A model generated the notes under the pieces. It had not been told where the DNA came from and did not search any database. It worked only from the letters and a program-made list of their open reading frames with translations. Source: Ectobius pallidus (taxonomy: Eukaryota; Arthropoda; Insecta; Blattodea; Ectobiidae). From it: a stretch of DNA of 64,000 nt. The translations under genes and the position numbers were made by a program. The stretch covers positions 199,602,174 through 199,666,173 of the forward strand of contig CAXKWD010000003.1 of NCBI GenBank assembly GCA_964059195.1, written 5' to 3'. Within the stretch, counting starts at the first letter, position 1. Each line of letters begins with the position of its first letter. Positions 1-64,000 of this stretch are shown piece after piece.

Positions 1-591
1 GATACATGTCTTCTTCCAAGGCTGTATGTACAGAGACTGTGTTTCAGTAATTTTACATACAAGCGTTAACCACTAATCGCATGCTCCAGAAATTCACCTG
101 TTAGCTTAGTACTTATGGCTGAATGTGGACTGTGTACACAGGATATGATGATTAAATTAGGTAGTTTTGACAGAAGGAACAATGTTCATAGCTATGAAAC
201 CAAAAATAGACATGCACTTGTATCATACACTAGACCAGTGGCCTACCTTACCGTTTTAAAATCCTACTGTGAGCTACCAACCAAAAGAACTACCATCCTA
301 AAAAAGGCTTACATTTGTTTATTACTTGAAGTTGAAATAAATTTAAACTAAACTGTTTATAACAAAAAGAAATTGAAATGGAATTGTACATAACAAAGAA
401 ATTGAAGTGTAGTTAGTAATAAATAACAAATGCACGGTCAGATTTTTTTTATTACACTTATTAACTTCAAGGAGAAGGATGGAACTCTCTTTTGTCTACA
501 ACAAGTTTTTTAATGTTGGAAGAGTAGTTAGTGGCTGCCGTTCAAATACAGTTGTCCAAATGTTCATCAGTGGTCTGTTTCTGTACTTATT
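1..591. other. Unassigned non-coding flank
   Basis: AT-rich sequence with only short open frames (up to 78 codons) that show no domain, codon bias or splice context. I see no gene, RNA or repeat that I recognise. Confidence 0.5.
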
Positions 592-1577
592 AAGTGCCAG
601 TATGGTACTTTATGAGACTGTGTGTTGGGACGAACAATGTCTGTCCGTCCGTCCGTCCGTGTGTCTGTACGCGCGATAACTCAAATACGCTTTTTCGGAT
701 TTTCATGAAACTTCGAAAACACATTTATAATTTCCATGGGAAGAACTCTATTGATATTGAACCAAATCGGTTCACCGGTACAGGAGTAATGCCCATTTAT
801 GTGCCTATTTTAATAGATTATGGCGCCTTTCTAATAGAATGCATTTACAATGTTCATGGAAAGACGTCTATTGATATTCGACTAAATCGGCTGGCCAGTA
901 CCGAAATAATGCTCAATGTAGTACCTATTATGTTAATATATAAGAAGTCGCGATAACTCAGATATGCTTTATTGGATTTTCCTGAAACTTTGACTATCCA
1001 TTTATAATGTACATCAAAAGACGTCTACTGATATTGGACCAAATCGGTAGACCGGTACCGGAGTAAAACCCAATTTATTGTCTATTTTAAAGACGTGGTA
1101 ACTAAACTCAAATACGGTTTACAGGATTTTTATGAAACTTGGTATACACATTTATAATGTCCGTGGGAAGACGTCTATTGATATTGGATAAAATCGGTTG
1201 ACCTGTTTCGGAGTAATGTTTAATTTAGTGCCTATTTTATGGTAATATACGTATTCGAAAGAATTTATGAAATGGAAATCAGTTATCATGACAACATAGT
1301 CAATTGTTTTACTGTGATCTTATAAGGCTTTGGCAATTAAAATACAGTTAGCTATGGCAAATAACACTATTGCTTTACATGCGCAAATCCAACTATACCG
1401 TTAAACTGACCCAGGTGGCTGAGAGAGTAACGTCTTGGCTTCACATTCTGGGGTTTTAGATTCAAATCCCGAAACCGGCCAATTTGAGTTTTTTTTCTTG
1501 TATTTTGCATATCATAATTGCAATCTTAACTGATTAAAGAAAAATATACTGGCAGTTTGTTACATCAGTTTACCTGA
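592..1577 (-). mobile_element. Dispersed non-autonomous element, copy A
   Basis: One of three copies in the window (others near 38.9 and 45.2 kb). It opens with AAGTGCCAGTATGGTACTTT followed by a short (CCGT)n run and a CGCGCGATAACTCAAATACG motif, and closes near 1546-1577 with ATACTGGCAGTTTGTTACAT, a near inverted repeat of the opening. The internal phrase about a C/TATTGATATTG block is repeated about four times (ca. 750, 870, 1030, 1170), so the interior is itself a diverged tandem repeat of about 150-170 bp. No coding capacity is evident; the ORFs here are fortuitous. The superfamily cannot be fixed because no clear target duplication is visible. Confidence 0.5.
1405..1490 (+). repeat. tRNA-like segment (Pol III box A/B)
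   Basis: A tRNA-like stretch with a box-A-like AGGTGGCTGAGAGAGTAACG and a box-B-like AGATTCAAATCCC at tRNA spacing. The same segment recurs in opposite orientation at 45,498-45,580 inside copy C. It looks like a tRNA(Ser/Leu)-derived SINE head or tRNA pseudogene rather than a functional tRNA, since acceptor-stem pairing is poor. Confidence 0.4.
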
Positions 1578-2200
1578 TTTTATTTTTAATAAATTTCATC
1601 CTGGAAAAAGAAACCTCACAAAGATATGTAGAGTTGAACATTGAATTCACTTTGACAGCAACCTGGACCAAAATTGGATATTTTTTTCTTTAGGAACAAG
1701 AGGCCAAATAACTTCAGAGCTTGAAGAAAGCGATTTTATAGATAAATCATTTTGAAAATCAATCAGTTCCAACTCCACTGCAGCACTGTCTTCTTCAAAA
1801 TCAAAATTCTCCATGACACAAGAAGAGAGCTCTTGACGCTATCTACCGAAAATGCCCCTGCAGCTACTAGTAACTGGCGATCGACGGTTTGGCGATCACT
1901 GCACTGTACTTACAACTACCGGTACCAAAAAAACTCACCATATTCTAGCTCTTAAAATCTTGAATAAACTTCCAGCGGCCAATGGCTTATGAGGCCTACC
2001 ATATTCCACTGTAAAGACTAGAATAAGGAAATGGCTAAGTATGTGACCATTTTATAATTTAAACGAATTTTTGTAACAAAATGTTAACTTTTAGTGATTG
2101 TTTCAATGATGGTTTTAAAATAGATATTTTTCCAAAATTATGATGACATTATGATATTATTATGACGAAGTCTATTGTAATTTTATAATTAATGACGAAT
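1578..2200. other. Unassigned intergenic sequence
   Basis: No recognisable gene. The 67-codon frame at 1752 has no family features. The 3' half becomes AT-rich and grades into the trinucleotide repeat upstream of the zinc-finger gene. Confidence 0.4.
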
Positions 2201-2201
2201 A

Positions 2202-2620
2202 TATTATTATAATAATAATTATTATGATCATTATTACATTATTATTATCGTTATTACTGTTTTTGTCTATTTTATTGTTTTTCATTTTTATTGTCCCTCT
2301 TATCATTGTTTTTATGATTATGATTATTGTCATTATAGTTATTAACATTATTGTTATTATTGTGATTATAATTGTGATTATTACTGTTGTTATTGCCATT
2401 ATTGTTGTTATTGTTATTTTTTACATTTCATTGACTATTATTATTGTTATTATTATTATTATTATTATGGTTTTTTTGATATTGCTATTATTATGGTTAT
2501 TGTTAGGATTATGAATATTATTATTGAGTTAAGATTTTATTATTATTATTACTATTATTATTGTTTAATTCTAATTTATGTTTTAATTATTATCATTATT
2601 CTTAATTATATTAATAATGC
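2202..2620. repeat. Degenerate (TTA/ATT)n repeat upstream of zinc-finger gene 1
   Basis: Long AT-rich imperfect ATT/TTG trinucleotide repeat. The hydrophobic I/V/M-only and N-only ORFs here are repeat artefacts. The same imperfections recur in order at 56,850-57,390, so this block belongs to the duplicated zinc-finger locus. Confidence 0.8.
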
Positions 2621-2764
2621 ACAAGAAAGTACGAACTGACAATTTCCTAAGCTGTAATTTGCGCCTATCCAGTAACTGTTGTATTTGAAGAATCACTGCA
2701 TCTCAGATAACACCTATAAATAATTTAATTTCCATTCCGTTCGAAAACAGATACCTTTCACAGA

Positions 2765-3892
2765 ATGGACCCTATACATGAGTATGAGGATATTAAGATT
2801 GAAATTAAAGAAGAGATTTCTGACATACAACGAAAAACTGAACCTGTGCCTGTTACGTTTGACACAATAAAGACACAGCTCATCAAATGTGAAAACACTG
2901 ACAGGAACGATTATACAGCATGCAGCACCATTCGGAAGTGTGAGCCTATACGTATTTCATTTGACACAATACAAACAAAACTAATCAAATGTGAAAATAC
3001 AGAAAAAAAGGAAGTTGGATTTTCTCACGGAAATAATGATCAGATAATGCAATCACACTCAATTGCCGTATGTAAAAGCACATCACCTGCTAGAAGCAGT
3101 ATACAGCTCAGCCCTACTAGAGTCCAAGAACTCTCATGTGATTTATGTGCCAAAAAATTTTCCAGGAAAGGAGACCTCACAAGACATGTGCATACACACA
3201 GTGGAGAGAAGGCATTCGCATGTGATATATGCGCCAAGAAATTTTCACTAAGGGGTTACCTCGAAAAACACCAGCTTACTCACACTGGAGAGAAGACATT
3301 CGCATGTGATATATGCGCCAAGAAATTTTCACTAAGGGGTTACCTCAAAAAACACCAGCTTACTCACACTGGAGAGAAGACATTCACATGTGATATATGT
3401 GCCAAGAAATTTTCCAGAAACGCTAACCTAAAAATACATCAGGTTACTCATACTGGAGAAAAGCCATTCGCATGTGATATATGTGCAAAGATATTTTCCA
3501 GAATCGGTGACCTAAAAGAACATCAGGTTACTCATACTGGAGAAAAAGCATTCCCATGTGATATATGTGCCAAGAAATTTTCCAGAAACGCGAACCTCAA
3601 AAAACATCACCTTACTCACAGTGGAGAGAAGGCATTCACATGTGGTATGTGCGCCAAGAAATTTTCACTAAGGGGTTCCCTCAAAAAACACCAGCTTTCT
3701 CACACTGGAGAGAAGACATTCACATGTGATATATGTGCCAAGAAATTTTCACAAAGTAGTAACCTCAAAGAACATCTGCTTACTCACACTTTAGAAAAGG
3801 CTTTCACATGTGAAATTTGTGCCAAGAAATTTTCAAGAAAGGAAAACCTCAAAAGACATCTTCTTACTCACAAGAGGATCAATCTTTGCTAG
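2765..3892 (+). CDS. C2H2 zinc-finger protein, nine fingers (locus copy 1)
   Basis: A 375-residue protein. Residues 1-125 form an acidic, finger-free N-terminus with two related TFDTI-KT-LIKCEN-like repeats. Nine tandem C2H2 fingers then follow to the C-terminus, most with the CDICAKKFS core, an HTGEK-type linker and a C-X2-C-X12-H-X3-H layout. Helix positions differ between fingers (RKGDLTR, LRGYLEK, RNANLKI, RIGDLKE, QSSNLKE), as expected for sequence-specific DNA binding in the nucleus. There is no ZAD or BTB domain. The frame is intact from ATG to stop and may be one coding exon. A diverged paralogue with more fingers lies at 57,547 in the same orientation. It is probably a lineage-expanded transcription factor; its targets are unknown. 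Confidence 0.9.
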   Translation: MDPIHEYEDIKIEIKEEISDIQRKTEPVPVTFDTIKTQLIKCENTDRNDYTACSTIRKCEPIRISFDTIQTKLIKCENTEKKEVGFSHGNNDQIMQSHSIAVCKSTSPARSSIQLSPTRVQELSCDLCAKKFSRKGDLTRHVHTHSGEKAFACDICAKKFSLRGYLEKHQLTHTGEKTFACDICAKKFSLRGYLKKHQLTHTGEKTFTCDICAKKFSRNANLKIHQVTHTGEKPFACDICAKIFSRIGDLKEHQVTHTGEKAFPCDICAKKFSRNANLKKHHLTHSGEKAFTCGMCAKKFSLRGSLKKHQLSHTGEKTFTCDICAKKFSQSSNLKEHLLTHTLEKAFTCEICAKKFSRKENLKRHLLTHKRINLC

Positions 3893-4459
3893 TGCAATGT
3901 GCACACTAAGCCTTGGTCATATGTGAGGCTATACAACTGTTGCAGGTTTGCCTCATACTGTGAGAAATTGGTATAGGTCTTGTTTAGGTACAGAAACGCA
4001 TAAAATCCAAAACACTTTTCGATCTTTTTAAAAAAACCGCTCAAATCATTCAGGAACTTCTACAGAATTTTTTTGACACCTCAAACGACTTTGTAATTGC
4101 TTCGAAAGCTTAGGAAAACACTAATTAAAGACGCGATTTTCCCCATATAAAATCATAATAATTTCTAATAATAACCTGACAGCTAATAACATACTGCAGT
4201 TACATAATTTATTATGAAATCTTACGTTTTATATAATTTCCGGTCAGATAAACAAAAGGAACGTCCCCAATGATCTGTTTGTTATATTAAGCTAAGAGCG
4301 CTGGGGTTACATAAATTCGAACAGAAGCTTAATTTTATGTAATATTTGGAGAGAAACCATGTTGTAATGGTATATATAATAACTCATATTTGCTTCGTTT
4401 TTTAATGAAGTGGAATAGCTAAACTTTTCGAATATTAATTCGTGATCAGTTAACATTAC
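3893..4459 (+). other. Downstream segment shared with zinc-finger copy 2
   Basis: Non-coding 3' flank that matches 59,320-59,660 and 61,020-61,240 closely. Comparison of the two shows that this copy is the unoccupied version of the mariner target site (GTTTTATATAATTTCC near 4,229-4,244). Confidence 0.7.
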
Positions 4460-4738
4460 GCTGACCACCTCCTTGGGTTAATCGGTAGCACGCCTGCCTT
4501 CCACTCCGGCGGTCCGGGTTCGAATCAGTGGTGAAAAATCCCTTTTCCGGGTTCAGGACTATGTTTGTGTTGTCCTTAGGCGAAAATAGGCTATATTCGC
4601 CGAAAATATCCCCGTAAAGGATCTCGAGGAGACGTTTGCGCGATCCGGTAGGACTAAAGTGTTCAGTGTTTTACTTCATGTTTGAATGAAGAGCTAAGAG
4701 AAGCATTTCCAATATTACTCAATAAATTCTTTCTTGAC
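4460..4738 (+). mobile_element. tRNA-derived SINE (copy 1)
   Basis: Pol III-like head: box A region TTGGGTTAATCGGTAGCACG and box B GGTCCGGGTTCGAATC at tRNA spacing, resembling a tRNA-Gly/Glu-type body. A non-tRNA body follows with repeated CCCTTTTCCGGGTTC and ATATCCCCGTAAAGGATC motifs. The same unit is found at 61,245-61,498 with point differences and a short deletion. Confidence 0.65.
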
Positions 4739-4754
4739 ATTATTATTATTATTA

Positions 4755-4801
<47 letters not shown>

Positions 4802-6536
4802 TATTACATTTCTCCACATCACATATGGGTAGTAACAGGGCACGGGATGCACCAAGTGCCTCACAATAATATAAAACATTTACATATAATTGTAATACAA
4901 GAGTTCAATTAATGTCTTCATTCTTGCGACAGGAATGATCGCACAATGTTGCATGTAGATAGGATGACAGAATGCTGCATGCTTTTGTAGGTGTTCGGTG
5001 GAAGACCCAGTTCTTGCAGACTCTTGTGAAGTGTGTAGGGGACAGGATCACAGGGACTATTCGTACTAGCTTAGCCTTCCAGATCCTCTTGACCTCCTCT
5101 GTGAGCTCTTTATACTTGCAGATCTTTTCATGGTGCTTCCTGTCGATGTTGATGTCGTTAGGTACTGCAATGTCTACAAGAAACGTTGTCCCTGTTTTCT
5201 TGTTGACCAGTATAATATCGGGTCTGTTATGGTTGATTGTTTTGTCTGTCACCACACCAGTGTCCCAGTAAAGCTTACATGACTCGTTCTCCAATAGGCG
5301 TACAGGATGGTACTTGTAGTAAGGGATACGTTCCTGAATTAATTGGTTTTTGTGGTCTAGTGCCTGGTGTATGATTCCTGCGACCTGATTGTGCCGTCTC
5401 GTGTATTCTACGGAGGCAAGTACTGAGCAGCCTGCAGTGATATGATCAATGGTCTCGAGATGAATGGAGCATCGTCTACATTTGTCAGAGAGTACGCTTG
5501 TATCTTTGATGATATATTTTTTGTAATTATTTGTAGCTATTATCTGGTCTTGTATGGCAACTGCAAATCCCTCTGTTTCTCCAAACAGGCGTCCACTTTG
5601 TAACCACATGCATGATGCGTTCTTGTCTATACTCTGTTGGTTTAGATTACTGTAGTATTTTCCGTGGAGGGTCTTTTCTCCCCAGGATCTTTCTTTCTCC
5701 TGCAGGGACACTTGGTGATTTGTATGATGGTCAGAGGCATTATATGGATGCAGTACAGTGTACCTGTCAGCGAGTGCTACAGCCTTATGGAGAAGGCTGG
5801 TTTCCTGTTTTTTAAGGAAATATCTTCTTAAGTTCCTTATCTGATTCTGGAGCATGACTTGAAGATCCAGTACTCCACGGCCTCCCAGTTTCCGTGGGAG
5901 AGTGACCCTTTCCATGCACGAATTTGGATGATGTAATCTATAGGTGGTGAGCAGAGTTCTCGTTTTCCTCTGTATGCTGTCTATTTCTGTGGCAGACCAT
6001 TTCAATATTCCAAATGAATAAACAAGGGTTGGAATAGCGTACGTATTTATAGCTTTAATTTTGTTCTTTGCATGTAAGTGACTGCGCAAAATCTGATGCA
6101 TCCTCAATGTATATTTGTCAATAAGTCCCTGTTTGATTTTCTTGTGATCCAGAGTTGTATTCTGAACAAATCCTAGGTACTTATAGGTTTCCGTTTCTAT
6201 CATTCCCTCTATTATAGATCCGGTAGTAAGTTCATACGGTTGGGAGTTTACGTGTCGACCACATTCAATTGTTAGGAGTTTACATTTCTTTACTCCCAAC
6301 GTCATTCCCACATCCGAAGAATAGAAGTCTATTACGTTTAGAAGAGCGTTCATTTGCATTCCATTGTGGGCATACACTTTCAAGTCATCCATATAAAACA
6401 AATGTGATATTCTGTGTTTCCTGTTATTATATTTAATATCAAATCCAAAACCAGTAGCTTTTAGGAGATTGGATAGAGGATTCATTGCAAGACAAAACCA
6501 CAGGGGATTATTATTATTATTATTATTATTATTTTC
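4738..6536 (-). mobile_element. R4/Dong-like non-LTR retrotransposon, 5'-truncated, inside (TAA)n
   Basis: On the minus strand the element is bounded by (TAA)n at both ends: + strand (TTA)n at about 4738-4803 on its 3' side and about 6508-6536 on its 5' side. Between them lies a reverse-transcriptase C-terminus, zinc knuckle and restriction-like endonuclease, then a ~100-bp 3' UTR. Dong, a member of the R4 group of endonuclease-bearing non-LTR elements, is known to insert in TAA repeats. The architecture and target agree, so I assign it to that group, while the clade itself is an inference that needs a tree. Confidence 0.65.
4905..6506 (-). CDS. Reverse transcriptase (C-terminal part) with zinc knuckle and PD-(D/E)XK-type endonuclease
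   Basis: The open frame runs into the (AAT)n tract upstream, so the first ~16 codons of the 549-codon frame are poly-Asn artefact and the true N-terminal RT half is missing. In that numbering the RT catalytic box FYMDD is at residues 53-57, so only the palm end and thumb of the RT remain. A C-X2-C...H...C knuckle (CRRC...H...C) lies at about 359-376. A restriction-like nuclease follows with RPDIILVN (about 444-451) and FLVDIAVPND (about 458-467). Such proteins nick the target and prime cDNA synthesis at the nick. The remaining frame has no internal stop, which suggests recent insertion, but lacking RT motifs 0-4 it cannot be active. Confidence 0.8.
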   Translation of the reverse strand, partial: PLWFCLAMNPLSNLLKATGFGFDIKYNNRKHRISHLFYMDDLKVYAHNGMQMNALLNVIDFYSSDVGMTLGVKKCKLLTIECGRHVNSQPYELTTGSIIEGMIETETYKYLGFVQNTTLDHKKIKQGLIDKYTLRMHQILRSHLHAKNKIKAINTYAIPTLVYSFGILKWSATEIDSIQRKTRTLLTTYRLHHPNSCMERVTLPRKLGGRGVLDLQVMLQNQIRNLRRYFLKKQETSLLHKAVALADRYTVLHPYNASDHHTNHQVSLQEKERSWGEKTLHGKYYSNLNQQSIDKNASCMWLQSGRLFGETEGFAVAIQDQIIATNNYKKYIIKDTSVLSDKCRRCSIHLETIDHITAGCSVLASVEYTRRHNQVAGIIHQALDHKNQLIQERIPYYKYHPVRLLENESCKLYWDTGVVTDKTINHNRPDIILVNKKTGTTFLVDIAVPNDINIDRKHHEKICKYKELTEEVKRIWKAKLVRIVPVILSPTHFTRVCKNWVFHRTPTKACSILSSYLHATLCDHSCRKNEDIN

Positions 6537-6583
6537 TAAAAGTCTTGACAACAAAAAAATAATAAAGTAATGTGGTATGAAAC

Positions 6584-9094
6584 TCTTCTTCGCTTATTCC
6601 TTTCAATTGTTGTTCGTGAAAAAAAGTCTTCCGATATTGGATGCTGAACATTGAAAAAGTAGGCATCATCCATTCATTTATATATATCCGTCCATCCATG
6701 GATCCATCAATCAATCAATCTATTCATCCATCAATCAATTGACCCATTTATTCCTTTATCCATCGATCAACTCATTTTTTACAGCAATCAATCCATCCAT
6801 TCGTTTATCCATCTATCAATCCATTTAAACTAAATTAAACTCCTTGGTGCTACATCCCTGAAGGGACAAGGCCTACCACTACCACTGACCGCTGGGGGCA
6901 TGTGATCAGCATGCCGACACCCACGGTCGTTAATGGGGGTTTCCATGACCGGAGCCACTACTTCTCTATCAAGTAGCTCAATTTGAGCCACGAGACTGAG
7001 TGCACTCCGTTCCAGACCTCCCTACCTTAGAAAAATCCGAGCAGCTAACGAGGATCGAACAAGGGGGCACGGATCTGTAGTCAGCGACGCTAACCACAAG
7101 AACACGCCAGCTGTTATCAATCCATTTATCCATCAATCCATCCATTCATTTATCAATCTATCCAACCATTTATCCGTCCATTAATTCACCCCTGCATTCA
7201 TTAGTCCATTCTGCCATTAATAATTTAATTCATCCAACCAATCTAGTTAATTATTTAATTCATCGAGCCATCCATCCAGTAATTAATTAGTTAATTCATA
7301 CATCCTTTATTTAAATAACTTATCCATCCATTAATTGTTTCCTTCATTCATCCATCCATCCATTCTCAGGCATCCATTCTCAGGCATCCATTTTCATCCA
7401 TCCATTAATCAATGTAGATAATTAATTTATCCATTAATTACTTCATTTATCCATTCCGTAATCCACCAATTAACCAATTTATTCATTCACCCAATCAGCC
7501 ATTCATCCACTCTTCCGTAACCAGTAATTAATAAATTATTTCATCCATATATTCATCCAATCATTAAATCATTCATTAATTTATGGATGGATTGATGGAT
7601 GAATGTATGGGTTAATTAATTAATTGATTAATTGGATGAATGGATGTATGCCTGAAGTAATTAATTTATTTACGGATGGGTGGATAAATTAATTATTGCG
7701 TGAATTAATTAATGGATAGGTGAATGGTTGGATCGTTGAGTGGATGAATTATGTAAATAAATAATGGATGGAGTTATCAGTGGATGGATTAATTAATTAA
7801 TGGACGGTTGAATGGATGGTTATATGGATGATTGGATTTATTGATAAATAAATGGATGATTGATTGATGAATTAATAAATGGGTGGGTGGATGGAAGTTT
7901 GGATGGTTTGTTGAATAAATGAAATTATTAATGGATGGATGGTTTTATGAATTATTTGATTACTTAATGGAATGAGATGATTGAGAGTAATAAGGAGATA
8001 GAGAAGAAATATCCAACTTCCCATTAATTAATTAAGTAATTAGTCTATTAATTTATTCATTTATTCATCCACCCATCCATCCATTAATTCATGCATTCAT
8101 CTGTATATAGAAAATAACCCATCCATTATTGATCCATTGTTAATGGATTGAAGGAGGGATGGTTGGTCGGACGGATGGATGTATAGTTGGGTCGATGGAT
8201 GAATTAATTAATGGATGAATGGGGTGGATGAATGGATAGATCAATGAGTGAATGAATGAACGGATGAATTATGGATGTATTGATTGCTTGATCGATGGAT
8301 CCATTGATGGATTATTGATTAAACAACGAATGAATGACGGATATATGGATGGATTGTTGTTGGATGAATTGATTGATGAATGAATGAATGGATGGATGTT
8401 TGAATTATAGGTGGATCGATATAAGAATGAATGGATTGATTGATGGTTGGATTTATTGGTGGATGAAGGAATGAATGGATTGATTGATGGATGGATGAAC
8501 AGATTGATTAATTGTTGGATGAATGAATGGATCAACATGTGGATGACTGGATGGATTGATGTTTGATTGGCTTGATGAATTAATTAATAAATTAGTATAT
8601 GGAAGGTTGGATGGATAAACAGTTGGATGAATCAAATAATTATTTGAATAATGGATGAATTAATTTATAGATGAATTATTTAATGGTTGGGTGAATAGTT
8701 GTATGTATTGTTATATGTAGCTGTGTGTCTGTGGAGTAGAGGAATAATAAATGGGTTCATGGGTGGATTAATAGATGGATAAATGAGTGGGTGAATGGAT
8801 AGTTGCATATGTGCATACGTAAGACAATGTTGTCTTCTGTTATAGAGGAATGATGAAAGGAAAGAAGAGTTCGGAGAAGAAGTGAGGAAGAGAGTGCCTC
8901 GATTATACTGCTGGCATACACAATTCATGCACTTGTGTTGGGAACACTGGCTGAAATGAAAATGAATGGCTGTTTTTCCCCAATATGGCTAAGTAAATTG
9001 TAAAATTTAAATTTTATATGCATTAAATTATGAATTATAGTTCAATTGTATATATTTAAATTTTATGGATGAAAACATACCGTATTCAAAATGT
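6584..9094. repeat. 2.5-kb satellite unit 1 of a direct tandem duplication
   Basis: Repeats at a constant offset of 2,527 bp in the next unit, with only a handful of substitutions seen. The unit is built from degenerate CATC/GATG tetranucleotide-like blocks whose strand sense flips several times (about 7,580, 8,020 and 8,130), a SINE (6,837-7,115), and a non-satellite tail (8,800-9,090). ORFs rich in N, P, S, I and H are by-products of the tetranucleotide. Confidence 0.9.
6837..7115 (-). mobile_element. tRNA-derived SINE inside satellite unit 1
   Basis: On the minus strand, a tRNA-like head (TTGTGGTTAGCGTCGCTGAC with box-B-like TTGTTCGATCC) is followed by a body including GGTAGGGAGGTCTGGAACGG. 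A related SINE lies at 31,815-31,970. It has an identical duplicate at 9,364-9,642 (one C/T difference in the tRNA-like part). Confidence 0.6.
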
Positions 9095-9110
9095 ACCGTA
9101 ATGCAAAACA

Positions 9111-11621
9111 TCTTCTTCGCTTATTCCTTTCAATTGTTGTTCGTGAAAAAAAGTCTTCCGATATTGGATGCTGAACATTGAAAAAGTAGGCATCATCCAT
9201 TCATTTATATATATCCGTCCATCCATGGATCCATCAATCAATCAATCTATTCATCCATCAATCAATTGACCCATTTATTCCTTTATCCATCGATCAACTC
9301 ATTTTTTACAGCAATCAATCCATCCATTCGTTTATCCATCTATCAATCCATTTAAACTAAATTAAACTCCTTGGTGCTACATCCCTGAAGGGACAAGGCC
9401 TACCACTACCACTGACCGCTGGGGGCATGTGATCAGCATGCCGACACCCACGGTCGTTAATGGGGGTTTCCATGACCGGAGCCACTACTTCTCTATCAAG
9501 TAGCTCAATTTGAGCCACGAGACTGAGTGCACTCCGTTCCAGACCTCCCTACCTTAGAAAAATCCGAGCAGCTAACGAGGATCGAACAAGGGGGCACGGA
9601 TCTGTAGTCAGTGACGCTAACCACAAGAACACGCCAGCTGTTATCAATCCATTTATCCATCAATCCATCCATTCATTTATCAATCTATCCAACCATTTAT
9701 CCGTCCATTAATTCACCCCTGCATTCATTAGTCCATTCTGCCATTAATAATTTAATTCATCCAACCAATCTAGTAAATTATTTAATTCATCGAGCCATCC
9801 ATCCAGTAATTAATTAGTTAATTCATACATCCTTTATTTAAATAACTTATCCATCCATTAATTGTTTCCTTCATTCATCCATCCATCCATTCTCAGGCAT
9901 CCATTCTCAGGCATCCATTTTCATCCATCCATTAATCAATGTAGATAATTAATTTATCCATTAATTACTTCATTTATCCATTCCGTAATCCACCAATTAA
10001 CCAATTTATTCATTCACCCAATCAGCCATTCATCCACTCTTCCGTAACCAGTAATTAATAAATTATTTCATCCATATATTCATCCAATCATTAAATCATT
10101 CATTAATTTATGGATGGATTGATGGATGAATGTATGGGTTAATTAATTAATTGATTAATTGGATGAATGGATGTATGCCTGAAGTAATTAATTTATTTAC
10201 GGATGGGTGGATAAATTAATTATTGCGTGAATTAATTAATGGATAGGTGAATGGTTGGATCGTTGAGTGGATGAATTATGTAAATAAATAATGGATGGAG
10301 TTATCAGTGGATGGATTAATTAATTAATGGACGGTTGAATGGATGGTTATATGGATGATTGGATTTATTGATAAATAAATGGATGATTGATTGATGAATT
10401 AATAAATGGGTGGGTGGATGGAAGTTTGGATGGTTTGTTGAATAAATGAAATTATTAATGGATGGATGGTTTTATGAATTATTTGATTACTTAATGGAAT
10501 GAGATGATTGAGAGTAATAAGGAGATAGAGAAGAAATATCCAACTTCCCATTAATTAATTAAGTAATTAGTCTATTAATTTATTCATTTATTCATCCACC
10601 CATCCATCCATTAATTCATGCATTCATCTGTATATAGAAAATAACCCATCCATTATTGATCCATTGTTAATGGATTGAAGGAGGGATGGTTGGTCGGACG
10701 GATGGATGTATAGTTGGGTCGATGGATGAATTAATTAATGGATGAATGGGGTGGATGAATGGATAGATCAATGAGTGAATGAATGAACGGATGAATTATG
10801 GATGTATTGATTGCTTGATCGATGGATCCATTGATGGATTATTGATTAAACAACGAATGAATGACGGATATATGGATGGATTGTTGTTGGATGAATTGAT
10901 TGATGAATGAATGAATGGATGGATGTTTGAATTATAGGTGGATCGATATAAGAATGAATGGATTGATTGATGGTTGGATTTATTGGTGGATGAAGGAATG
11001 AATGGATTGATTGATGGATGGATGAACAGATTGATTAATTGTTGGATGAATGAATGGATCAACATGTGGATGACTGGATGGATTGATGTTTGATTGGCTT
11101 GATGAATTAATTAATAAATTAGTATATGGAAGGTTGGATGGATAAACAGTTGGATGAATCAAATAATTATTTGAATAATGGATGAATTAATTTATAGATG
11201 AATTATTTAATGGTTGGGTGAATAGTTGTATGTATTGTTATATGTAGCTGTGTGTCTGTGGAGTAGAGGAATAATAAATGGGTTCATGGGTGGATTAATA
11301 GATGGATAAATGAGTGGGTGAATGGATAGTTGCATATGTGCATACGTAAGACAATGTTGTCTTCTGTTATAGAGGAATGATGAAAGGAAAGAGGAGTTCG
11401 GAGAAGAAGTGAGGAAGAGAGTGCCTCGATTATACTGCTGGCATACACAATTCATGCACTTGTGTTGGGAACACTGGCTGAAATGAAAATGAATGGCTGT
11501 TTTTCCCCAATATGGCTAAGTAAATTGTAAAATTTAAATTTTATATGCATTAAATTATGAATTATAGTTCAATTGTATATATTTAAATTTTATGGATGAA
11601 AACATACCGTAATTAAAATTG
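9111..11621. repeat. 2.5-kb satellite unit 2 of the tandem duplication
   Basis: Same content as unit 1 at +2,527 bp. Differences I saw include GTCAGC to GTCAGT near 9,612, a T/A change near 9,774 and A/G near 11,393, so the duplication is recent. The units are separated by about 16 bp. A partial third copy lies at 61,500-64,000. Confidence 0.9.
9364..9642 (-). mobile_element. tRNA-derived SINE inside satellite unit 2
   Basis: Duplicate of the SINE in unit 1, copied with the whole 2.5-kb unit rather than inserted separately. Confidence 0.6.
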
Positions 11622-11649
11622 CATTTTCAAATTGAAAAAATTAATTCCA

Positions 11650-12840
11650 GCATACCAAACTGTTAATTTGTTCATCCATTAATAATTTAATCAATGCATC
11701 AATCCATCCATCCATTAATTCATTCATCGATAGATCTATACAGCAATTCACTCATCCATTAATCCATCCGTCGATAGATCTACACTGCAATTCATTCATC
11801 CATTCAATAATTCATTCATTTAGTATTCAATGAATGCATCAATCAAATAATCGATCCATACATCATTCATTCATCCATTTATCCATCCACCCATTCATAA
11901 ATCCATGAATGAATTGTTGATTGCATGGGTGGATGGATTAATGGATGGATGTATTGATAGATGGATGAGTGGATGGCTGAATGAATGAATGATGGATGAG
12001 TAAATGAATGATTAACTGGACGGATGGATTGATTAATGGATCTACGAATGAATGGATGATGAATGCATGAACGGATGGTTGGTTGAGTGTGTTGAGATAG
12101 ATAAGAACCATCCATCAATTAATTAATCCATCCAACCAACTATCCATCGATGAATTCATCCTAAAACTATTTAATTAGCCCATCCGTTAATGAATTCACA
12201 TATTTATTAATTCATCCATCCACTAATACATCTATCCATTCGTTCATCAATTAATTCATCCATCTATACAAGCCACCACCCACCATCCATCAATCCATTC
12301 ATCCATAAATCTGTCCATGCATTCAATTATTGTTAATTACTTAAATCATCTATCCACTATTTTAGTAATTGTATAACTGATTAATTAATCCATCCATACG
12401 TCCATTATTTCATTCATTCAATCACCCATCCATCTATCTACTCTTCCTTTCATTAATTCATTCACTCATTTTTCTATAAATCCATGATTTAATTAAATCA
12501 TTAATCGATTAATAAATTCATTCATCCCTCATCCATCCACTCGTGCATTCATCAATAAATTCATTCATGCATAGATCCAACCATTAATGAATTCATACAT
12601 CCATTAATTAATTTATTCATTGGCCCACCCCATCCATTCAACCATTCATTATTAATGAATTCATTCATCCATAAATATATCCATCTATCTATTCATCTAT
12701 TCATCCGAAATTAATTATTTATTTCATATATCTAACCCACCATCCATCCATCCAATAAATTCTTTATGGACAAATGAATAAATGGATGGATGGTTGAAAT
12801 AAATAAACAATTAATTAATTAATTGGATGAATAGATATAT
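11650..12840. repeat. CATC/GATG satellite continuation
   Basis: Degenerate CATCCATT/AATGGATG blocks unlike units 1 and 2 in order, again with strand switches (about 11,900 and 12,110). Ends at a short (AT)n tract at 12,840-12,862. No gene. Confidence 0.8.
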
Positions 12841-12889
12841 AAATATATATATATATATATAAATTATATGGCATTAAATTTTTTTATTG

Positions 12890-13560
12890 GAGATGGTATG
12901 CATGCTTTTGCACATTTCTCAACTCTTCTGTAGACGAATATGACAACAATAATTTATTACTAGCTCCTCCCGTGTTTCGAGAAAATTCTGATCTACCATT
13001 AATTTCACACTGTTTACGCAGAAAACTGTAAAATTGGAATTTCCTCGAAATGCGGAAGGAACTAGTTATTATTATTGTCATATTCGTGTTCACAAGGGTA
13101 AATTTATAGGGAACACATGTATCTAAAGTCTGAACAAAATTTGTCCTTCATATAATACATTTTTCTTTGAATCGTTCATACTTTTTGTGCGCAAACTGTG
13201 TGACAATAATGTAAAATCGGAATTTTCTCGAAATGCGTAACTAACTTTTTATTATTACTGTCATATTCTTGTTTAGAAGGATCGAATTATAGGAACACAT
13301 GTATCTCAAGCCGGAACAAAATTTTTTCTCCTTATAATAATTATTTATTGATATCGTTCCCCCTTTTTCTGCATAAACTGAGAGACACTAAAGTAAAATT
13401 AGATTTTTCTCGAAATACGGAATGAACAAATTATTATTATTTTCATATTCGTATTCAGAAGGATCGAATTATACGGAGAATGTGTATCTGAAGTCGGAAT
13501 AGAATTTTTACTCCACATGATAAATATTTATTGATATCGTTCTCCCTTTTTTTTTTAGTC
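12890..13560. repeat. ~183-bp tandem repeat, about three units
   Basis: The motif TTTCTCGAAATGCGG recurs near 13,044, 13,228 and 13,409, each followed at constant distance by a TCATATTCGT block and a GGATCGAATTATA block. Units are diverged (about 75-85% by eye). A partial opposite-strand piece lies near 12,965. No coding capacity. Confidence 0.7.
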
Positions 13561-13736
13561 GAACGGGCTTTTCCGCTATTTTTGATATTAAACCTTTAAC
13601 TACTTAATCGGGATTGTGGATTCTGAATTTAACACATTCGAATTTGGCGGTGAAGATGAAGAACATTGCTTACTTGACTCACGGCACTCTAAGCAAAAAA
13701 CGTCTTTACCGACCGCACATTAAAACTGGCAGCATG
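13561..13736. other. Unique left flank of the palindromic element
   Basis: Short stretch without recognisable gene or repeat that leads directly into the 6-bp target duplication. Confidence 0.4.
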
Positions 13737-13742
13737 AAGGCA
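13737..13742. other. Left target-site duplication AAGGCA
   Basis: AAGGCA immediately precedes AGTAGTATAGGG; the same hexamer follows the mirror end at 31,809-31,814. Confidence 0.85.
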
Positions 13743-13795
13743 AGTAGTATAGGGCAAGGTATGTAGCGGTTTGAGGGGAAATGGGGTGGGGGTAA

Positions 13796-14055
13796 TGACG
13801 TCATCAGTGGTGGGGGGTGATGACGTCATCACTTCCCCTCCAAGATGGCGGCACTTCCGGTTCCGGAACAAGATGGCGGCACTTCCGGTTCCGGAACAAG
13901 ATGGCGGCACTTCCGGTTCCGGAACAAGATGGCGGTACTTCCTGTTCCGGAACAAGATGGCGGCACTTCCGGTTCCGGAACAAGATGGCGGTACTTCCTG
14001 TTCCGGAACAAGTTGGCGGCACTTCCTGTTCCGGAACAAGATGGCGGCTAGCGCG
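13796..14055. promoter_or_regulatory. Left terminal CRE pair and 7 x 28-bp ETS/YY1-like array
   Basis: Two perfect CRE/ATF palindromes TGACGTCA (13,796-13,803 and 13,821-13,828) are followed from 13,841 by seven 28-bp units and a partial one. On the minus strand each unit contains an ETS-family consensus (CCGGAAGTG, or the variant CAGGAAGT) directly joined to GCCGCCATCTTG, the YY1-type motif. Two types of substitution (G/A after AAGT and CCGG/CAGG) define unit subtypes. This looks like a dense promoter/enhancer array; transcription-factor binding is inferred from consensus only. Overlapping MAALPVPEQDG-type frames are repeat artefacts. Confidence 0.75.
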
Positions 14056-14131
14056 AAATTCAAATTAGAAAATGCAAGAGCTGGCGCCAAATTCAAATTA
14101 ATTTTATATTTATATTTATTTAATAAAATCT

Positions 14132-14207
14132 TGTCATAGAGGTGGACTCGAACCTTTCAAGTTGTCATTACCAAGTACCTGCGTTTAACCGCATGACCAC
14201 GCTGACA
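14132..14207 (-). repeat. tRNA-like segment, left arm
   Basis: On the minus strand it has box-A-like GTGGTCATGCGGTTAAACGC and box-B GGTTCGAGTCC at tRNA spacing, with TGTCA...TGACA terminal pairing. Anticodon and T stems pair poorly, so it is more likely tRNA-derived or a Pol III promoter relic. It differs from the right-arm copy at two or more positions. Confidence 0.4.
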
Positions 14208-14439
14208 ATCGATGATTCAACCCAAACATTGTCTGATATATAATTCAGTGACGTCATGGTTATTTGATATTGTACTTTCATAGTTGATTACTAGATGGAG
14301 GTTGTGTAACATGGTTATTCAATCTTGTACTTTAATAATTGTTTACTAGATGGAGGATTTGTAACATACCGCTAGATGTCGGTTGTGATATAAGATGGCG
14401 GCTAGCGCCAAATTCAAAATTCGAAAATGCAAGAGTGTG

Positions 14440-14915
14440 CTAAGTCGAAATTTAACCAACTCCCCCTTACGAATACAACGACTACTTTTTAAATTCTGAA
14501 TTTTTGTGTATTGTAGGCCAATTTCTTTTTATGGATGCAGCGCCAAATCTGTTAACCAAGTCCCCCTTACGAATACAGCGACTACTTTTAAATTCAGAAT
14601 TTTGTGTAAGGTAGACCGATTTCTTTTATGTATGCAGCACCTAAACCATCATTACGAATACAGCGACTACTTTTTAAATTCAGAATGTTGCGTACGGTAG
14701 ACAGCTTCTTTTTTTATGGATGCAGAGCCAAAACTGTTAAACAAGTCCCCAAAAAACGGTTAACCAACTCCATTACGAATACAAAGGCTACTTTTTAAAT
14801 TCCGTATTTTGTGTATGGTAGTCGAACTTCTTTTATGGATGTAGTGCTAAAACTGATAACCAATTCCCATTAAGAATTCGGAATTTCATGTATGGTAGAC
14901 TATTCTGAATTAATG
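14440..14915. repeat. ~100-bp tandem repeat, left arm
   Basis: CCTTACGAATAC/ CATTACGAATAC followed by a TTTTTAAATTCNGAATTT block recurs near 14,467, 14,568, 14,652 and 14,774, each with a CTTTTATGGATG-type block. It is mirrored in the right arm at 30,640-31,085. No gene. Confidence 0.65.
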
Positions 14916-15430
14916 TTTTAAAACAATGTTTTTAACTAGACACAAAAGACGTAATTTCTGTAAAACTATGAACTGGTCCTATAATATTGTTGCAGACTTA
15001 AATGCGTTACATAAAAATTTTGTTCTAATGGTAAATTGAAACATCATATGATACAATGAGAATAAATCATGCCTATAATTAAAATTATCCCGTTTACAAA
15101 TGATATCATCAGGACACTGTATGGATCAGTTTTCTTGATAACAATCTTACCAAGTTCTGGACTTGAAACACTCATTTACCTTAATGAGTCACAACTAGCG
15201 AAAATAATTTATACAATAAACTTTTTTTCTACCGACCCGATTTATTTCAAAATTAGTACATAAGCGTATTATAGTGTTAGAAAGAAACCTTTAAAATTTC
15301 ATACCTGTAACTATTATATTTCACAGAATACATGATACAAAAATATTACTTAAAGATTTTATCAATCTAAAGTTTTGATTTCGTGTAGAAGTCATCCCAT
15401 GAATCATAAGTGGACTAAACTATTGTATAT
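14916..15430. other. Left-arm non-coding stretch
   Basis: AT-rich; only 60-64-codon frames without support. It mirrors 30,110-30,640 in the right arm. Confidence 0.4.
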
Positions 15431-15561
15431 GAAAAGTCTTTTTCTAACGAAGCGATTTAATTGAAAATTTGAACAATCATCTGTTACAATGTAAGTGCAA
15501 AACCTTTTAAAAATCAAGGTTGTAGCTGTAATATTTCCCTGAATATTTTTTAAAAAAATAA

Positions 15562-17699
15562 CACTAGTTAACAAGGTTTTTGCCACATGGTTGAAACTAT
15601 GTGTATCAGATCAAGTTTTATGTGTTATTTACGAATATGAACATAAAAATGTTCCATCACCCTCAAATTTTTAGGAAATCACTAAAATATATCTAAAAAT
15701 ATGAAAAAGTAGTAGTAATAATTATTACAACCACTTCTTTTTATAATTATAACTAGTATACAAAAATTATTATAATTATTAACCAATTGTGGAGCTTTAT
15801 TATCTTTCTTAAAGCCAGTTTGCACAACAATTTGTCCATTCTTACATGCCTGAAGAGGCATAGGGATGTGCGGTACCTTTCGAGGTAGGGATTAGTGAAG
15901 TGCTTGGCGGATAGGAAATGGCTGAGTGTATGGGGTGAGATAGGGTGTTAACATGAAATGTTCAGGTTTTTTTGTTTAGTTTGAGTTTGGCTGTGCCTCT
16001 GAAAAGTGTTGTAAGTGAGTTTTTCTGCCTGTAGTTTAATTTTCACTACAATGAAGAAATTACGCTGTGCATGTGTTAATTCGCCAAATACTTTCTGTTA
16101 CATGTGTAAACAGTTTACTATTAAAAATCAACATCGATCTTTAACAGAAACATTAAAAGAGGCTTACTACAGTTATTTTGGATGTCGTGTTGGTGATGAA
16201 GACAAAGTGTGGGCCCCGAACGTGTGCTGTATAACATGTTACTCAAATCTAATTAAGTGGGAAAATGGTGACAAAACCCGTGCTATGCCTTTCGCGGTCC
16301 CAGTGATCTGGCATGAACCAACTAGCAAGCACAAGATTGTTATTTTTGCTTAACAAGAATTGGAGGACATTCTAAAAGGACAAAATCTAATATTGAGTAC
16401 CCCAATGTTCCATCTGTTATAAGACCTGTTCCACGTGGGCCTGAACTCCCAATCCCTAGTCCACCTACACAGTTAGAAAAGTCCTCTCCAGGAGAAGAAC
16501 AAGCAGATGAGTTACCAAAACCATCCACTTCCTCTGATCCAAACTATAGCCCAGAACATAAAAAGAAACCCCTCCTGATTAATCAATCCAGACTGAACGA
16601 CTTAGGTAGAGATATGTACGAGTATCTCACGAAGTAGCAGGCTGAAGTGCTTGGATCGCGACTTCAAGAATGGAATCTACTTTCCCCCAGTACTAGAATT
16701 TCTTCTTTCCAGAAGAGACATGAACAATTTTCTGGTTATTATGTAATGGAAAATGCCCTCTGTGCATGTATAAATATAGACGGTTTAATGGATGAGCTTG
16801 GATTTCAACATGTCCCTGAAGGATGGAGATAATTTGATTCCTTGAAAGCAAGTCTCAAAGCAGTATTGTTACACAGCCTGGAAGGCCTGTTCTGAGGTAG
16901 TGAATGGGTTTCTGGGAAATAATAAAGCAGAAAATTGCCGACAATTGGTTCAAGAACTTCTGGAGAGTTACAAACAACTAGGATGCAGAATGTCTCTGAA
17001 AATTCATTTTCTCCTTTTGCACCTGGAATTTTTCCCTGAGAATTTCGGTGCTGTCAGTGATGAGCAAGGGGAAAAATTTCACCACGACATACAGTAAATG
17101 GAGCAGAGATATCAAGGTAGATGGAATCCTCACATGATGGGTGACTATTGCTGGTTTTTAGGTAGGGAGACTGACACGCACTACAAGAGGAAGAATTAAC
17201 TGTAAGTCTTAAAATTAAAAGTAGCTGTCACATTTATAATCCCTATAGGCCTACTGCATGTTTAAGTTACTAAGTAGTACTACAAAGGGTTTTTGACTAT
17301 TAATTCTTAGGATTTCTTAATTACAAGTCACAATTTCAAATTGTTTACTTTATAGCAAAAATTACATCATTTTATTACATTTTACTGAGGATGAAAGTCA
17401 ATTTGTCAATAGTAGCATCAATTTATTCCTTTTATATTACCTCATATGTAAAAGTAAGGCATTTTATAACATAATTCTATAAATAAATTAATTATACTTG
17501 TGACATTTTTAGAATTATGTTTAAATTAAACAAAATTTTCTGAATTTTTTTTCTAGAATCGAACTCGGTTCTGTCACACGAAAACGTTACGTGTTACGGA
17601 CTTTTTAATGTCATTTTCGTGTTCAGGCGGTCTGTTTTATATAAAACGACCTGGTTTTGTCCATGTGGCAGACAAAAAGTTGAAATTTGCTGACTAGTG
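15562..17699 (+). mobile_element. CACTA (EnSpm)-type transposon inserted in left arm
   Basis: Begins CACTAGTTAACAAGG and ends in ...GCTGACTAGTG, inverted termini starting CACTAGT. A shared TTTTTG(T)C(T)GCCACATGG block lies further in at each end. It is flanked by TAA (15,559-15,561 and 17,700-17,702). The right arm has the empty site with a single TAA (AAAAAAATAAGTTATAT in complement, near 29,965), so both boundaries and the 3-bp duplication are directly proven. CACTA termini with 3-bp duplications define the CACTA/EnSpm superfamily. Confidence 0.85.
16051..17199 (+). pseudogene. Decayed CACTA-associated transposase-like gene
   Basis: The ATG at 16,051 opens a Cys-rich N-terminus (CACVN...CYMCKQF, later VCCITCYSNL), a treble-clef/zinc-like layout. 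The frame is lost near 16,345, carries TAG at 16,635-16,637, and has an internal deletion around 16,870-16,895 that joins the mid region to the C-terminal part (VNGFLGNNKAENCRQLV... to the HHDIQ, WNPHMMGDYCWFLGRE region), ending near 17,199. I recognise this as a protein family dispersed in many copies in arthropod genomes. Its position inside CACTA termini suggests that it is the CACTA transposase or an accessory. The copy is non-functional. Confidence 0.7.
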
Positions 17700-18110
17700 T
17701 AAGTTATATATTAACGCGAAGGAATTTGTACTAATTTGCTATGTATGACTCACAACTAGGATGATATATTTTACAGCAAAAAACTTTTTTTCTAACGAAG
17801 CGATTTAATTGAAAATTTGTACAATCATCTGTTACACGGTAAGTGCAAAACCTTTTAAAAATCAAGGTTGTAGCTGCTATACTTCACTGAATATTTTTTT
17901 AAATAAGTTATATATTAACGCGAAGGAATTTGTACTAATTTGCTGTGTATGACTCACAACTAGGATGATATAATTTACAGCAAAAACTTTTTTCTAACGA
18001 AGCGATTTAATTGAAAATTTGTACAATCATCTGTTACACTGTAAGTGCAAAACCTTTTAAAAATCAAGGTTGTAGCTGTAATATTTCCCTGAATATTTTT
18101 TAAAAATATT

Positions 18111-19232
18111 GTTAATTACAAGAATTCTTATGAAAACAGTTATCAATGTATGAACAGCAGAATGATCTTACGATCTGGCAATGTACACCCTTTACATTTG
18201 ATTTTTAGATAGGACTTTCTTTTTTTAGAGGTAAAATAAAAACAGCATTTAAATGTACCTTATTTATTTTCACAAGAAATATTATTATAGTACAGCAAAG
18301 TGGTACATACAAATCAATAATAGATGGGAGGAATTCCTTATTACAGATAAAATCAACCGTTAAAATTTCTTAGTCACCCCAAGCCGACGCGGATCTTATA
18401 CACGGAACTGAATGAAAATACATCATGTACAGATAAAGATCAACCGTTACATCCTGAATAGTTCCGGGTCACCCCTGCCGACACGGAAGTGACTGAAAAT
18501 ACACATACATACAAACATCCTGCATGCTAATTGTAGATCATCAATATGACACGTTCCTCCAGTATAGTCAAATTTTCTCCTAAACAATATTACAGAGTCA
18601 TCAAAATATGTTTATCTCTACACAACCCCAGGCTATGTGAATGTCAGTAGTGAAAGTGATAATAATAATAATAAAAAAGTTACAGAATTACTTATACCAT
18701 TTGCGAAAGCTGTTTATGTTTTCCCACTGCATAGAAATTGCAAGATAAATAAATAAATACTTACATAACTTTTTCTTTTCTCCTTCCAGATGAACAGTGT
18801 TAGTATTACTATCAACTAATTGAAATGACTGTGAAAGGATTAGGAATACGGTTAAGGTGAATTTTCATATCAGAACGTCACAACTTTATTCTGTATCATA
18901 AGATTGTCACGTTCCCATGAAATAATGTGTATAAACAAAGGGCTTCACTGTAGTAGAACTGTATGATTTATTTCATAGGTAACGATGTCATATAATGATA
19001 GATTTTTCCCAACTTGTACGAACACCCTCTATGTTTATATAATTAAACACTTCACTTTGCATGAGTACAAATTTACTCGTGATGTCATTTATAATAGTAG
19101 TGGAATCATAAAGAGGTAAGTAATCTCCTTATTACGTAAAATAATGCGAGAACTATCGTAATGTATCACACATTCTTTCAAGTCCTTACATCTCTGTAAT
19201 TGAAATAGTCTTCTCTAAACAGTAACGTTGTT
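18111..19232. other. Left-arm non-coding region beyond the unknown gene
   Basis: AT-rich, without usable frames; mirrors 28,428-29,555. It may hold 3' UTR of the neighbouring gene. Nothing else is recognised. Confidence 0.4.
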
Positions 19233-19740
19233 TTATGTAACTTGTTTAACTTCAGGTTTGTTTAAAAACACGTAATGAATATTGTCTATGATCCATGACT
19301 TTAAACTTAAAACAATTTGTTTTGCACATTTTGCTTCAGGAAAAGTATGAAATTTACAGACAGTAATACATTTAGGTAGAATATTTAAATTTGGACAATT
19401 GAAATCAAATAGATCGTAGACCTCAACAGACGGAATAATGTTTTGTAGAAATTGTTTCTTCTGACAACCTTTCACAAATACATGATCACAATTGTTGAAA
19501 ATGTTTCTCACAATATTTTCCATATGAACATAATCTACAAACCCAAGATCGTATTGTAATCCATGATGAAAATGTTCTAAGTAATGTTTTGTCATCTCGT
19601 TTACAACACTGTCTTCAGGACTGTTGAATAATATATGTACACTGTTTTCACCTTTCAAATCACAAGAAAAAAATTCTTTTACAAAAAATACCGCTGATGC
19701 TGCGTCGACATAACCCTGTACATCAACAACGCGACCATTC
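19233..19740 (-). CDS. Unknown-function gene, terminal coding exon, left copy (intact)
   Basis: The frame is open from a probable splice acceptor (TTTTGATCCAG on the minus strand, AG at 19,741-19,742) to the stop at 19,233. An in-frame TGA just upstream shows that the start must lie in another exon, which I could not place. About 168 residues: an N-terminal VVDVQGYVDA / FFVKEFF block, a central HHGLQYDLGFVDYVHMENI block, an HVFVKG-QKKQFLQNI block, then a Cys/His-containing tail (CPNLNIL...CITVCKFH...CAKQIVLSL). The block order resembles a family I have seen repeatedly in arthropod genomes without known function; an RNase-H-like nuclease fold is possible but unproven. Compared with the right copy, this one keeps GAA at 19,674-19,676. 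Confidence 0.6.
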
Positions 19741-19881
19741 CTGGATCAAAAGAAAATAATATATTACTATCAAAATTCAGACGTTTACGCAAATATAAAA
19801 TAAATAATGATGTGTTTCTTTGTCATTAAGATCTGTTCTTTTCTTCCTTTAAAAATAGCGTTGTTGAACACTGTTTTTTTT

Positions 19882-20205
19882 TCATGAACCGTTAACCAGA
19901 CTTAAATTATATGCATTAGATCCGTCGAAATGTCCTTTATACACTAGCCCTAATTTGCATATGCCTGTGTTTATAGAATCAAAATCTTTCGCCTCAAACT
20001 GTTCAGAATACTTCTTTGGTAGAAAAACAGCCAGAAGTTCCTCCTTGTTTGACGTTTGTAATTCCAACAACACAGAGTCCCCATACTTAGTGTGTTTTAA
20101 TTCAGCTGATAGAACATTATATGTTTGCCCTATGACTAGTTGCGAAATGGAAACGCACCTTGCTCCGTAAGTGGTCTTGTTGAATTTTTCGATTATTGAA
20201 ACCAT
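19882..20205 (-). CDS. Small protein, 107 aa, VFLP family (left copy)
   Basis: The ATG directly follows a strong 3' splice site (CTTGCTTTTCAG), so translation starts in exon 2 after a non-coding leader exon. It has a central pattern G-X2-Y-X-V...T-X-YG...L...VFLP(K/R)(F/Y), shared with the 141-aa neighbour, so the two are paralogues. The mixed beta pattern could be an OB-like fold, which would suit a single-strand nucleic-acid-binding replication protein, but that is inference. It is identical in amino-acid sequence to the right-arm copy at 27,450-27,773. Confidence 0.65.
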   Translation of the reverse strand: MVSIIEKFNKTTYGARCVSISQLVIGQTYNVLSAELKHTKYGDSVLLELQTSNKEELLAVFLPKKYSEQFEAKDFDSINTGICKLGLVYKGHFDGSNAYNLSLVNGS

Positions 20206-20536
20206 CTGAAAAGCAAGAAAAGTTTTTTAGTATATAAATTATGTTAACATTAAACTGTAGCACGTGTTTATGTAAAAATGAACAATCGAAGGACCTACAA
20301 ATAATTAACAAAACTAGTAAAAAAAAAATAGAATCTATTAGAAATAGGAAAACAAACAAGAAGTTAATTATATTTAGCAGAAAAAAACACTATGAATAAT
20401 AATAATAATAATAATTTTAACAGTCTAGAAAGTGTGCGTGATGTAATTGTTTATTTCTTCAGAAAACGAAGTTAATAGAAATAGGAAAACGAAAACGTGA
20501 AGTTAATTATATTTATTTTATAATCAAACGTGGCCT

Positions 20537-20715
20537 CACTTACCTCTATAGTTTTGTAGGAGAAAAGACAATGATAGAAGAACAGATGTAGATGCTGACG
20601 TCAACTATGTAGTCTTCACTATTCACACAGCTATGAAACAATGATTCAAGACGGAACTGTCCGGCAGTTTATATAGATTGGAATGAGTAACGGTTTCGTC
20701 AACCCGGAACTTTGT
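20537..20715 (-). promoter_or_regulatory. TATA promoter and non-coding leader exon, left arm, functional module
   Basis: Minus strand: TATATAA at 20,669-20,675, a CRE-like TGACGTCA about 70 bp downstream, and a leader exon ending ATAGAG|GTAAGTG at 20,544. The intron then runs to the acceptor just before the 107-aa ORF at 20,205. No ATG is present in the leader. Mirrors 26,930-27,110. Confidence 0.7.
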
Positions 20716-20729
20716 TCGAAAATAGAATT

Positions 20730-21600
20730 ATATGCAGGATGTAGTTCAAAAACTGTTACGACCTGCTCTTATACTTTAGTCGCATTTAGAATTATATGAC
20801 TCAACCGGATCTTATAAGAGTACATCCTTGTTTACAGACCTAGATACAATGACCTTTATGCGGATATCAGATAAAGGGTTTTTCCTTAACTTGTTACGAC
20901 CTGTTCCTATAAGGAAATCCTATTTAGAATTATATGACTCAACACGTTCTTACGCTAGTACGTCCTTGTTCGAAAATAGATAGACACATAGTTAATTAGA
21001 AACCGGAACCGTATTTCTTAGAACTTTCACAAGTTTCGTATTCAAAAATAGAATTAGGTGGGGGAACTGGATTTCATACACGCTGTTTACTGACAGCAAT
21101 TACGTTATAGTTTCAAGCTTATTCAGACATGATGCGGATATCAGATAACGGGTTTTTCTTTAACTTGTTACGACCTGCTCCTATAAGGAAAAACAGAGCT
21201 TGTGATAAAAACGTATAACATTATTTAAATGTAGAAATGATTACTAACATGTGCCAAATTAATTTGAAAATGTCATACATGTGCACTTCATTTGCTATGA
21301 AAGCTAAAATATTTATGCAACTCACGGTTGAAAACTTACAATGCGTGCCTTTATAACAGTTACAAACTCGAAATTTAAAAGGTTTTGCACTTACAACGTA
21401 ACAGGTGATTGTTCAAAGAAAAGAGTTTTTTAGTATATAAATTATGTTAACATTAAACTGTAGCAAGTGTTTATGTAAAAATGAACAATCGAAGGACCTA
21501 CAAATAATTAACAAAACTAGTAAAAAAAATAGAATCTATTAGAAATAGGAAAACAAACAAGAAGTTAATTATATTTTTTAAACAAACAAACAAACATGAC
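20730..21600. other. Left-arm intermodule region
   Basis: Holds short direct repeats of TTAACTTGTTACGACCTG and TCAGATAACGGGTTTTTC-type blocks (20,880 and 21,145) and a lone 205-bp-repeat core. No gene. Mirrors 26,050-26,925. Confidence 0.5.
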
Positions 21601-21604
21601 GTCA

Positions 21605-21785
21605 CTTACATCTATAGTTTGTAGGAGAAAAGACAATGATAGAAGAACAGATGTAGATGCTGACGTCAACTATGTAGTCTTCACTATTCACACAGCTATG
21701 AAACAATGATTCAAGACGGAACTGTCCGACAGTTTATATAGATTGGAATGAGTAACGGTTTCGTCAACCCGGAACTTCGTTCGAA
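21605..21785 (-). promoter_or_regulatory. Duplicate TATA promoter/leader module, left arm
   Basis: Second copy of the module (~1.06 kb away) with the same TATA, CRE and donor. It is followed by intron-like sequence that decays before any acceptor or ORF. Its start overlaps the end of the 141-aa gene. Confidence 0.65.
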
Positions 21786-22189
21786 CCAGGTGAATTCGGC
21801 TCCTTAGCGTAGTACATCAATGAAAGTTTCTCCTCGTTCATCTGTTGAAGCTGATCCTCACTCAGCTTTCCAAACCTTCCTGGTAGAAAAACGCTGCATC
21901 CAATCATTAAGTCTATAACGATTCTCCTCCCATACCTTGTATACACAGATCGAGCTTCCTTTACCGGATAAGCAAGTCCAATTTGTAGCTCACTCAACGA
22001 CTTGTTACATCTCACATCGGGGACGTACACAGTTGAATAACGCTTTAGAGTGGATACTATAGACGTCTTCTTATTCTTGGTTTCTTGTGTATTTGGTAAG
22101 TCCTTCGTTGTAATATCTAATATATCAGCAACAGTAGCAGCTGTAGTAGATTTAGGTGCACTTTTACGATCACGCTTCAATGTTGACAT
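21764..22189 (-). CDS. Small protein, 141 aa, VFLP family (left copy)
   Basis: A basic, Ser/Thr-rich N-terminus (residues 1-45, including a Lys-rich stretch) precedes a globular half with G-X2-Y-X-V (about residues 71-76), T-X-YG (about 84-88) and VFLPGRF (about 99-105), the pattern also seen in the 107-aa gene. The ATG lies 70 bp downstream of the BIR gene, with a TATA-like GTATATAAT between them. The last codons are encoded by sequence belonging to the duplicated promoter module, so the C-terminus is probably an acquired tail. It is identical to the right copy. Function unknown; nucleic-acid binding is conceivable from the basic tail. Confidence 0.65.
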   Translation of the reverse strand: MSTLKRDRKSAPKSTTAATVADILDITTKDLPNTQETKNKKTSIVSTLKRYSTVYVPDVRCNKSLSELQIGLAYPVKEARSVYTRYGRRIVIDLMIGCSVFLPGRFGKLSEDQLQQMNEEKLSLMYYAKEPNSPGSNEVPG

Positions 22190-22259
22190 GTTGTAAGCTT
22201 GAAGATCACTAAACTATGTATACATGTAACTAAGGTATTATATACTGTTCACCTTTCCC

Positions 22260-22604
22260 TCACTCTTGTTGTACATGATCATGCTCGTCAGGAACATTCG
22301 TCTTTTCACCTGTGCCACAATCATCTCGTCCCATGTCGATGAGGACCTCACCTTTAGTTTTACTTATAAACCTGCAGAAGGGGGCCCATCTTCTATGTTC
22401 ATTTGCTGGATCGTCCGTTTTTTCCCAGTGTCCTATCTGCGTATGACAGTACGCGCACTCGACTACGTCGTTGTATCCAATATAGTAGAATCCGGCTTCG
22501 CTCATTTTGTCCAAGTCTATAAATGTCAATGGCCAATCTTTAAAAGTTTTACGTCGATCAGATTGATTATGCATATCAAACATCGATCCATAATACAGAG
22601 CCAT
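22260..22604 (-). CDS. Single-BIR, IAP-like protein (left copy)
   Basis: A 114-residue protein with one BIR domain (about residues 17-81): R-X-TFKDWP start, MSEAGFYYIG, then zinc ligands Cys50, Cys53, His70 and Cys77 in the canonical C-X2-C-X16-H-X6-C spacing, with DDP-X2-EH before the histidine. BIR proteins block caspases or bind apoptotic or mitotic partners. This one lacks a RING, so ubiquitin-ligase activity is not expected. The tail is acidic. I chose the ATG at 22,604; an in-frame GTG seven codons upstream is less likely. Identical to the right copy, so both remain open. An anti-apoptotic role during element or virus replication is inference. Confidence 0.85.
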   Translation of the reverse strand: MALYYGSMFDMHNQSDRRKTFKDWPLTFIDLDKMSEAGFYYIGYNDVVECAYCHTQIGHWEKTDDPANEHRRWAPFCRFISKTKGEVLIDMGRDDCGTGEKTNVPDEHDHVQQE

Positions 22605-22741
22605 CCTGCGCGTTATGCTTCTCACTTACGACTAACCTTAAAACAAGTTTGAACCTATCCTGCACGTGCTGTGTAAGACCTTGAAACGAGTTTGAACAAG
22701 TCTATAGTGATGACGCTCACTCAGCTTAGAAGTACAACCAA

Positions 22742-23012
22742 TCATAAAAAATATTCCTTTAATTCATCCAACGTCTGAAACAAACCAAAAATATAAATGT
22801 AAATAAAGTCTATTAATAGAATTGTATTGAAATATTGAAGAAATGTTACATACCATCTTGTTAGAAGATTTGTAGTCAGAGCAATCTTGTCCGTTTGCAC
22901 ATATATGATAGGACATCGTTCTATCGACATCTGATGGATCTAAACATAATGTATGACGAACGCCGACACATGTTTCAATATGATTCTCGCCAGAGTGTGA
23001 ACCCTTCTCCAT
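22742..23012 (-). CDS. Probable two-exon small gene spanning loop and arm
   Basis: Exon 1 runs from ATG 23,012 to 22,854 (53 codons), with Cys/His-containing segments (ETCVGVRHTLC, YHICANGQDC), ending at ATG|GTATGT. Exon 2 runs 22,774-22,742 after TTGTTTCAG, adding TLDELKEYFL and a stop. Frame is kept across the intron, giving 63 residues. Exon 1 lies in the unpaired loop, while exon 2 lies in the arm. The arm's mirror copy (24,036-24,078) has one T fewer in the run before the stop, so it reads through a few codons more and has no exon 1. The intron is predicted from consensus sites only. I do not recognise the protein. Confidence 0.4.
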
Positions 23013-23019
23013 CCGTCCA

Positions 23020-23800
23020 CATTTCAGATGTAGAAAACATTAGTGCTTTCACAACACAAATTGTTATTAAAAACTCTATAATATTATTTAAATGTAGAAA
23101 AATTTTACTAACATGTCTACCTTGCACACTTCAGTCGTTATGAAACTAGCGTATTTATACAAGTCATGGCTGAACACAGACAAAGCGTACCTTTTCACAC
23201 TGTATAAAAGACAACTTGTGCTTGAAAAGGTACAACTTTATTCAGATGTAGAAAATATTAGTGCTTTCTCAACACAACGTGTGATTAAAAACTTACAATA
23301 TTATTAAATGTACCAAATTAATTTTGAAATTGTCTACCTTGTACACTTCCATCGTTATGAAAACGAACTTATTTATACAAGTCATGCATGAAAACCGACA
23401 AAGCGTACCTTTTCATACTGTATAAAACACAACTGATGATTGAAAATGTACAACTTTATTCAGATGTAGAAAATATTAGTGCTTTCACAGCACAACTTGT
23501 GATTAAAAAACTCTAGCGTGTCTTTTCGTAGTGTATAAAACAAAACTTGTGATTGAAAACGTACAATTGTATTCAGATGTAAATAATAATGTTATTACAA
23601 CCCAACATGTCGTAGATTAATTGAAAATGGCATACATGTACACTTCACTTGCTATGAAAACTAAAATAATTATACAACTCACGGTTGAAAACTTACAATG
23701 CGTGGCTTTCATTTGTATAAAACACAACTTGTTATTAAAATCGCCATGAAAACTATATTATTTATACAAGAACTGTATAAAACACAACTTGTGATTGAAA
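23020..23800. repeat. 218-bp tandem repeats in the loop
   Basis: TTCAGATGTAGAAAATATTA recurs at 23,025, 23,243 and 23,461 (exact 218-bp steps), with a further partial unit near 23,573. Each carries a TGTATAAAA TATA-like motif, an ACAACTTGTGATTGAAAA block and a CATACATGTACACTTCA-type block. Short frames here have no support. Could be promoters or a replication-related array. Confidence 0.75.
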
Positions 23801-23806
23801 TTACGC

Positions 23807-23973
23807 GCGACGAGTTTTTCTTCAATTTCCTCCGAGATAACCTAACCTAACATACCGTAGCCTAACCTAACCTAACCTTTCCTAACCTAACCTAACCTAA
23901 CCAAAGCGGTGATATAATAAATCGTACACTATAGGTTGGGTTATGCGACGATTTTTTTTCTTTCCTCCGAGAT
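23807..23973. repeat. 30-bp direct repeats bracketing the telomeric block
   Basis: GCGACGA...TTTCCTCCGAGAT occurs at 23,807-23,838 and 23,945-23,973, on either side of the CCTAA block. The second copy ends exactly where the right arm starts. Confidence 0.7.
23839..23902 (-). repeat. Interstitial insect-type telomeric repeats (CCTAA/TTAGG)
   Basis: Nine or more CCTAA units in three clusters separated by short interruptions (CATACCGTAG, CCTTT). TTAGG on the minus strand is the canonical insect telomere repeat. A degenerate GGTTGGGTTA lies at 23,933-23,943 in opposite sense. Confidence 0.85.
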
Positions 23974-24077
23974 TTCAATACAATTCTATTAATAGACTTT
24001 ATTTACATTTATATTTTTCGTTTGTTTCAGACGTTGGATGAATTAAAGGAATATTTTTATGATTGGTTGTACTTCTA

Positions 24078-24929
<852 letters not shown>

Positions 24930-25041
24930 ACGTCATCACTATAGACTTGTTCAAACTCGTTTCAAGGTCTTACACAGCACGTGCAGGATAGGTTCAAACT
25001 TGTTTTAAGGTTAGTCGTAAGTGAGAAGCATAACGCGCAGG

Positions 25042-25386
25042 ATGGCTCTGTATTATGGATCGATGTTTGATATGCATAATCAATCTGATCGACGTAAAAC
25101 TTTTAAAGATTGGCCATTGACATTTATAGACTTGGACAAAATGAGCGAAGCCGGATTCTACTATATTGGATACAACGACGTAGTCGAGTGCGCGTACTGT
25201 CATACGCAGATAGGACACTGGGAAAAAACGGACGATCCAGCAAATGAACATAGAAGATGGGCCCCCTTCTGCAGGTTTATAAGTAAAACTAAAGGTGAGG
25301 TCCTCATCGACATGGGACGAGATGATTGTGGCACAGGTGAAAAGACGAATGTTCCTGACGAGCATGATCATGTACAACAAGAGTGA
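25042..25386 (+). CDS. Single-BIR, IAP-like protein (right copy)
   Basis: Mirror of 22,260-22,604 with an identical 114-residue product: zinc ligands Cys50, Cys53, His70 and Cys77, and AGFYY and DDP-X2-EH motifs. It is the innermost and first gene of the outward-running set in this arm. No TATA is evident immediately upstream, where a CRE-like ACGTCATCA lies near 24,930; the upstream context also differs from the left copy beyond that point because of the 850-bp block. Both copies are open, which for a diploid host locus means twice the dose from one insertion if expressed. Confidence 0.85.
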   Translation: MALYYGSMFDMHNQSDRRKTFKDWPLTFIDLDKMSEAGFYYIGYNDVVECAYCHTQIGHWEKTDDPANEHRRWAPFCRFISKTKGEVLIDMGRDDCGTGEKTNVPDEHDHVQQE

Positions 25387-25456
25387 GGGAAAGGTGAACA
25401 GTATATAATACCGTAGTTACATGTATACATAGTTTAGTGATCTTCAAGCTTACAAC

Positions 25457-25882
25457 ATGTCAACATTGAAGCGTGATCGTAAAAGTGCACCTAAATCTAC
25501 TACAGCTGCTACTGTTGCTGATATATTAGATATTACAACGAAGGACTTACCAAATACACAAGAAACCAAGAATAAGAAGACGTCTATAGTATCCACTCTA
25601 AAGCGTTATTCAACTGTGTACGTCCCCGATGTGAGATGTAACAAGTCGTTGAGTGAGCTACAAATTGGACTTGCTTATCCGGTAAAGGAAGCTCGATCTG
25701 TGTATACAAGGTATGGGAGGAGAATCGTTATAGACTTAATGATTGGATGCAGCGTTTTTCTACCAGGAAGGTTTGGAAAGCTGAGTGAGGATCAGCTTCA
25801 ACAGATGAACGAGGAGAAACTTTCATTGATGTACTACGCTAAGGAGCCGAATTCACCTGGTTCGAACGAAGTTCCGGGTTGA
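25457..25882 (+). CDS. Small protein, 141 aa, VFLP family (right copy)
   Basis: Product identical to the left copy (21,764-22,189). A TATA-like GTATATAAT lies about 55 bp upstream of the ATG in the short gap after the BIR stop, so it probably has its own promoter. The stop TGA lies within GGGTTGACGAAA, the first bases of the duplicated promoter module; the matching sequence at 26,940 is non-coding. The module duplication therefore set the present C-terminus. Confidence 0.65.
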   Translation: MSTLKRDRKSAPKSTTAATVADILDITTKDLPNTQETKNKKTSIVSTLKRYSTVYVPDVRCNKSLSELQIGLAYPVKEARSVYTRYGRRIVIDLMIGCSVFLPGRFGKLSEDQLQQMNEEKLSLMYYAKEPNSPGSNEVPG

Positions 25883-26042
25883 CGAAAACCGTTACTCATT
25901 CCAATCTATATAAACTGCCGGACAGTTCCGTCTTGAATCATTGTTTCATAGCTGTGTGAATAGTGAAGACTACATAGTTGACGTCAGCATCCACATCTGT
26001 TCTTCTATCATTGTTTTCTCCTACAAACTATAGAGGTAAGTG
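25866..26042 (+). promoter_or_regulatory. Duplicate TATA promoter/leader module, right arm
   Basis: TATATAA at 25,907-25,913, CRE TGACGTCA at 25,979-25,986, donor ATAGAG|GTAAG after 26,035, and a second TGACGTCA at 26,041-26,048. No ORF with an acceptor follows before the next module, so any transcript would have to splice to a distant acceptor, for instance the 107-aa gene at 27,450. Confidence 0.65.
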
Positions 26043-26049
26043 ACGTCAT

Positions 26050-26925
26050 GTTTGTTTGTTTGTTTAAAAAATATAATTAACTTCTTGTTTGTTTTCCTAT
26101 TTCTAATAGATTCTATTTTTTTTTACTAGTTTTGTTAATTATTTGTAGGTCCTTCGATTGTTCATTTTTACATAAACACTTGCTACAGTTTAATGTTAAC
26201 ATAATTTATATACTAAAAAAACTCTTTTCTTTGAACAATCACCTGTTACGTTGTAAGTGCAAAACCTTTTAAATTTCGAGTTTGTAACTGTTATAAAGGC
26301 ACGCATTGTAAGTTTTCAACCGTGAGTTGCATAAATATTTTAGCTTTCATAGCAAATGAAGTGCACATGTATGACATTTTCAAATTAATTTGGCACATGT
26401 TAGTAATCATTTCTACATTTAAATAATGTTATACGTTTTTATCACAAGCTCTGTTTTTCCTTATAGGAGCAGGTCGTAACAAGTTAAAGAAAAACCCGTT
26501 ATCTGATATCCGCATCATGTCTGAATAAGCTTGAAACTATAACGTAATTGCTGTCAGTAAACAGCGTGTATGAAATCCAGTTCCCCCACCTAATTCTATT
26601 TTTGAATACGAAACTTGTGAAAGTTCTAAGAAATACGGTTCCGGTTTCTAATTAACTATGTGTCTATCTATTTTCGAACAAGGACGTACTAGCGTAAGAA
26701 CGTGTTGAGTCATATAATTCTAAATAGGATTTCCTTATAGGAACAGGTCGTAACAAGTTAAGGAAAAACCCTTTATCTGATATCCGCATAAAGGTCATTG
26801 TATCTAGGTCTGTAAACAAGGATGTACTCTTATAAGATCCGGTTGAGTCATATAATTCTAAATGCGACTAAAGTATAAGAGCAGGTCGTAACAGTTTTTG
26901 AACTACATCCTGCATATAATTCTAT
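26050..26925. other. Right-arm intermodule region
   Basis: Contains intron-like T-rich sequence, one 205-bp-repeat core (26,245) and paired GGTCGTAACAAGTTAA blocks (26,475 and 26,745). No gene. Confidence 0.5.
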
Positions 26926-26929
26926 TTTC

Positions 26930-27110
26930 GAACAAAGTTCCGGGTTGACGAAACCGTTACTCATTCCAATCTATATAAACTGCCGGACAGTTCCGTCTTG
27001 AATCATTGTTTCATAGCTGTGTGAATAGTGAAGACTACATAGTTGACGTCAGCATCTACATCTGTTCTTCTATCATTGTCTTTTCTCCTACAAAACTATA
27101 GAGGTAAGTG
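26930..27110 (+). promoter_or_regulatory. TATA promoter and leader exon of the 107-aa gene, right arm
   Basis: TATATAA at 26,972-26,978, CRE-like TGACGTCA about 70 bp downstream, leader exon ending at 27,103 (ATAGAG|GTAAGTG), intron 27,104-27,449 ending CTTGCTTTTCAG. The leader has no ATG. The intron contains an (ATT)n microsatellite at 27,232-27,257. Confidence 0.7.
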
Positions 27111-27449
27111 AGGCCACGTTTGATTATAAAATAAATATAATTAACTTCACGTTTTCGTTTTCCTATTTCTATTAACTTCGTTTTCTGAAGAAATAAACAA
27201 TTACATCACGCACACTTTCTAGACTGTTAAAATTATTATTATTATTATTATTATTATTCATAGTGTTTTTTTCTGCTAAATATAATTAACTTCTTGTTTG
27301 TTTTCCTATTTCTAATAGATTCTATTTTTTTTTTACTAGTTTTGTTAATTATTTGTAGGTCCTTCGATTGTTCATTTTTACATAAACACGTGCTACAGTT
27401 TAATGTTAACATAATTTATATACTAAAAAACTCTTTTCTTGCTTTTCAG

Positions 27450-27773
27450 ATGGTTTCAATAATCGAAAAATTCAACAAGACCACTTACGGAGCAAGGTGC
27501 GTTTCCATTTCGCAACTAGTCATAGGGCAAACATATAATGTTCTATCAGCTGAATTAAAACACACTAAGTATGGGGACTCTGTGTTGTTGGAATTACAAA
27601 CGTCAAACAAGGAGGAACTTCTGGCTGTTTTTCTACCAAAGAAGTATTCTGAACAGTTTGAGGCGAAAGATTTTGATTCTATAAACACAGGTATATGCAA
27701 ATTAGGGCTAGTGTATAAAGGACATTTCGACGGATCTAATGCATATAATTTAAGTCTGGTTAACGGTTCATGA
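27450..27773 (+). CDS. Small protein, 107 aa, VFLP family (right copy)
   Basis: ATG abuts the 3' splice site. Product identical to the left copy at 19,882-20,205. A longer frame from 27,294 is open only because the intron happens to lack stops; the acceptor shows that those codons are intronic. It shares the G-X2-Y-X-V, T-X-YG and VFLP pattern with the 141-aa gene. Followed 147 bp later by the acceptor of the next exon, so alternative splicing between the two is possible. Confidence 0.65.
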   Translation: MVSIIEKFNKTTYGARCVSISQLVIGQTYNVLSAELKHTKYGDSVLLELQTSNKEELLAVFLPKKYSEQFEAKDFDSINTGICKLGLVYKGHFDGSNAYNLSLVNGS

Positions 27774-27919
27774 AAAAAAAAAAAAACAGTGTTCAACAAC
27801 GCTATTTTTAAAGGAAGAAAAGAACAGATCTTAATGACAAAGAAACACATCATTATTTATTTTATATTTGCGTAAACGTCTGAATTTTGATAGTAATATA
27901 TTATTTTCTTTTGATCCAG

Positions 27920-28427
27920 GAATGGTCGCGTTGTTGATGTACAGGGTTATGTCGACGCAGCATCAGCGGTATTTTTTGTAAAATAATTTTTTTCTTGTGA
28001 TTTGAAAGGTGAAAACAGTGTACATATATTATTCAACAGTCCTGAAGACAGTGTTGTAAACGAGATGACAAAACATTACTTAGAACATTTTCATCATGGA
28101 TTACAATACGATCTTGGGTTTGTAGATTATGTTCATATGGAAAATATTGTGAGAAACATTTTCAACAATTGTGATCATGTATTTGTGAAAGGTTGTCAGA
28201 AGAAACAATTTCTACAAAACATTATTCCGTCTGTTGAGGTCTACGATCTATTTGATTTCAATTGTCCAAATTTAAATATTCTACCTAAATGTATTACTGT
28301 CTGTAAATTTCATACTTTTCCTGAAGCAAAATGTGCAAAACAAATTGTTTTAAGTTTAAAGTCATGGATCATAGACAATATTCATTACGTGTTTTTAAAC
28401 AAACCTGAAGTTAAACAAGTTACATAA
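27920..28427 (+). pseudogene. Unknown-function gene, right copy, interrupted by a stop
   Basis: Same exon as 19,233-19,740 but with TAA at 27,984-27,986, where the left arm has GAA. The stop falls after the FFVK block, removing most of the protein. The remainder (from 28,002) is identical to the left copy, so the change is recent. Confidence 0.7.
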
Positions 28428-29554
28428 AACAACGTTACTGTTTAGAGAAGACTATTTCAATTACAGAGATGTAAGGACTTGAAAGAATGTGTGATACATT
28501 ACGATAGTTCTCGCATTATTTTACGTAATAAGGAGATTACTTACCTCTTTATGATTCCACTACTATTATAAATGACATCACGAGTAAATTTGTACTCATG
28601 CAAAGTGAAGTGTTTAATTATATAAACATAGAGGGTGTTCGTACAAGTTGGGAAAAATCTATCATTATATGACATCGTTACCTATGAAATAAATCATACA
28701 GTTCTACTACAGTGAAGCCCTTTGTTTATACACATTATTTCATGGGAACGTGACAATCTTATGATACAGAATAAAGTTGTGACGTTCTGATATGAAAATT
28801 CACCTTAACCGTATTCCTAATCCTTTCACAGTCATTTCAATTAGTTGATAGTAATACTAACACTGTTCATCTGGAAGGAGAAAAGAAAAAGTTATGTAAG
28901 TATTTATTTATTTATCTTGCAATTTCTATGCAGTGGGAAAACATAAACAGCTTTCGCAAATGGTATAAGTAATTCTGTAACTTTTTTATTATTATTATTA
29001 TCACTTTCACTACTGACATTCACATAGCCTGGGGTTGTGTAGAGATAAACATATTTTGATGACCTCTGTAATATTGTTTAGGAGAAAATTTGACTATACT
29101 GGAGGAACGTGTCATATTGATGATCTACAATTAGCATGCAGGATGTTTGTATGTATGTGTATTTTCAGTCACTTCCGTGTCGGCAGGGGTGACCCGGAAC
29201 TATTCAGGATGTAACGGTTGATCTTTATCTGTACATGATGTATTTTCATTCAGTTCCGTGTATAAGATCCGCGTCGGCTTGGGGTGACTAAGAAATTTTA
29301 ACGGTTGATTTTATCTGTAATAAGGAATTCCTCCCATCTATTATTGATTTGTATGTACCACTTTGCTGTACTATAATAATATTTCTTGTGAAAATAAATA
29401 AGGTACATTTAAATGCTGTTTTTATTTTACCTCTAAAAAAAGAAAGTCCTATCTAAAAATCAAATGTAAAGGGTGTACATTGCCAGATCGTAAGATCATT
29501 CTGCTGTTCATACATTGATAACTGTTTTCATAAGAATTCTTGTAATTAACAATA
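28428..29554. other. Right-arm non-coding region
   Basis: Mirror of 18,111-19,232; no coding frame or other recognised feature. Confidence 0.4.
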
Positions 29555-30085
29555 TTTTTAAAAAATATTCAGGGAAATATTACAGCTACAACCTTGATTT
29601 TTAAAAGGTTTTGCACTTACAGTGTAACAGATGATTGTACAAATTTTCAATTAAATCGCTTCGTTAGAAAAAAAGTTTTTGCTGTAAATTATATCATCCT
29701 AGTTGTGAGTCATACACAGCAAATTAGTACAAATTCCTTCGCGTTAATATATAACTTATTTAAAAAAAATATTCAGTGAAGTATAGCAGCTACAACCTTG
29801 ATTTTTAAAAGGTTTTGCACTTACCGTGTAACAGATGATTGTACAAATTTTCAATTAAATCGCTTCGTTAGAAAAAAAGTTTTTTGCTGTAAAATATATC
29901 ATCCTAGTTGTGAGTCATACATAGCAAATTAGTACAAATTCCTTCGCGTTAATATATAACTTATTTTTTTTAAAAATATTCAGGGAAATATTACAGCTAC
30001 AACCTTGATTTTTAAAAGGTTTTGCACTTACATTGTAACAGATGATTGTTCAAATTTTCAATTAAATCGCTTCGTTAGAAAAAGA
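29555..30085. repeat. ~205-bp tandem repeat, three units, right arm
   Basis: ACCTTGATTTTTAAAAGGTT at 29,591, 29,795 and 30,002 (steps of 204 and 207), each with TTTGCACTTAC and AATCGCTTCGTTAGAAAA blocks. This is the unbroken version of the left-arm array. Confidence 0.8.
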
Positions 30086-30639
30086 CTTTTCATATACAAT
30101 AGTTTAGTCCACTTATGATTCATGGGATGACTTCTACACGAAATCAAAACTTTAGATTGATAAAATCTTTAAGTAATATTTTTGTATCATGAATTCTGTG
30201 AAATATAATAGTTACAGGTATGAAATTTTAAAGGTTTCTTTCTAACACTATAATACGCTTATGTACTAATTTTGAAATAAATCGGGTCGGTAGAAAAAAA
30301 GTTTATTGTATAAATTATTTTCGCTAGTTGTGACTCATTAAGGTAAATGAGTGTTTCAAGTCCAGAACTTGGTAAGATTGTTATCAAGAAAACTGATCCA
30401 TACAGTGTCCTGATGATATCATTTGTAAACGGGATAATTTTAATTATAGGCATGATTTATTCTCATTGTATCATATGATGTTTCAATTTACCATTAGAAC
30501 AAAATTTTTATGTAACGCATTTAAGTCTGCAACAATATTATAGGACCAGTTCATAGTTTTACAGAAATTACGTCTTTTGTGTCTAGTTAAAAACATTGTT
30601 TTAAAACATTAATTCAGAATAGTCTACCATACATGAAAT

Positions 30640-31085
30640 TCCGAATTCTTAATGGGAATTGGTTATCAGTTTTAGCACTACATCCATAAAAGAAGTTCGA
30701 CTACCATACACAAAATACGGAATTTAAAAAGTAGCCTTTGTATTCGTAATGGAGTTGGTTAACCGTTTTTTGGGGACTTGTTTAACAGTTTTGGCTCTGC
30801 ATCCATAAAAAAAGAAGCTGTCTACCGTACGCAACATTCTGAATTTAAAAAGTAGTCGCTGTATTCGTAATGATGGTTTAGGTGCTGCATACATAAAAGA
30901 AATCGGTCTACCTTACACAAAATTCTGAATTTAAAAGTAGTCGCTGTATTCGTAAGGGGGACTTGGTTAACAGATTTGGCGCTGCATCCATAAAAAGAAA
31001 TTGGCCTACAATACACAAAAATTCAGAATTTAAAAAGTAGTCGTTGTATTCGTAAGGGGGAGTTGGTTAAATTTCGACTTAGCAC
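30640..31085. repeat. ~100-bp tandem repeat, right arm
   Basis: Mirror of 14,440-14,915; about five diverged units around GTAGTCGCTGTATTCGTAA. Confidence 0.65.
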
Positions 31086-31315
31086 ACTCTTGCATTTTCG
31101 AATTTTGAATTTGGCGCTAGCCGCCATCTTATATCACAACCGACATCTAGCGGTATGTTACAAATCCTCCATCTAGTAAACAATTATTAAAGTACAAGAT
31201 TGAATAACCATGTTACACAACCTCCATCTAGTAATCAACTATGAAAGTACAATATCAAATAACCATGACGTCACTGAATTATATATCAGACAATGTTTGG
31301 GGTTGAATCATCGAT

Positions 31316-31391
31316 TGTCAGCGTGGTCATGCGGTTAAACGCATGTACTTGGTAATGACAAGTTGAAAGGTTCGAGTCCACCTCTATGACA
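31316..31391 (+). repeat. tRNA-like segment, right arm
   Basis: TGTCA...TGACA ends, box-A-like GTGGTCATGCGGTTAAACGC and box B GGTTCGAGTCC. Poor anticodon-stem pairing. tRNA-derived rather than a functional tRNA. Confidence 0.4.
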
Positions 31392-31474
31392 AGATTTTAT
31401 TAAATAAATATAAATATAAAATTAATTTGAATTTGGCGCCAGCTCTTGCATTTTCTAATTTGAATTTCGCGCTA

Positions 31475-31755
31475 GCCGCCATCTTGTTCCGGAACAGGAA
31501 GTGCCGCCAACTTGTTCCGGAACAGGAAGTGCCGCCAACTTGTTCCGGAACAGGAAGTACCGCCATCTTGTTCCGGAACAGGAAGTACCGCCATCTTGTT
31601 CCGGAACCGGAAGTGCCGCCATCTTGTTCCGGAACCGGAAGTGCCGCCATCTTGTTCCGGAACCGGAAGTGCCGCCATCTTGTTCCGGAACCGGAAGTGC
31701 CGCCATCTTGGAGGGGAAGTGATGACGTCATCACCCCCCACCACTGATGACGTCA
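31475..31755. promoter_or_regulatory. Right terminal 8 x 28-bp ETS/YY1-like array and CRE pair
   Basis: Eight units from about 31,483 to 31,710, then TGACGTCA at 31,723-31,730 and 31,748-31,755. On the plus strand four inner-side units read CAGGAAGT and four terminal-side units CCGGAAGTG, each joined to CCGCCATCTTG or CCGCCAACTTG. The subtype order differs from the left arm, so the arrays have changed independently. Confidence 0.75.
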
Positions 31756-31808
31756 TTACCCCCACCCCATTTCCCCTCAAACCGCTACATACCTTGCCCT
31801 ATACTACT

Positions 31809-31814
31809 AAGGCA
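31809..31814. other. Right target-site duplication AAGGCA
   Basis: Matches 13,737-13,742 exactly. Confidence 0.85.
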
Positions 31815-31965
31815 ATATTGCCTGGTGCGCATAGGACCCCGACAATTACGGTATGTCCCCCGTTCCAGACCTCCCTACCCCAGAAAAATCCGAGGAGGGA
31901 CCAGGGATCGAACCTGGGCCGACGGACCTGCAGTCAGTGACAAGACAAGACCACGCCGGCGGTTG

Positions 31966-31967
<2 letters not shown>
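31815..31967 (-). mobile_element. tRNA-derived SINE fragment next to the element
   Basis: Minus strand has a tRNA-like segment with box B GGTTCGATCCC and the body motif GGGTAGGGAGGTCTGGAACG shared with the SINEs in the satellite units. Begins within a few bases of the target duplication. Confidence 0.55.
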
Positions 31968-32021
<54 letters not shown>

Positions 32022-32050
32022 TATTATTGTTGTTATTATTATTATTATTA
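31968..32050. repeat. (ATT)n microsatellite
   Basis: About 27 ATT units with few interruptions; the poly-N, poly-L and poly-I frames are artefacts. Confidence 0.9.
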
Positions 32051-32560
32051 ATTTCATCCATCAAATTATTAATTAATTAATTAATTAATCCACGCATCCA
32101 TTTCTAAATCAAACCAATTAAATTATTAATTCATCCATAGTCTATTAATTCATCATCTGTACCATCCATCCATTATTTCATTAATTTACCCACCCACCCA
32201 TCCATCCATCCATCCATCAATCCATACACTCAAGCATCCATTAATTCATTAATTCGTCCATCAGTGGATTAATTAATTCATTCATCCATTAATTAATTAA
32301 TCCAACCATCCATTAGTTCATTCATTTATAGATCAATGGATTAATGGAGGGATGACTGAATGGATAGTTGGGTGAATAAATAAATTAATTCATGGATGGG
32401 TGGATGAATGAATAGATTGATGAAGGAATGGATAAAGTATGGATTGATTGCTTGATGGATGGATTGATAAATGAATGGATAATAAATGAATGAGGGATTG
32501 TTTGATAATTGATTAAAGGACGAATGAATGAATAAATGAATGATGGATGGATTGATTGAT
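32051..32560. repeat. CATC/GATG satellite block
   Basis: Same class as 6.6-12.8 kb, switching from CATC to GATG sense near 32,335. Confidence 0.8.
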
Positions 32561-32564
32561 GGAC

Positions 32565-32930
32565 TATTTTTCCAAGGTATGACAAAAATAGGCAAAGCCA
32601 CCTCCAATTTATTCGACAATTGAAGTGTATTACTGAAAAGTGATGCTTCGATAGCGCAAAAAATGCACGTTTTCTGCCAGTTTTTCACTTATCACTCGCG
32701 AACAAAAGCAAAAATTAAAAATCCGGCTGCAAGGTGCATTCGCCCACCCTTCAGTCCAACTACGTATGTTTAAAATTTCAGAGCTTTGCGTTCAATAGAT
32801 TTCGCTGGTCATCGCGCACAGATACACAGAAAGACAGAAAGACAAAAACACTTCATTTTATTATTATAGATAATCAGTCATACATTTTTATTTTGACAAC
32901 TTCTATTCATACGACGCGTTTTGATACTTA
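32565..32930. repeat. Dispersed repeat, copy 1
   Basis: From AAGGTATGACAAAAATAGGC to a TTTTATTATTATAGATA-type 3' end. Second copy at 51,370-51,660 with about 80% identity by eye. Probably the 3' end of a retroposon. Confidence 0.6.
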
Positions 32931-35900
32931 GCCCAGTCAAATTAGATAAAAAAAAGATGGTTTTGCTGCAAAAAATCATGTAGTTCCAAATGTTTCAGGA
33001 ATGTGTAGTGGAAGGTCCCCTGAACAACGCCTAATGTTTTCCCGCCAATTTCAGGTGCCGCGGGGGGTGGGGGGGAGGCTCAAAGGTCCCTTTTTTCAGT
33101 TTTTGCCGCAAATCTCGAAAAGAGTGCATCGTACAGAAAATGTTATGGTATTCAAAATTAAAGCTTATTAAATTCCCGACAAAATGGTATATTCATATTT
33201 ATCTTTATATGTTACTGTCTCCGAGAATGAGCCGGCGAAAATGGAAAAACTGCAGAAAAATTTGTAGCGCCTCACGTTTTTCGTCGAACTCGCCCTTCCA
33301 ATTCTTTAGTTTTCCATTTTACAAAAAACTTGTAAGAAATGAAGTTGTAGAGAATTACATGTTCTTCAAGAATATACATACATTTGATAATTTATCTTCA
33401 CGTAGTCAAAAGTTAGACCGTTTTTAAATCTCGGGGTCGATTTCGAGATTCCGCTAGTAATTTTTCGCCCATCATTTTATTTCCGTTTTCAAGTGCTTTA
33501 ACTCTTTTTATCACTTTATGTATTGTTTATGTAAACATAAATGGTATTTATTACCGATATAACTAATATATATAGCCTACATATATATATATATACATAT
33601 ATATAATTATATTTACACATGTATATATATGCATGTGAGCCTTTATACCAGTATGTATAAAATGTGAACTTTTATGTACGTTATTTTTTGTTTACATAAT
33701 CGACGTAGTATACATAGTTAGTTAGTCCATTCTGTGAGTTGAGAACAGCATGTCTACTTTCGAGCATCACGAGTTAGCAGAAATGACCAAGACAGAAGGA
33801 AACTTGCTCAGTGGTAGGCTGATCACCCGCCATTTTCTGTACACGATTCTTTGATGTCCCTTTCAACCGGAGTAATAGGAACCAATAACATCAACTGTTA
33901 CCAAGCAATGGAAATCGGAACCTGTACAATGGAAACTTTTGTTGGAATGAACTTCGCAGAAATGAAGCAGTGTAAGAACGCAGTAGTCCCATTGGCTGCT
34001 ATGAGCAACACTGTCAAACTGGACAACGGAGTGGGGGTGATCGAGCCTTTAATGATTTTCCAGAGGACCATAATTACCCAGAAAACTAAGAGGATGTAGA
34101 GTAGCTGTTGAAGTGTGAGTTAGCCCAATACCCCATGACTCTTTTCGACGAAGGGATCATGAGGAAAACGAAAAAGTCAGCTCTCTACGATGCCTTTCCT
34201 TCAAGCAATAAAATGGTCAACTTGAAGAACAGTTTCACGGTAATCTATGGCGGCTTCCTCCTTCATAGAGTAAAGTGGAACAACAACACCAAGTTCGCCT
34301 CCATCTGCGATCAATATGTGTCTTACATGATCAACCGTTACGGCTACAACTCTGCTGTGGTTTTTGATGGTTACGAAGACACGAATTCCACGAAAAGAGC
34401 CGAACAACATCGAAGGGCATCAAGTAAAACATCAGTGGATATAGACTTTGATGAGAACATGGTGGCTACTGTTCAGCAGGAAAACTTCCTTTCCAACGAA
34501 AGGAACAAAACCAAGCAGATATGTATGTTAGCGCAGGCCTTGGGCGCAAAAGGTGTACAAGTCATCATAGACAAAGGAGACGCTGACTGCAGCATTGTTA
34601 GGTGTGGACTGGAAAATACCTCTCATTCAACTGTGGTGGTAGTTGGCGAAGTCATAGACCAGCTCGTCTTACTCGTGGCACTCACACCACGAGACACGAA
34701 TGTGTTTTTTATGAAGCCTGGACGAGGCAACACAGAAGACAGCCATTCAACCCATACATTCTGTTTATCCATTGCTTCACTGGATGCGATACCACTTCTG
34801 CGATTTATGGAAAAAGTAAAGCAGCCATACTTAAATGTTTCCAGCGGTTTCCTAACGAAACCAAAAACATCGCTGAAGTGTTTTACGACTCCACATTCAC
34901 GCCAGGAGATATTGCTGAAGCTGGGGAACAAATGTTCCTACTGATGTATCAGGCCCCACCCAACGAGCATGACCTCAATCATCACAGGTACATTTCATTT
35001 TGTATTGCATGTACTAACTTCATTTAATCATGCTGTTTGATAAATAAATATTCTATTCTATTGTGTTTTATCCACAGGTACATGTGCTTCATCAAATCTT
35101 CAGCCAAGATGAAAGCGAACTTGTCTTCATTGCCACCTACAAAATATGCTGCTGTACATCACTCGTGCAGAGTGTTTCTACAGGTCCAGCAGTGGTTTGG
35201 AAATGAATCTCTCGAACCTGAACGTTGGGGTTGGACAAGAGAAGATGGGGGTATCTGACTCCTATTAAGACCAAGGCCCCTATTGCACCTGACAGCGTGC
35301 TCAACTCCATATTTTGTCATTGTGCCACAGGCTGCGGTATGAGATGTGGATGCCGGAAAGCCGGCATCCACTGCTACCTGTCTGTGGCAATTGCCACGGT
35401 GCTTGCACTAACAATACTCCCGTTCAAGAGGACTTGGAAGAGTTGTACGATGAGGAATATGAGTATGAACAGCTTTAAATATGTGACAGGATGGAAGGGT
35501 GAGCGGAAATTAGGTTGTGTAAGCCACTTTTATTGCTTTTGCATTATTAGCTATTATATATATATATATGTTAGTTATATGGATAATAAATAACATTTAT
35601 GTTCACATAAACAATAAATAACGTGATACAGAGAATTAAAGCACTTGAAAACGGAAATAAAATGATGAGCAGTTTACTAGCGCAATCTCGAAATCGACCC
35701 CGAAATTTAAAAATGGTCTAACTTTTGACTACGTGAAGATAAATTATCAAATGTATGTATATTCTTGAAGAACATGTAATTCTCGACAACTTCTTTTCTT
35801 ACTAGTTTCTTGTAAAATGGAAATCTAAAGAATTGGAAGGGTGAGTTCGACGAAAAACGTGAGGCGCTACAAATTTTTCTGCAGGTTTTCCATTTTCGCC

Positions 35901-36198
35901 GGCTCATTCTCGGAGACGGTAACATATAAAGATAAATATGAATATACCGTTTTGTCCGAAATTTAATAAGCTTTAATTTTGAATACCATAACATTTTCTG
36001 TACGATGCACTGTTTTCGAGATTTGCGCCAAAAACTGAAAAAAGGGACCTTTGAGCCTCCCCCCCACCCCCCGCGGCACCTGAAATTGGCGGGAAAACAT
36101 TAGGCGTTGTTCAGGGGACCTCTCACTACACATTCCTGAAACATTTGGAACTACATGATTTAATGCAGCAAAAAATCTAATTTGACTGGACTAACTGG
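32931..36198 (+). mobile_element. Long-TIR DNA transposon carrying a PIN-like gene
   Basis: About 615-bp terminal inverted repeats (32,931-33,555 and 35,583-36,198), starting TTAG(C/T)CCAGTCAAATTAGA and including a G-rich GCGGGGGGTGGGGGGGAGGC tract. The arms differ by several percent. A single gene remnant lies between them. Target duplication not resolved. Superfamily unassigned. Confidence 0.7.
33749..35480 (+). pseudogene. PIN/FEN-like nuclease gene of the long-TIR transposon, frameshifted
   Basis: ATG at 33,749; frame changes are needed near 33,850, 34,105 and 34,750, and after 35,027. The best-preserved frame (34,108-34,944) shows IYGGFLLHRVKW, a VVFDGYEDTNSTKRAEQHRR block, DKGDADCSIVR and VVVVGEVIDQLVLLVAL. 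The next frame continues with FIHCFTGCDTTSAIYGKSK. Acidic residues in these blocks fit a PIN/5'-nuclease fold. A Cys-rich tail follows (CHCATGCGMRCGCRKAGIHC). This family recurs in arthropod and cnidarian genomes in repeat contexts. Dead copy. A second GTACATTTCATT / TCCACAGGTACATG junction near 34,987-35,080 looks like a retained intron. Confidence 0.6.
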
Positions 36199-36598
36199 CG
36201 ATTGGTTAGAATCTGGCAATTCGTTCAATTAATCGTTTGTTTATTCAAGTAGCATGCCGTGTTCTCTCAGCTGACACAATATTAATTTGATTTTAAGCAA
36301 CAAAGTAAGAAAGTAAATATTCATATAATCTACTCTTATACAATTCAACGGCCCTAAATAGGGTGCTTGCTCGCTCGCCCGCTTCGTGAGACATCGGATA
36401 TACTCGGCGATGTTCGTCTCTCGCAGTGTAAACTTTCATGACGCCTACAAAATTAGTAAAACCGTTTCTTTATTACACAAGTCCTAAGTGAAATGAACGC
36501 AATGAACAAATATTCTAATTTTAATTTTACTTACAATTTTCATAGCTCTGAGCCACAAACCTCTTTAATACACTGCCAGTGTAAATTTCTGAAAAATC
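36199..36598. other. Unassigned spacer
   Basis: No gene or recognised repeat. Confidence 0.4.
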
Positions 36599-37986
36599 CT
36601 GGAGTCAATTAATAATGGCGGGTGAAGCCGCGGGCATCAGGTTTAATATATCGATAGTTTAATCCTCGAAGTATCGTGGACAGTAAAAATCCAAATCAAT
36701 CACTCCTTTTCTTGAAAAATTATATAATTTCTGAAAATTACACTGAATTTATCAAATAAAATTCACATCACATTCATCTGTCAACAAACAGTTGAGAAAC
36801 GATACGTATTATCCACCGCCGTCTCGAGAATTACGCACGAGAATTAGGGGAAGGTTGCCTATGTTGGACCGATTTTACATTTTGTTTCCCCAAGCCTTTA
36901 TTATATATTTAACTGTTATAAAATATATTGTACAATAATCTACATTTTATACAATTTCATCTGGTAGTATTATATTTTGAACAGATATATATCTCTAATG
37001 CCTACAATTTAAAATTTAGAAGTCTATAAATGGTCCGAATTTGGAAACCGGTTGCTTAAGTTGGACCTATGGTAAAACTGCGAGTAAAAAAATAATAATT
37101 GTAATATTTTAAAGAACTTGTATTTTAACAAATTTATTAGGTACATATGGCATTTAAAGTAGGTTAGTTAGGGCCTATTATACAAAACCATTAATTATAA
37201 TTTGTAAATTAGGAGCAAACTGTTTTGTAGTGATAAAGTGCTTCAAGTAAGAAACAAAGAATAACCTAGGGAACAGATTTCATAAAAAATGTAAAATATA
37301 CCAAATACACCAAATCTGCCTATACGCTGAGATCAAGAATGGAAGTTATGGTGGTCCAAATTAGGAAACACGCAGTGGTCCAACTTCGGCAACTGGACGC
37401 CATGTAAAGAAATATGATGCTACAAGGACTCACAAAAGTTAAAACTAGTTTTACGATATCCAGTTATTAACTAATGAAAGGCAGTTGTAAAATATAATGT
37501 AGGTAATTGTTTTGCTTACTCTTACTCTGCACAATAGCTTATAATTTGCAGCGCGACTTTTGTTACACAAACGAGGAGAACACATTAATTGCAGTTATTC
37601 TTTCTTCAAAAGCTGCAGCCAACTGACCGTTGGATCACGCGTCCTTGACAACATTTCTCACCAGTAGAGCCAGCTTGAAGGTTTAAGTTACTAACACATA
37701 ACGAAATATTAAGGAGGTCCAACTTAGGCAACGGTACAACTTCGGCAACTCTCCCCTATACAGTTTGGAAGGCAGTGGTTCACAGTTATCTTTGGAACTG
37801 CATAATCGAATCTGAGATCGTTTTCCCAGGTGGCGATTTGTAATCGTTTCATGAATTATTAATGGTTTAGTTTAAGAATGATTCGCGTGCAAGTGTTAAT
37901 AAATATAGTGCTTTAATAATCATTATACTATTAATTTTTAATTTTTCAATTAATTATCGTGGGCAAAGCCGCGGGCACCTACTAGT
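36599..37986 (+). mobile_element. Helitron-like fragments with 3' hairpin and CTAGT end
   Basis: Two hairpin-type ends: GGCGGGTGAAGCCGCGGGCAT at 36,617-36,637, and near 37,958 CGTGGGCAAAGCCGCGGGCA followed by CCTACTAGT. GC-rich hairpins just before a CTAG|T terminus are typical of insect Helitrons. The interior shares AAATTATATAATTTCTG with the copy at 45,727. No Rep/helicase remains. Interrupted by a MITE (36,845-37,758). Confidence 0.5.
36845..37758. mobile_element. 914-bp MITE with TAGGGGA termini
   Basis: Left end TAGGGGAAGGTTGCCTATGT; right end complement begins TAGGGGAGAGTTGCCGAAGT; both continue to TTGGACC. Interior repeats GGTCCAACTTAGGCAAC-like phrases several times. Possible TA duplication. 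Non-coding. Confidence 0.55.
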
Positions 37987-38903
37987 AAAAATACATTTCA
38001 TTCATGAAATACCGTATTTTACGGACTATAAGACGCACCTTGAATTTAGGATGGAAATTTAAAGGAAAATAATTTTAATGCGATTCTAAACGACAAATTT
38101 TAAAGGGAATATTATACTTCATTCCATAAACACATTTTAACCTTGTACAAGGGGATCAGTGTAGTACATCACTTCTAACTTAAAACCTGCGTTGTACGAA
38201 AATCTCTTCTGTACAGGTGGCAACGCGTAAATTTTAACAACTGAACTGATTTCTCATGAAAGACTGAATGAAAATACTTTTACACCCTCTAACCCTCAAT
38301 TCAACATACAATACGTGTAACGGGACAAGGCTGTTTAGGGGTCATTGACTTCATTTAAACCACCCGGCCAAGACAACTCCTTTCATATAAAAGAACTCAA
38401 CATTCCTTTGTTTCCGCATTGTATACCTGGATTCCAGCTACCCACATTTTACGATTGTGACAAGTGCACTTATATACTGGCTGTACATTTATGAGTTATG
38501 ACTATCATATCGTTTACAACACCTTGTTTATAGCTATAATATTTCGGCAATATTTACCATAATTTTAAATTTTTAGTGTACATCGGACCATCTTTCAAGG
38601 CTGTGTTTTCAAGGTAAATAGTAAAACACGGTAGTCTTAATAAATCTCACTCGCGTTTACGAGTTTCATCAGACAAATCTCTCGCGAATCTATCGATACT
38701 CTCGTAATCTCCCGTCAGGATACCTATTCCCATCCATTCCGTCGAGTTTCGTTGTTGCCACATACTTCAGTCTAAACTTTACTGAATTTACCTATACCAA
38801 GGTTAACATGAATGATCTTAAGTCAATGTCTCACTTCCAATTCAAGTTAGTGACTTCTATGTTTATTTCATTCTGACAGATCAAATTCCAAGTCAAACAA
38901 AAG
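37987..38903. other. Unassigned non-coding sequence
   Basis: No gene or recognised repeat; contains ATTTTACGGACTATAAGACG near 38,012, a phrase common at ends of some DNA elements, but I could not find a partner end. Confidence 0.4.
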
Positions 38904-39412
38904 CAGGTTGACTGATGTACCAAGTGCCAGAATGGTTTTGTTTATTCACTGATAATTTCAATTATAATAAGCAGAAAGTAAGCTATTTTGTTATCGATTT
39001 CAGAGTTAAGCTCCAGATTGATTGATTAAGCAGGGCTTACGGAAGAGTAGGCATATGTGAAGGAATATGTAGGTCGTGTTATTTGTCAAAGCTAACTGTA
39101 TTGTAACTTCCAATGCCGTATATGAACACTGTAAACAATATGTTGCCATGAGAAATGATTTGCATTTCATAAATTCTGTCTAATACTACCATAAAATGCA
39201 GAAAATTGGGTATTACTTTGGTACCAGACAACCGATTTGGTTCAATATCAATAGGCTTCTTCCCATGGACGTTATAAATGTATATACCAAGTTTCATGAA
39301 AAAACAATAAAGCGCATTCGAGTTATCGCGCGCACAGACACACGGACAGACAGACGGACAGACATTTTCCCGTCCCCCACACAATCTTATAAAGTACCAT
39401 TCTGGCATTTAA
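38904..39412 (-). mobile_element. Dispersed non-autonomous element, copy B
   Basis: Shorter relative of copies A and C. Starts GACTGATGTACCAAGTGCCA and ends ACCATTCTGGCATTT, and contains the CGCGCGCACAGACACACGG and TGAACCAAATCGG blocks on the minus strand. Lacks the tRNA-like segment and the Helitron present in C. Confidence 0.55.
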
Positions 39413-39491
39413 TAATTTCACTCTAAGAAATTTAAACTTTTGAAAAATTAGATACATTACAGTTTACTTATTATTTTCAATAACTTATAGG

Positions 39492-40124
39492 TAGGGTTCG
39501 GATGTTTATGACCAAAAAAAGTGGGAAATATGACTGCAAATATACCCTTAAAAATGACTAAATATGACCCAAAAATCCTAAATATGATCTAATAAAATAA
39601 CGTTTTTTTAAAAAAGAAATGTTCCAATTTAAAACGTATCACATGGATTCTATCAGATAATCACTTTTTAACAATTTTGGTGATTTACAGTTTAACTTTT
39701 AATTAACTTCTATTTTTTAAAGAATTTGTTCCTGTTTGCTCGCTTCATCAGCTCAAAATACTCGTAATATTTTGTAGACCTTGCGTGTCCCTATAAAATA
39801 TGAACAGTTGCATTAATTTTAAAATTTAAGTTAGTATTAATTTGGCATACACATTAAATTAATTAAATAAACATCAAATTTAACTCTACCATGTAGTACA
39901 TACACTGTAATTGTGCTCTTTTACAGAATTTATGACGTTAAATTACAAATAGGCTATGGCCCAAATATGACCAAGTCCACAAAAATAACCCAAAATATGA
40001 ATTTATATGCAAAATAAAAACTGTCCGATTAGGATAACAAGTGTACAGTTTGTGTTTAAATAATGTTTGAGCGAGAATGGAAGTCAGGATAAAAATATGA
40101 CATGTCGTAAACATCTGAATCCTA
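39492..40124. mobile_element. hAT-like MITE, 633 bp
   Basis: Termini TAGGGTTCGGATGTTTATGA and, in complement, TAGGATTCAGATGTTTACGA. Flanked by 8-bp near-duplications CTTATAGG (39,484) and CTTATAAG (40,125). The 8-bp duplication and the TAGGG-type ends fit hAT. The interior repeats AAATATGAC(C) many times. Non-coding. Confidence 0.7.
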
Positions 40125-40199
40125 CTTATAAGTGTTCCTAGTTTCTATACTTGAAAGTGTGACTACATATTCTCATGTACTGGGTATTCATCTGGACTC

Positions 40200-41970
40200 A
40201 CATCTTTCCTGGTCCACACATATTGACTATGTTAGTTGTAAGCGGACGACTTACAACTGTACATACATTCAAATACTAACAACATCATCGACGCAATAGC
40301 TAGCATAAACGAAGACCTTAACTCAATAGATGAATGGACGCACAGTTCGGGACTCAATCAGAATCCAGCGAAATTACAGGCAATAGTTGTGGGACATCAG
40401 AGACTGAGAAATAAGCTGAATGAAATCAACCTTACGCCCATTAAAATCAATTATTCGGTAATTCCGTTTGGCGATTCGGTAAAAAATCTCGGTGTTCTGA
40501 TAGACAAAAATTTAATTTGGGAAAGTCACGTTAAAGTGACGTGTAAAAAAGTAAACTCCTTAATTCAAATGTTTAAAAGATTAAATATGTCCCTACCTCT
40601 CTCTCCCTCTAATCCTGTACCCCCATGTTGGGGCAAAGGGCCTCCAAGTGGAGGTTTCTGCACCTATTTGAATTTTATTACGCTTATTTTCCTAGAAGGG
40701 GAAGAGGGACAGGTGGTAAGCCCATCGCTTCTCAACACCCCTCCGGAAACTAAGGTATTACCTGGACATGTAAGGGCCGAGCAATTTTGTCCAGAGGCTC
40801 TAATTTAGGCTTGGAGTTCTTTAACGTGCCGTAAATCTACGACACGGGCCCCCCAGCTTAAAGTCCCTCCCGGAGGACTCCGTGTCCAGGATTTTTACGT
40901 CCTGAAAACCCCATCGACTGCGGCCGAGTTTGATCCCGCGACCTTCGGATCTAGAGGCGGGCACGCTACCTCTAGACCACCGCAGGTTGCAACGTGTTTA
41001 TAATATGTGCGTACGATTCATTTGTAATGTAGGTCTGTTCGATCATGTATCGCCTTCCTTCGAAATGTTGTCATGGCTCCGTCTGAATGATCGAAGAAGA
41101 TTTCACTGTCTCCTCTTCAAAATTCTTCACACTTCATCACCATCATATTTATCTAACCTGTCATCTCATCACACCCTAAATACACGATCAGAACATAGTC
41201 ATGTACTCTCTATCACTCTACACCGCTCTTCATCCTATTCATCCTCATTCTCTCTATCAATAGCTCGCCAATGGAATTCCATCCCCCGCACGGTCAGAGG
41301 CTGTCGAACTCTTGGTAAGTTTCAGAGAGAAGTAAGCATATTGATTCTAAATAATGCAATTTAGTTTTGTTTTTCATCATAGTAAATAGAAATCTTAACT
41401 GGAGCTCTTTTTGATACTTGTAACTCGTAGATTAACATCTTGTAACTGTAAGTTTTTTTTTTTGTATTCCATGGTGTAATTTTAAATGTCATATGCTATA
41501 ATCCTAATTATTTTCTTCAGTATTTTTTTTGTACTGTAATGTTTTATAGTAGGCCTACTTTAAAAAATTGTAATAATTTCTAAATTAATCTTTAATTTAC
41601 ATTAGGCACATAACAAACTTGTAGTGTGTTTAGGCTTACATGTTTTTAATAAGAGCTTTGTATTTTAGTATTAAGTATTAATTAATTGTCTCTGCTTAAC
41701 TCTACTTGTCAATTTAACTCAAAGCAAAAACAAAAATTGTGTTTGAATTGTTATCCATTGACCTTCATGGCTTGAATGGTAAGCTGTGTCTTAGGGCAAC
41801 TTGTGTATTCAAGCAGCTTCATTTTTATAATAAATGATTTCTTCTTCTTCTTGTATACGTGTTACGTAATTGTAATGTAGTTTTTGACTGGTAGAGCGGA
41901 AGAGAAAGCCAAATGGTCTTAGCTCTGCCAGAATAAATAAAAAGAATAAATAAATAAATAAATAAATAAG
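40200..41970 (+). pseudogene. LINE relic (Jockey/I-like RT C-terminal half) with SINE insertion
   Basis: 40,270-40,600 encodes INEDL...NSIDEW...LNQNPAKLQAIVVG and VKNLGVLIDKNLIWESHV, the post-YxDD region of an RT. After a SINE (40,604-40,985) the frame resumes with LQRVYNMCVRFICNVG and RQWNSIPRTVRG and stops at 41,364. The 3' UTR ends with GGTAGAGCGGAAGAGAAAGC, GTCTTAGCTCTGCCAGA and an (AAATA/AAAT)n tail at 41,931-41,968, a typical insect LINE terminus. Frame broken; inactive. Confidence 0.7.
40604..40985 (-). mobile_element. tRNA-derived SINE inserted in the LINE relic
   Basis: Minus strand starts GCGGTGGTCTAGAGGTAGCG with box B-like GTCGCGGGATCAAACTC. The body includes CCTCCGGGAGGGACTTTAAG and ends in a CTCTC-rich tract. 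Some LINE sequence between the flanks is missing, so the insertion was accompanied by a deletion. Confidence 0.6.
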
Positions 41971-41971
41971 C

Positions 41972-42190
41972 TGTCCAGAGTGCTGTTTGTGATTAGAAAT
42001 TTGAGAGATCACCTACTAGAGTCCTATGCGAGAACGGCCTATTTTCAAATCGTGATCAAGTATGGTCTCTTATTGTGGGGCAACTCCTCACATATAAATA
42101 CTTTACTAAAACTGCAGAAGATGGCTGTGAGATTGTTCACTAATTCTCCAGTAGCTGCCCATTGTAGACCTCTGTTTGTAACCACCAATA
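41972..42190 (+). pseudogene. Second LINE fragment (RT C-terminal)
   Basis: Encodes NLRDHLLESYARTAYF, IKYGLLLWGNSS and LQKMAVRLFTNSPVAAHCRPLF, the conserved region after the RT palm in Jockey/I-like elements. Ends at an (AT)n palindrome near 42,198-42,222. Confidence 0.65.
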
Positions 42191-42339
42191 TTCTAACCAT
42201 ATATATATACATATATATGGTTATAACGACTGTGTGTTATATGTGAAATCTAACATAGTGTGGTGGATGACAAACCTTGCTGACACCAACTGTGTGAGTG
42301 GAATCCTTACCATTGACCTCCATATATATACCTGAACTT

Positions 42340-44460
42340 AGCACTATATACAATCACGCCGGCAATTCTCTCTGATATTCAGAAGAAAAACCGGCTGAGA
42401 AGGGAGTGGCAGGCAACTAGGGAAACCGCTATCAAGGCCCAAGTTAATAGGCTCCAGCGGTCTATTGGCTATGAGCTGAAGAAGTGGAAGAACGGCGTTT
42501 GGTCTGAGACGCTCTCATCCTTAAACGTAGAGGATCAGTCCCTTTGGAAGGTTACAAAGAGGATGATGCGGATCTCTGATCCCACACCCCCCTTACGAGT
42601 GCCAGGAGGACTCGCTCTATCAGATTCTGAGAAAGATGAGGCCCTGGCCAACAATCTTGAATCTCAATTTACGCCGGTTGACGATCCTTCGGATCCTGCC
42701 GTGATCGAGCTGGTTGAAAGGGAACTGACTTCGTTTGAGTTTGCTCCTTCAAGTCAGCCCGAATTAACTACTCCATCAGAGGTCGTCAAGGCTATAAAAG
42801 AGCTCAAGCTTGGTAAGGCTCCGGGTCCTAGCGGTATTCCCAATAGGGCCCTGAGAAACCTCCCAAAACGGGGAATCACCTACGTCACCAAAATTTTTAA
42901 TTCGGTCCTTAAGAGGCAATATTTCCCACCTGCGTGGAAACATGCCAGGATTGTCTCTATCCGGAAACCCGGAAAGGATCCGACACTTCCATCGTCTTAT
43001 AGACCCATAAGTCTTCTTGATTCGGTGGGGAAGCTCTTCGAGAAAATTCTGCTAAGCAGAATCCTAAGGCACGTCAACAGGCACAGCGCTATTCGTGATG
43101 AGCAGTTTGGGTTCAGACCCAAACATAGCACGACTCAGCAGATAGCCCGCCTGGTTGAGAGAGTCAAGAGGAACTTTGACGAAAAGCGACTAACCGGCGC
43201 GGTATTCCTTGATGTGGCCAAGGCCTTTGACACAGTTTGGGTCAAAGGTCTCCTATACAAACTCCTTCTCCTCAACTTCCCTTATTACCTGGTGAAAGTT
43301 ATCACCTCCTACCTTACCAATAGGACGTTCGTAGCGTCCTTCCAGTCAGCCACATCTTCTTGTCGTTTCATGCGAGTTGGAGTTGCTCAGGGGGGACTGG
43401 TCTCCCCTGTCCTCTTTAGCCTGTATGTGAATGACATGCCCACACCACACCGCCACGTCGACTTGGCGCTTTATGCCGACGACACTGCGCTTTTGGCAAC
43501 GTCGAAACGGCCTGCACTAATCGTCAAGTATCTCGAAACATATCTCAAAGAGCTAGAGTTCTGGCTGACAAAGTGGCGAATTTCCATCAACGTCACTAAG
43601 AGCGCAGCTTTGCTCTTCACTGGAAGACAAAGAACCGCGTCGCCTAGGCCTGTAGAATTTTTCGGAGAGCCAATCGAATGGGTCGAAACAGCCAGATATT
43701 TGGGGGTAGCCCTGGACAAAAGGCTGACCTGGAAACCCCACGTTACCCAGGTTAGACGAACAGCTATGCAACGGCTTGAAATCTTATCCCCTCTGCTTAA
43801 CGGCAGAGGAGGACTTTTACCTGCGAATGGAGCGCTGCTCTATAAGCAACTCATCCGACCTCTGCTCGACTATGCCAGTCCAGCATGGAGGTCCGCAGCA
43901 CGCACGCATGTCGCAAGACTACAAGCCGTGCAGTCGAAATGTCTTCGCCTCACTACGGGCGCACCTTGGTACGTCAGTAACAGGCAGATCCATGAAGACC
44001 TAAAGGTTCCACTACTTGCCACACACATCAGAAGCCTTGCACAGAGTTTCGACTCCAAGCTTCAAGATGCTGAGAACCCTTTAGTACGGCAACTTGGAAA
44101 GCGACTGCGCTTCCCAGGGGACGATTAAAGTCGTCAGAATTTTTGAGGCCTTCAGCCTAACAATACCCTTTGCCAATACGTATAAGCCTTCAGCTGACAC
44201 GTATCCCAACTGGTTGGTTCAACCCCTACTAGGCATTACAGAATGGAGGACCATGACCAAATCCCCTTTGCTAGTTCCGACCAGGGTTTTCCGAGGTTTT
44301 TGCCTGGTTGTAAGGTGAATACCGGAACTTAAACAAAAAAGGGCCACGGCCCGAACCCCTAATTCATTGCAGTTGCCCTGCATAGGTTCAAGTCCTATGC
44401 GAAACACCGTTAGCAAATTTAAGTTATAGGATAGGAACCCGTTTTCATTTCCAGCAATGC
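42340..44460 (+). mobile_element. 5'-truncated Jockey-like non-LTR retrotransposon
   Basis: Coding frame open from about 42,332, followed by a 3' UTR with GTTCAAGTCCTATGCGAAAC near 44,388. The endonuclease (ORF2 N-terminus) and ORF1 are missing. The exact 3' end is not resolved. Confidence 0.7.
42563..44128 (+). CDS. Reverse transcriptase, Jockey-like, 521 aa open frame
   Basis: Reverse transcriptase of a LINE ORF2. The frame is actually open upstream to about 42,332, so the ATG at 42,563 is just the first Met in a truncated protein. Motifs: GKAPGPSGIP (about residues 84-93), YRPISLLDSVGKLFEK (about 146-161), motif A FLDVAKAFDTVW (215-226), GVAQGGLVSP (273-282), catalytic YADD (304-307), NVTKSAALLFTG, then LGVALDKRLTWKPH and the thumb. 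C-terminus ends RFPGDD. No internal stop, so a relatively young insertion, but the apurinic-type endonuclease is absent and the copy cannot mobilise itself. Confidence 0.85.
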   Translation: MMRISDPTPPLRVPGGLALSDSEKDEALANNLESQFTPVDDPSDPAVIELVERELTSFEFAPSSQPELTTPSEVVKAIKELKLGKAPGPSGIPNRALRNLPKRGITYVTKIFNSVLKRQYFPPAWKHARIVSIRKPGKDPTLPSSYRPISLLDSVGKLFEKILLSRILRHVNRHSAIRDEQFGFRPKHSTTQQIARLVERVKRNFDEKRLTGAVFLDVAKAFDTVWVKGLLYKLLLLNFPYYLVKVITSYLTNRTFVASFQSATSSCRFMRVGVAQGGLVSPVLFSLYVNDMPTPHRHVDLALYADDTALLATSKRPALIVKYLETYLKELEFWLTKWRISINVTKSAALLFTGRQRTASPRPVEFFGEPIEWVETARYLGVALDKRLTWKPHVTQVRRTAMQRLEILSPLLNGRGGLLPANGALLYKQLIRPLLDYASPAWRSAARTHVARLQAVQSKCLRLTTGAPWYVSNRQIHEDLKVPLLATHIRSLAQSFDSKLQDAENPLVRQLGKRLRFPGDD

Positions 44461-44489
44461 ATTTCGTATGCAGGTATGGAATCGGAGTC

Positions 44490-44532
44490 GAGATCATCGC
44501 ATTGCGGGCGAAGCCCGCAATGCTCTGATCTC
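44490..44532. other. Near-perfect 43-nt hairpin
   Basis: GAGATCA (44,490-44,496) pairs with TGATCTC (44,526-44,532) and GCATTGCGGGC (44,499-44,509) with GCCCGCAATGC (44,513-44,523); loop GAA. The core GCGGGCGAAGCCCGC resembles the hairpins at Helitron 3' ends elsewhere in the window. Confidence 0.75.
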
Positions 44533-44933
44533 AGTTAGCTTATTTGGTCTGGTCTGGTATATACAATCCCCTGTACTAAAGTGAGACCAATGATCCTTAC
44601 TGGCCCTAGTTGTGGTGGTAACATCAGGCGGCCATTCACTATCGCTCCAAACGTCCAAATGGAGTGATGTCAGTCCAAAATCTCATAATGAATGGGAAGG
44701 CTGTCGTCCATTTGGCGTGGAGCGATGGACCGGTTGGATATCCAGTCGAGCAAAAATCCATCCGTTCACTCCATCCGTCCATCAAGCCATCGTACAATGA
44801 ATGCGGAAAACGACGTGGAGTGACTCCAAGCCATCCCGCAAATCTGCTAGTCAGTGGCCAAACCCACATCCAAATAGCCTCATTCTGTCTTCAGGTGTCC
44901 TCCAGTGCAGACGTGTTTTCTAATTTCAGCGCC

Positions 44934-45080
44934 ATGTCGGGGCGAGACACTCTACTCGAAGTAATCGAATCCTATAAACAGTTTCCGTGCCTATGGCAAG
45001 TTACTAACTGCGATTATCACAACAAAATTAATAAACATTGCAAAATATGTTGCACAAACTTTCTCGTATATACGTGTTAA
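44934..45080 (+). CDS. MADF-like domain N-terminus (partial)
   Basis: From ATG 44,934 the frame encodes LLEVIESYKQFPCLWQ followed by DYHNKINKH, the opening of a MADF (Myb/SANT-like) DNA-binding domain. The rest of the domain is not found in the 48 codons, which end with a Cys-rich stretch; an exon boundary or decay is likely. MADF proteins occur both as host regulators and as the second ORF of PIF/Harbinger transposons, and the repeat-rich setting favours the latter. The upstream part of the 138-codon frame (44,664 onwards) is probably UTR. Confidence 0.35.
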   Translation: MSGRDTLLEVIESYKQFPCLWQVTNCDYHNKINKHCKICCTNFLVYTC

Positions 45081-45497
45081 AAGGCTAGCACAGAAGAAAG
45101 TAAGTTATAGAGACAATTAAATTTTATTTATTTCAATTTCATAAAACTAACAAGTACAGTATCTAGAAAAGAAAGCATCAGGGACGATCCTTATGTTCAA
45201 TCCTTTTACTGTGAATAATAACAATAATAATAATATCAGGTAAACTGATGTAACAAAGTGCCAGTATGCTTTTGTTTAATCAGTTATATTTGCAATTATG
45301 ATATGCAGAAAATAAGTTTTTTTGCTGATTTCCGAGGTAAGCTCCAGATTCAATCACTCATTATGTAGAGCTTCAGGGAGAACAAAGGTCTAGTTTTTTA
45401 ATCAGCTAGAATCGTCCAGCATCAGCAGAACTATACAGATTTGTGATATCTTGACAATCGCATACTCACATAAAAATACGGAAAAGATATGTCAAAT

Positions 45498-45580
45498 TGG
45501 CCGGCTACGGGAATTGAACCAGGAACAATCAAAATGTGAGTCCAAGACGTTACCATCTCAATTACCTCGCCCAATTTAAC
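45498..45580 (-). repeat. tRNA-like segment in copy C
   Basis: Minus strand GAGGTAATTGAGATGGTAAC (box A region) and CCTGGTTCAATTCCCG (box B). Same segment as at 1,405-1,490. Confidence 0.45.
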
Positions 45581-45726
45581 GATCTACTTTCATAACCGTA
45601 TGTGAAGGAATAATGTTATTTGTCAAAGCTAACAGTATTCCAACTTCCAAAGCCGTATTATATGAATACTGTAAAACAATATGTTGTCATGATAACTAAT
45701 TTGCATTTGATAAATGCTTTCTAATA

Positions 45727-46716
45727 TCTAATATATAAAATCGAAAGTGTGTATGTATGTTTGTTCCTTATACAAATCTACATTTCTTTACCAATTTACA
45801 CGACATTTTGCACACATACCCAGTTAAGCCCGGGAAGTATAGCTGTCAACATTAAAATTGAAACAAACCAGTCCTTCCCTTGAAAATTATATAATTTCTG
45901 TGAATATTATACTGAAAACAATGAAATGCTGTTCAGTTCACATGACAACAGTGAATTGTTTACTGTGATTACATAGGGCCTTGGCAACTATATAGCCTAA
46001 TGCTGGACTTCAACGAATTATGATTCCATGTAATATATTGGCGAAAATAATTACTGAAAAATGAATTACACGAAAATAAAGCACAGTGTGATGCAGTCAC
46101 ATAACTTTCTCTACCCTCGACATAAGAAATATTTTCTCACTTCACATTTTGATGTAGAATAAGAGGTCGTATTGCAGGAGCAACTTAAGTGTGTGAGTAT
46201 GCTATATCAGAAGTCGGTAAATAGTCAGTTATCCATAGCTGTAGGCTTTGTATTAGTTGAGATTTATCATAGGCCCTAAGCATGGGATGGAACATTTTGA
46301 GTCCTTTACTCGCAGTATATTATGTCCCGGGTTTTAGGGAAGGAAAGTATGAAAGTGATACTGCATTTCTATTTTATTTCAGGCCCGAAACGGTTTAACA
46401 TGAGAATGAGAAATAAAATTTTCCGTCAAGTCAATACAATCTTATGTAATTTATGTTTCTTCTTATTTCAACCCCTCCCAGGCATGATGTGTAGAAGCAA
46501 CGGAATGCAGCATTCGACATCCTCTATGAGCCATAAAAAGCTATATCTAGCGTTTTCTGAGGGAATAATCTGAGTGTCATATGTTGTTCTTCCTCATTTC
46601 GAATTCTACATACATTATTATATCAGGACCTAGAGTTTCAACATCGAAAGTCCTCCATAAGTTAATTTCAAATTACAAAATACAAAGCCCGGGCGACTCC
46701 GGGCCTTTTCAGCTAG
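45727..46716 (+). mobile_element. Non-autonomous Helitron, ~990 bp
   Basis: 5' end TCTAATATATAAAATCGAAA; 3' end has the hairpin CCCGGGCGACTCCGGG followed by CCTTTTCAGCTAG|T. 5'-TC, 3' hairpin and CTAG, with A and T flanks, match the Helitron rule. The copy interrupts element C. No RepHel gene; the 83-codon frame at 46,322 is unsupported. Confidence 0.75.
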
Positions 46717-46932
46717 TATTACCATAAAATAGGCACTAAGTTGGGCTTTACTCCGGTACCGGTCAACCGAATTTGTCCAATATCAATAGGGTTCTTGCCA
46801 TGGACGTTATAGATGCGTATACCAAGTTTCATGAAAATCCAATAAAGCGTATTTGAGTTATCGCGCGTAAAGACACACGGACAGACATTTCCCCTTCCCC
46901 ACACAATCTCATAAAGTACCATACTGGCACTT

Positions 46933-49900
46933 AATAACTTGCGGTTTGCATGCTTTCCTCAATTTCGAAGGCAAAAATGCAGGATGCGTTGAGATGTAGC
47001 CGAACAATAGAAGCAAAATGTTTCATGAATGCGTTTTTACAAGAGCCTACGGTAAATTTGGGTGGCCACGAAATTTGATTTGAACCCAGGACCTCTTCCC
47101 TATTAGCCTATACCTCGTCGCTGTAATTGGTTTTGGTATGTTCATTACGACTGAGCTAAACTGACTGCATTTACAGCAATAAGTAGATTATAGTTTTTAC
47201 TCGTATGTTACTATGGACAACAAAATGTCGTTAATATTTTAATTGATATGTATGTTCTGAAATTCTCGTTTAAGCTGTATATATTTCGTGTTTAAGGACG
47301 TAAGGCACAAATCTTTAATTTTGAGTTTTTAACATTTATGCCTTCTCCTCATATCTTGTAATGAAGCAAATGGTTACGTGCATAATAGACGGTAGGAAAC
47401 CATCCCTAAACAAAGGAAGGATAGGGGAGACCTCAACTAATCGATATTGAACACTTTCATGATTATCGATACTGCCCTGAATTTATTTGAATTACAGAAA
47501 AAGGAGAAGTGCGCATGCGTGGACGGCGAATCGACGGGAGAGGAGTTGAACCTGAAAAACGGTGGAGAGAACGTGTCTGACTACGAGAGAGGAAGGTTGA
47601 AGAGAGAGAAGCGGGGAGACGAGACTGGAATGTGTGACAGCGGTGGAGGCGTCCTGGCATGATGGTTTGTCAGACTTTCATCTAATGAAATTCTGAATGA
47701 GAATTTCACTCACGCGACTATATGGGGATAGTCGTTAGTCGGAAGAGTACATCACGTCGGCCGGTACGAGAGACCGCTACAGCGAACACCAGCTGTGGAA
47801 GGAAGAGTGGGTCACGACTGCTTAGTCTGGAATAAGGGAAGATGTGGACATCAGGAAGTAGATGGAAACAACACAGGATCAGAGGATAAGTTGGTCACCA
47901 CCCGTTGAGTATAATCACATAAACATTTTTTTTTTGTTTTGGGAAGTGGGAAAATTTTGAGGCATTGTTATTTAAAGCCTGTTTCTAAGAGATGTGTGGC
48001 GACTAGACGCCGTAATGAATGATAAAGAGTAGGGTTAGAAGTATAGATGTGATTAGTCTAGGGTGAGGTAATAAAGTACAGAAATCCAACCAGTTTCCAT
48101 TTCTGGTCTAAGTTAATTAAAAAAAGAGCAGTCAAGAGAGTAACCGCTGAATAGTAAAGATAAATCTCTATACTTTGGGTTTCTATGGGTGATTGTCCCA
48201 CGAATGAATACATAGCTCGGGGCAATTGGTAATGCTCATACAAACTTTGTTTTTATAAGACAGGACGCGAGGGGAGTAAGGAAGAAGGGTAATAGGGGCT
48301 TACTTAGTATTGCTTACGAGGGCCTCTCCTACTTGGGTTTCGTTCAGGTGACAGGTGATTATCTATAAGTGGATTTCATGCTGGCCTGTAATGTTGATTG
48401 TTTTTTTAAAGAGATTTATCGAAGAGCGGGAATCGTATGGAATATGGTAGAAGGAGATAAGAATGTGAATATTGAGAGGCAGAAGAGGGCCTATGAGTAG
48501 CAGTAAATTAGGCGCATACCATTGGAAAATTTACATGTTAGGATAGAAGCAGAAGTTCACTCAAGGGTTATAAAGAGAGTTACTGACCTGGGGCGTGAGT
48601 TAGTTTCAGTTAGAATTCTAGGGAATTTAGAAACAGGAAAATTGGGTGCCCATGGTGGAGAGTAGTAACCTGAAAAGTATGGAAACCAGAGTAACATAAA
48701 GTAGGTAAATTAGAGCAATGGTATAAACTGAAAGGGAACTCTACTTAATGAGAAAGGAGTTAAAAGATAACAAATAATAACTGGTTAGATTAGAAAGAGG
48801 AGAATTGGTAATCTTGTATAGTGAATAGATGACAAGTGGTTCAGTAGCACGTACTAGAGATTACCCCAGGAGAAAAAAAAAGGTGAGGTGAGGGAGCGCC
48901 GGAAGTGTCCCAAATAAAGTAAATATAAATCTAGTAGTAGGCAAAGCCTATACTAGTGGAGTGTAAAAATTTTATAAGAATCTGTGAAAGTCATCGGTGT
49001 TGGAGGCTTACAACGGCCCCACGAGCCTCTAGGAGAAGAGTGTCAGGGACCTCTAACATCGATTGTCAAAATTGTGTTTTTGTTTGCGGCCCGTTAATAT
49101 TTTCCCGGTTACAGGAGAGGAGTCAGATTGTTTGTAATTCAAGATCTAGACGCCGCCCCTGTATCGGTGGTCTATCGCCACAGTCACTCTGTGGATATAG
49201 GCCTAAACATCCGTTTCTTTCTTCATAACACTGTCTTTCCTATCTATCTTTGAGTACAATTCTTCATGGACTAAAATGACTAGTGGACTGGTATAGGAGA
49301 AATAGGGGGAATCATTGAGTATAATATGTAGAGTTAATGACTGAATTATGAATTGAAAACCTTTATTTATTTGGAAGAAAGTACAATATATACATTGAAA
49401 TATTTTGAAATTGCAAATGTAAAAGACTACGCAAGTTAGTAATAAATTATAAGGATAATGCGAGACGTTCCAGTAGTCACCTGGAAATAAATAAAGAAAG
49501 GAGTTTAAAGTAATTAATTAAGAATTTGTCCTGTAGAACAAGGAACACATTTATACAATTAAACTGGGTATACTAACCTTGCATATGGGAATTGAATATT
49601 ATTCTTCCAATAAAAGTGTTGAATGGTTAATGTTGTTCAGATCGTGTGACCTGAAGATTTTAAAGATGAGTAGTTGTTAAAAAGGGGAAAACCCAAGAGA
49701 AAATGTAATTTATTGTAAATAAGATTGTTGTTGTTGAAAAAAAAAAAAAGAAAAAAAAATTAAATAAACTATGGTTATTGTTATGCAAAGTAAATTATCG
49801 TGAAGTTCAGATTGTTTACCCCTATCCTTGTAATGGTTTGAGAGCCGCAGATTTTTGGGCTAAGTTACATATTTTGGTAATGGTCATTGCAAAAAAAAAA

Positions 49901-50720
49901 AAAAAAAAAAAAGAAATAGAGAGGAGTAGTATAATAATAGAAGGATAAAGCCGAACCTATTCCCATCTCCACTGTTAAAATAAAAAGCTAGCCGAGAGGC
50001 CTGTAGGTACATAGCCTGTGTACCTATAAATTTAATTTTTGACTGGGCAGATACAAGATAAAAAGAAGAGAGGAGAGTATTGATGATGGCGCCTTTATAT
50101 AAATTTTCATCAATAATATCAAACTTGGTAGACTGTTAAAAAGAAAGAGAGTAAACTGGGTGTAGGAAATTTGCAATCACCCGGTAGGGAAGGTGACTGT
50201 GCTGAACGTTGGAATGTGGACCACGCGTGCCGTGTTATGATGGCATAACAGGCGTATAGGTAACATTGTTTTGTAGGAGTTCACTGAACTTCTGTACTAC
50301 GATTGTAAATAATCAAAGAGACTACCAAGATAAGGGAACTTTATAGCATACAGTAAGAAAGTCCGTCACAATCTAATAAATACTCAATGAACTATTTGTA
50401 CTTGTGCCTTAAACCTCTGCTCAGTTATAAGAAAAGACATGTGAAACTGCACATTCATTCTACTTCATGACAGTTCCATAAAGGCGTAAGGCACACTTCC
50501 TATCTGTTATTGAGGTGTGTTTATCAATTATTTTTATTTTCTGCAGTGCTACCATCCAAGCAAATGTTTATAAAAAATGAACTTGCATTTCTGAAGTATA
50601 ACTTCATTCAAAATCAGTGGCGTAATTACAGGGTGGCAAGGAGTGGCAGTTGCCACCCCATAATTTCCAAACCTCTCTTTTTGCCACCTCAAAAATCGGC
50701 AGTAAAAATATCAGTTACTA
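46933..50720. other. 3.8 kb without recognised gene
   Basis: Contains a degenerate tRNA-like segment on the minus strand (about 47,070-47,165, box B GGGTTCAAATC), purine-rich sequence from 47,500 to 49,000 with no long frame, and poly-A-rich tracts at 49,738-49,762 and 49,889-49,911. It could be the remains of a retroelement UTR or LTR region, but I see no protein motif. Short frames at 47,447, 48,956 and 50,510 lack support. Confidence 0.4.
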
Positions 50721-51369
50721 GCATGTGCCCGCGGCTTCGCCCGCGATAATTATTTCAAAAATTAAAAATTAAGAGCATAATAGTTAAATCATTATATTTA
50801 TTAACACCTAAATCACGTGGACTACATACCACGATTAGATAGCGTCGCCTGGTAAAAGCGACCTCAGATTCGAGTTCCTTAGCCCATAATACCCCTGTAC
50901 AGTGAGTTTCGTCCAAATCGAACAATGTTTGACCATATTTAGGCCTACATTGATTATCCCTCTTCCGTGTAGGTTGAAAATTTCATATGTCTTCGGACCT
51001 TGATATTCTAAACAAATGAATCGTCCAGGATGGACTTACAAAATCAAGCGATCGCCCGCGATAATTATTTCAAGAATTAAAAATTAAGAGCATAATAGTT
51101 AAATCAATATATTTATTAACACCTAAATCACGTGAATTACATACCACGATTAGATAGCGTCGCCCGGTAAAAGCGATCTCAGATTCGAGTTCCTTGGCCC
51201 AGAAAATCCCTGTATAGTGAGTTTCGTCCAAATCGAACGATGTTTAACCATATTTAGGTCTATGTTGATTATCCCTCTTCCGTGTAGGTTGAAAATTTCA
51301 TATGTCTACGGGCCTTGACATTCTAAACAATTGAATCGACCAGCGTGGGCTTACAACATTCAAGCGATC

Positions 51370-51660
51370 GCGATGCTTTTATTTCCACGGTATGACAAAA
51401 ATAGCCAAAGCGAACTGCAATTGATTTGACATTGAAATGTATTACTGAAATCTGATGCTTCGACAGCGCTAAAATCACGTTTTCTGCCAGTTTTTCACTC
51501 ACAACTCGCGAACGAAAGCTAAAATTAAAAATCCGGCTTCAATGCGCATTCACCCACCTTTCAGCCCATCTATGTTTAAAATTTCAGATCTCTGCGTTCA
51601 GTAGATTTCGCTGGGCATCGTGGACAGACAGACAAACACGTCTTTTTATTATTTAAAGAT
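51370..51660. repeat. Dispersed repeat, copy 2
   Basis: Matches 32,565-32,930: GGTATGACAAAAATAGCCAA, ACGTTTTCTGCCAGTTTTTC, and a TTTTTATTATTTAAAGATAG end. Confidence 0.6.
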
Positions 51661-51897
51661 AGCATGTGCCCACGGCTTCGCCCGCGATAATTATTTCAAA
51701 AATTAAAAATTAAGAGCATAATAGTTAAATCATTATATTAACACCTAAATCATGTGGACTACATATCACGATTAGATAGCGTCACCTGGTAAAAGCGACC
51801 TCAGATTCGAGTTCCTTGGCCCAGAAAACCCCTGTATAGTGAGTTTCGTCCAAATCGAACAACGTTTGGCCATATTTAGGCTAATATTGATTATCCC

Positions 51898-52003
<106 letters not shown>

Positions 52004-52233
52004 CTCTTCGGTGTAGGATGAAAATTTCATATTATGTTTGCGAAACCTTGACATTAAAAACAAATGAATCGACCAGCGTGAGCTACAACATTCAAGAGAT
52101 CGCGATGCTTTTATGTCGAAGGTATGACAAAAATAGCCAAGTACACAGGTCTCGGAAGAAGGAACATCTCTTGTTGCGGTGCCTAACAGACAGTGCTTCA
52201 GGTGAGTGCAGCTGTGCGCAAGACTTTTGCAAC

Positions 52234-53664
52234 ATGCCTCCGATTCATAGTAAACTGGGAGGGAGTAAAGTTATTCATTCGCAGACAAGAGAAGTAGTAT
52301 ATAATGTATATAAATATTTTCGGGATGTGAGGGGTCAGCGTGCATCTGTATATAAAAGGGTTTCAACAGCTACAGGTGTATCCATTAGTACTGTGAAGCG
52401 AATCGTGAAAGAGGCCAAAAGTATTGAAGAAGGAGCTTCTAATTCTTTTTCTATCCCTGATAAAGAAAGAATACGTACCTCGAAGAAATCATCTCCTGAC
52501 AATTTTAACGAAGAAGTAGTCCGACGAACAATTAATAATTTCTATATTGAAGAAAAGCAGAGACCGACTTTAAAAAAAATACACTCAAGACTAAAAGAAA
52601 AAATTGACTTTCAGGGTAGCATCTCTACACTCAGGAAAATTATTTTACATATTGGTTTTCGGTGGAGGAAAACAAGAAATAATAGAAAAATTCTTGTGGA
52701 ACAACAGAGAATAAAGTCCCTCAGATGTGCCTATTTAAGGTCTATTCATCAGTATAGGACTGAAGGGCGTTCAATAGTGTACATGGATGAAACCTACCTT
52801 CACACAACACATACTACACCATGTGCCTGGAGTGACGAATCGCTGAGTGGACTCTTCTCGCCAGTTTCGAAAGGACAACGGCTTATTATAATTCACGCTG
52901 GAGGAGAGCATGGCTTTGTGCCCAATGCTTATTTGAGATTCATTTCACACAGAAAAACAGGGGACTATCATGGGGACATGGATTTCAATAACTACGAGCA
53001 GTGGCTAAAGGAAAGACTAATTCCAAATCTTTCTCCTCACTCAGTCTTGGTTATTGATAATGCCCCTTACCATAACGTGCAGCTGAATAAGCCTCCCACA
53101 TCGAATTCTCGAAAAGACGTGATGATATCTTGGTTGCAGTCCCACCTTGAAAACGATAATTTTGAGAAACAAAACTTTCATAGTAAGACAAAAGCTGAAA
53201 TTTATGAACTAATACTGACACTTAAGCCACAACACCGAAGCTACAAAATCGATCATCTTCTCCAGCAACATGGCCACGATGTTTTAAGGCTCCCCCCTTA
53301 TCACCCTGAGCTCAATCCGATAGAACTCATATGGGCTACAGTAAAAAATTGGGTAGCCGAAAACAATGTGACATTTAAAATGGAAGATGTCATGAAGATT
53401 ACGGATGAGAAGTTTTCCTCAATATCTGCAGAGGAGTGGAAACGGAGATGCCAGCACGTGAAGAATATTGAACAGGAATATCTGGAAAGGGAGGGACTCC
53501 TGGATGCGGCTCAAGAATTGGTCATTCATTTGGGTGGTGATAGTGATGCTTCTAGTGAGAGTGATTCGGATGCTAATAATGTTGGTGGTGATGGTGATGA
53601 TGATGCTGATAGTAATGGTAAAGGGGAAAGACTCTCAGTCTCTGGTGTCACTCCTATGGAATAA
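52234..53664 (+). CDS. DDE transposase, Tc1/mariner-related with long D-E spacing
   Basis: 476 residues from the ATG at 52,234, which I prefer because the upstream 72 codons of the open frame run through the flanking dispersed repeat. An N-terminal helix-turn-helix region (VYKRVSTATGVSISTVKRIV, about 40-59) precedes a DDE_3-type catalytic core: Asp185 in YMDETYLH, Asp275 in VIDNAPYHN, and Glu364 in HPELNPIELIW. By my count 88 residues separate Asp275 and Glu364, versus 34 in Tc1. The C-terminal ~35 residues are an acidic Asp/Ser/Gly tail. The frame is intact. Terminal inverted repeats were not found, so element limits are unknown. Confidence 0.85.
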   Translation: MPPIHSKLGGSKVIHSQTREVVYNVYKYFRDVRGQRASVYKRVSTATGVSISTVKRIVKEAKSIEEGASNSFSIPDKERIRTSKKSSPDNFNEEVVRRTINNFYIEEKQRPTLKKIHSRLKEKIDFQGSISTLRKIILHIGFRWRKTRNNRKILVEQQRIKSLRCAYLRSIHQYRTEGRSIVYMDETYLHTTHTTPCAWSDESLSGLFSPVSKGQRLIIIHAGGEHGFVPNAYLRFISHRKTGDYHGDMDFNNYEQWLKERLIPNLSPHSVLVIDNAPYHNVQLNKPPTSNSRKDVMISWLQSHLENDNFEKQNFHSKTKAEIYELILTLKPQHRSYKIDHLLQQHGHDVLRLPPYHPELNPIELIWATVKNWVAENNVTFKMEDVMKITDEKFSSISAEEWKRRCQHVKNIEQEYLEREGLLDAAQELVIHLGGDSDASSESDSDANNVGGDGDDDADSNGKGERLSVSGVTPME

Positions 53665-54003
53665 TATCCAGTCCTGTAATTGAGCACAGCGGTAACACCA
53701 CACTTGGTATGTAGAGTAAATATATGAAAGTTCCATACTGTATGTTAGAGTTAAAACATTTAATGTTAGTGTTATAACATTTAATGAATGAGGTAAAAAT
53801 ATCTGCCAGAGCTGTACTTGGATAGGGATTTGTTTGTAAACACAAACGCTGACTAAAGATATATAAGCTACTACTGTCATGATCGGCGGGATGGGAAGGT
53901 CTCTGAATTAACCCACACCGCTGGATTCTCTTCTCCTCACTCGCGTTTCGTCGGGGTCAGACAGAAATAATACTACTGTACAGTGAAGAGTCCGTGAAGA
54001 GTA

Positions 54004-54654
54004 AAGCCGATGTCCCACGATCCAATTTGTTGGTTGAAAATTTTGTATCAAGTAGCATTTCTATACAATTATTTCTGACTGTGCACACGAGAGTGCGTTT
54101 TGGTCCAATATCCAGCGCCAGCTGTTCTCCCGAAACGAAAATCGATGTCTACTACAATCGACATGGCGGTCGATATGTACGCACGACCATCTGTGTAGAT
54201 GGTCTTGACACAAGTAACATTTTTTACGGAATTTTTATTATAATTTCCAGAGCACCTCAGCTTTTATGCCGGTTGTAATAATAATTGTTGTTAATATTGT
54301 TAAATTCAAAGTCTTAGCATCCGTTAATCTTCTTGACTTTAATGTTATAATATTTTATCTTTTTGGTTATGTTCGCTGGTCGAGCGAACGCTGGCAACGG
54401 AGAGAATCAGCTGTACGGAGGAAGAAGCCATGTTTCTACGTCATGCACGTCACGCGGGGATAGAATGACGCTCATTGGTTGATTTTATACTTTTGGATGG
54501 AAAAATAGAAACGTTTCTATTCCGTTGCATGCAAAATAATTGTATGGAAAATATAGGATGAAATTGTGTGCAATGACAGTCGGCCATGTCACACGATCCA
54601 ATCTGACGGTTTGCAGACATTTGGACCAAAAATTGGATCGTGGGACATCGGCTT
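54004..54654. mobile_element. MITE 1, 651 bp
   Basis: Termini AAGCCGATGTCCCACGATCC in both orientations, about 25 matching bases. A related GTCACACGATCCAATCTGA lies inside near 54,588. Non-coding. Target duplication not resolved. Confidence 0.7.
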
Positions 54655-54976
54655 CAGAGTCAGCGAAAGGCAGTCCTTGAGTAGCGGCGAGCGTCAGCGT
54701 CAGCGACAGAGGGTGATCTGGATGGAGAGGACTGATCAGCGCGGCCTCAAGTGAGTGTGACTTGGGGAGCTGAAGAGCCGGTGTCCGTGGAGACTAGTCA
54801 ACGGAGGGACCCGCGAGCGGAAGTCCTAGTCAACGGGGAACTAGTGACCGGAGAGAAGGGTGAACGGAGGAACTAGTTAACGGAAGAGCTGGTGAGCTGA
54901 TCTGGGCTGAGGCAGTGCCGTCCCGGGGAACTCTGCGCGACGGGTGGATCACACAGCGGCAGCGAGGACTGTGGAG

Positions 54977-56619
54977 TAGGGATGTAGCTCGCCAAACTTC
55001 TCCGACAGATAGCGTGGGTGTACTAGCCGGTATGCGCTAGCCGTTCGTCACTTGTTTTTCCAGTTTTCTTCTGCTGGCTTCATGCTTTTAAATGGCGTTC
55101 CAACTTCTCAGTCCGAAAAATATGTTCGTAATTTTATATTTTTATAGAGGACACGAGGCTACTATACGTACTTCCTTGTCTACTGGGCCCTTCTAGAATG
55201 TTGAAGTGTCAAAAATACGAAAGAAAAATCACAGCAGATAGGCTCTCAATAACACTAAAACGGAAGGATTAACGAACAAATATTGTGAGATATTTCCGAT
55301 ACAGACGACATTATTTTGTACTCGACTTGCAGTAATATGTTATCAATGTATGAATATTTATATGCAGTGCGGGGATTAGATATTCTTTAATCTTTAAATT
55401 AATATTAAATTTGCCGTGAGCATCGAGAAGATGATATGGGCCATTTAAAAATAGAGTAAATTACAATAAATAAATTAAAATTACCTAATAACGCAATGTT
55501 AATTACGGTACATTGTGTTAGTTTTTTGTTAAACTGTATCTTTAGTGCACCTTTATATTTAAAGACCACTTCCCTGTTTAATTTATTTAGTTATTTTAGG
55601 CCTATTTATTTTACTTTGCTGTATAAATATGTGTATATTAGGCTACTGTAGCCTTCTATTGCATCTGATATCAAAATATAAATTCTGTGATGTCTAAATA
55701 GCCAAGTTAGATTGACGGCCTCGAATAAAAATTGTGACAATAGCGTTGCCAATTTAATAGGCTACATAACTTAACGTATGGTAATTATTAAATTCTGTCT
55801 TTATAATCTGCTATGTCATGCAATGAAATATTCTTAACAATATTCTGTTTCATAACTAGAAATGAAAATCATGTAACGATGGTCTAGCATAACTTACCGA
55901 TAATAAAAGGAATAAGAAAGAATGAGGAATGAGAGAAAAAAAGGCCTAATCGATTCCCAAGTTCCCATCTTTTTTAACTACGAGGGACACGAAAGGTAAG
56001 TTTTCGTGATGTAAACATATTTTAATATTTGGATTTTGAATACGTTTTTAGTATGACGGTATAGGCTAAATATGCATTTGATATAGAAAATAAATAATAT
56101 TAAAAATGACTGCGAATACACACAACATAAATAAGTGTTTATCACGTATATCAATTAGTATTTTACTGTCTGAACCCTAGAGGTATATTCTTTTAGTTAC
56201 TTTGAATCATACCCAATCGCCAAATTAGCAGTACTGTATATAAATATTCATATCTGCATAACATTTTGTACGTCGGGAACATAGTAATGTAGTTAATAGC
56301 GGGCATTTCTCACAGTATTTGTCAGTTTATTCTTCTTTCTTTTCGACTTATATAGCGTCTATTTTTTGCAATTTTTCATTAAGTTTTTTCACGTAAATAT
56401 ATTCTGGAAGTGTCCAGTATACAAAGAAATGCGTCTAGTAGGGTTTTACCCGCTACAAAAAAAGAAAAGTTCGAACGTATTTTTCAGTCTGCTAAGATGA
56501 AACGCCATTTAAAAGCATGGAACCAGCAGACAACAACTCGAAAAACAAGTGACGAACGGCTAGCGCATACCGGCTAGAGCAGTGGAGACATCTGTTGGTT
56601 CTAGTTCGCTACATCCCTG
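54977..56619. mobile_element. MITE 2, ~1.64 kb with ~170-bp imperfect TIRs
   Basis: TAGGGATGTAGC at 54,977 and, in complement, CAGGGATGTAGC from 56,619. Inner TIR very well conserved (CTAGCCGGTATGCGCTAGCC and ATGCTTTTAAATGGCGTT). CAGGGATG-type ends suggest hAT but no 8-bp duplication is seen. Non-coding, AT-rich interior. Confidence 0.65.
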
Positions 56620-56856
56620 TTGACCGACGCGACGTGGAATCATCTCGACTGGGAGTCCGCACAGTGTGTGCGAACGGAACAGTGCTGTAAATATGACTGA
56701 GCACAGTGAGAGTAAGCACTGAACAGGACAGTGAACTGGCGAACAGTCTGGAGTTTTCTGGCTGTATTGACAATTGTTGTAGGAAATAAAGAATCCTCCA
56801 GTCTTCAATTAAAAACTCGGTGTTCTGATTTTGAACCCCGACGAGCCCTTGTTACA

Positions 56857-57231
56857 ATATTATTATAATGATTATTATTATGATCATTATTACATTATTA
56901 TTATTGTTATTACTGTTACTCTTATTAGTCTATTCTTATTGTTTTTCATTTTTATTGTCACTCTTATCATCGTTATTATGATTATGATTATTGTCATTAT
57001 AATTATTAACATTATTGTTATTATTGTGATTATAATTGTGATTATTACTGTTGTTATTGCTATTATTGTTGTTATTGTTATTATTTACATTTCATTGACT
57101 ATCATTATTGTTATTATTATTATTATTAAAGTTGTAATTTAATTATTGTTATTATTATTATTATTATTTTTGTTGCTATTGCTATTATTATGGTTATTGT
57201 TAGGATTATGAATATTATTATTGAGTTAAGA

Positions 57232-57300
<69 letters not shown>

Positions 57301-57395
57301 TATTATTGTTCAATTCTTATTAATTTTTTAATTATTATTACCATTACTATCATTATTATTATTTATTAATATTAATATTAATAACGCACAAGAAA
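56857..57395. repeat. Degenerate (ATT)n repeat upstream of zinc-finger gene 2
   Basis: Counterpart of 2,202-2,620, with an additional pure (TTA)n expansion at 57,235-57,300. Confidence 0.85.
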
Positions 57396-57546
57396 CTACG
57401 ATCTGACCATTTCCTAACTTGTAAGCTATAATTTCTCCCTCTCCAGAAACGGTTGTATTTGAAGAATCACTGCCTCTCAGATAACACCTATCAGTAATTT
57501 AATTTCCATTCCGTAAATCCGTACGAAAAGAGATACCGTTCACAGA

Positions 57547-59076
57547 ATGGAGCCTATACATGAGTATGAGGATATTAAGATTGAAATTAAAGAAGAGATT
57601 TCTGACATACAACCAAAAACTGAACCCGTTCCTGTTACGTTTGACACAATAAAGACACAGCGTATCAAATATGAAAACATAAAACGCAACGATTATACAG
57701 CATGCAACACCATTCGGAAGTGTGAGCCTATACCTACTTCATTTGACACAATACAAACAAAACTAATCAAATGTGAAAATACAGACAAAAAGGAAGGTGG
57801 AATATTTCAAGAAAGTAATGATCGGATAATGCAATCACACTCAACTGCTGTATGTGAAAGCACACCCTCTGCTAAAAGCAGATTCGAACATCTCTCGTGT
57901 GATAAATTTTCCAGAAAAGGAGACTTCAAAAGACATGTGCAAACTCACACTGGAGAGAATGCATTCGCATGTCATGTATGTGCCAAGAATTTTTCACGAA
58001 GTAGTCACCTCAAAGAACATCTGCTTACTCACACTGGAGAGAAGGGATTCGCATGTGAAATATGTGCCAAGAAATTTTCAAAAAGGGGTAACCTCAAAGA
58101 ACATCTGCTTACTCACACTGGAGAGAAGGCATTAACATGTGAAATATGTGCCAAGAAATTTTCAAGAAGGGGTAACCTCAAAGAACATCTGCTTACTCAC
58201 ACTGGAGAGAAGGGATTCGCATGTGATATATGTGCCAAGAAATTTTCACAAAGAGGTGGCCTCAAAATACATCTACTTACTCATACTGGGGAGAAGGAAT
58301 TCACATGTGATATATGTGCCAAGAAATTTTTACAAAGAGGGCACATCAAAGAACATCTGCTTACTCACACTGGAGACAAGGCATTCACATGTGAAATATG
58401 TGCCAAGAAATTTTCAAGAAGGGGTAACCTCAAAGAACATCTGCTTACTCACACTGGAGAGAAGGCATTAACATGTGAAATATGTGCCAAGAAATTTTCA
58501 AGAAGGGGTAACCTCAAAGAACATCTGCTTACTCACACTGGTGAGAAGGCATTAACATGTGAAATATGTGCAAAGAAATTTTCAAAAAAGGGTTACCTCA
58601 AAGTACATCTGCTTACTCACACTGGAGAAAAGTCTTTCGCATGTGATATATGTGCCAAGAAATTTTTCAGAAAAGGAGACCTCAAAATACATCATCTTAC
58701 TCACACTGGAGAAAAGACATTCACATGTGGAAAATGTGCCAAGAAGTTTTCACGAAGTGGTAGCCTCAAAGAACATCAGCTTACTCACACTGGAGAAAAG
58801 GCATTCGCATGTGGTATATGTGCCACGAAATTTTCACTACGTTCTAGCCTTAAAAAACATCAGCTTACTCACACTGGAGAGAAGGCATTCCAATGTGATA
58901 TATGTGCCACGAAATTTTCACTACGTTGTAACCTTAAAAAACATCAGCTCACTCACACTGGAGAGAAGGCATTCCAATGTGATATATGCGCCAAGAAATT
59001 TTCCCGAAGTTCAATTCTCAAATCACATCTACTTACTCACACTGCACACAAGCAATACATTTTCAGAAAGGTGTAA
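57547..59076 (+). CDS. C2H2 zinc-finger protein, thirteen fingers (locus copy 2)
   Basis: 509 residues. N-terminus (1-120) clearly paralogous to gene 1, with the same IHEYEDIKIEIKEEISDIQ opening. The first finger lost its CxxC knuckle by a 12-bp deletion (now SCDKFSRKGD); thirteen complete C2H2 fingers follow. Several fingers are near-identical (RRGNLKEH occurs three times), which points to recent internal duplication. The frame ends in a short non-finger tail (YIFRKV), because a frameshift near 59,055 moves two more fingers out of frame. A nuclear DNA-binding transcription factor by family. Confidence 0.9.
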   Translation: MEPIHEYEDIKIEIKEEISDIQPKTEPVPVTFDTIKTQRIKYENIKRNDYTACNTIRKCEPIPTSFDTIQTKLIKCENTDKKEGGIFQESNDRIMQSHSTAVCESTPSAKSRFEHLSCDKFSRKGDFKRHVQTHTGENAFACHVCAKNFSRSSHLKEHLLTHTGEKGFACEICAKKFSKRGNLKEHLLTHTGEKALTCEICAKKFSRRGNLKEHLLTHTGEKGFACDICAKKFSQRGGLKIHLLTHTGEKEFTCDICAKKFLQRGHIKEHLLTHTGDKAFTCEICAKKFSRRGNLKEHLLTHTGEKALTCEICAKKFSRRGNLKEHLLTHTGEKALTCEICAKKFSKKGYLKVHLLTHTGEKSFACDICAKKFFRKGDLKIHHLTHTGEKTFTCGKCAKKFSRSGSLKEHQLTHTGEKAFACGICATKFSLRSSLKKHQLTHTGEKAFQCDICATKFSLRCNLKKHQLTHTGEKAFQCDICAKKFSRSSILKSHLLTHTAHKQYIFRKV

Positions 59077-59335
59077 CCTCAAAAACCATCTGCTTACTCA
59101 CACTGGAGAAAAGGCTTTTGCATGTGATGTTTGTGCCAAGAAATTTTATCAAAGCCGTGGACTCAACAAACATCTGATTACTCACACTGGAGAGATGGCA
59201 TTCACATGAGATATATGTGCCAAGAAATTTTCACAATGTGGTAACCTCAATGAACATCTGCTTATTCACACTGGGAGACCTCAAAAGATATCTTCTTACT
59301 CACAAGAGGAACAATCTTTGCTAGTGTAATGTGCA
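59062..59335 (+). pseudogene. Out-of-frame C-terminal fingers of zinc-finger gene 2
   Basis: In the next frame: FSERCNLKNHLLTHTGEK, a full CDVCAKKF finger, then TGA at 59,208. Further finger-like codons (CAKKFSQCGNLNEHLLIHTG) continue to about 59,280, and the tail TSYSQEEQSLLV corresponds to gene 1's last codons shifted. These are relics of a longer ancestor. Confidence 0.75.
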
Positions 59336-59663
59336 CACTGAGACTTGGTCATGTGTGAGGTTATACAAGTAATGCATGTTTGCCTCATACTGTGAGAAAT
59401 ACGTATAGGTCTAGTTTAGGTACATAAACGCATAAAATCCAAACCACTTTTCGATCTTAATAATAAACCGCTCAAATCATTCAGGAACTTCTAAAGAATT
59501 TTTTGTCACCTCAAACGACTTTGTAATTGCTTCGAAAGCTTAGAAAAACACTAATTAAAGACGCAATTTTCCCCATATAAAATCATAATAATTTCTAATA
59601 ATAACCTGACAGCTAATAACATACTGCAGTTACATACTTTATAATGAAATCTTACGTTTTATA

Positions 59664-61016
59664 CAGGGCGATCCATATAAAACTGAACACTTTTAAAGGC
59701 TTATAACTTTTAAACTAATAATAGCATACATATGCAACTGTGCTGAATTACAGAGTACCTTTGGGAGATTCCTCAGAGTAAATGTTGAAAATGTCCTCCA
59801 CCTGCATCCATACACAACTGTACTCGTCGCACCATATTCTGAGACGTTTTCCGAAGCGTATCCTCGTTAATGTTACTGATTTCATTCCTTATTGCTTCAC
59901 GGAGTTCAGCAAGTGACCGCGGTCTATTCTTGTACACCCTGTCCTTAAGGTAGCCCCACAAGAAGAAATCTGGAGATGTCAGGTCTGGCGATCTGGGAGG
60001 CCACAGATTGTTTGAGACAAGACGATCACCGAAGAAGCTGGCTATAAGTTTCATGGAATCACCAGACGTATGGCATGTTGCGCCATCTTGCTGGAAATAA
60101 CCTTCTGTTAATTCGATGTCGTCCAGTTGTTCCACGAATGTATTGAAGATGCGACCATAAACCGCAGTGTTTACCTTGGTGTCGTAGAAAATGGGACCAA
60201 CAATTCTGGTAGCTGACACCGCACACCAGACCCCAACCTTTTCCGGATGCAATGGAGCTTCGTGGATAATATTCGGGTTCTCAGCAGCCCAATACCTGCT
60301 GTTTTGAGTGTTGATGTAGCCTGAGAGGTGAAACCATGCTTCATCTGTAAACCAGGTTATGGAGAGAATGTCTGGGGTTGCAATAAGAAGAGCCTGAAAC
60401 CATTGGCAATAACGCATTCGCTTTTCCGCGTCTGGTTCTTTTAACTGATGCACTACATGCACGCTGTATGCTCGTAGGCCTGCTTTCTTTGCAGCTCTCT
60501 GACATGTGCCATATGAGTAGCCTGTCTCCTGGCTCAACCGGCGCAATGATTTCTTTGGTGAGTTCACAAAACGTTCTCGAACATCATTAACACACTCTTG
60601 ACTCATCACAGATCTTTTTTTCCCAGTTTCGCTGAGGAGAGAGCCAGTTGTCTCCAGCTTCCTCACCATGGATAAAATTGTTGCCCTTGTTGGAATATTG
60701 CGCACATTGAATTGTCTTCTAAATGCCCATTGAGTTTCAATCAATGACTTCGTACACCAATATGTTTTCACAAGAAAAACACGCTGCTGAATTGAGAACT
60801 GCATTTTCGTTTCTGACTGCAAAACTAGAGACTGAAAACTAAAAACAACAATAGTCGTAAGGCAACAATGCATGGATGGTAGGAGTACAAACATTATTAC
60901 CAATATCGATTCTCCCAAAGCCACTGAGATCATAAAACCAAATTTCAATCTTTTATTACTTTCCAGAGGGAAATTATAAGTCTTTAAAACTGTTCAGTTT
61001 TATATGGATCGCCCTG
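59664..61016 (-). mobile_element. Mariner-type element, 1,353 bp
   Basis: Termini CAGGGCGATCCATATAAAAC at both ends (inverted, about 27 bp), flanked by TA at 59,662-59,663 and 61,017-61,018. The paralogous locus at about 4,229 has the empty TA site. One gene inside. Confidence 0.9.
59773..60804 (-). CDS. Mariner-like transposase, intact frame
   Basis: 343 residues from ATG 60,804, where homology-like content begins (FSIQQRVFLVKTYW); the frame upstream of it is fortuitous. An N-terminal paired-type HTH region (about 5-110) precedes the catalytic motifs TWFTDEAWFHLSG (Asp154), YFQQDGATCHT (Asp240) and RSPDLTSPDFFLWGYLK (Asp274). Spacing of the last two is 33-34, as in mariner DD34D. Also has WAAENPN and GVWCAVSA motifs. 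The enzyme cuts and pastes DNA at TA. No stop or frameshift and near-identical TIRs, so the copy may be young or even competent. Confidence 0.9.
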   Translation of the reverse strand: MQFSIQQRVFLVKTYWCTKSLIETQWAFRRQFNVRNIPTRATILSMVRKLETTGSLLSETGKKRSVMSQECVNDVRERFVNSPKKSLRRLSQETGYSYGTCQRAAKKAGLRAYSVHVVHQLKEPDAEKRMRYCQWFQALLIATPDILSITWFTDEAWFHLSGYINTQNSRYWAAENPNIIHEAPLHPEKVGVWCAVSATRIVGPIFYDTKVNTAVYGRIFNTFVEQLDDIELTEGYFQQDGATCHTSGDSMKLIASFFGDRLVSNNLWPPRSPDLTSPDFFLWGYLKDRVYKNRPRSLAELREAIRNEISNINEDTLRKTSQNMVRRVQLCMDAGGGHFQHLL

Positions 61017-61244
61017 TATAATTTCCGGTCAGATAAACAAAAGGAACGTCCCCAATGATCTGTTATATTAAGCTAAGAGCGCTGGGGTTACATAAATTCG
61101 AACAGAAGCTTAATTTGATGTAATACGTGGAGAGGAACCATGTTGGAATGGTATATGTAATAACTATTATTTGCTTCGTTTTTTAATGAAGTGGAATAGC
61201 TAAACTTTTGGAATATTAATTCGTGATCAGTTAACATTACGCCG

Positions 61245-61498
61245 AACGCCACCTTGGGTTAATCGGTAGCACGCCTGTCTTCCACTCCGGCGGTCCGGGT
61301 TCGAATCAGTGGTGAAAAATCCCTTTTCCGGGTTCGGGACTATGTTTGTGTTGTCCTTAGGCGGAAATAAATTCGCGGAAAATATCCCCGTAAAGGATCG
61401 TTTGCGCGATCCGGTAGGACTAAAGTGTTCAGTGTTTTACTTCATGTTTGAATGAAGAGCTAAGAGAAGCGTTTCCAATATTACTCAATAAATCCTTT
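61245..61498 (+). mobile_element. tRNA-derived SINE (copy 2)
   Basis: Counterpart of 4,460-4,738 (box B CCGGGTTCGAATC), with an 11-bp deletion in the body. Copied with the zinc-finger locus. Confidence 0.65.
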
Positions 61499-64000
61499 AA
61501 TTAAATAACTTATCCATCCATTAATTCTTTCCTTCATTCTTCCATCCATCCATTCTCAGGCATCCATTCTCATCCATCCATTAATCAATGTACTCATTAA
61601 TTCATTCATTCATCCACCGATCTACCTTTATTTATTCATTCATTCATCCACTTCATTAATTAATTATTTCATCCACCCATTAATTAATTAATCATTTCAA
61701 CCAATCATCCATCCATTAAATCATTCATCCATAATTAATTCATGAATCCATTCCATTAATGCATCCATCGATCCATTAATTAATTCACGTATACGTTAAT
61801 GAATTAAAAAATTAACTCATACATCCGATTTTTAGGTAGATTTTTCTTCGAAAATGGATACCACTTTATGATTTTCGAAAAATTCTTTCATATCTTTACG
61901 TTTCATGCTCCCCTAAGTACGAAACCACCGCCCGTTCAAAAAAAAAATTTTGTGATATTTATATATATATCTTTACACGATAGCGGCCGTAATTTTGAAG
62001 ATATTTGAACCAAATTTTATTATGTTATTTCTAGGCCCAATAGTTCGGACAAGTTCGTTAATGGGCAAAATTGGCCCAAGGGGGTGGTCGGGGGAGGGGG
62101 TTGAAATTTTTAAAAATGTATATCTCGGCCCCTATGAAGTATAGAGGGAAACTTTGTTTGAATAAATTAGAGTACTCCCTATGGAGTTTACAGTGACACC
62201 AACGATTCGGGGGTTCGAGTGAAGGTGGGGTTGGGGGATGAAAATTCGAAACTTTTGAAACCACGTCTTGTGGGGTATCGTTGAAAAGCTCTTGATGAGT
62301 ACTCTACAAATCAATAAGTAGTTTCTTGATAGCTCTCATATTACGCGAGATTTTAATGTTTGAAAATAATAACACTTAAAAGAATTATTATAATATCATA
62401 ATTTTGTCTTGTTTAGCGGCTTTGCTAATTTTATTCATTGCTGATCTTGCACACGGCCTCCCAGAGGCTTGTTGTCAAAACAAATGATTGTAGGCTCTTC
62501 CTCTTTACCGAATTCAGTTCCCATTACTGCAGGTTTACCATACCAAGGCTAAAGAAGAAGAGTGCTATGCAGCGACAATAAATTAAACCAAAAGCACTTC
62601 GAAATCTACCTCCGCCTGTAGGCCTGCCTAAAGGGATTTTTTTCATTCATAAACCCATCACGTCCACTCATGCATTTATAATTTAATTGAACTTTCCAAT
62701 TATTACTTAATTATTTCATTTGTCGATCCACCCATTTATTAATTATTAAATTCAGATCCATTAATTACTTCATTTATCCATTCGTAATCCAAAAATTAAC
62801 CAATTTATTCATTCATCCTCAGCCGTTCATCCACTCTTCCATAACCAGTAATTAATAAATTATTTCATCCATATATTCATCCAATCATTAAATCATTCCT
62901 TAATTTAAGGATGGATTGATGGATGAATGTATGGATTAATTAATTAATTGGATGAAAGGATGTATGCCTGAAGTAATTAATTTATTTACGGATGGGTGGA
63001 TAAATTAATTATTGCGTGAATTAATTAATGGATGGATGAATGGTTGGATCGTTGAGTGGATGAATTATGTAAATAAATAATGGATGGAGTTATCAGTGGA
63101 TGGATTATTTAAATAATGGACGGTTGACTGGATGGTTATATGGATGACTGGATTTATTGATGAATGGATGGATGATTGATGGATGAATTAATTAATGGGT
63201 GGGTGGATGGAAGTTTGGATGGTTTGTTGAATAATTGAAATTATTAATGGATGGATGGTTTTATGAATTATTTGATTACTTAATGGAATGAGATGATTGA
63301 GAGTAATAAGAAGATAGAGAAGAAATATCCAACTACCCATTAATTAATTAAGTAATTAGTCTATTGATTTATTCAATTATTCATCCACCCATCCATCCAT
63401 TAATTCATGCATTCATCTGTATATAGACAACAAACCATCCATTATTATATTTATTTATGGATTGATGGAGGGATGGTTGGTCGGACGGATGGATGTATAG
63501 TTGGGTCGATGGATGAATTAATTAATGGATGAATGGATAGATCAATGAGTGAATGAATGAACGGATGAATTATGGATGGATTGATTGCTTGATCGATGGA
63601 TCCATTGATGGATTATTGATTAAACAACGAATGAATGACGGATATATGGATGGATTGTTGTTGGATGAATTGATTGATGAATGAATGAATGGATGGATGT
63701 TTGAATTATAGGTGGATCGATATAAGAATGAATGGATTGATTGATGGTTGGATTTATTGGTGGATGAAGGAATGAATGGATTGATTGATGGATGGATGAA
63801 CAGATTGATTAATTGTTGGATGAATGAATGGATCAACATGTGGATGAATGGATGGATGGATGGATTGATGTTTGATTGGCTTGATGAATGGCTAGATGAA
63901 TTAATTAATAAATTAGTATATGGAAGGTTGGATGGATAAACAGTTGGATGAATCAAATAATTATTTGAATAATGGATGAATTAATTTATAGATGAATTTT
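61499..64000. repeat. Third, partial copy of the 2.5-kb satellite unit
   Basis: From 61,499 it follows unit 1 from about 7,306 (AAATAACTTATCCATCCATT), diverging, then 62,760-64,000 follows 7,430-8,690 closely. Runs off the window. ORFs rich in N, P, S, I and H are artefacts. Confidence 0.85.
61815..62660. other. Insertion within satellite copy 3
   Basis: About 850 bp of non-satellite sequence absent from units 1 and 2, with a G-rich GGGGGTGGTCGGGGGAGGGG near 62,080 and GGGGTTCGAGTGAAGGTGGG near 62,210. No ends or coding features recognised. Confidence 0.5.

Follow-up and report, generated by a model that had tools for sequence, protein, structure and literature searches.

Structure and gene content of the palindromic element

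The window analysed here, 64,000 nucleotides of Ectobius pallidus DNA (C3:199602174-199666173 in a host genome of 2.12 Gb), contains an element at positions 13743-31808 in which two long inverted arms with the same genes flank a short loop. Its features are as follows (window positions, strand, and basis in brackets).

13737..13742, no strand: target-site duplication AAGGCA, left copy (sequence)
13743..22833, plus: left arm, 6.95 kb when the nested insert is subtracted (BLAST, MAFFT)
13841..14048, plus: subterminal 28-bp minisatellite CAAGATGGCGGCACTTCCGGTTCCGGAA, left, 7.4 copies (TRF)
15562..17699, plus: nested DNA transposon with termini CACTAGT...ACTAGTG and TAA duplication, ORF pieces at 16015-17094 (exact empty site in right arm)
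19233..19745, minus: VDVQG gene, left copy, 170-aa open frame
19882..20205, minus: small gene B (107 aa), left copy (ORF)
21764..22189, minus: small gene A (141 aa), left copy (ORF)
22260..22625, minus: BIR (inhibitor-of-apoptosis) gene, left copy, outward (protein 100% identical to right copy)
22834..23971, no strand: loop, 1138 bp, with 218-bp tandem repeats at 23023-23515 and a (CCTAA)n tract at 23838-23902
23972..31808, minus: right arm, the left arm inverted (BLAST, MAFFT)
24080..24930, no strand: right-arm-only segment, 10 bp in the left arm; parts of it recur at the centres of copies C410 and C4a (arm alignment, copy comparison)
24087..24170, minus: tryptophan 2,3-dioxygenase exon-like fragment, preceded by an AG acceptor (PF03301, below cut-off)
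25021..25386, plus: BIR gene, right copy, outward (PF00653, E 1.7e-21)
25457..25882, plus: right copy of small gene A (141 aa), which is paralogous to gene B (E 6e-7)
27450..27773, plus: small gene B (107 aa counted from ATG), right copy (ORF; similarity to gene A)
27915..28427, plus: VDVQG gene, right copy, frame broken by a stop at arm difference 27984
31475..31710, minus: subterminal 28-bp minisatellite, right, 8.4 copies (TRF)
31809..31814, no strand: target-site duplication AAGGCA, right copy (sequence)

The termini of the element, AGT...ACT, read as AGTAGTATAGGGCAAGG...CCTTGCCCTATACTACT, with the terminal letters AGTAGTATAGGG on the left and CCCTATACTACT on the right, and both ends are abutted by an exact 6-bp match whose chance probability is 1/4096. 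These termini, the AAGGCA duplication, the inverted arms of ~6.95 kb net, and the 1138-bp loop had been described in the original prediction, which was made from the letters alone, and all of them were borne out by the sequence and by BLAST and MAFFT alignments. The net arm length of ~6.95 kb is what remains after subtraction of a 2141-bp difference in the left arm, composed of a 2138-bp insert and a 3-bp TAA duplication, and of ~0.85 kb that is extra in the right arm (24080-24930). In the raw alignment of arm against arm we counted 19 mismatches, including 4 that border the 0.85-kb difference, as well as small indels, and 100% complementary blocks between the arms reach 1341, 1286, and 1037 bp. 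The right arm preserves the exact empty site of the 2138-bp insert, which dates the insertion to after the formation of the palindrome; the proposed 18-kb palindromic element holds up in substance, but 2.1 kb of its length belongs to a later nested transposon, for which neither six-frame nor ORF scans returned a Pfam match above cut-off.

Every arm carries the same outward-pointing genes, namely the BIR gene, two paralogous small genes (A and B), and the VDVQG gene, so that the element is not empty of genes. In the protein collection search the VDVQG protein has a single relative (P0001, 85%), and no relatives were found for small gene B in the protein search, for gene A, VDVQG, and BIR in IMG/VR scans, or for gene A among phage records, while searches of NCBIfam and PHROGs gave nothing useful. 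The fold predictions for the VDVQG protein (pLDDT 36) and for small gene B (pLDDT 43) were too poor for use, and an OB fold considered at first was therefore dropped. A dN of 0.025 at a dS of 0.065, over 14 differences, weakly supports purifying selection on VDVQG.

Consistent with the original statement that no core gene is visible, six-frame Pfam scans of the right arm and loop (22717-31808) and of the left-arm insert gave no match to PolB, integrase, ATPase, or protease; the remainder of the left arm, of which one ORF was scanned, mirrors the right. As regards the defining features of Maverick/Polinton elements, the window element has the 6-bp target-site duplication as well as AG...CT ends with terminal inverted repeats, and its right arm, loop, and insert have no Pfam match to PolB, rve integrase, or the ATPase, protease, and capsid genes.

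Copies of the termini elsewhere in the host genome

A genome search with the terminal 101 bp produced 370 first-look candidates, 40 of which were scored; the aligned parts of the other scored matches are 90-100% identical. By place and strand, the 40 scored matches resolve into 10 single ends and 15 elements with both ends. Of the latter, one is the window element itself, another (C25) shares its flanks with C410, and from the 13 left after setting these two aside we drew 10 for probing at 3.0-4.4 kb from each end. Seven are palindromic (C410, C4a, C7a, C4c, C2b, C4d, C1a), with 98.6-100% identity between the sides, and three are non-palindromic (C2a, C4b, C3b). This count of palindromic copies, which had been called for at the outset, places the element in a family and shows that it is no lone oddity. 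Four of the seven palindromes (C410, C4a, C4c, C4d) have the window-type arm. At the probed stretch, repeats akin to the 218-bp repeats of the loop occur in C7a and C1a, and C2b shows no similarity; as the arm contents of these three differ from the window arm, there is more than one type of palindrome. Three further two-ended elements, of 17-49 kb, have PolB matches within their span.

The proposal that the terminal sequence should recur with 6-bp duplications was likewise confirmed, exact duplications, all different, being present at 9 of the 11 further loci checked; in C2c the duplication agrees at 5 of 6 positions, and in C1a the left terminus is unrecognisable. Judged by eye, C4b, C7a, C4c, C3b, C4d, and C2c each possess their own variant of the terminal 31 nt, the same at both ends, and C2b shows one difference between its two terminal 31-nt stretches. 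Eight palindromes measure 13.9-15.9 kb and the three non-palindromic copies 15.5-16.3 kb, lengths that are not independent because copies may share founders, and the three elements of 17-49 kb fall outside this 14-16 kb band. Within the 40 scored terminal matches, PolB lies up to 14 kb inward in 8 (6 elements) and VDVQG up to 8 kb inward in 13, and no match has both.

Near-identical arms are usual for fold-back reads, so that an artefact of the assembly or the library has to be considered. However, since the duplications are exact at many sites, the arms differ from each other, the nested insert is present in one arm, and other copies occupy other sites, we regard this explanation as extremely improbable.

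A full-length partner and the origin of the arms

Both ends of the non-palindromic copy C2a (C2:124088712-124104509, 15.8 kb) are identical to those of the window element at 101 of 101 bp. When pieces of C2a were searched separately, we obtained matches above the curated cut-offs to PolB (PF03175, 64.5 and 61.0 bits, split over two frames), the rve integrase (PF00665, 46.3 bits, in a 325-aa frame), an A32-type ATPase (Pox_A32, PF04665, 33.8 bits), and an adenain-type protease (Peptidase_C5, PF00770, 25.9 bits). C2a thus answers to the partner that the original prediction had asked for, a full-length-type copy in the host genome whose ends are those of the window element. Among the other copies, C4b has a PolB-containing open frame of 1394 aa, a protease match, and a similar ATPase ORF; two ORFs that we take to be capsid-like (325 aa in C2a, 155 aa in C3b) have no database match. 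A genome search for rve, in which 150 of 6858 candidates were scored, was dominated by LTR-like elements.

Comparison of the two ends of C2a, whose terminal repeat is ~740 bp, bears on how the arms arose. At the right end, the match to the window arm ends at ~739 bp, with none from there to ~3.0 kb; at the left end, the fetched stretch from ~1.2 to 2.2 kb matches the window arm at 96.8%, and in the piece that starts at 3.0 kb and runs inward no match is left. Because the left end matches past the ~740-bp repeat and the right end stops, it is a single end whose sequence continues into both palindrome arms. The window element would thus appear to be a mirrored duplication of one Maverick end, as judged from the outer 2.2 kb of the arm, which is the part covered in C2a, and from the VDVQG context, which comes from the separate loci described below. 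The one-end origin refers to the window arm type, C7a, C1a, and C2b having other arm contents. Given the shared ends, the duplications, the gene-bearing partner, and the further palindromes, the description of the element as a non-autonomous, palindromic Maverick derivative stands; the accompanying notion of an inverted dimer of the whole element does not, one end being what is mirrored in the comparison with C2a.

Copies of the VDVQG and BIR genes

The VDVQG protein was searched against the genome, and 150 of 1677 first-look candidates were scored. These form 63 neighbouring pairs within 20 kb, where 0.2 would be expected by chance, with a median spacing of 7954 bp, and leave 24 copies unpaired. 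All 63 pairs are outward (-/+), with no +/- or same-strand pair among the 150 scored copies. Moreover, the rounded identity to the query is equal within 55 of the 63 pairs, the mean difference being 0.25 versus 2.97 for random pairs. We then probed 10 of the 24 unpaired copies at 3.5-4.5 kb inward. Two of them (C4:144.49 and C5:100.02) have a C2a-type ORF (94-95%) and a C2a-type integrase (98.6-99%) at that distance, seven have arm- or loop-like sequence inward, and one has no match inward. The arm- or loop-like sequence is no proof of palindromy, because loop repeats are also found in a decayed relative (C6:39998046-40009724) that has TATATG at both sides and a single VDVQG adjoining Maverick ORF remnants; the first relative was met by chance in a 200-kb genome sample chosen by position. 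Judging by this gene context, elements with an unpaired VDVQG beside a Maverick integrase are likely to represent the parental form.

For BIR, 150 of 694 candidates were scored, giving 3 outward pairs, 12 inward pairs, and 120 unpaired copies; the inward pairs suggest further palindrome types. At the 75 scored of 1705 PolB candidates, neither VDVQG nor BIR (150 scored each) lies within 15 kb, so that we saw no element combining PolB with the arm genes, nor did we see a BIR gene in a full-length parent of the VDVQG type. One way to read these counts is that the palindrome is the normal genome of an independent mobile lineage with very long inverted terminal repeats, a replication module of its own, and ends shared with Mavericks: 126 of the 150 scored VDVQG copies are paired and none is near the 75 scored PolB loci, and 142 of the 150 listed BIR matches are free of stops, though mostly unpaired. 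We nevertheless find this quite unlikely, as VDVQG occurs in a Maverick context at C4:144.49, at C5:100.02, and in the decayed C6 relative, and the right arm and loop have no replicase or integrase match.

Similarity of the arms within copies

Over 929 gap-free columns, the left and right arms differ at 1 position in the window element and in C410, at 0 in C4a and C4d, and at 4 in C4c, compared with 1-14 differences between copies. In four of the five copies, the left arm either is identical to the right arm or groups with it as its sister in the tree; the exception is C4c. Some copies in the tree differ from each other by only 1-2; since C4c is excepted and C4a, C4c, and C4d are mutually close, the window element and C410 carry most of the within-copy signal.

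Gene conversion by the host could also cause this likeness of the arms, and the palindrome itself might be a host-made inverted duplication, in which replication or break repair after insertion stretched the terminal repeat into a palindrome that underwent gene conversion and was later mobilised. Variable centres would fit such an origin: among the scored matches, VDVQG-paired loci contain one BIR in 13 cases and two in 3. Yet the palindromes with both ends intact, including at least two further arm types, have the same termini and an exact 6-bp duplication, and a host event would often be expected to spill into the flanks. On balance, a host-made duplication seems unlikely to us.

Proposed origin and comparison with known systems

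The reading that we favour, with a probability of roughly 70%, is that the window element is a palindromic non-autonomous Maverick/Polinton derivative that arose as a snap-back product and was mobilised by helper proteins. Its parent was likely a full-length element in which the VDVQG module adjoined one of the ends. In the course of linear, protein-primed replication, the nascent strand would fold back in a template switch and copy its own template to the starting end; fold-back in end-primed replication would leave one end mirrored, with the palindrome edges at the insertion ends. Either end of the product would bear one and the same terminus and origin, and PolB, the integrase, and the virion genes would have been lost. 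Palindromes would then be copied by the polymerase of same-ended full-length relatives and inserted, with 6-bp duplications, by their rve integrase, which amounts to helper dependence in trans. Displaced strands would be self-complementary, which allows one arm to template the other, and if this happened in each cycle the arms would stay alike; copying between ends via panhandles would fit the terminal variants that agree at both ends. The length of 14-16 kb may reflect a packaging limit, shared descent being an alternative. Our data are genome sequences, and we observed neither replication intermediates nor virions nor a transposition event.

A bolder version, which we put forward tentatively and with the odds against it, is a germ-line satellite-virus lineage of near-helper-length palindromes that would be replicated and packaged by Mavericks, with arms re-templated each cycle, cargo of their own (BIR, VDVQG), and arms evolving in concert as copies accumulate. 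If our interpretation is right, the family would be a chromosomal record of linear Maverick replication products, including errors of the snap-back kind, the copying of terminal repeats from end to end, and possibly a packaging length, and would make adenovirus-like replication and packaging of Mavericks a question testable from genome sequence. It would also provide a germ-line case of the defective-interfering or satellite genomes of a DNA virus-like element.

The window element resembles Maverick/Polinton (adintovirus-like) elements in its ends and 6-bp duplication, and differs from them in being palindromic, in having an inverted repeat that comprises the whole arm versus ~740 bp, and in lacking the PolB, rve, A32-type ATPase, and adenain-type protease genes seen in C2a. 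Among the papers listed in literature searches, there was no report of palindromic or non-autonomous Maverick/Polinton elements. AAV replicates by rolling hairpin. Its snapback subgenomes comprise one end of the linear genome in a double-stranded snapback configuration, and are like the window element in being one mirrored end of a linear genome (PMC8235507). Unlike these, the window family consists of chromosomally integrated copies with duplications. Foldback transposons, such as Tetris of Drosophila virilis, also have long inverted arms; the window family is set apart from them by description, its ends and arm module being of Maverick origin.

One minor feature of the window element lies in its right-arm-only segment of 0.85 kb, where the exon-like fragment matches PF03301 over 28 residues at 33.6 bits, against a cut-off of 34.9 (E 3.6e-8).

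Apparently captured host sequence and the loop

Inside the palindromic element, on the minus strand, lies a short piece resembling a host exon, and a possible short spliced gene, picked out by eye, runs over the edge between arm and loop:

24087-24170, minus strand: tryptophan 2,3-dioxygenase exon-like fragment with a splice acceptor
22745-23039, minus strand: candidate spliced gene, donor GTATGT, acceptor TTTGTTTCAG

Because parts of the segment bearing the dioxygenase-like fragment recur in C410 and C4a, two other palindromic copies in the host genome, this fragment seems to be a piece of a host gene that was captured and then spread. The loop also carries a (CCTAA)n tract (23838-23902), the TTAGG-type telomere repeat that is found in many insects.

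Arm genes in related copies

The arm gene BIR gave at least 150 scored matches in the host genome, many of them at about 90% identity; 120 of these copies are unpaired, and 12 pairs face inward, a hint of further palindrome types. In the decayed relative at C6:40.00 Mb, the module of the other arm gene, VDVQG, adjoins the ATPase remnant, in the position that PolB occupies in C2a, the non-palindromic partner.

Subterminal zone and flanks

In the subterminal zone (about 13795-14048) and in its right-arm mirror, TGACGTCA occurs twice and the motifs AAGATGGCGGC and ACTTCCGG recur; all three resemble known binding sites, those of CREB, YY1 and ETS. Outside the element, the window holds a 2.5-kb tandem duplication (6580-11619, 99.8% identity) and zinc-finger-like repeat arrays on either side of the element (3135-3872 and 57929-59278), which belong to a diverged duplication.
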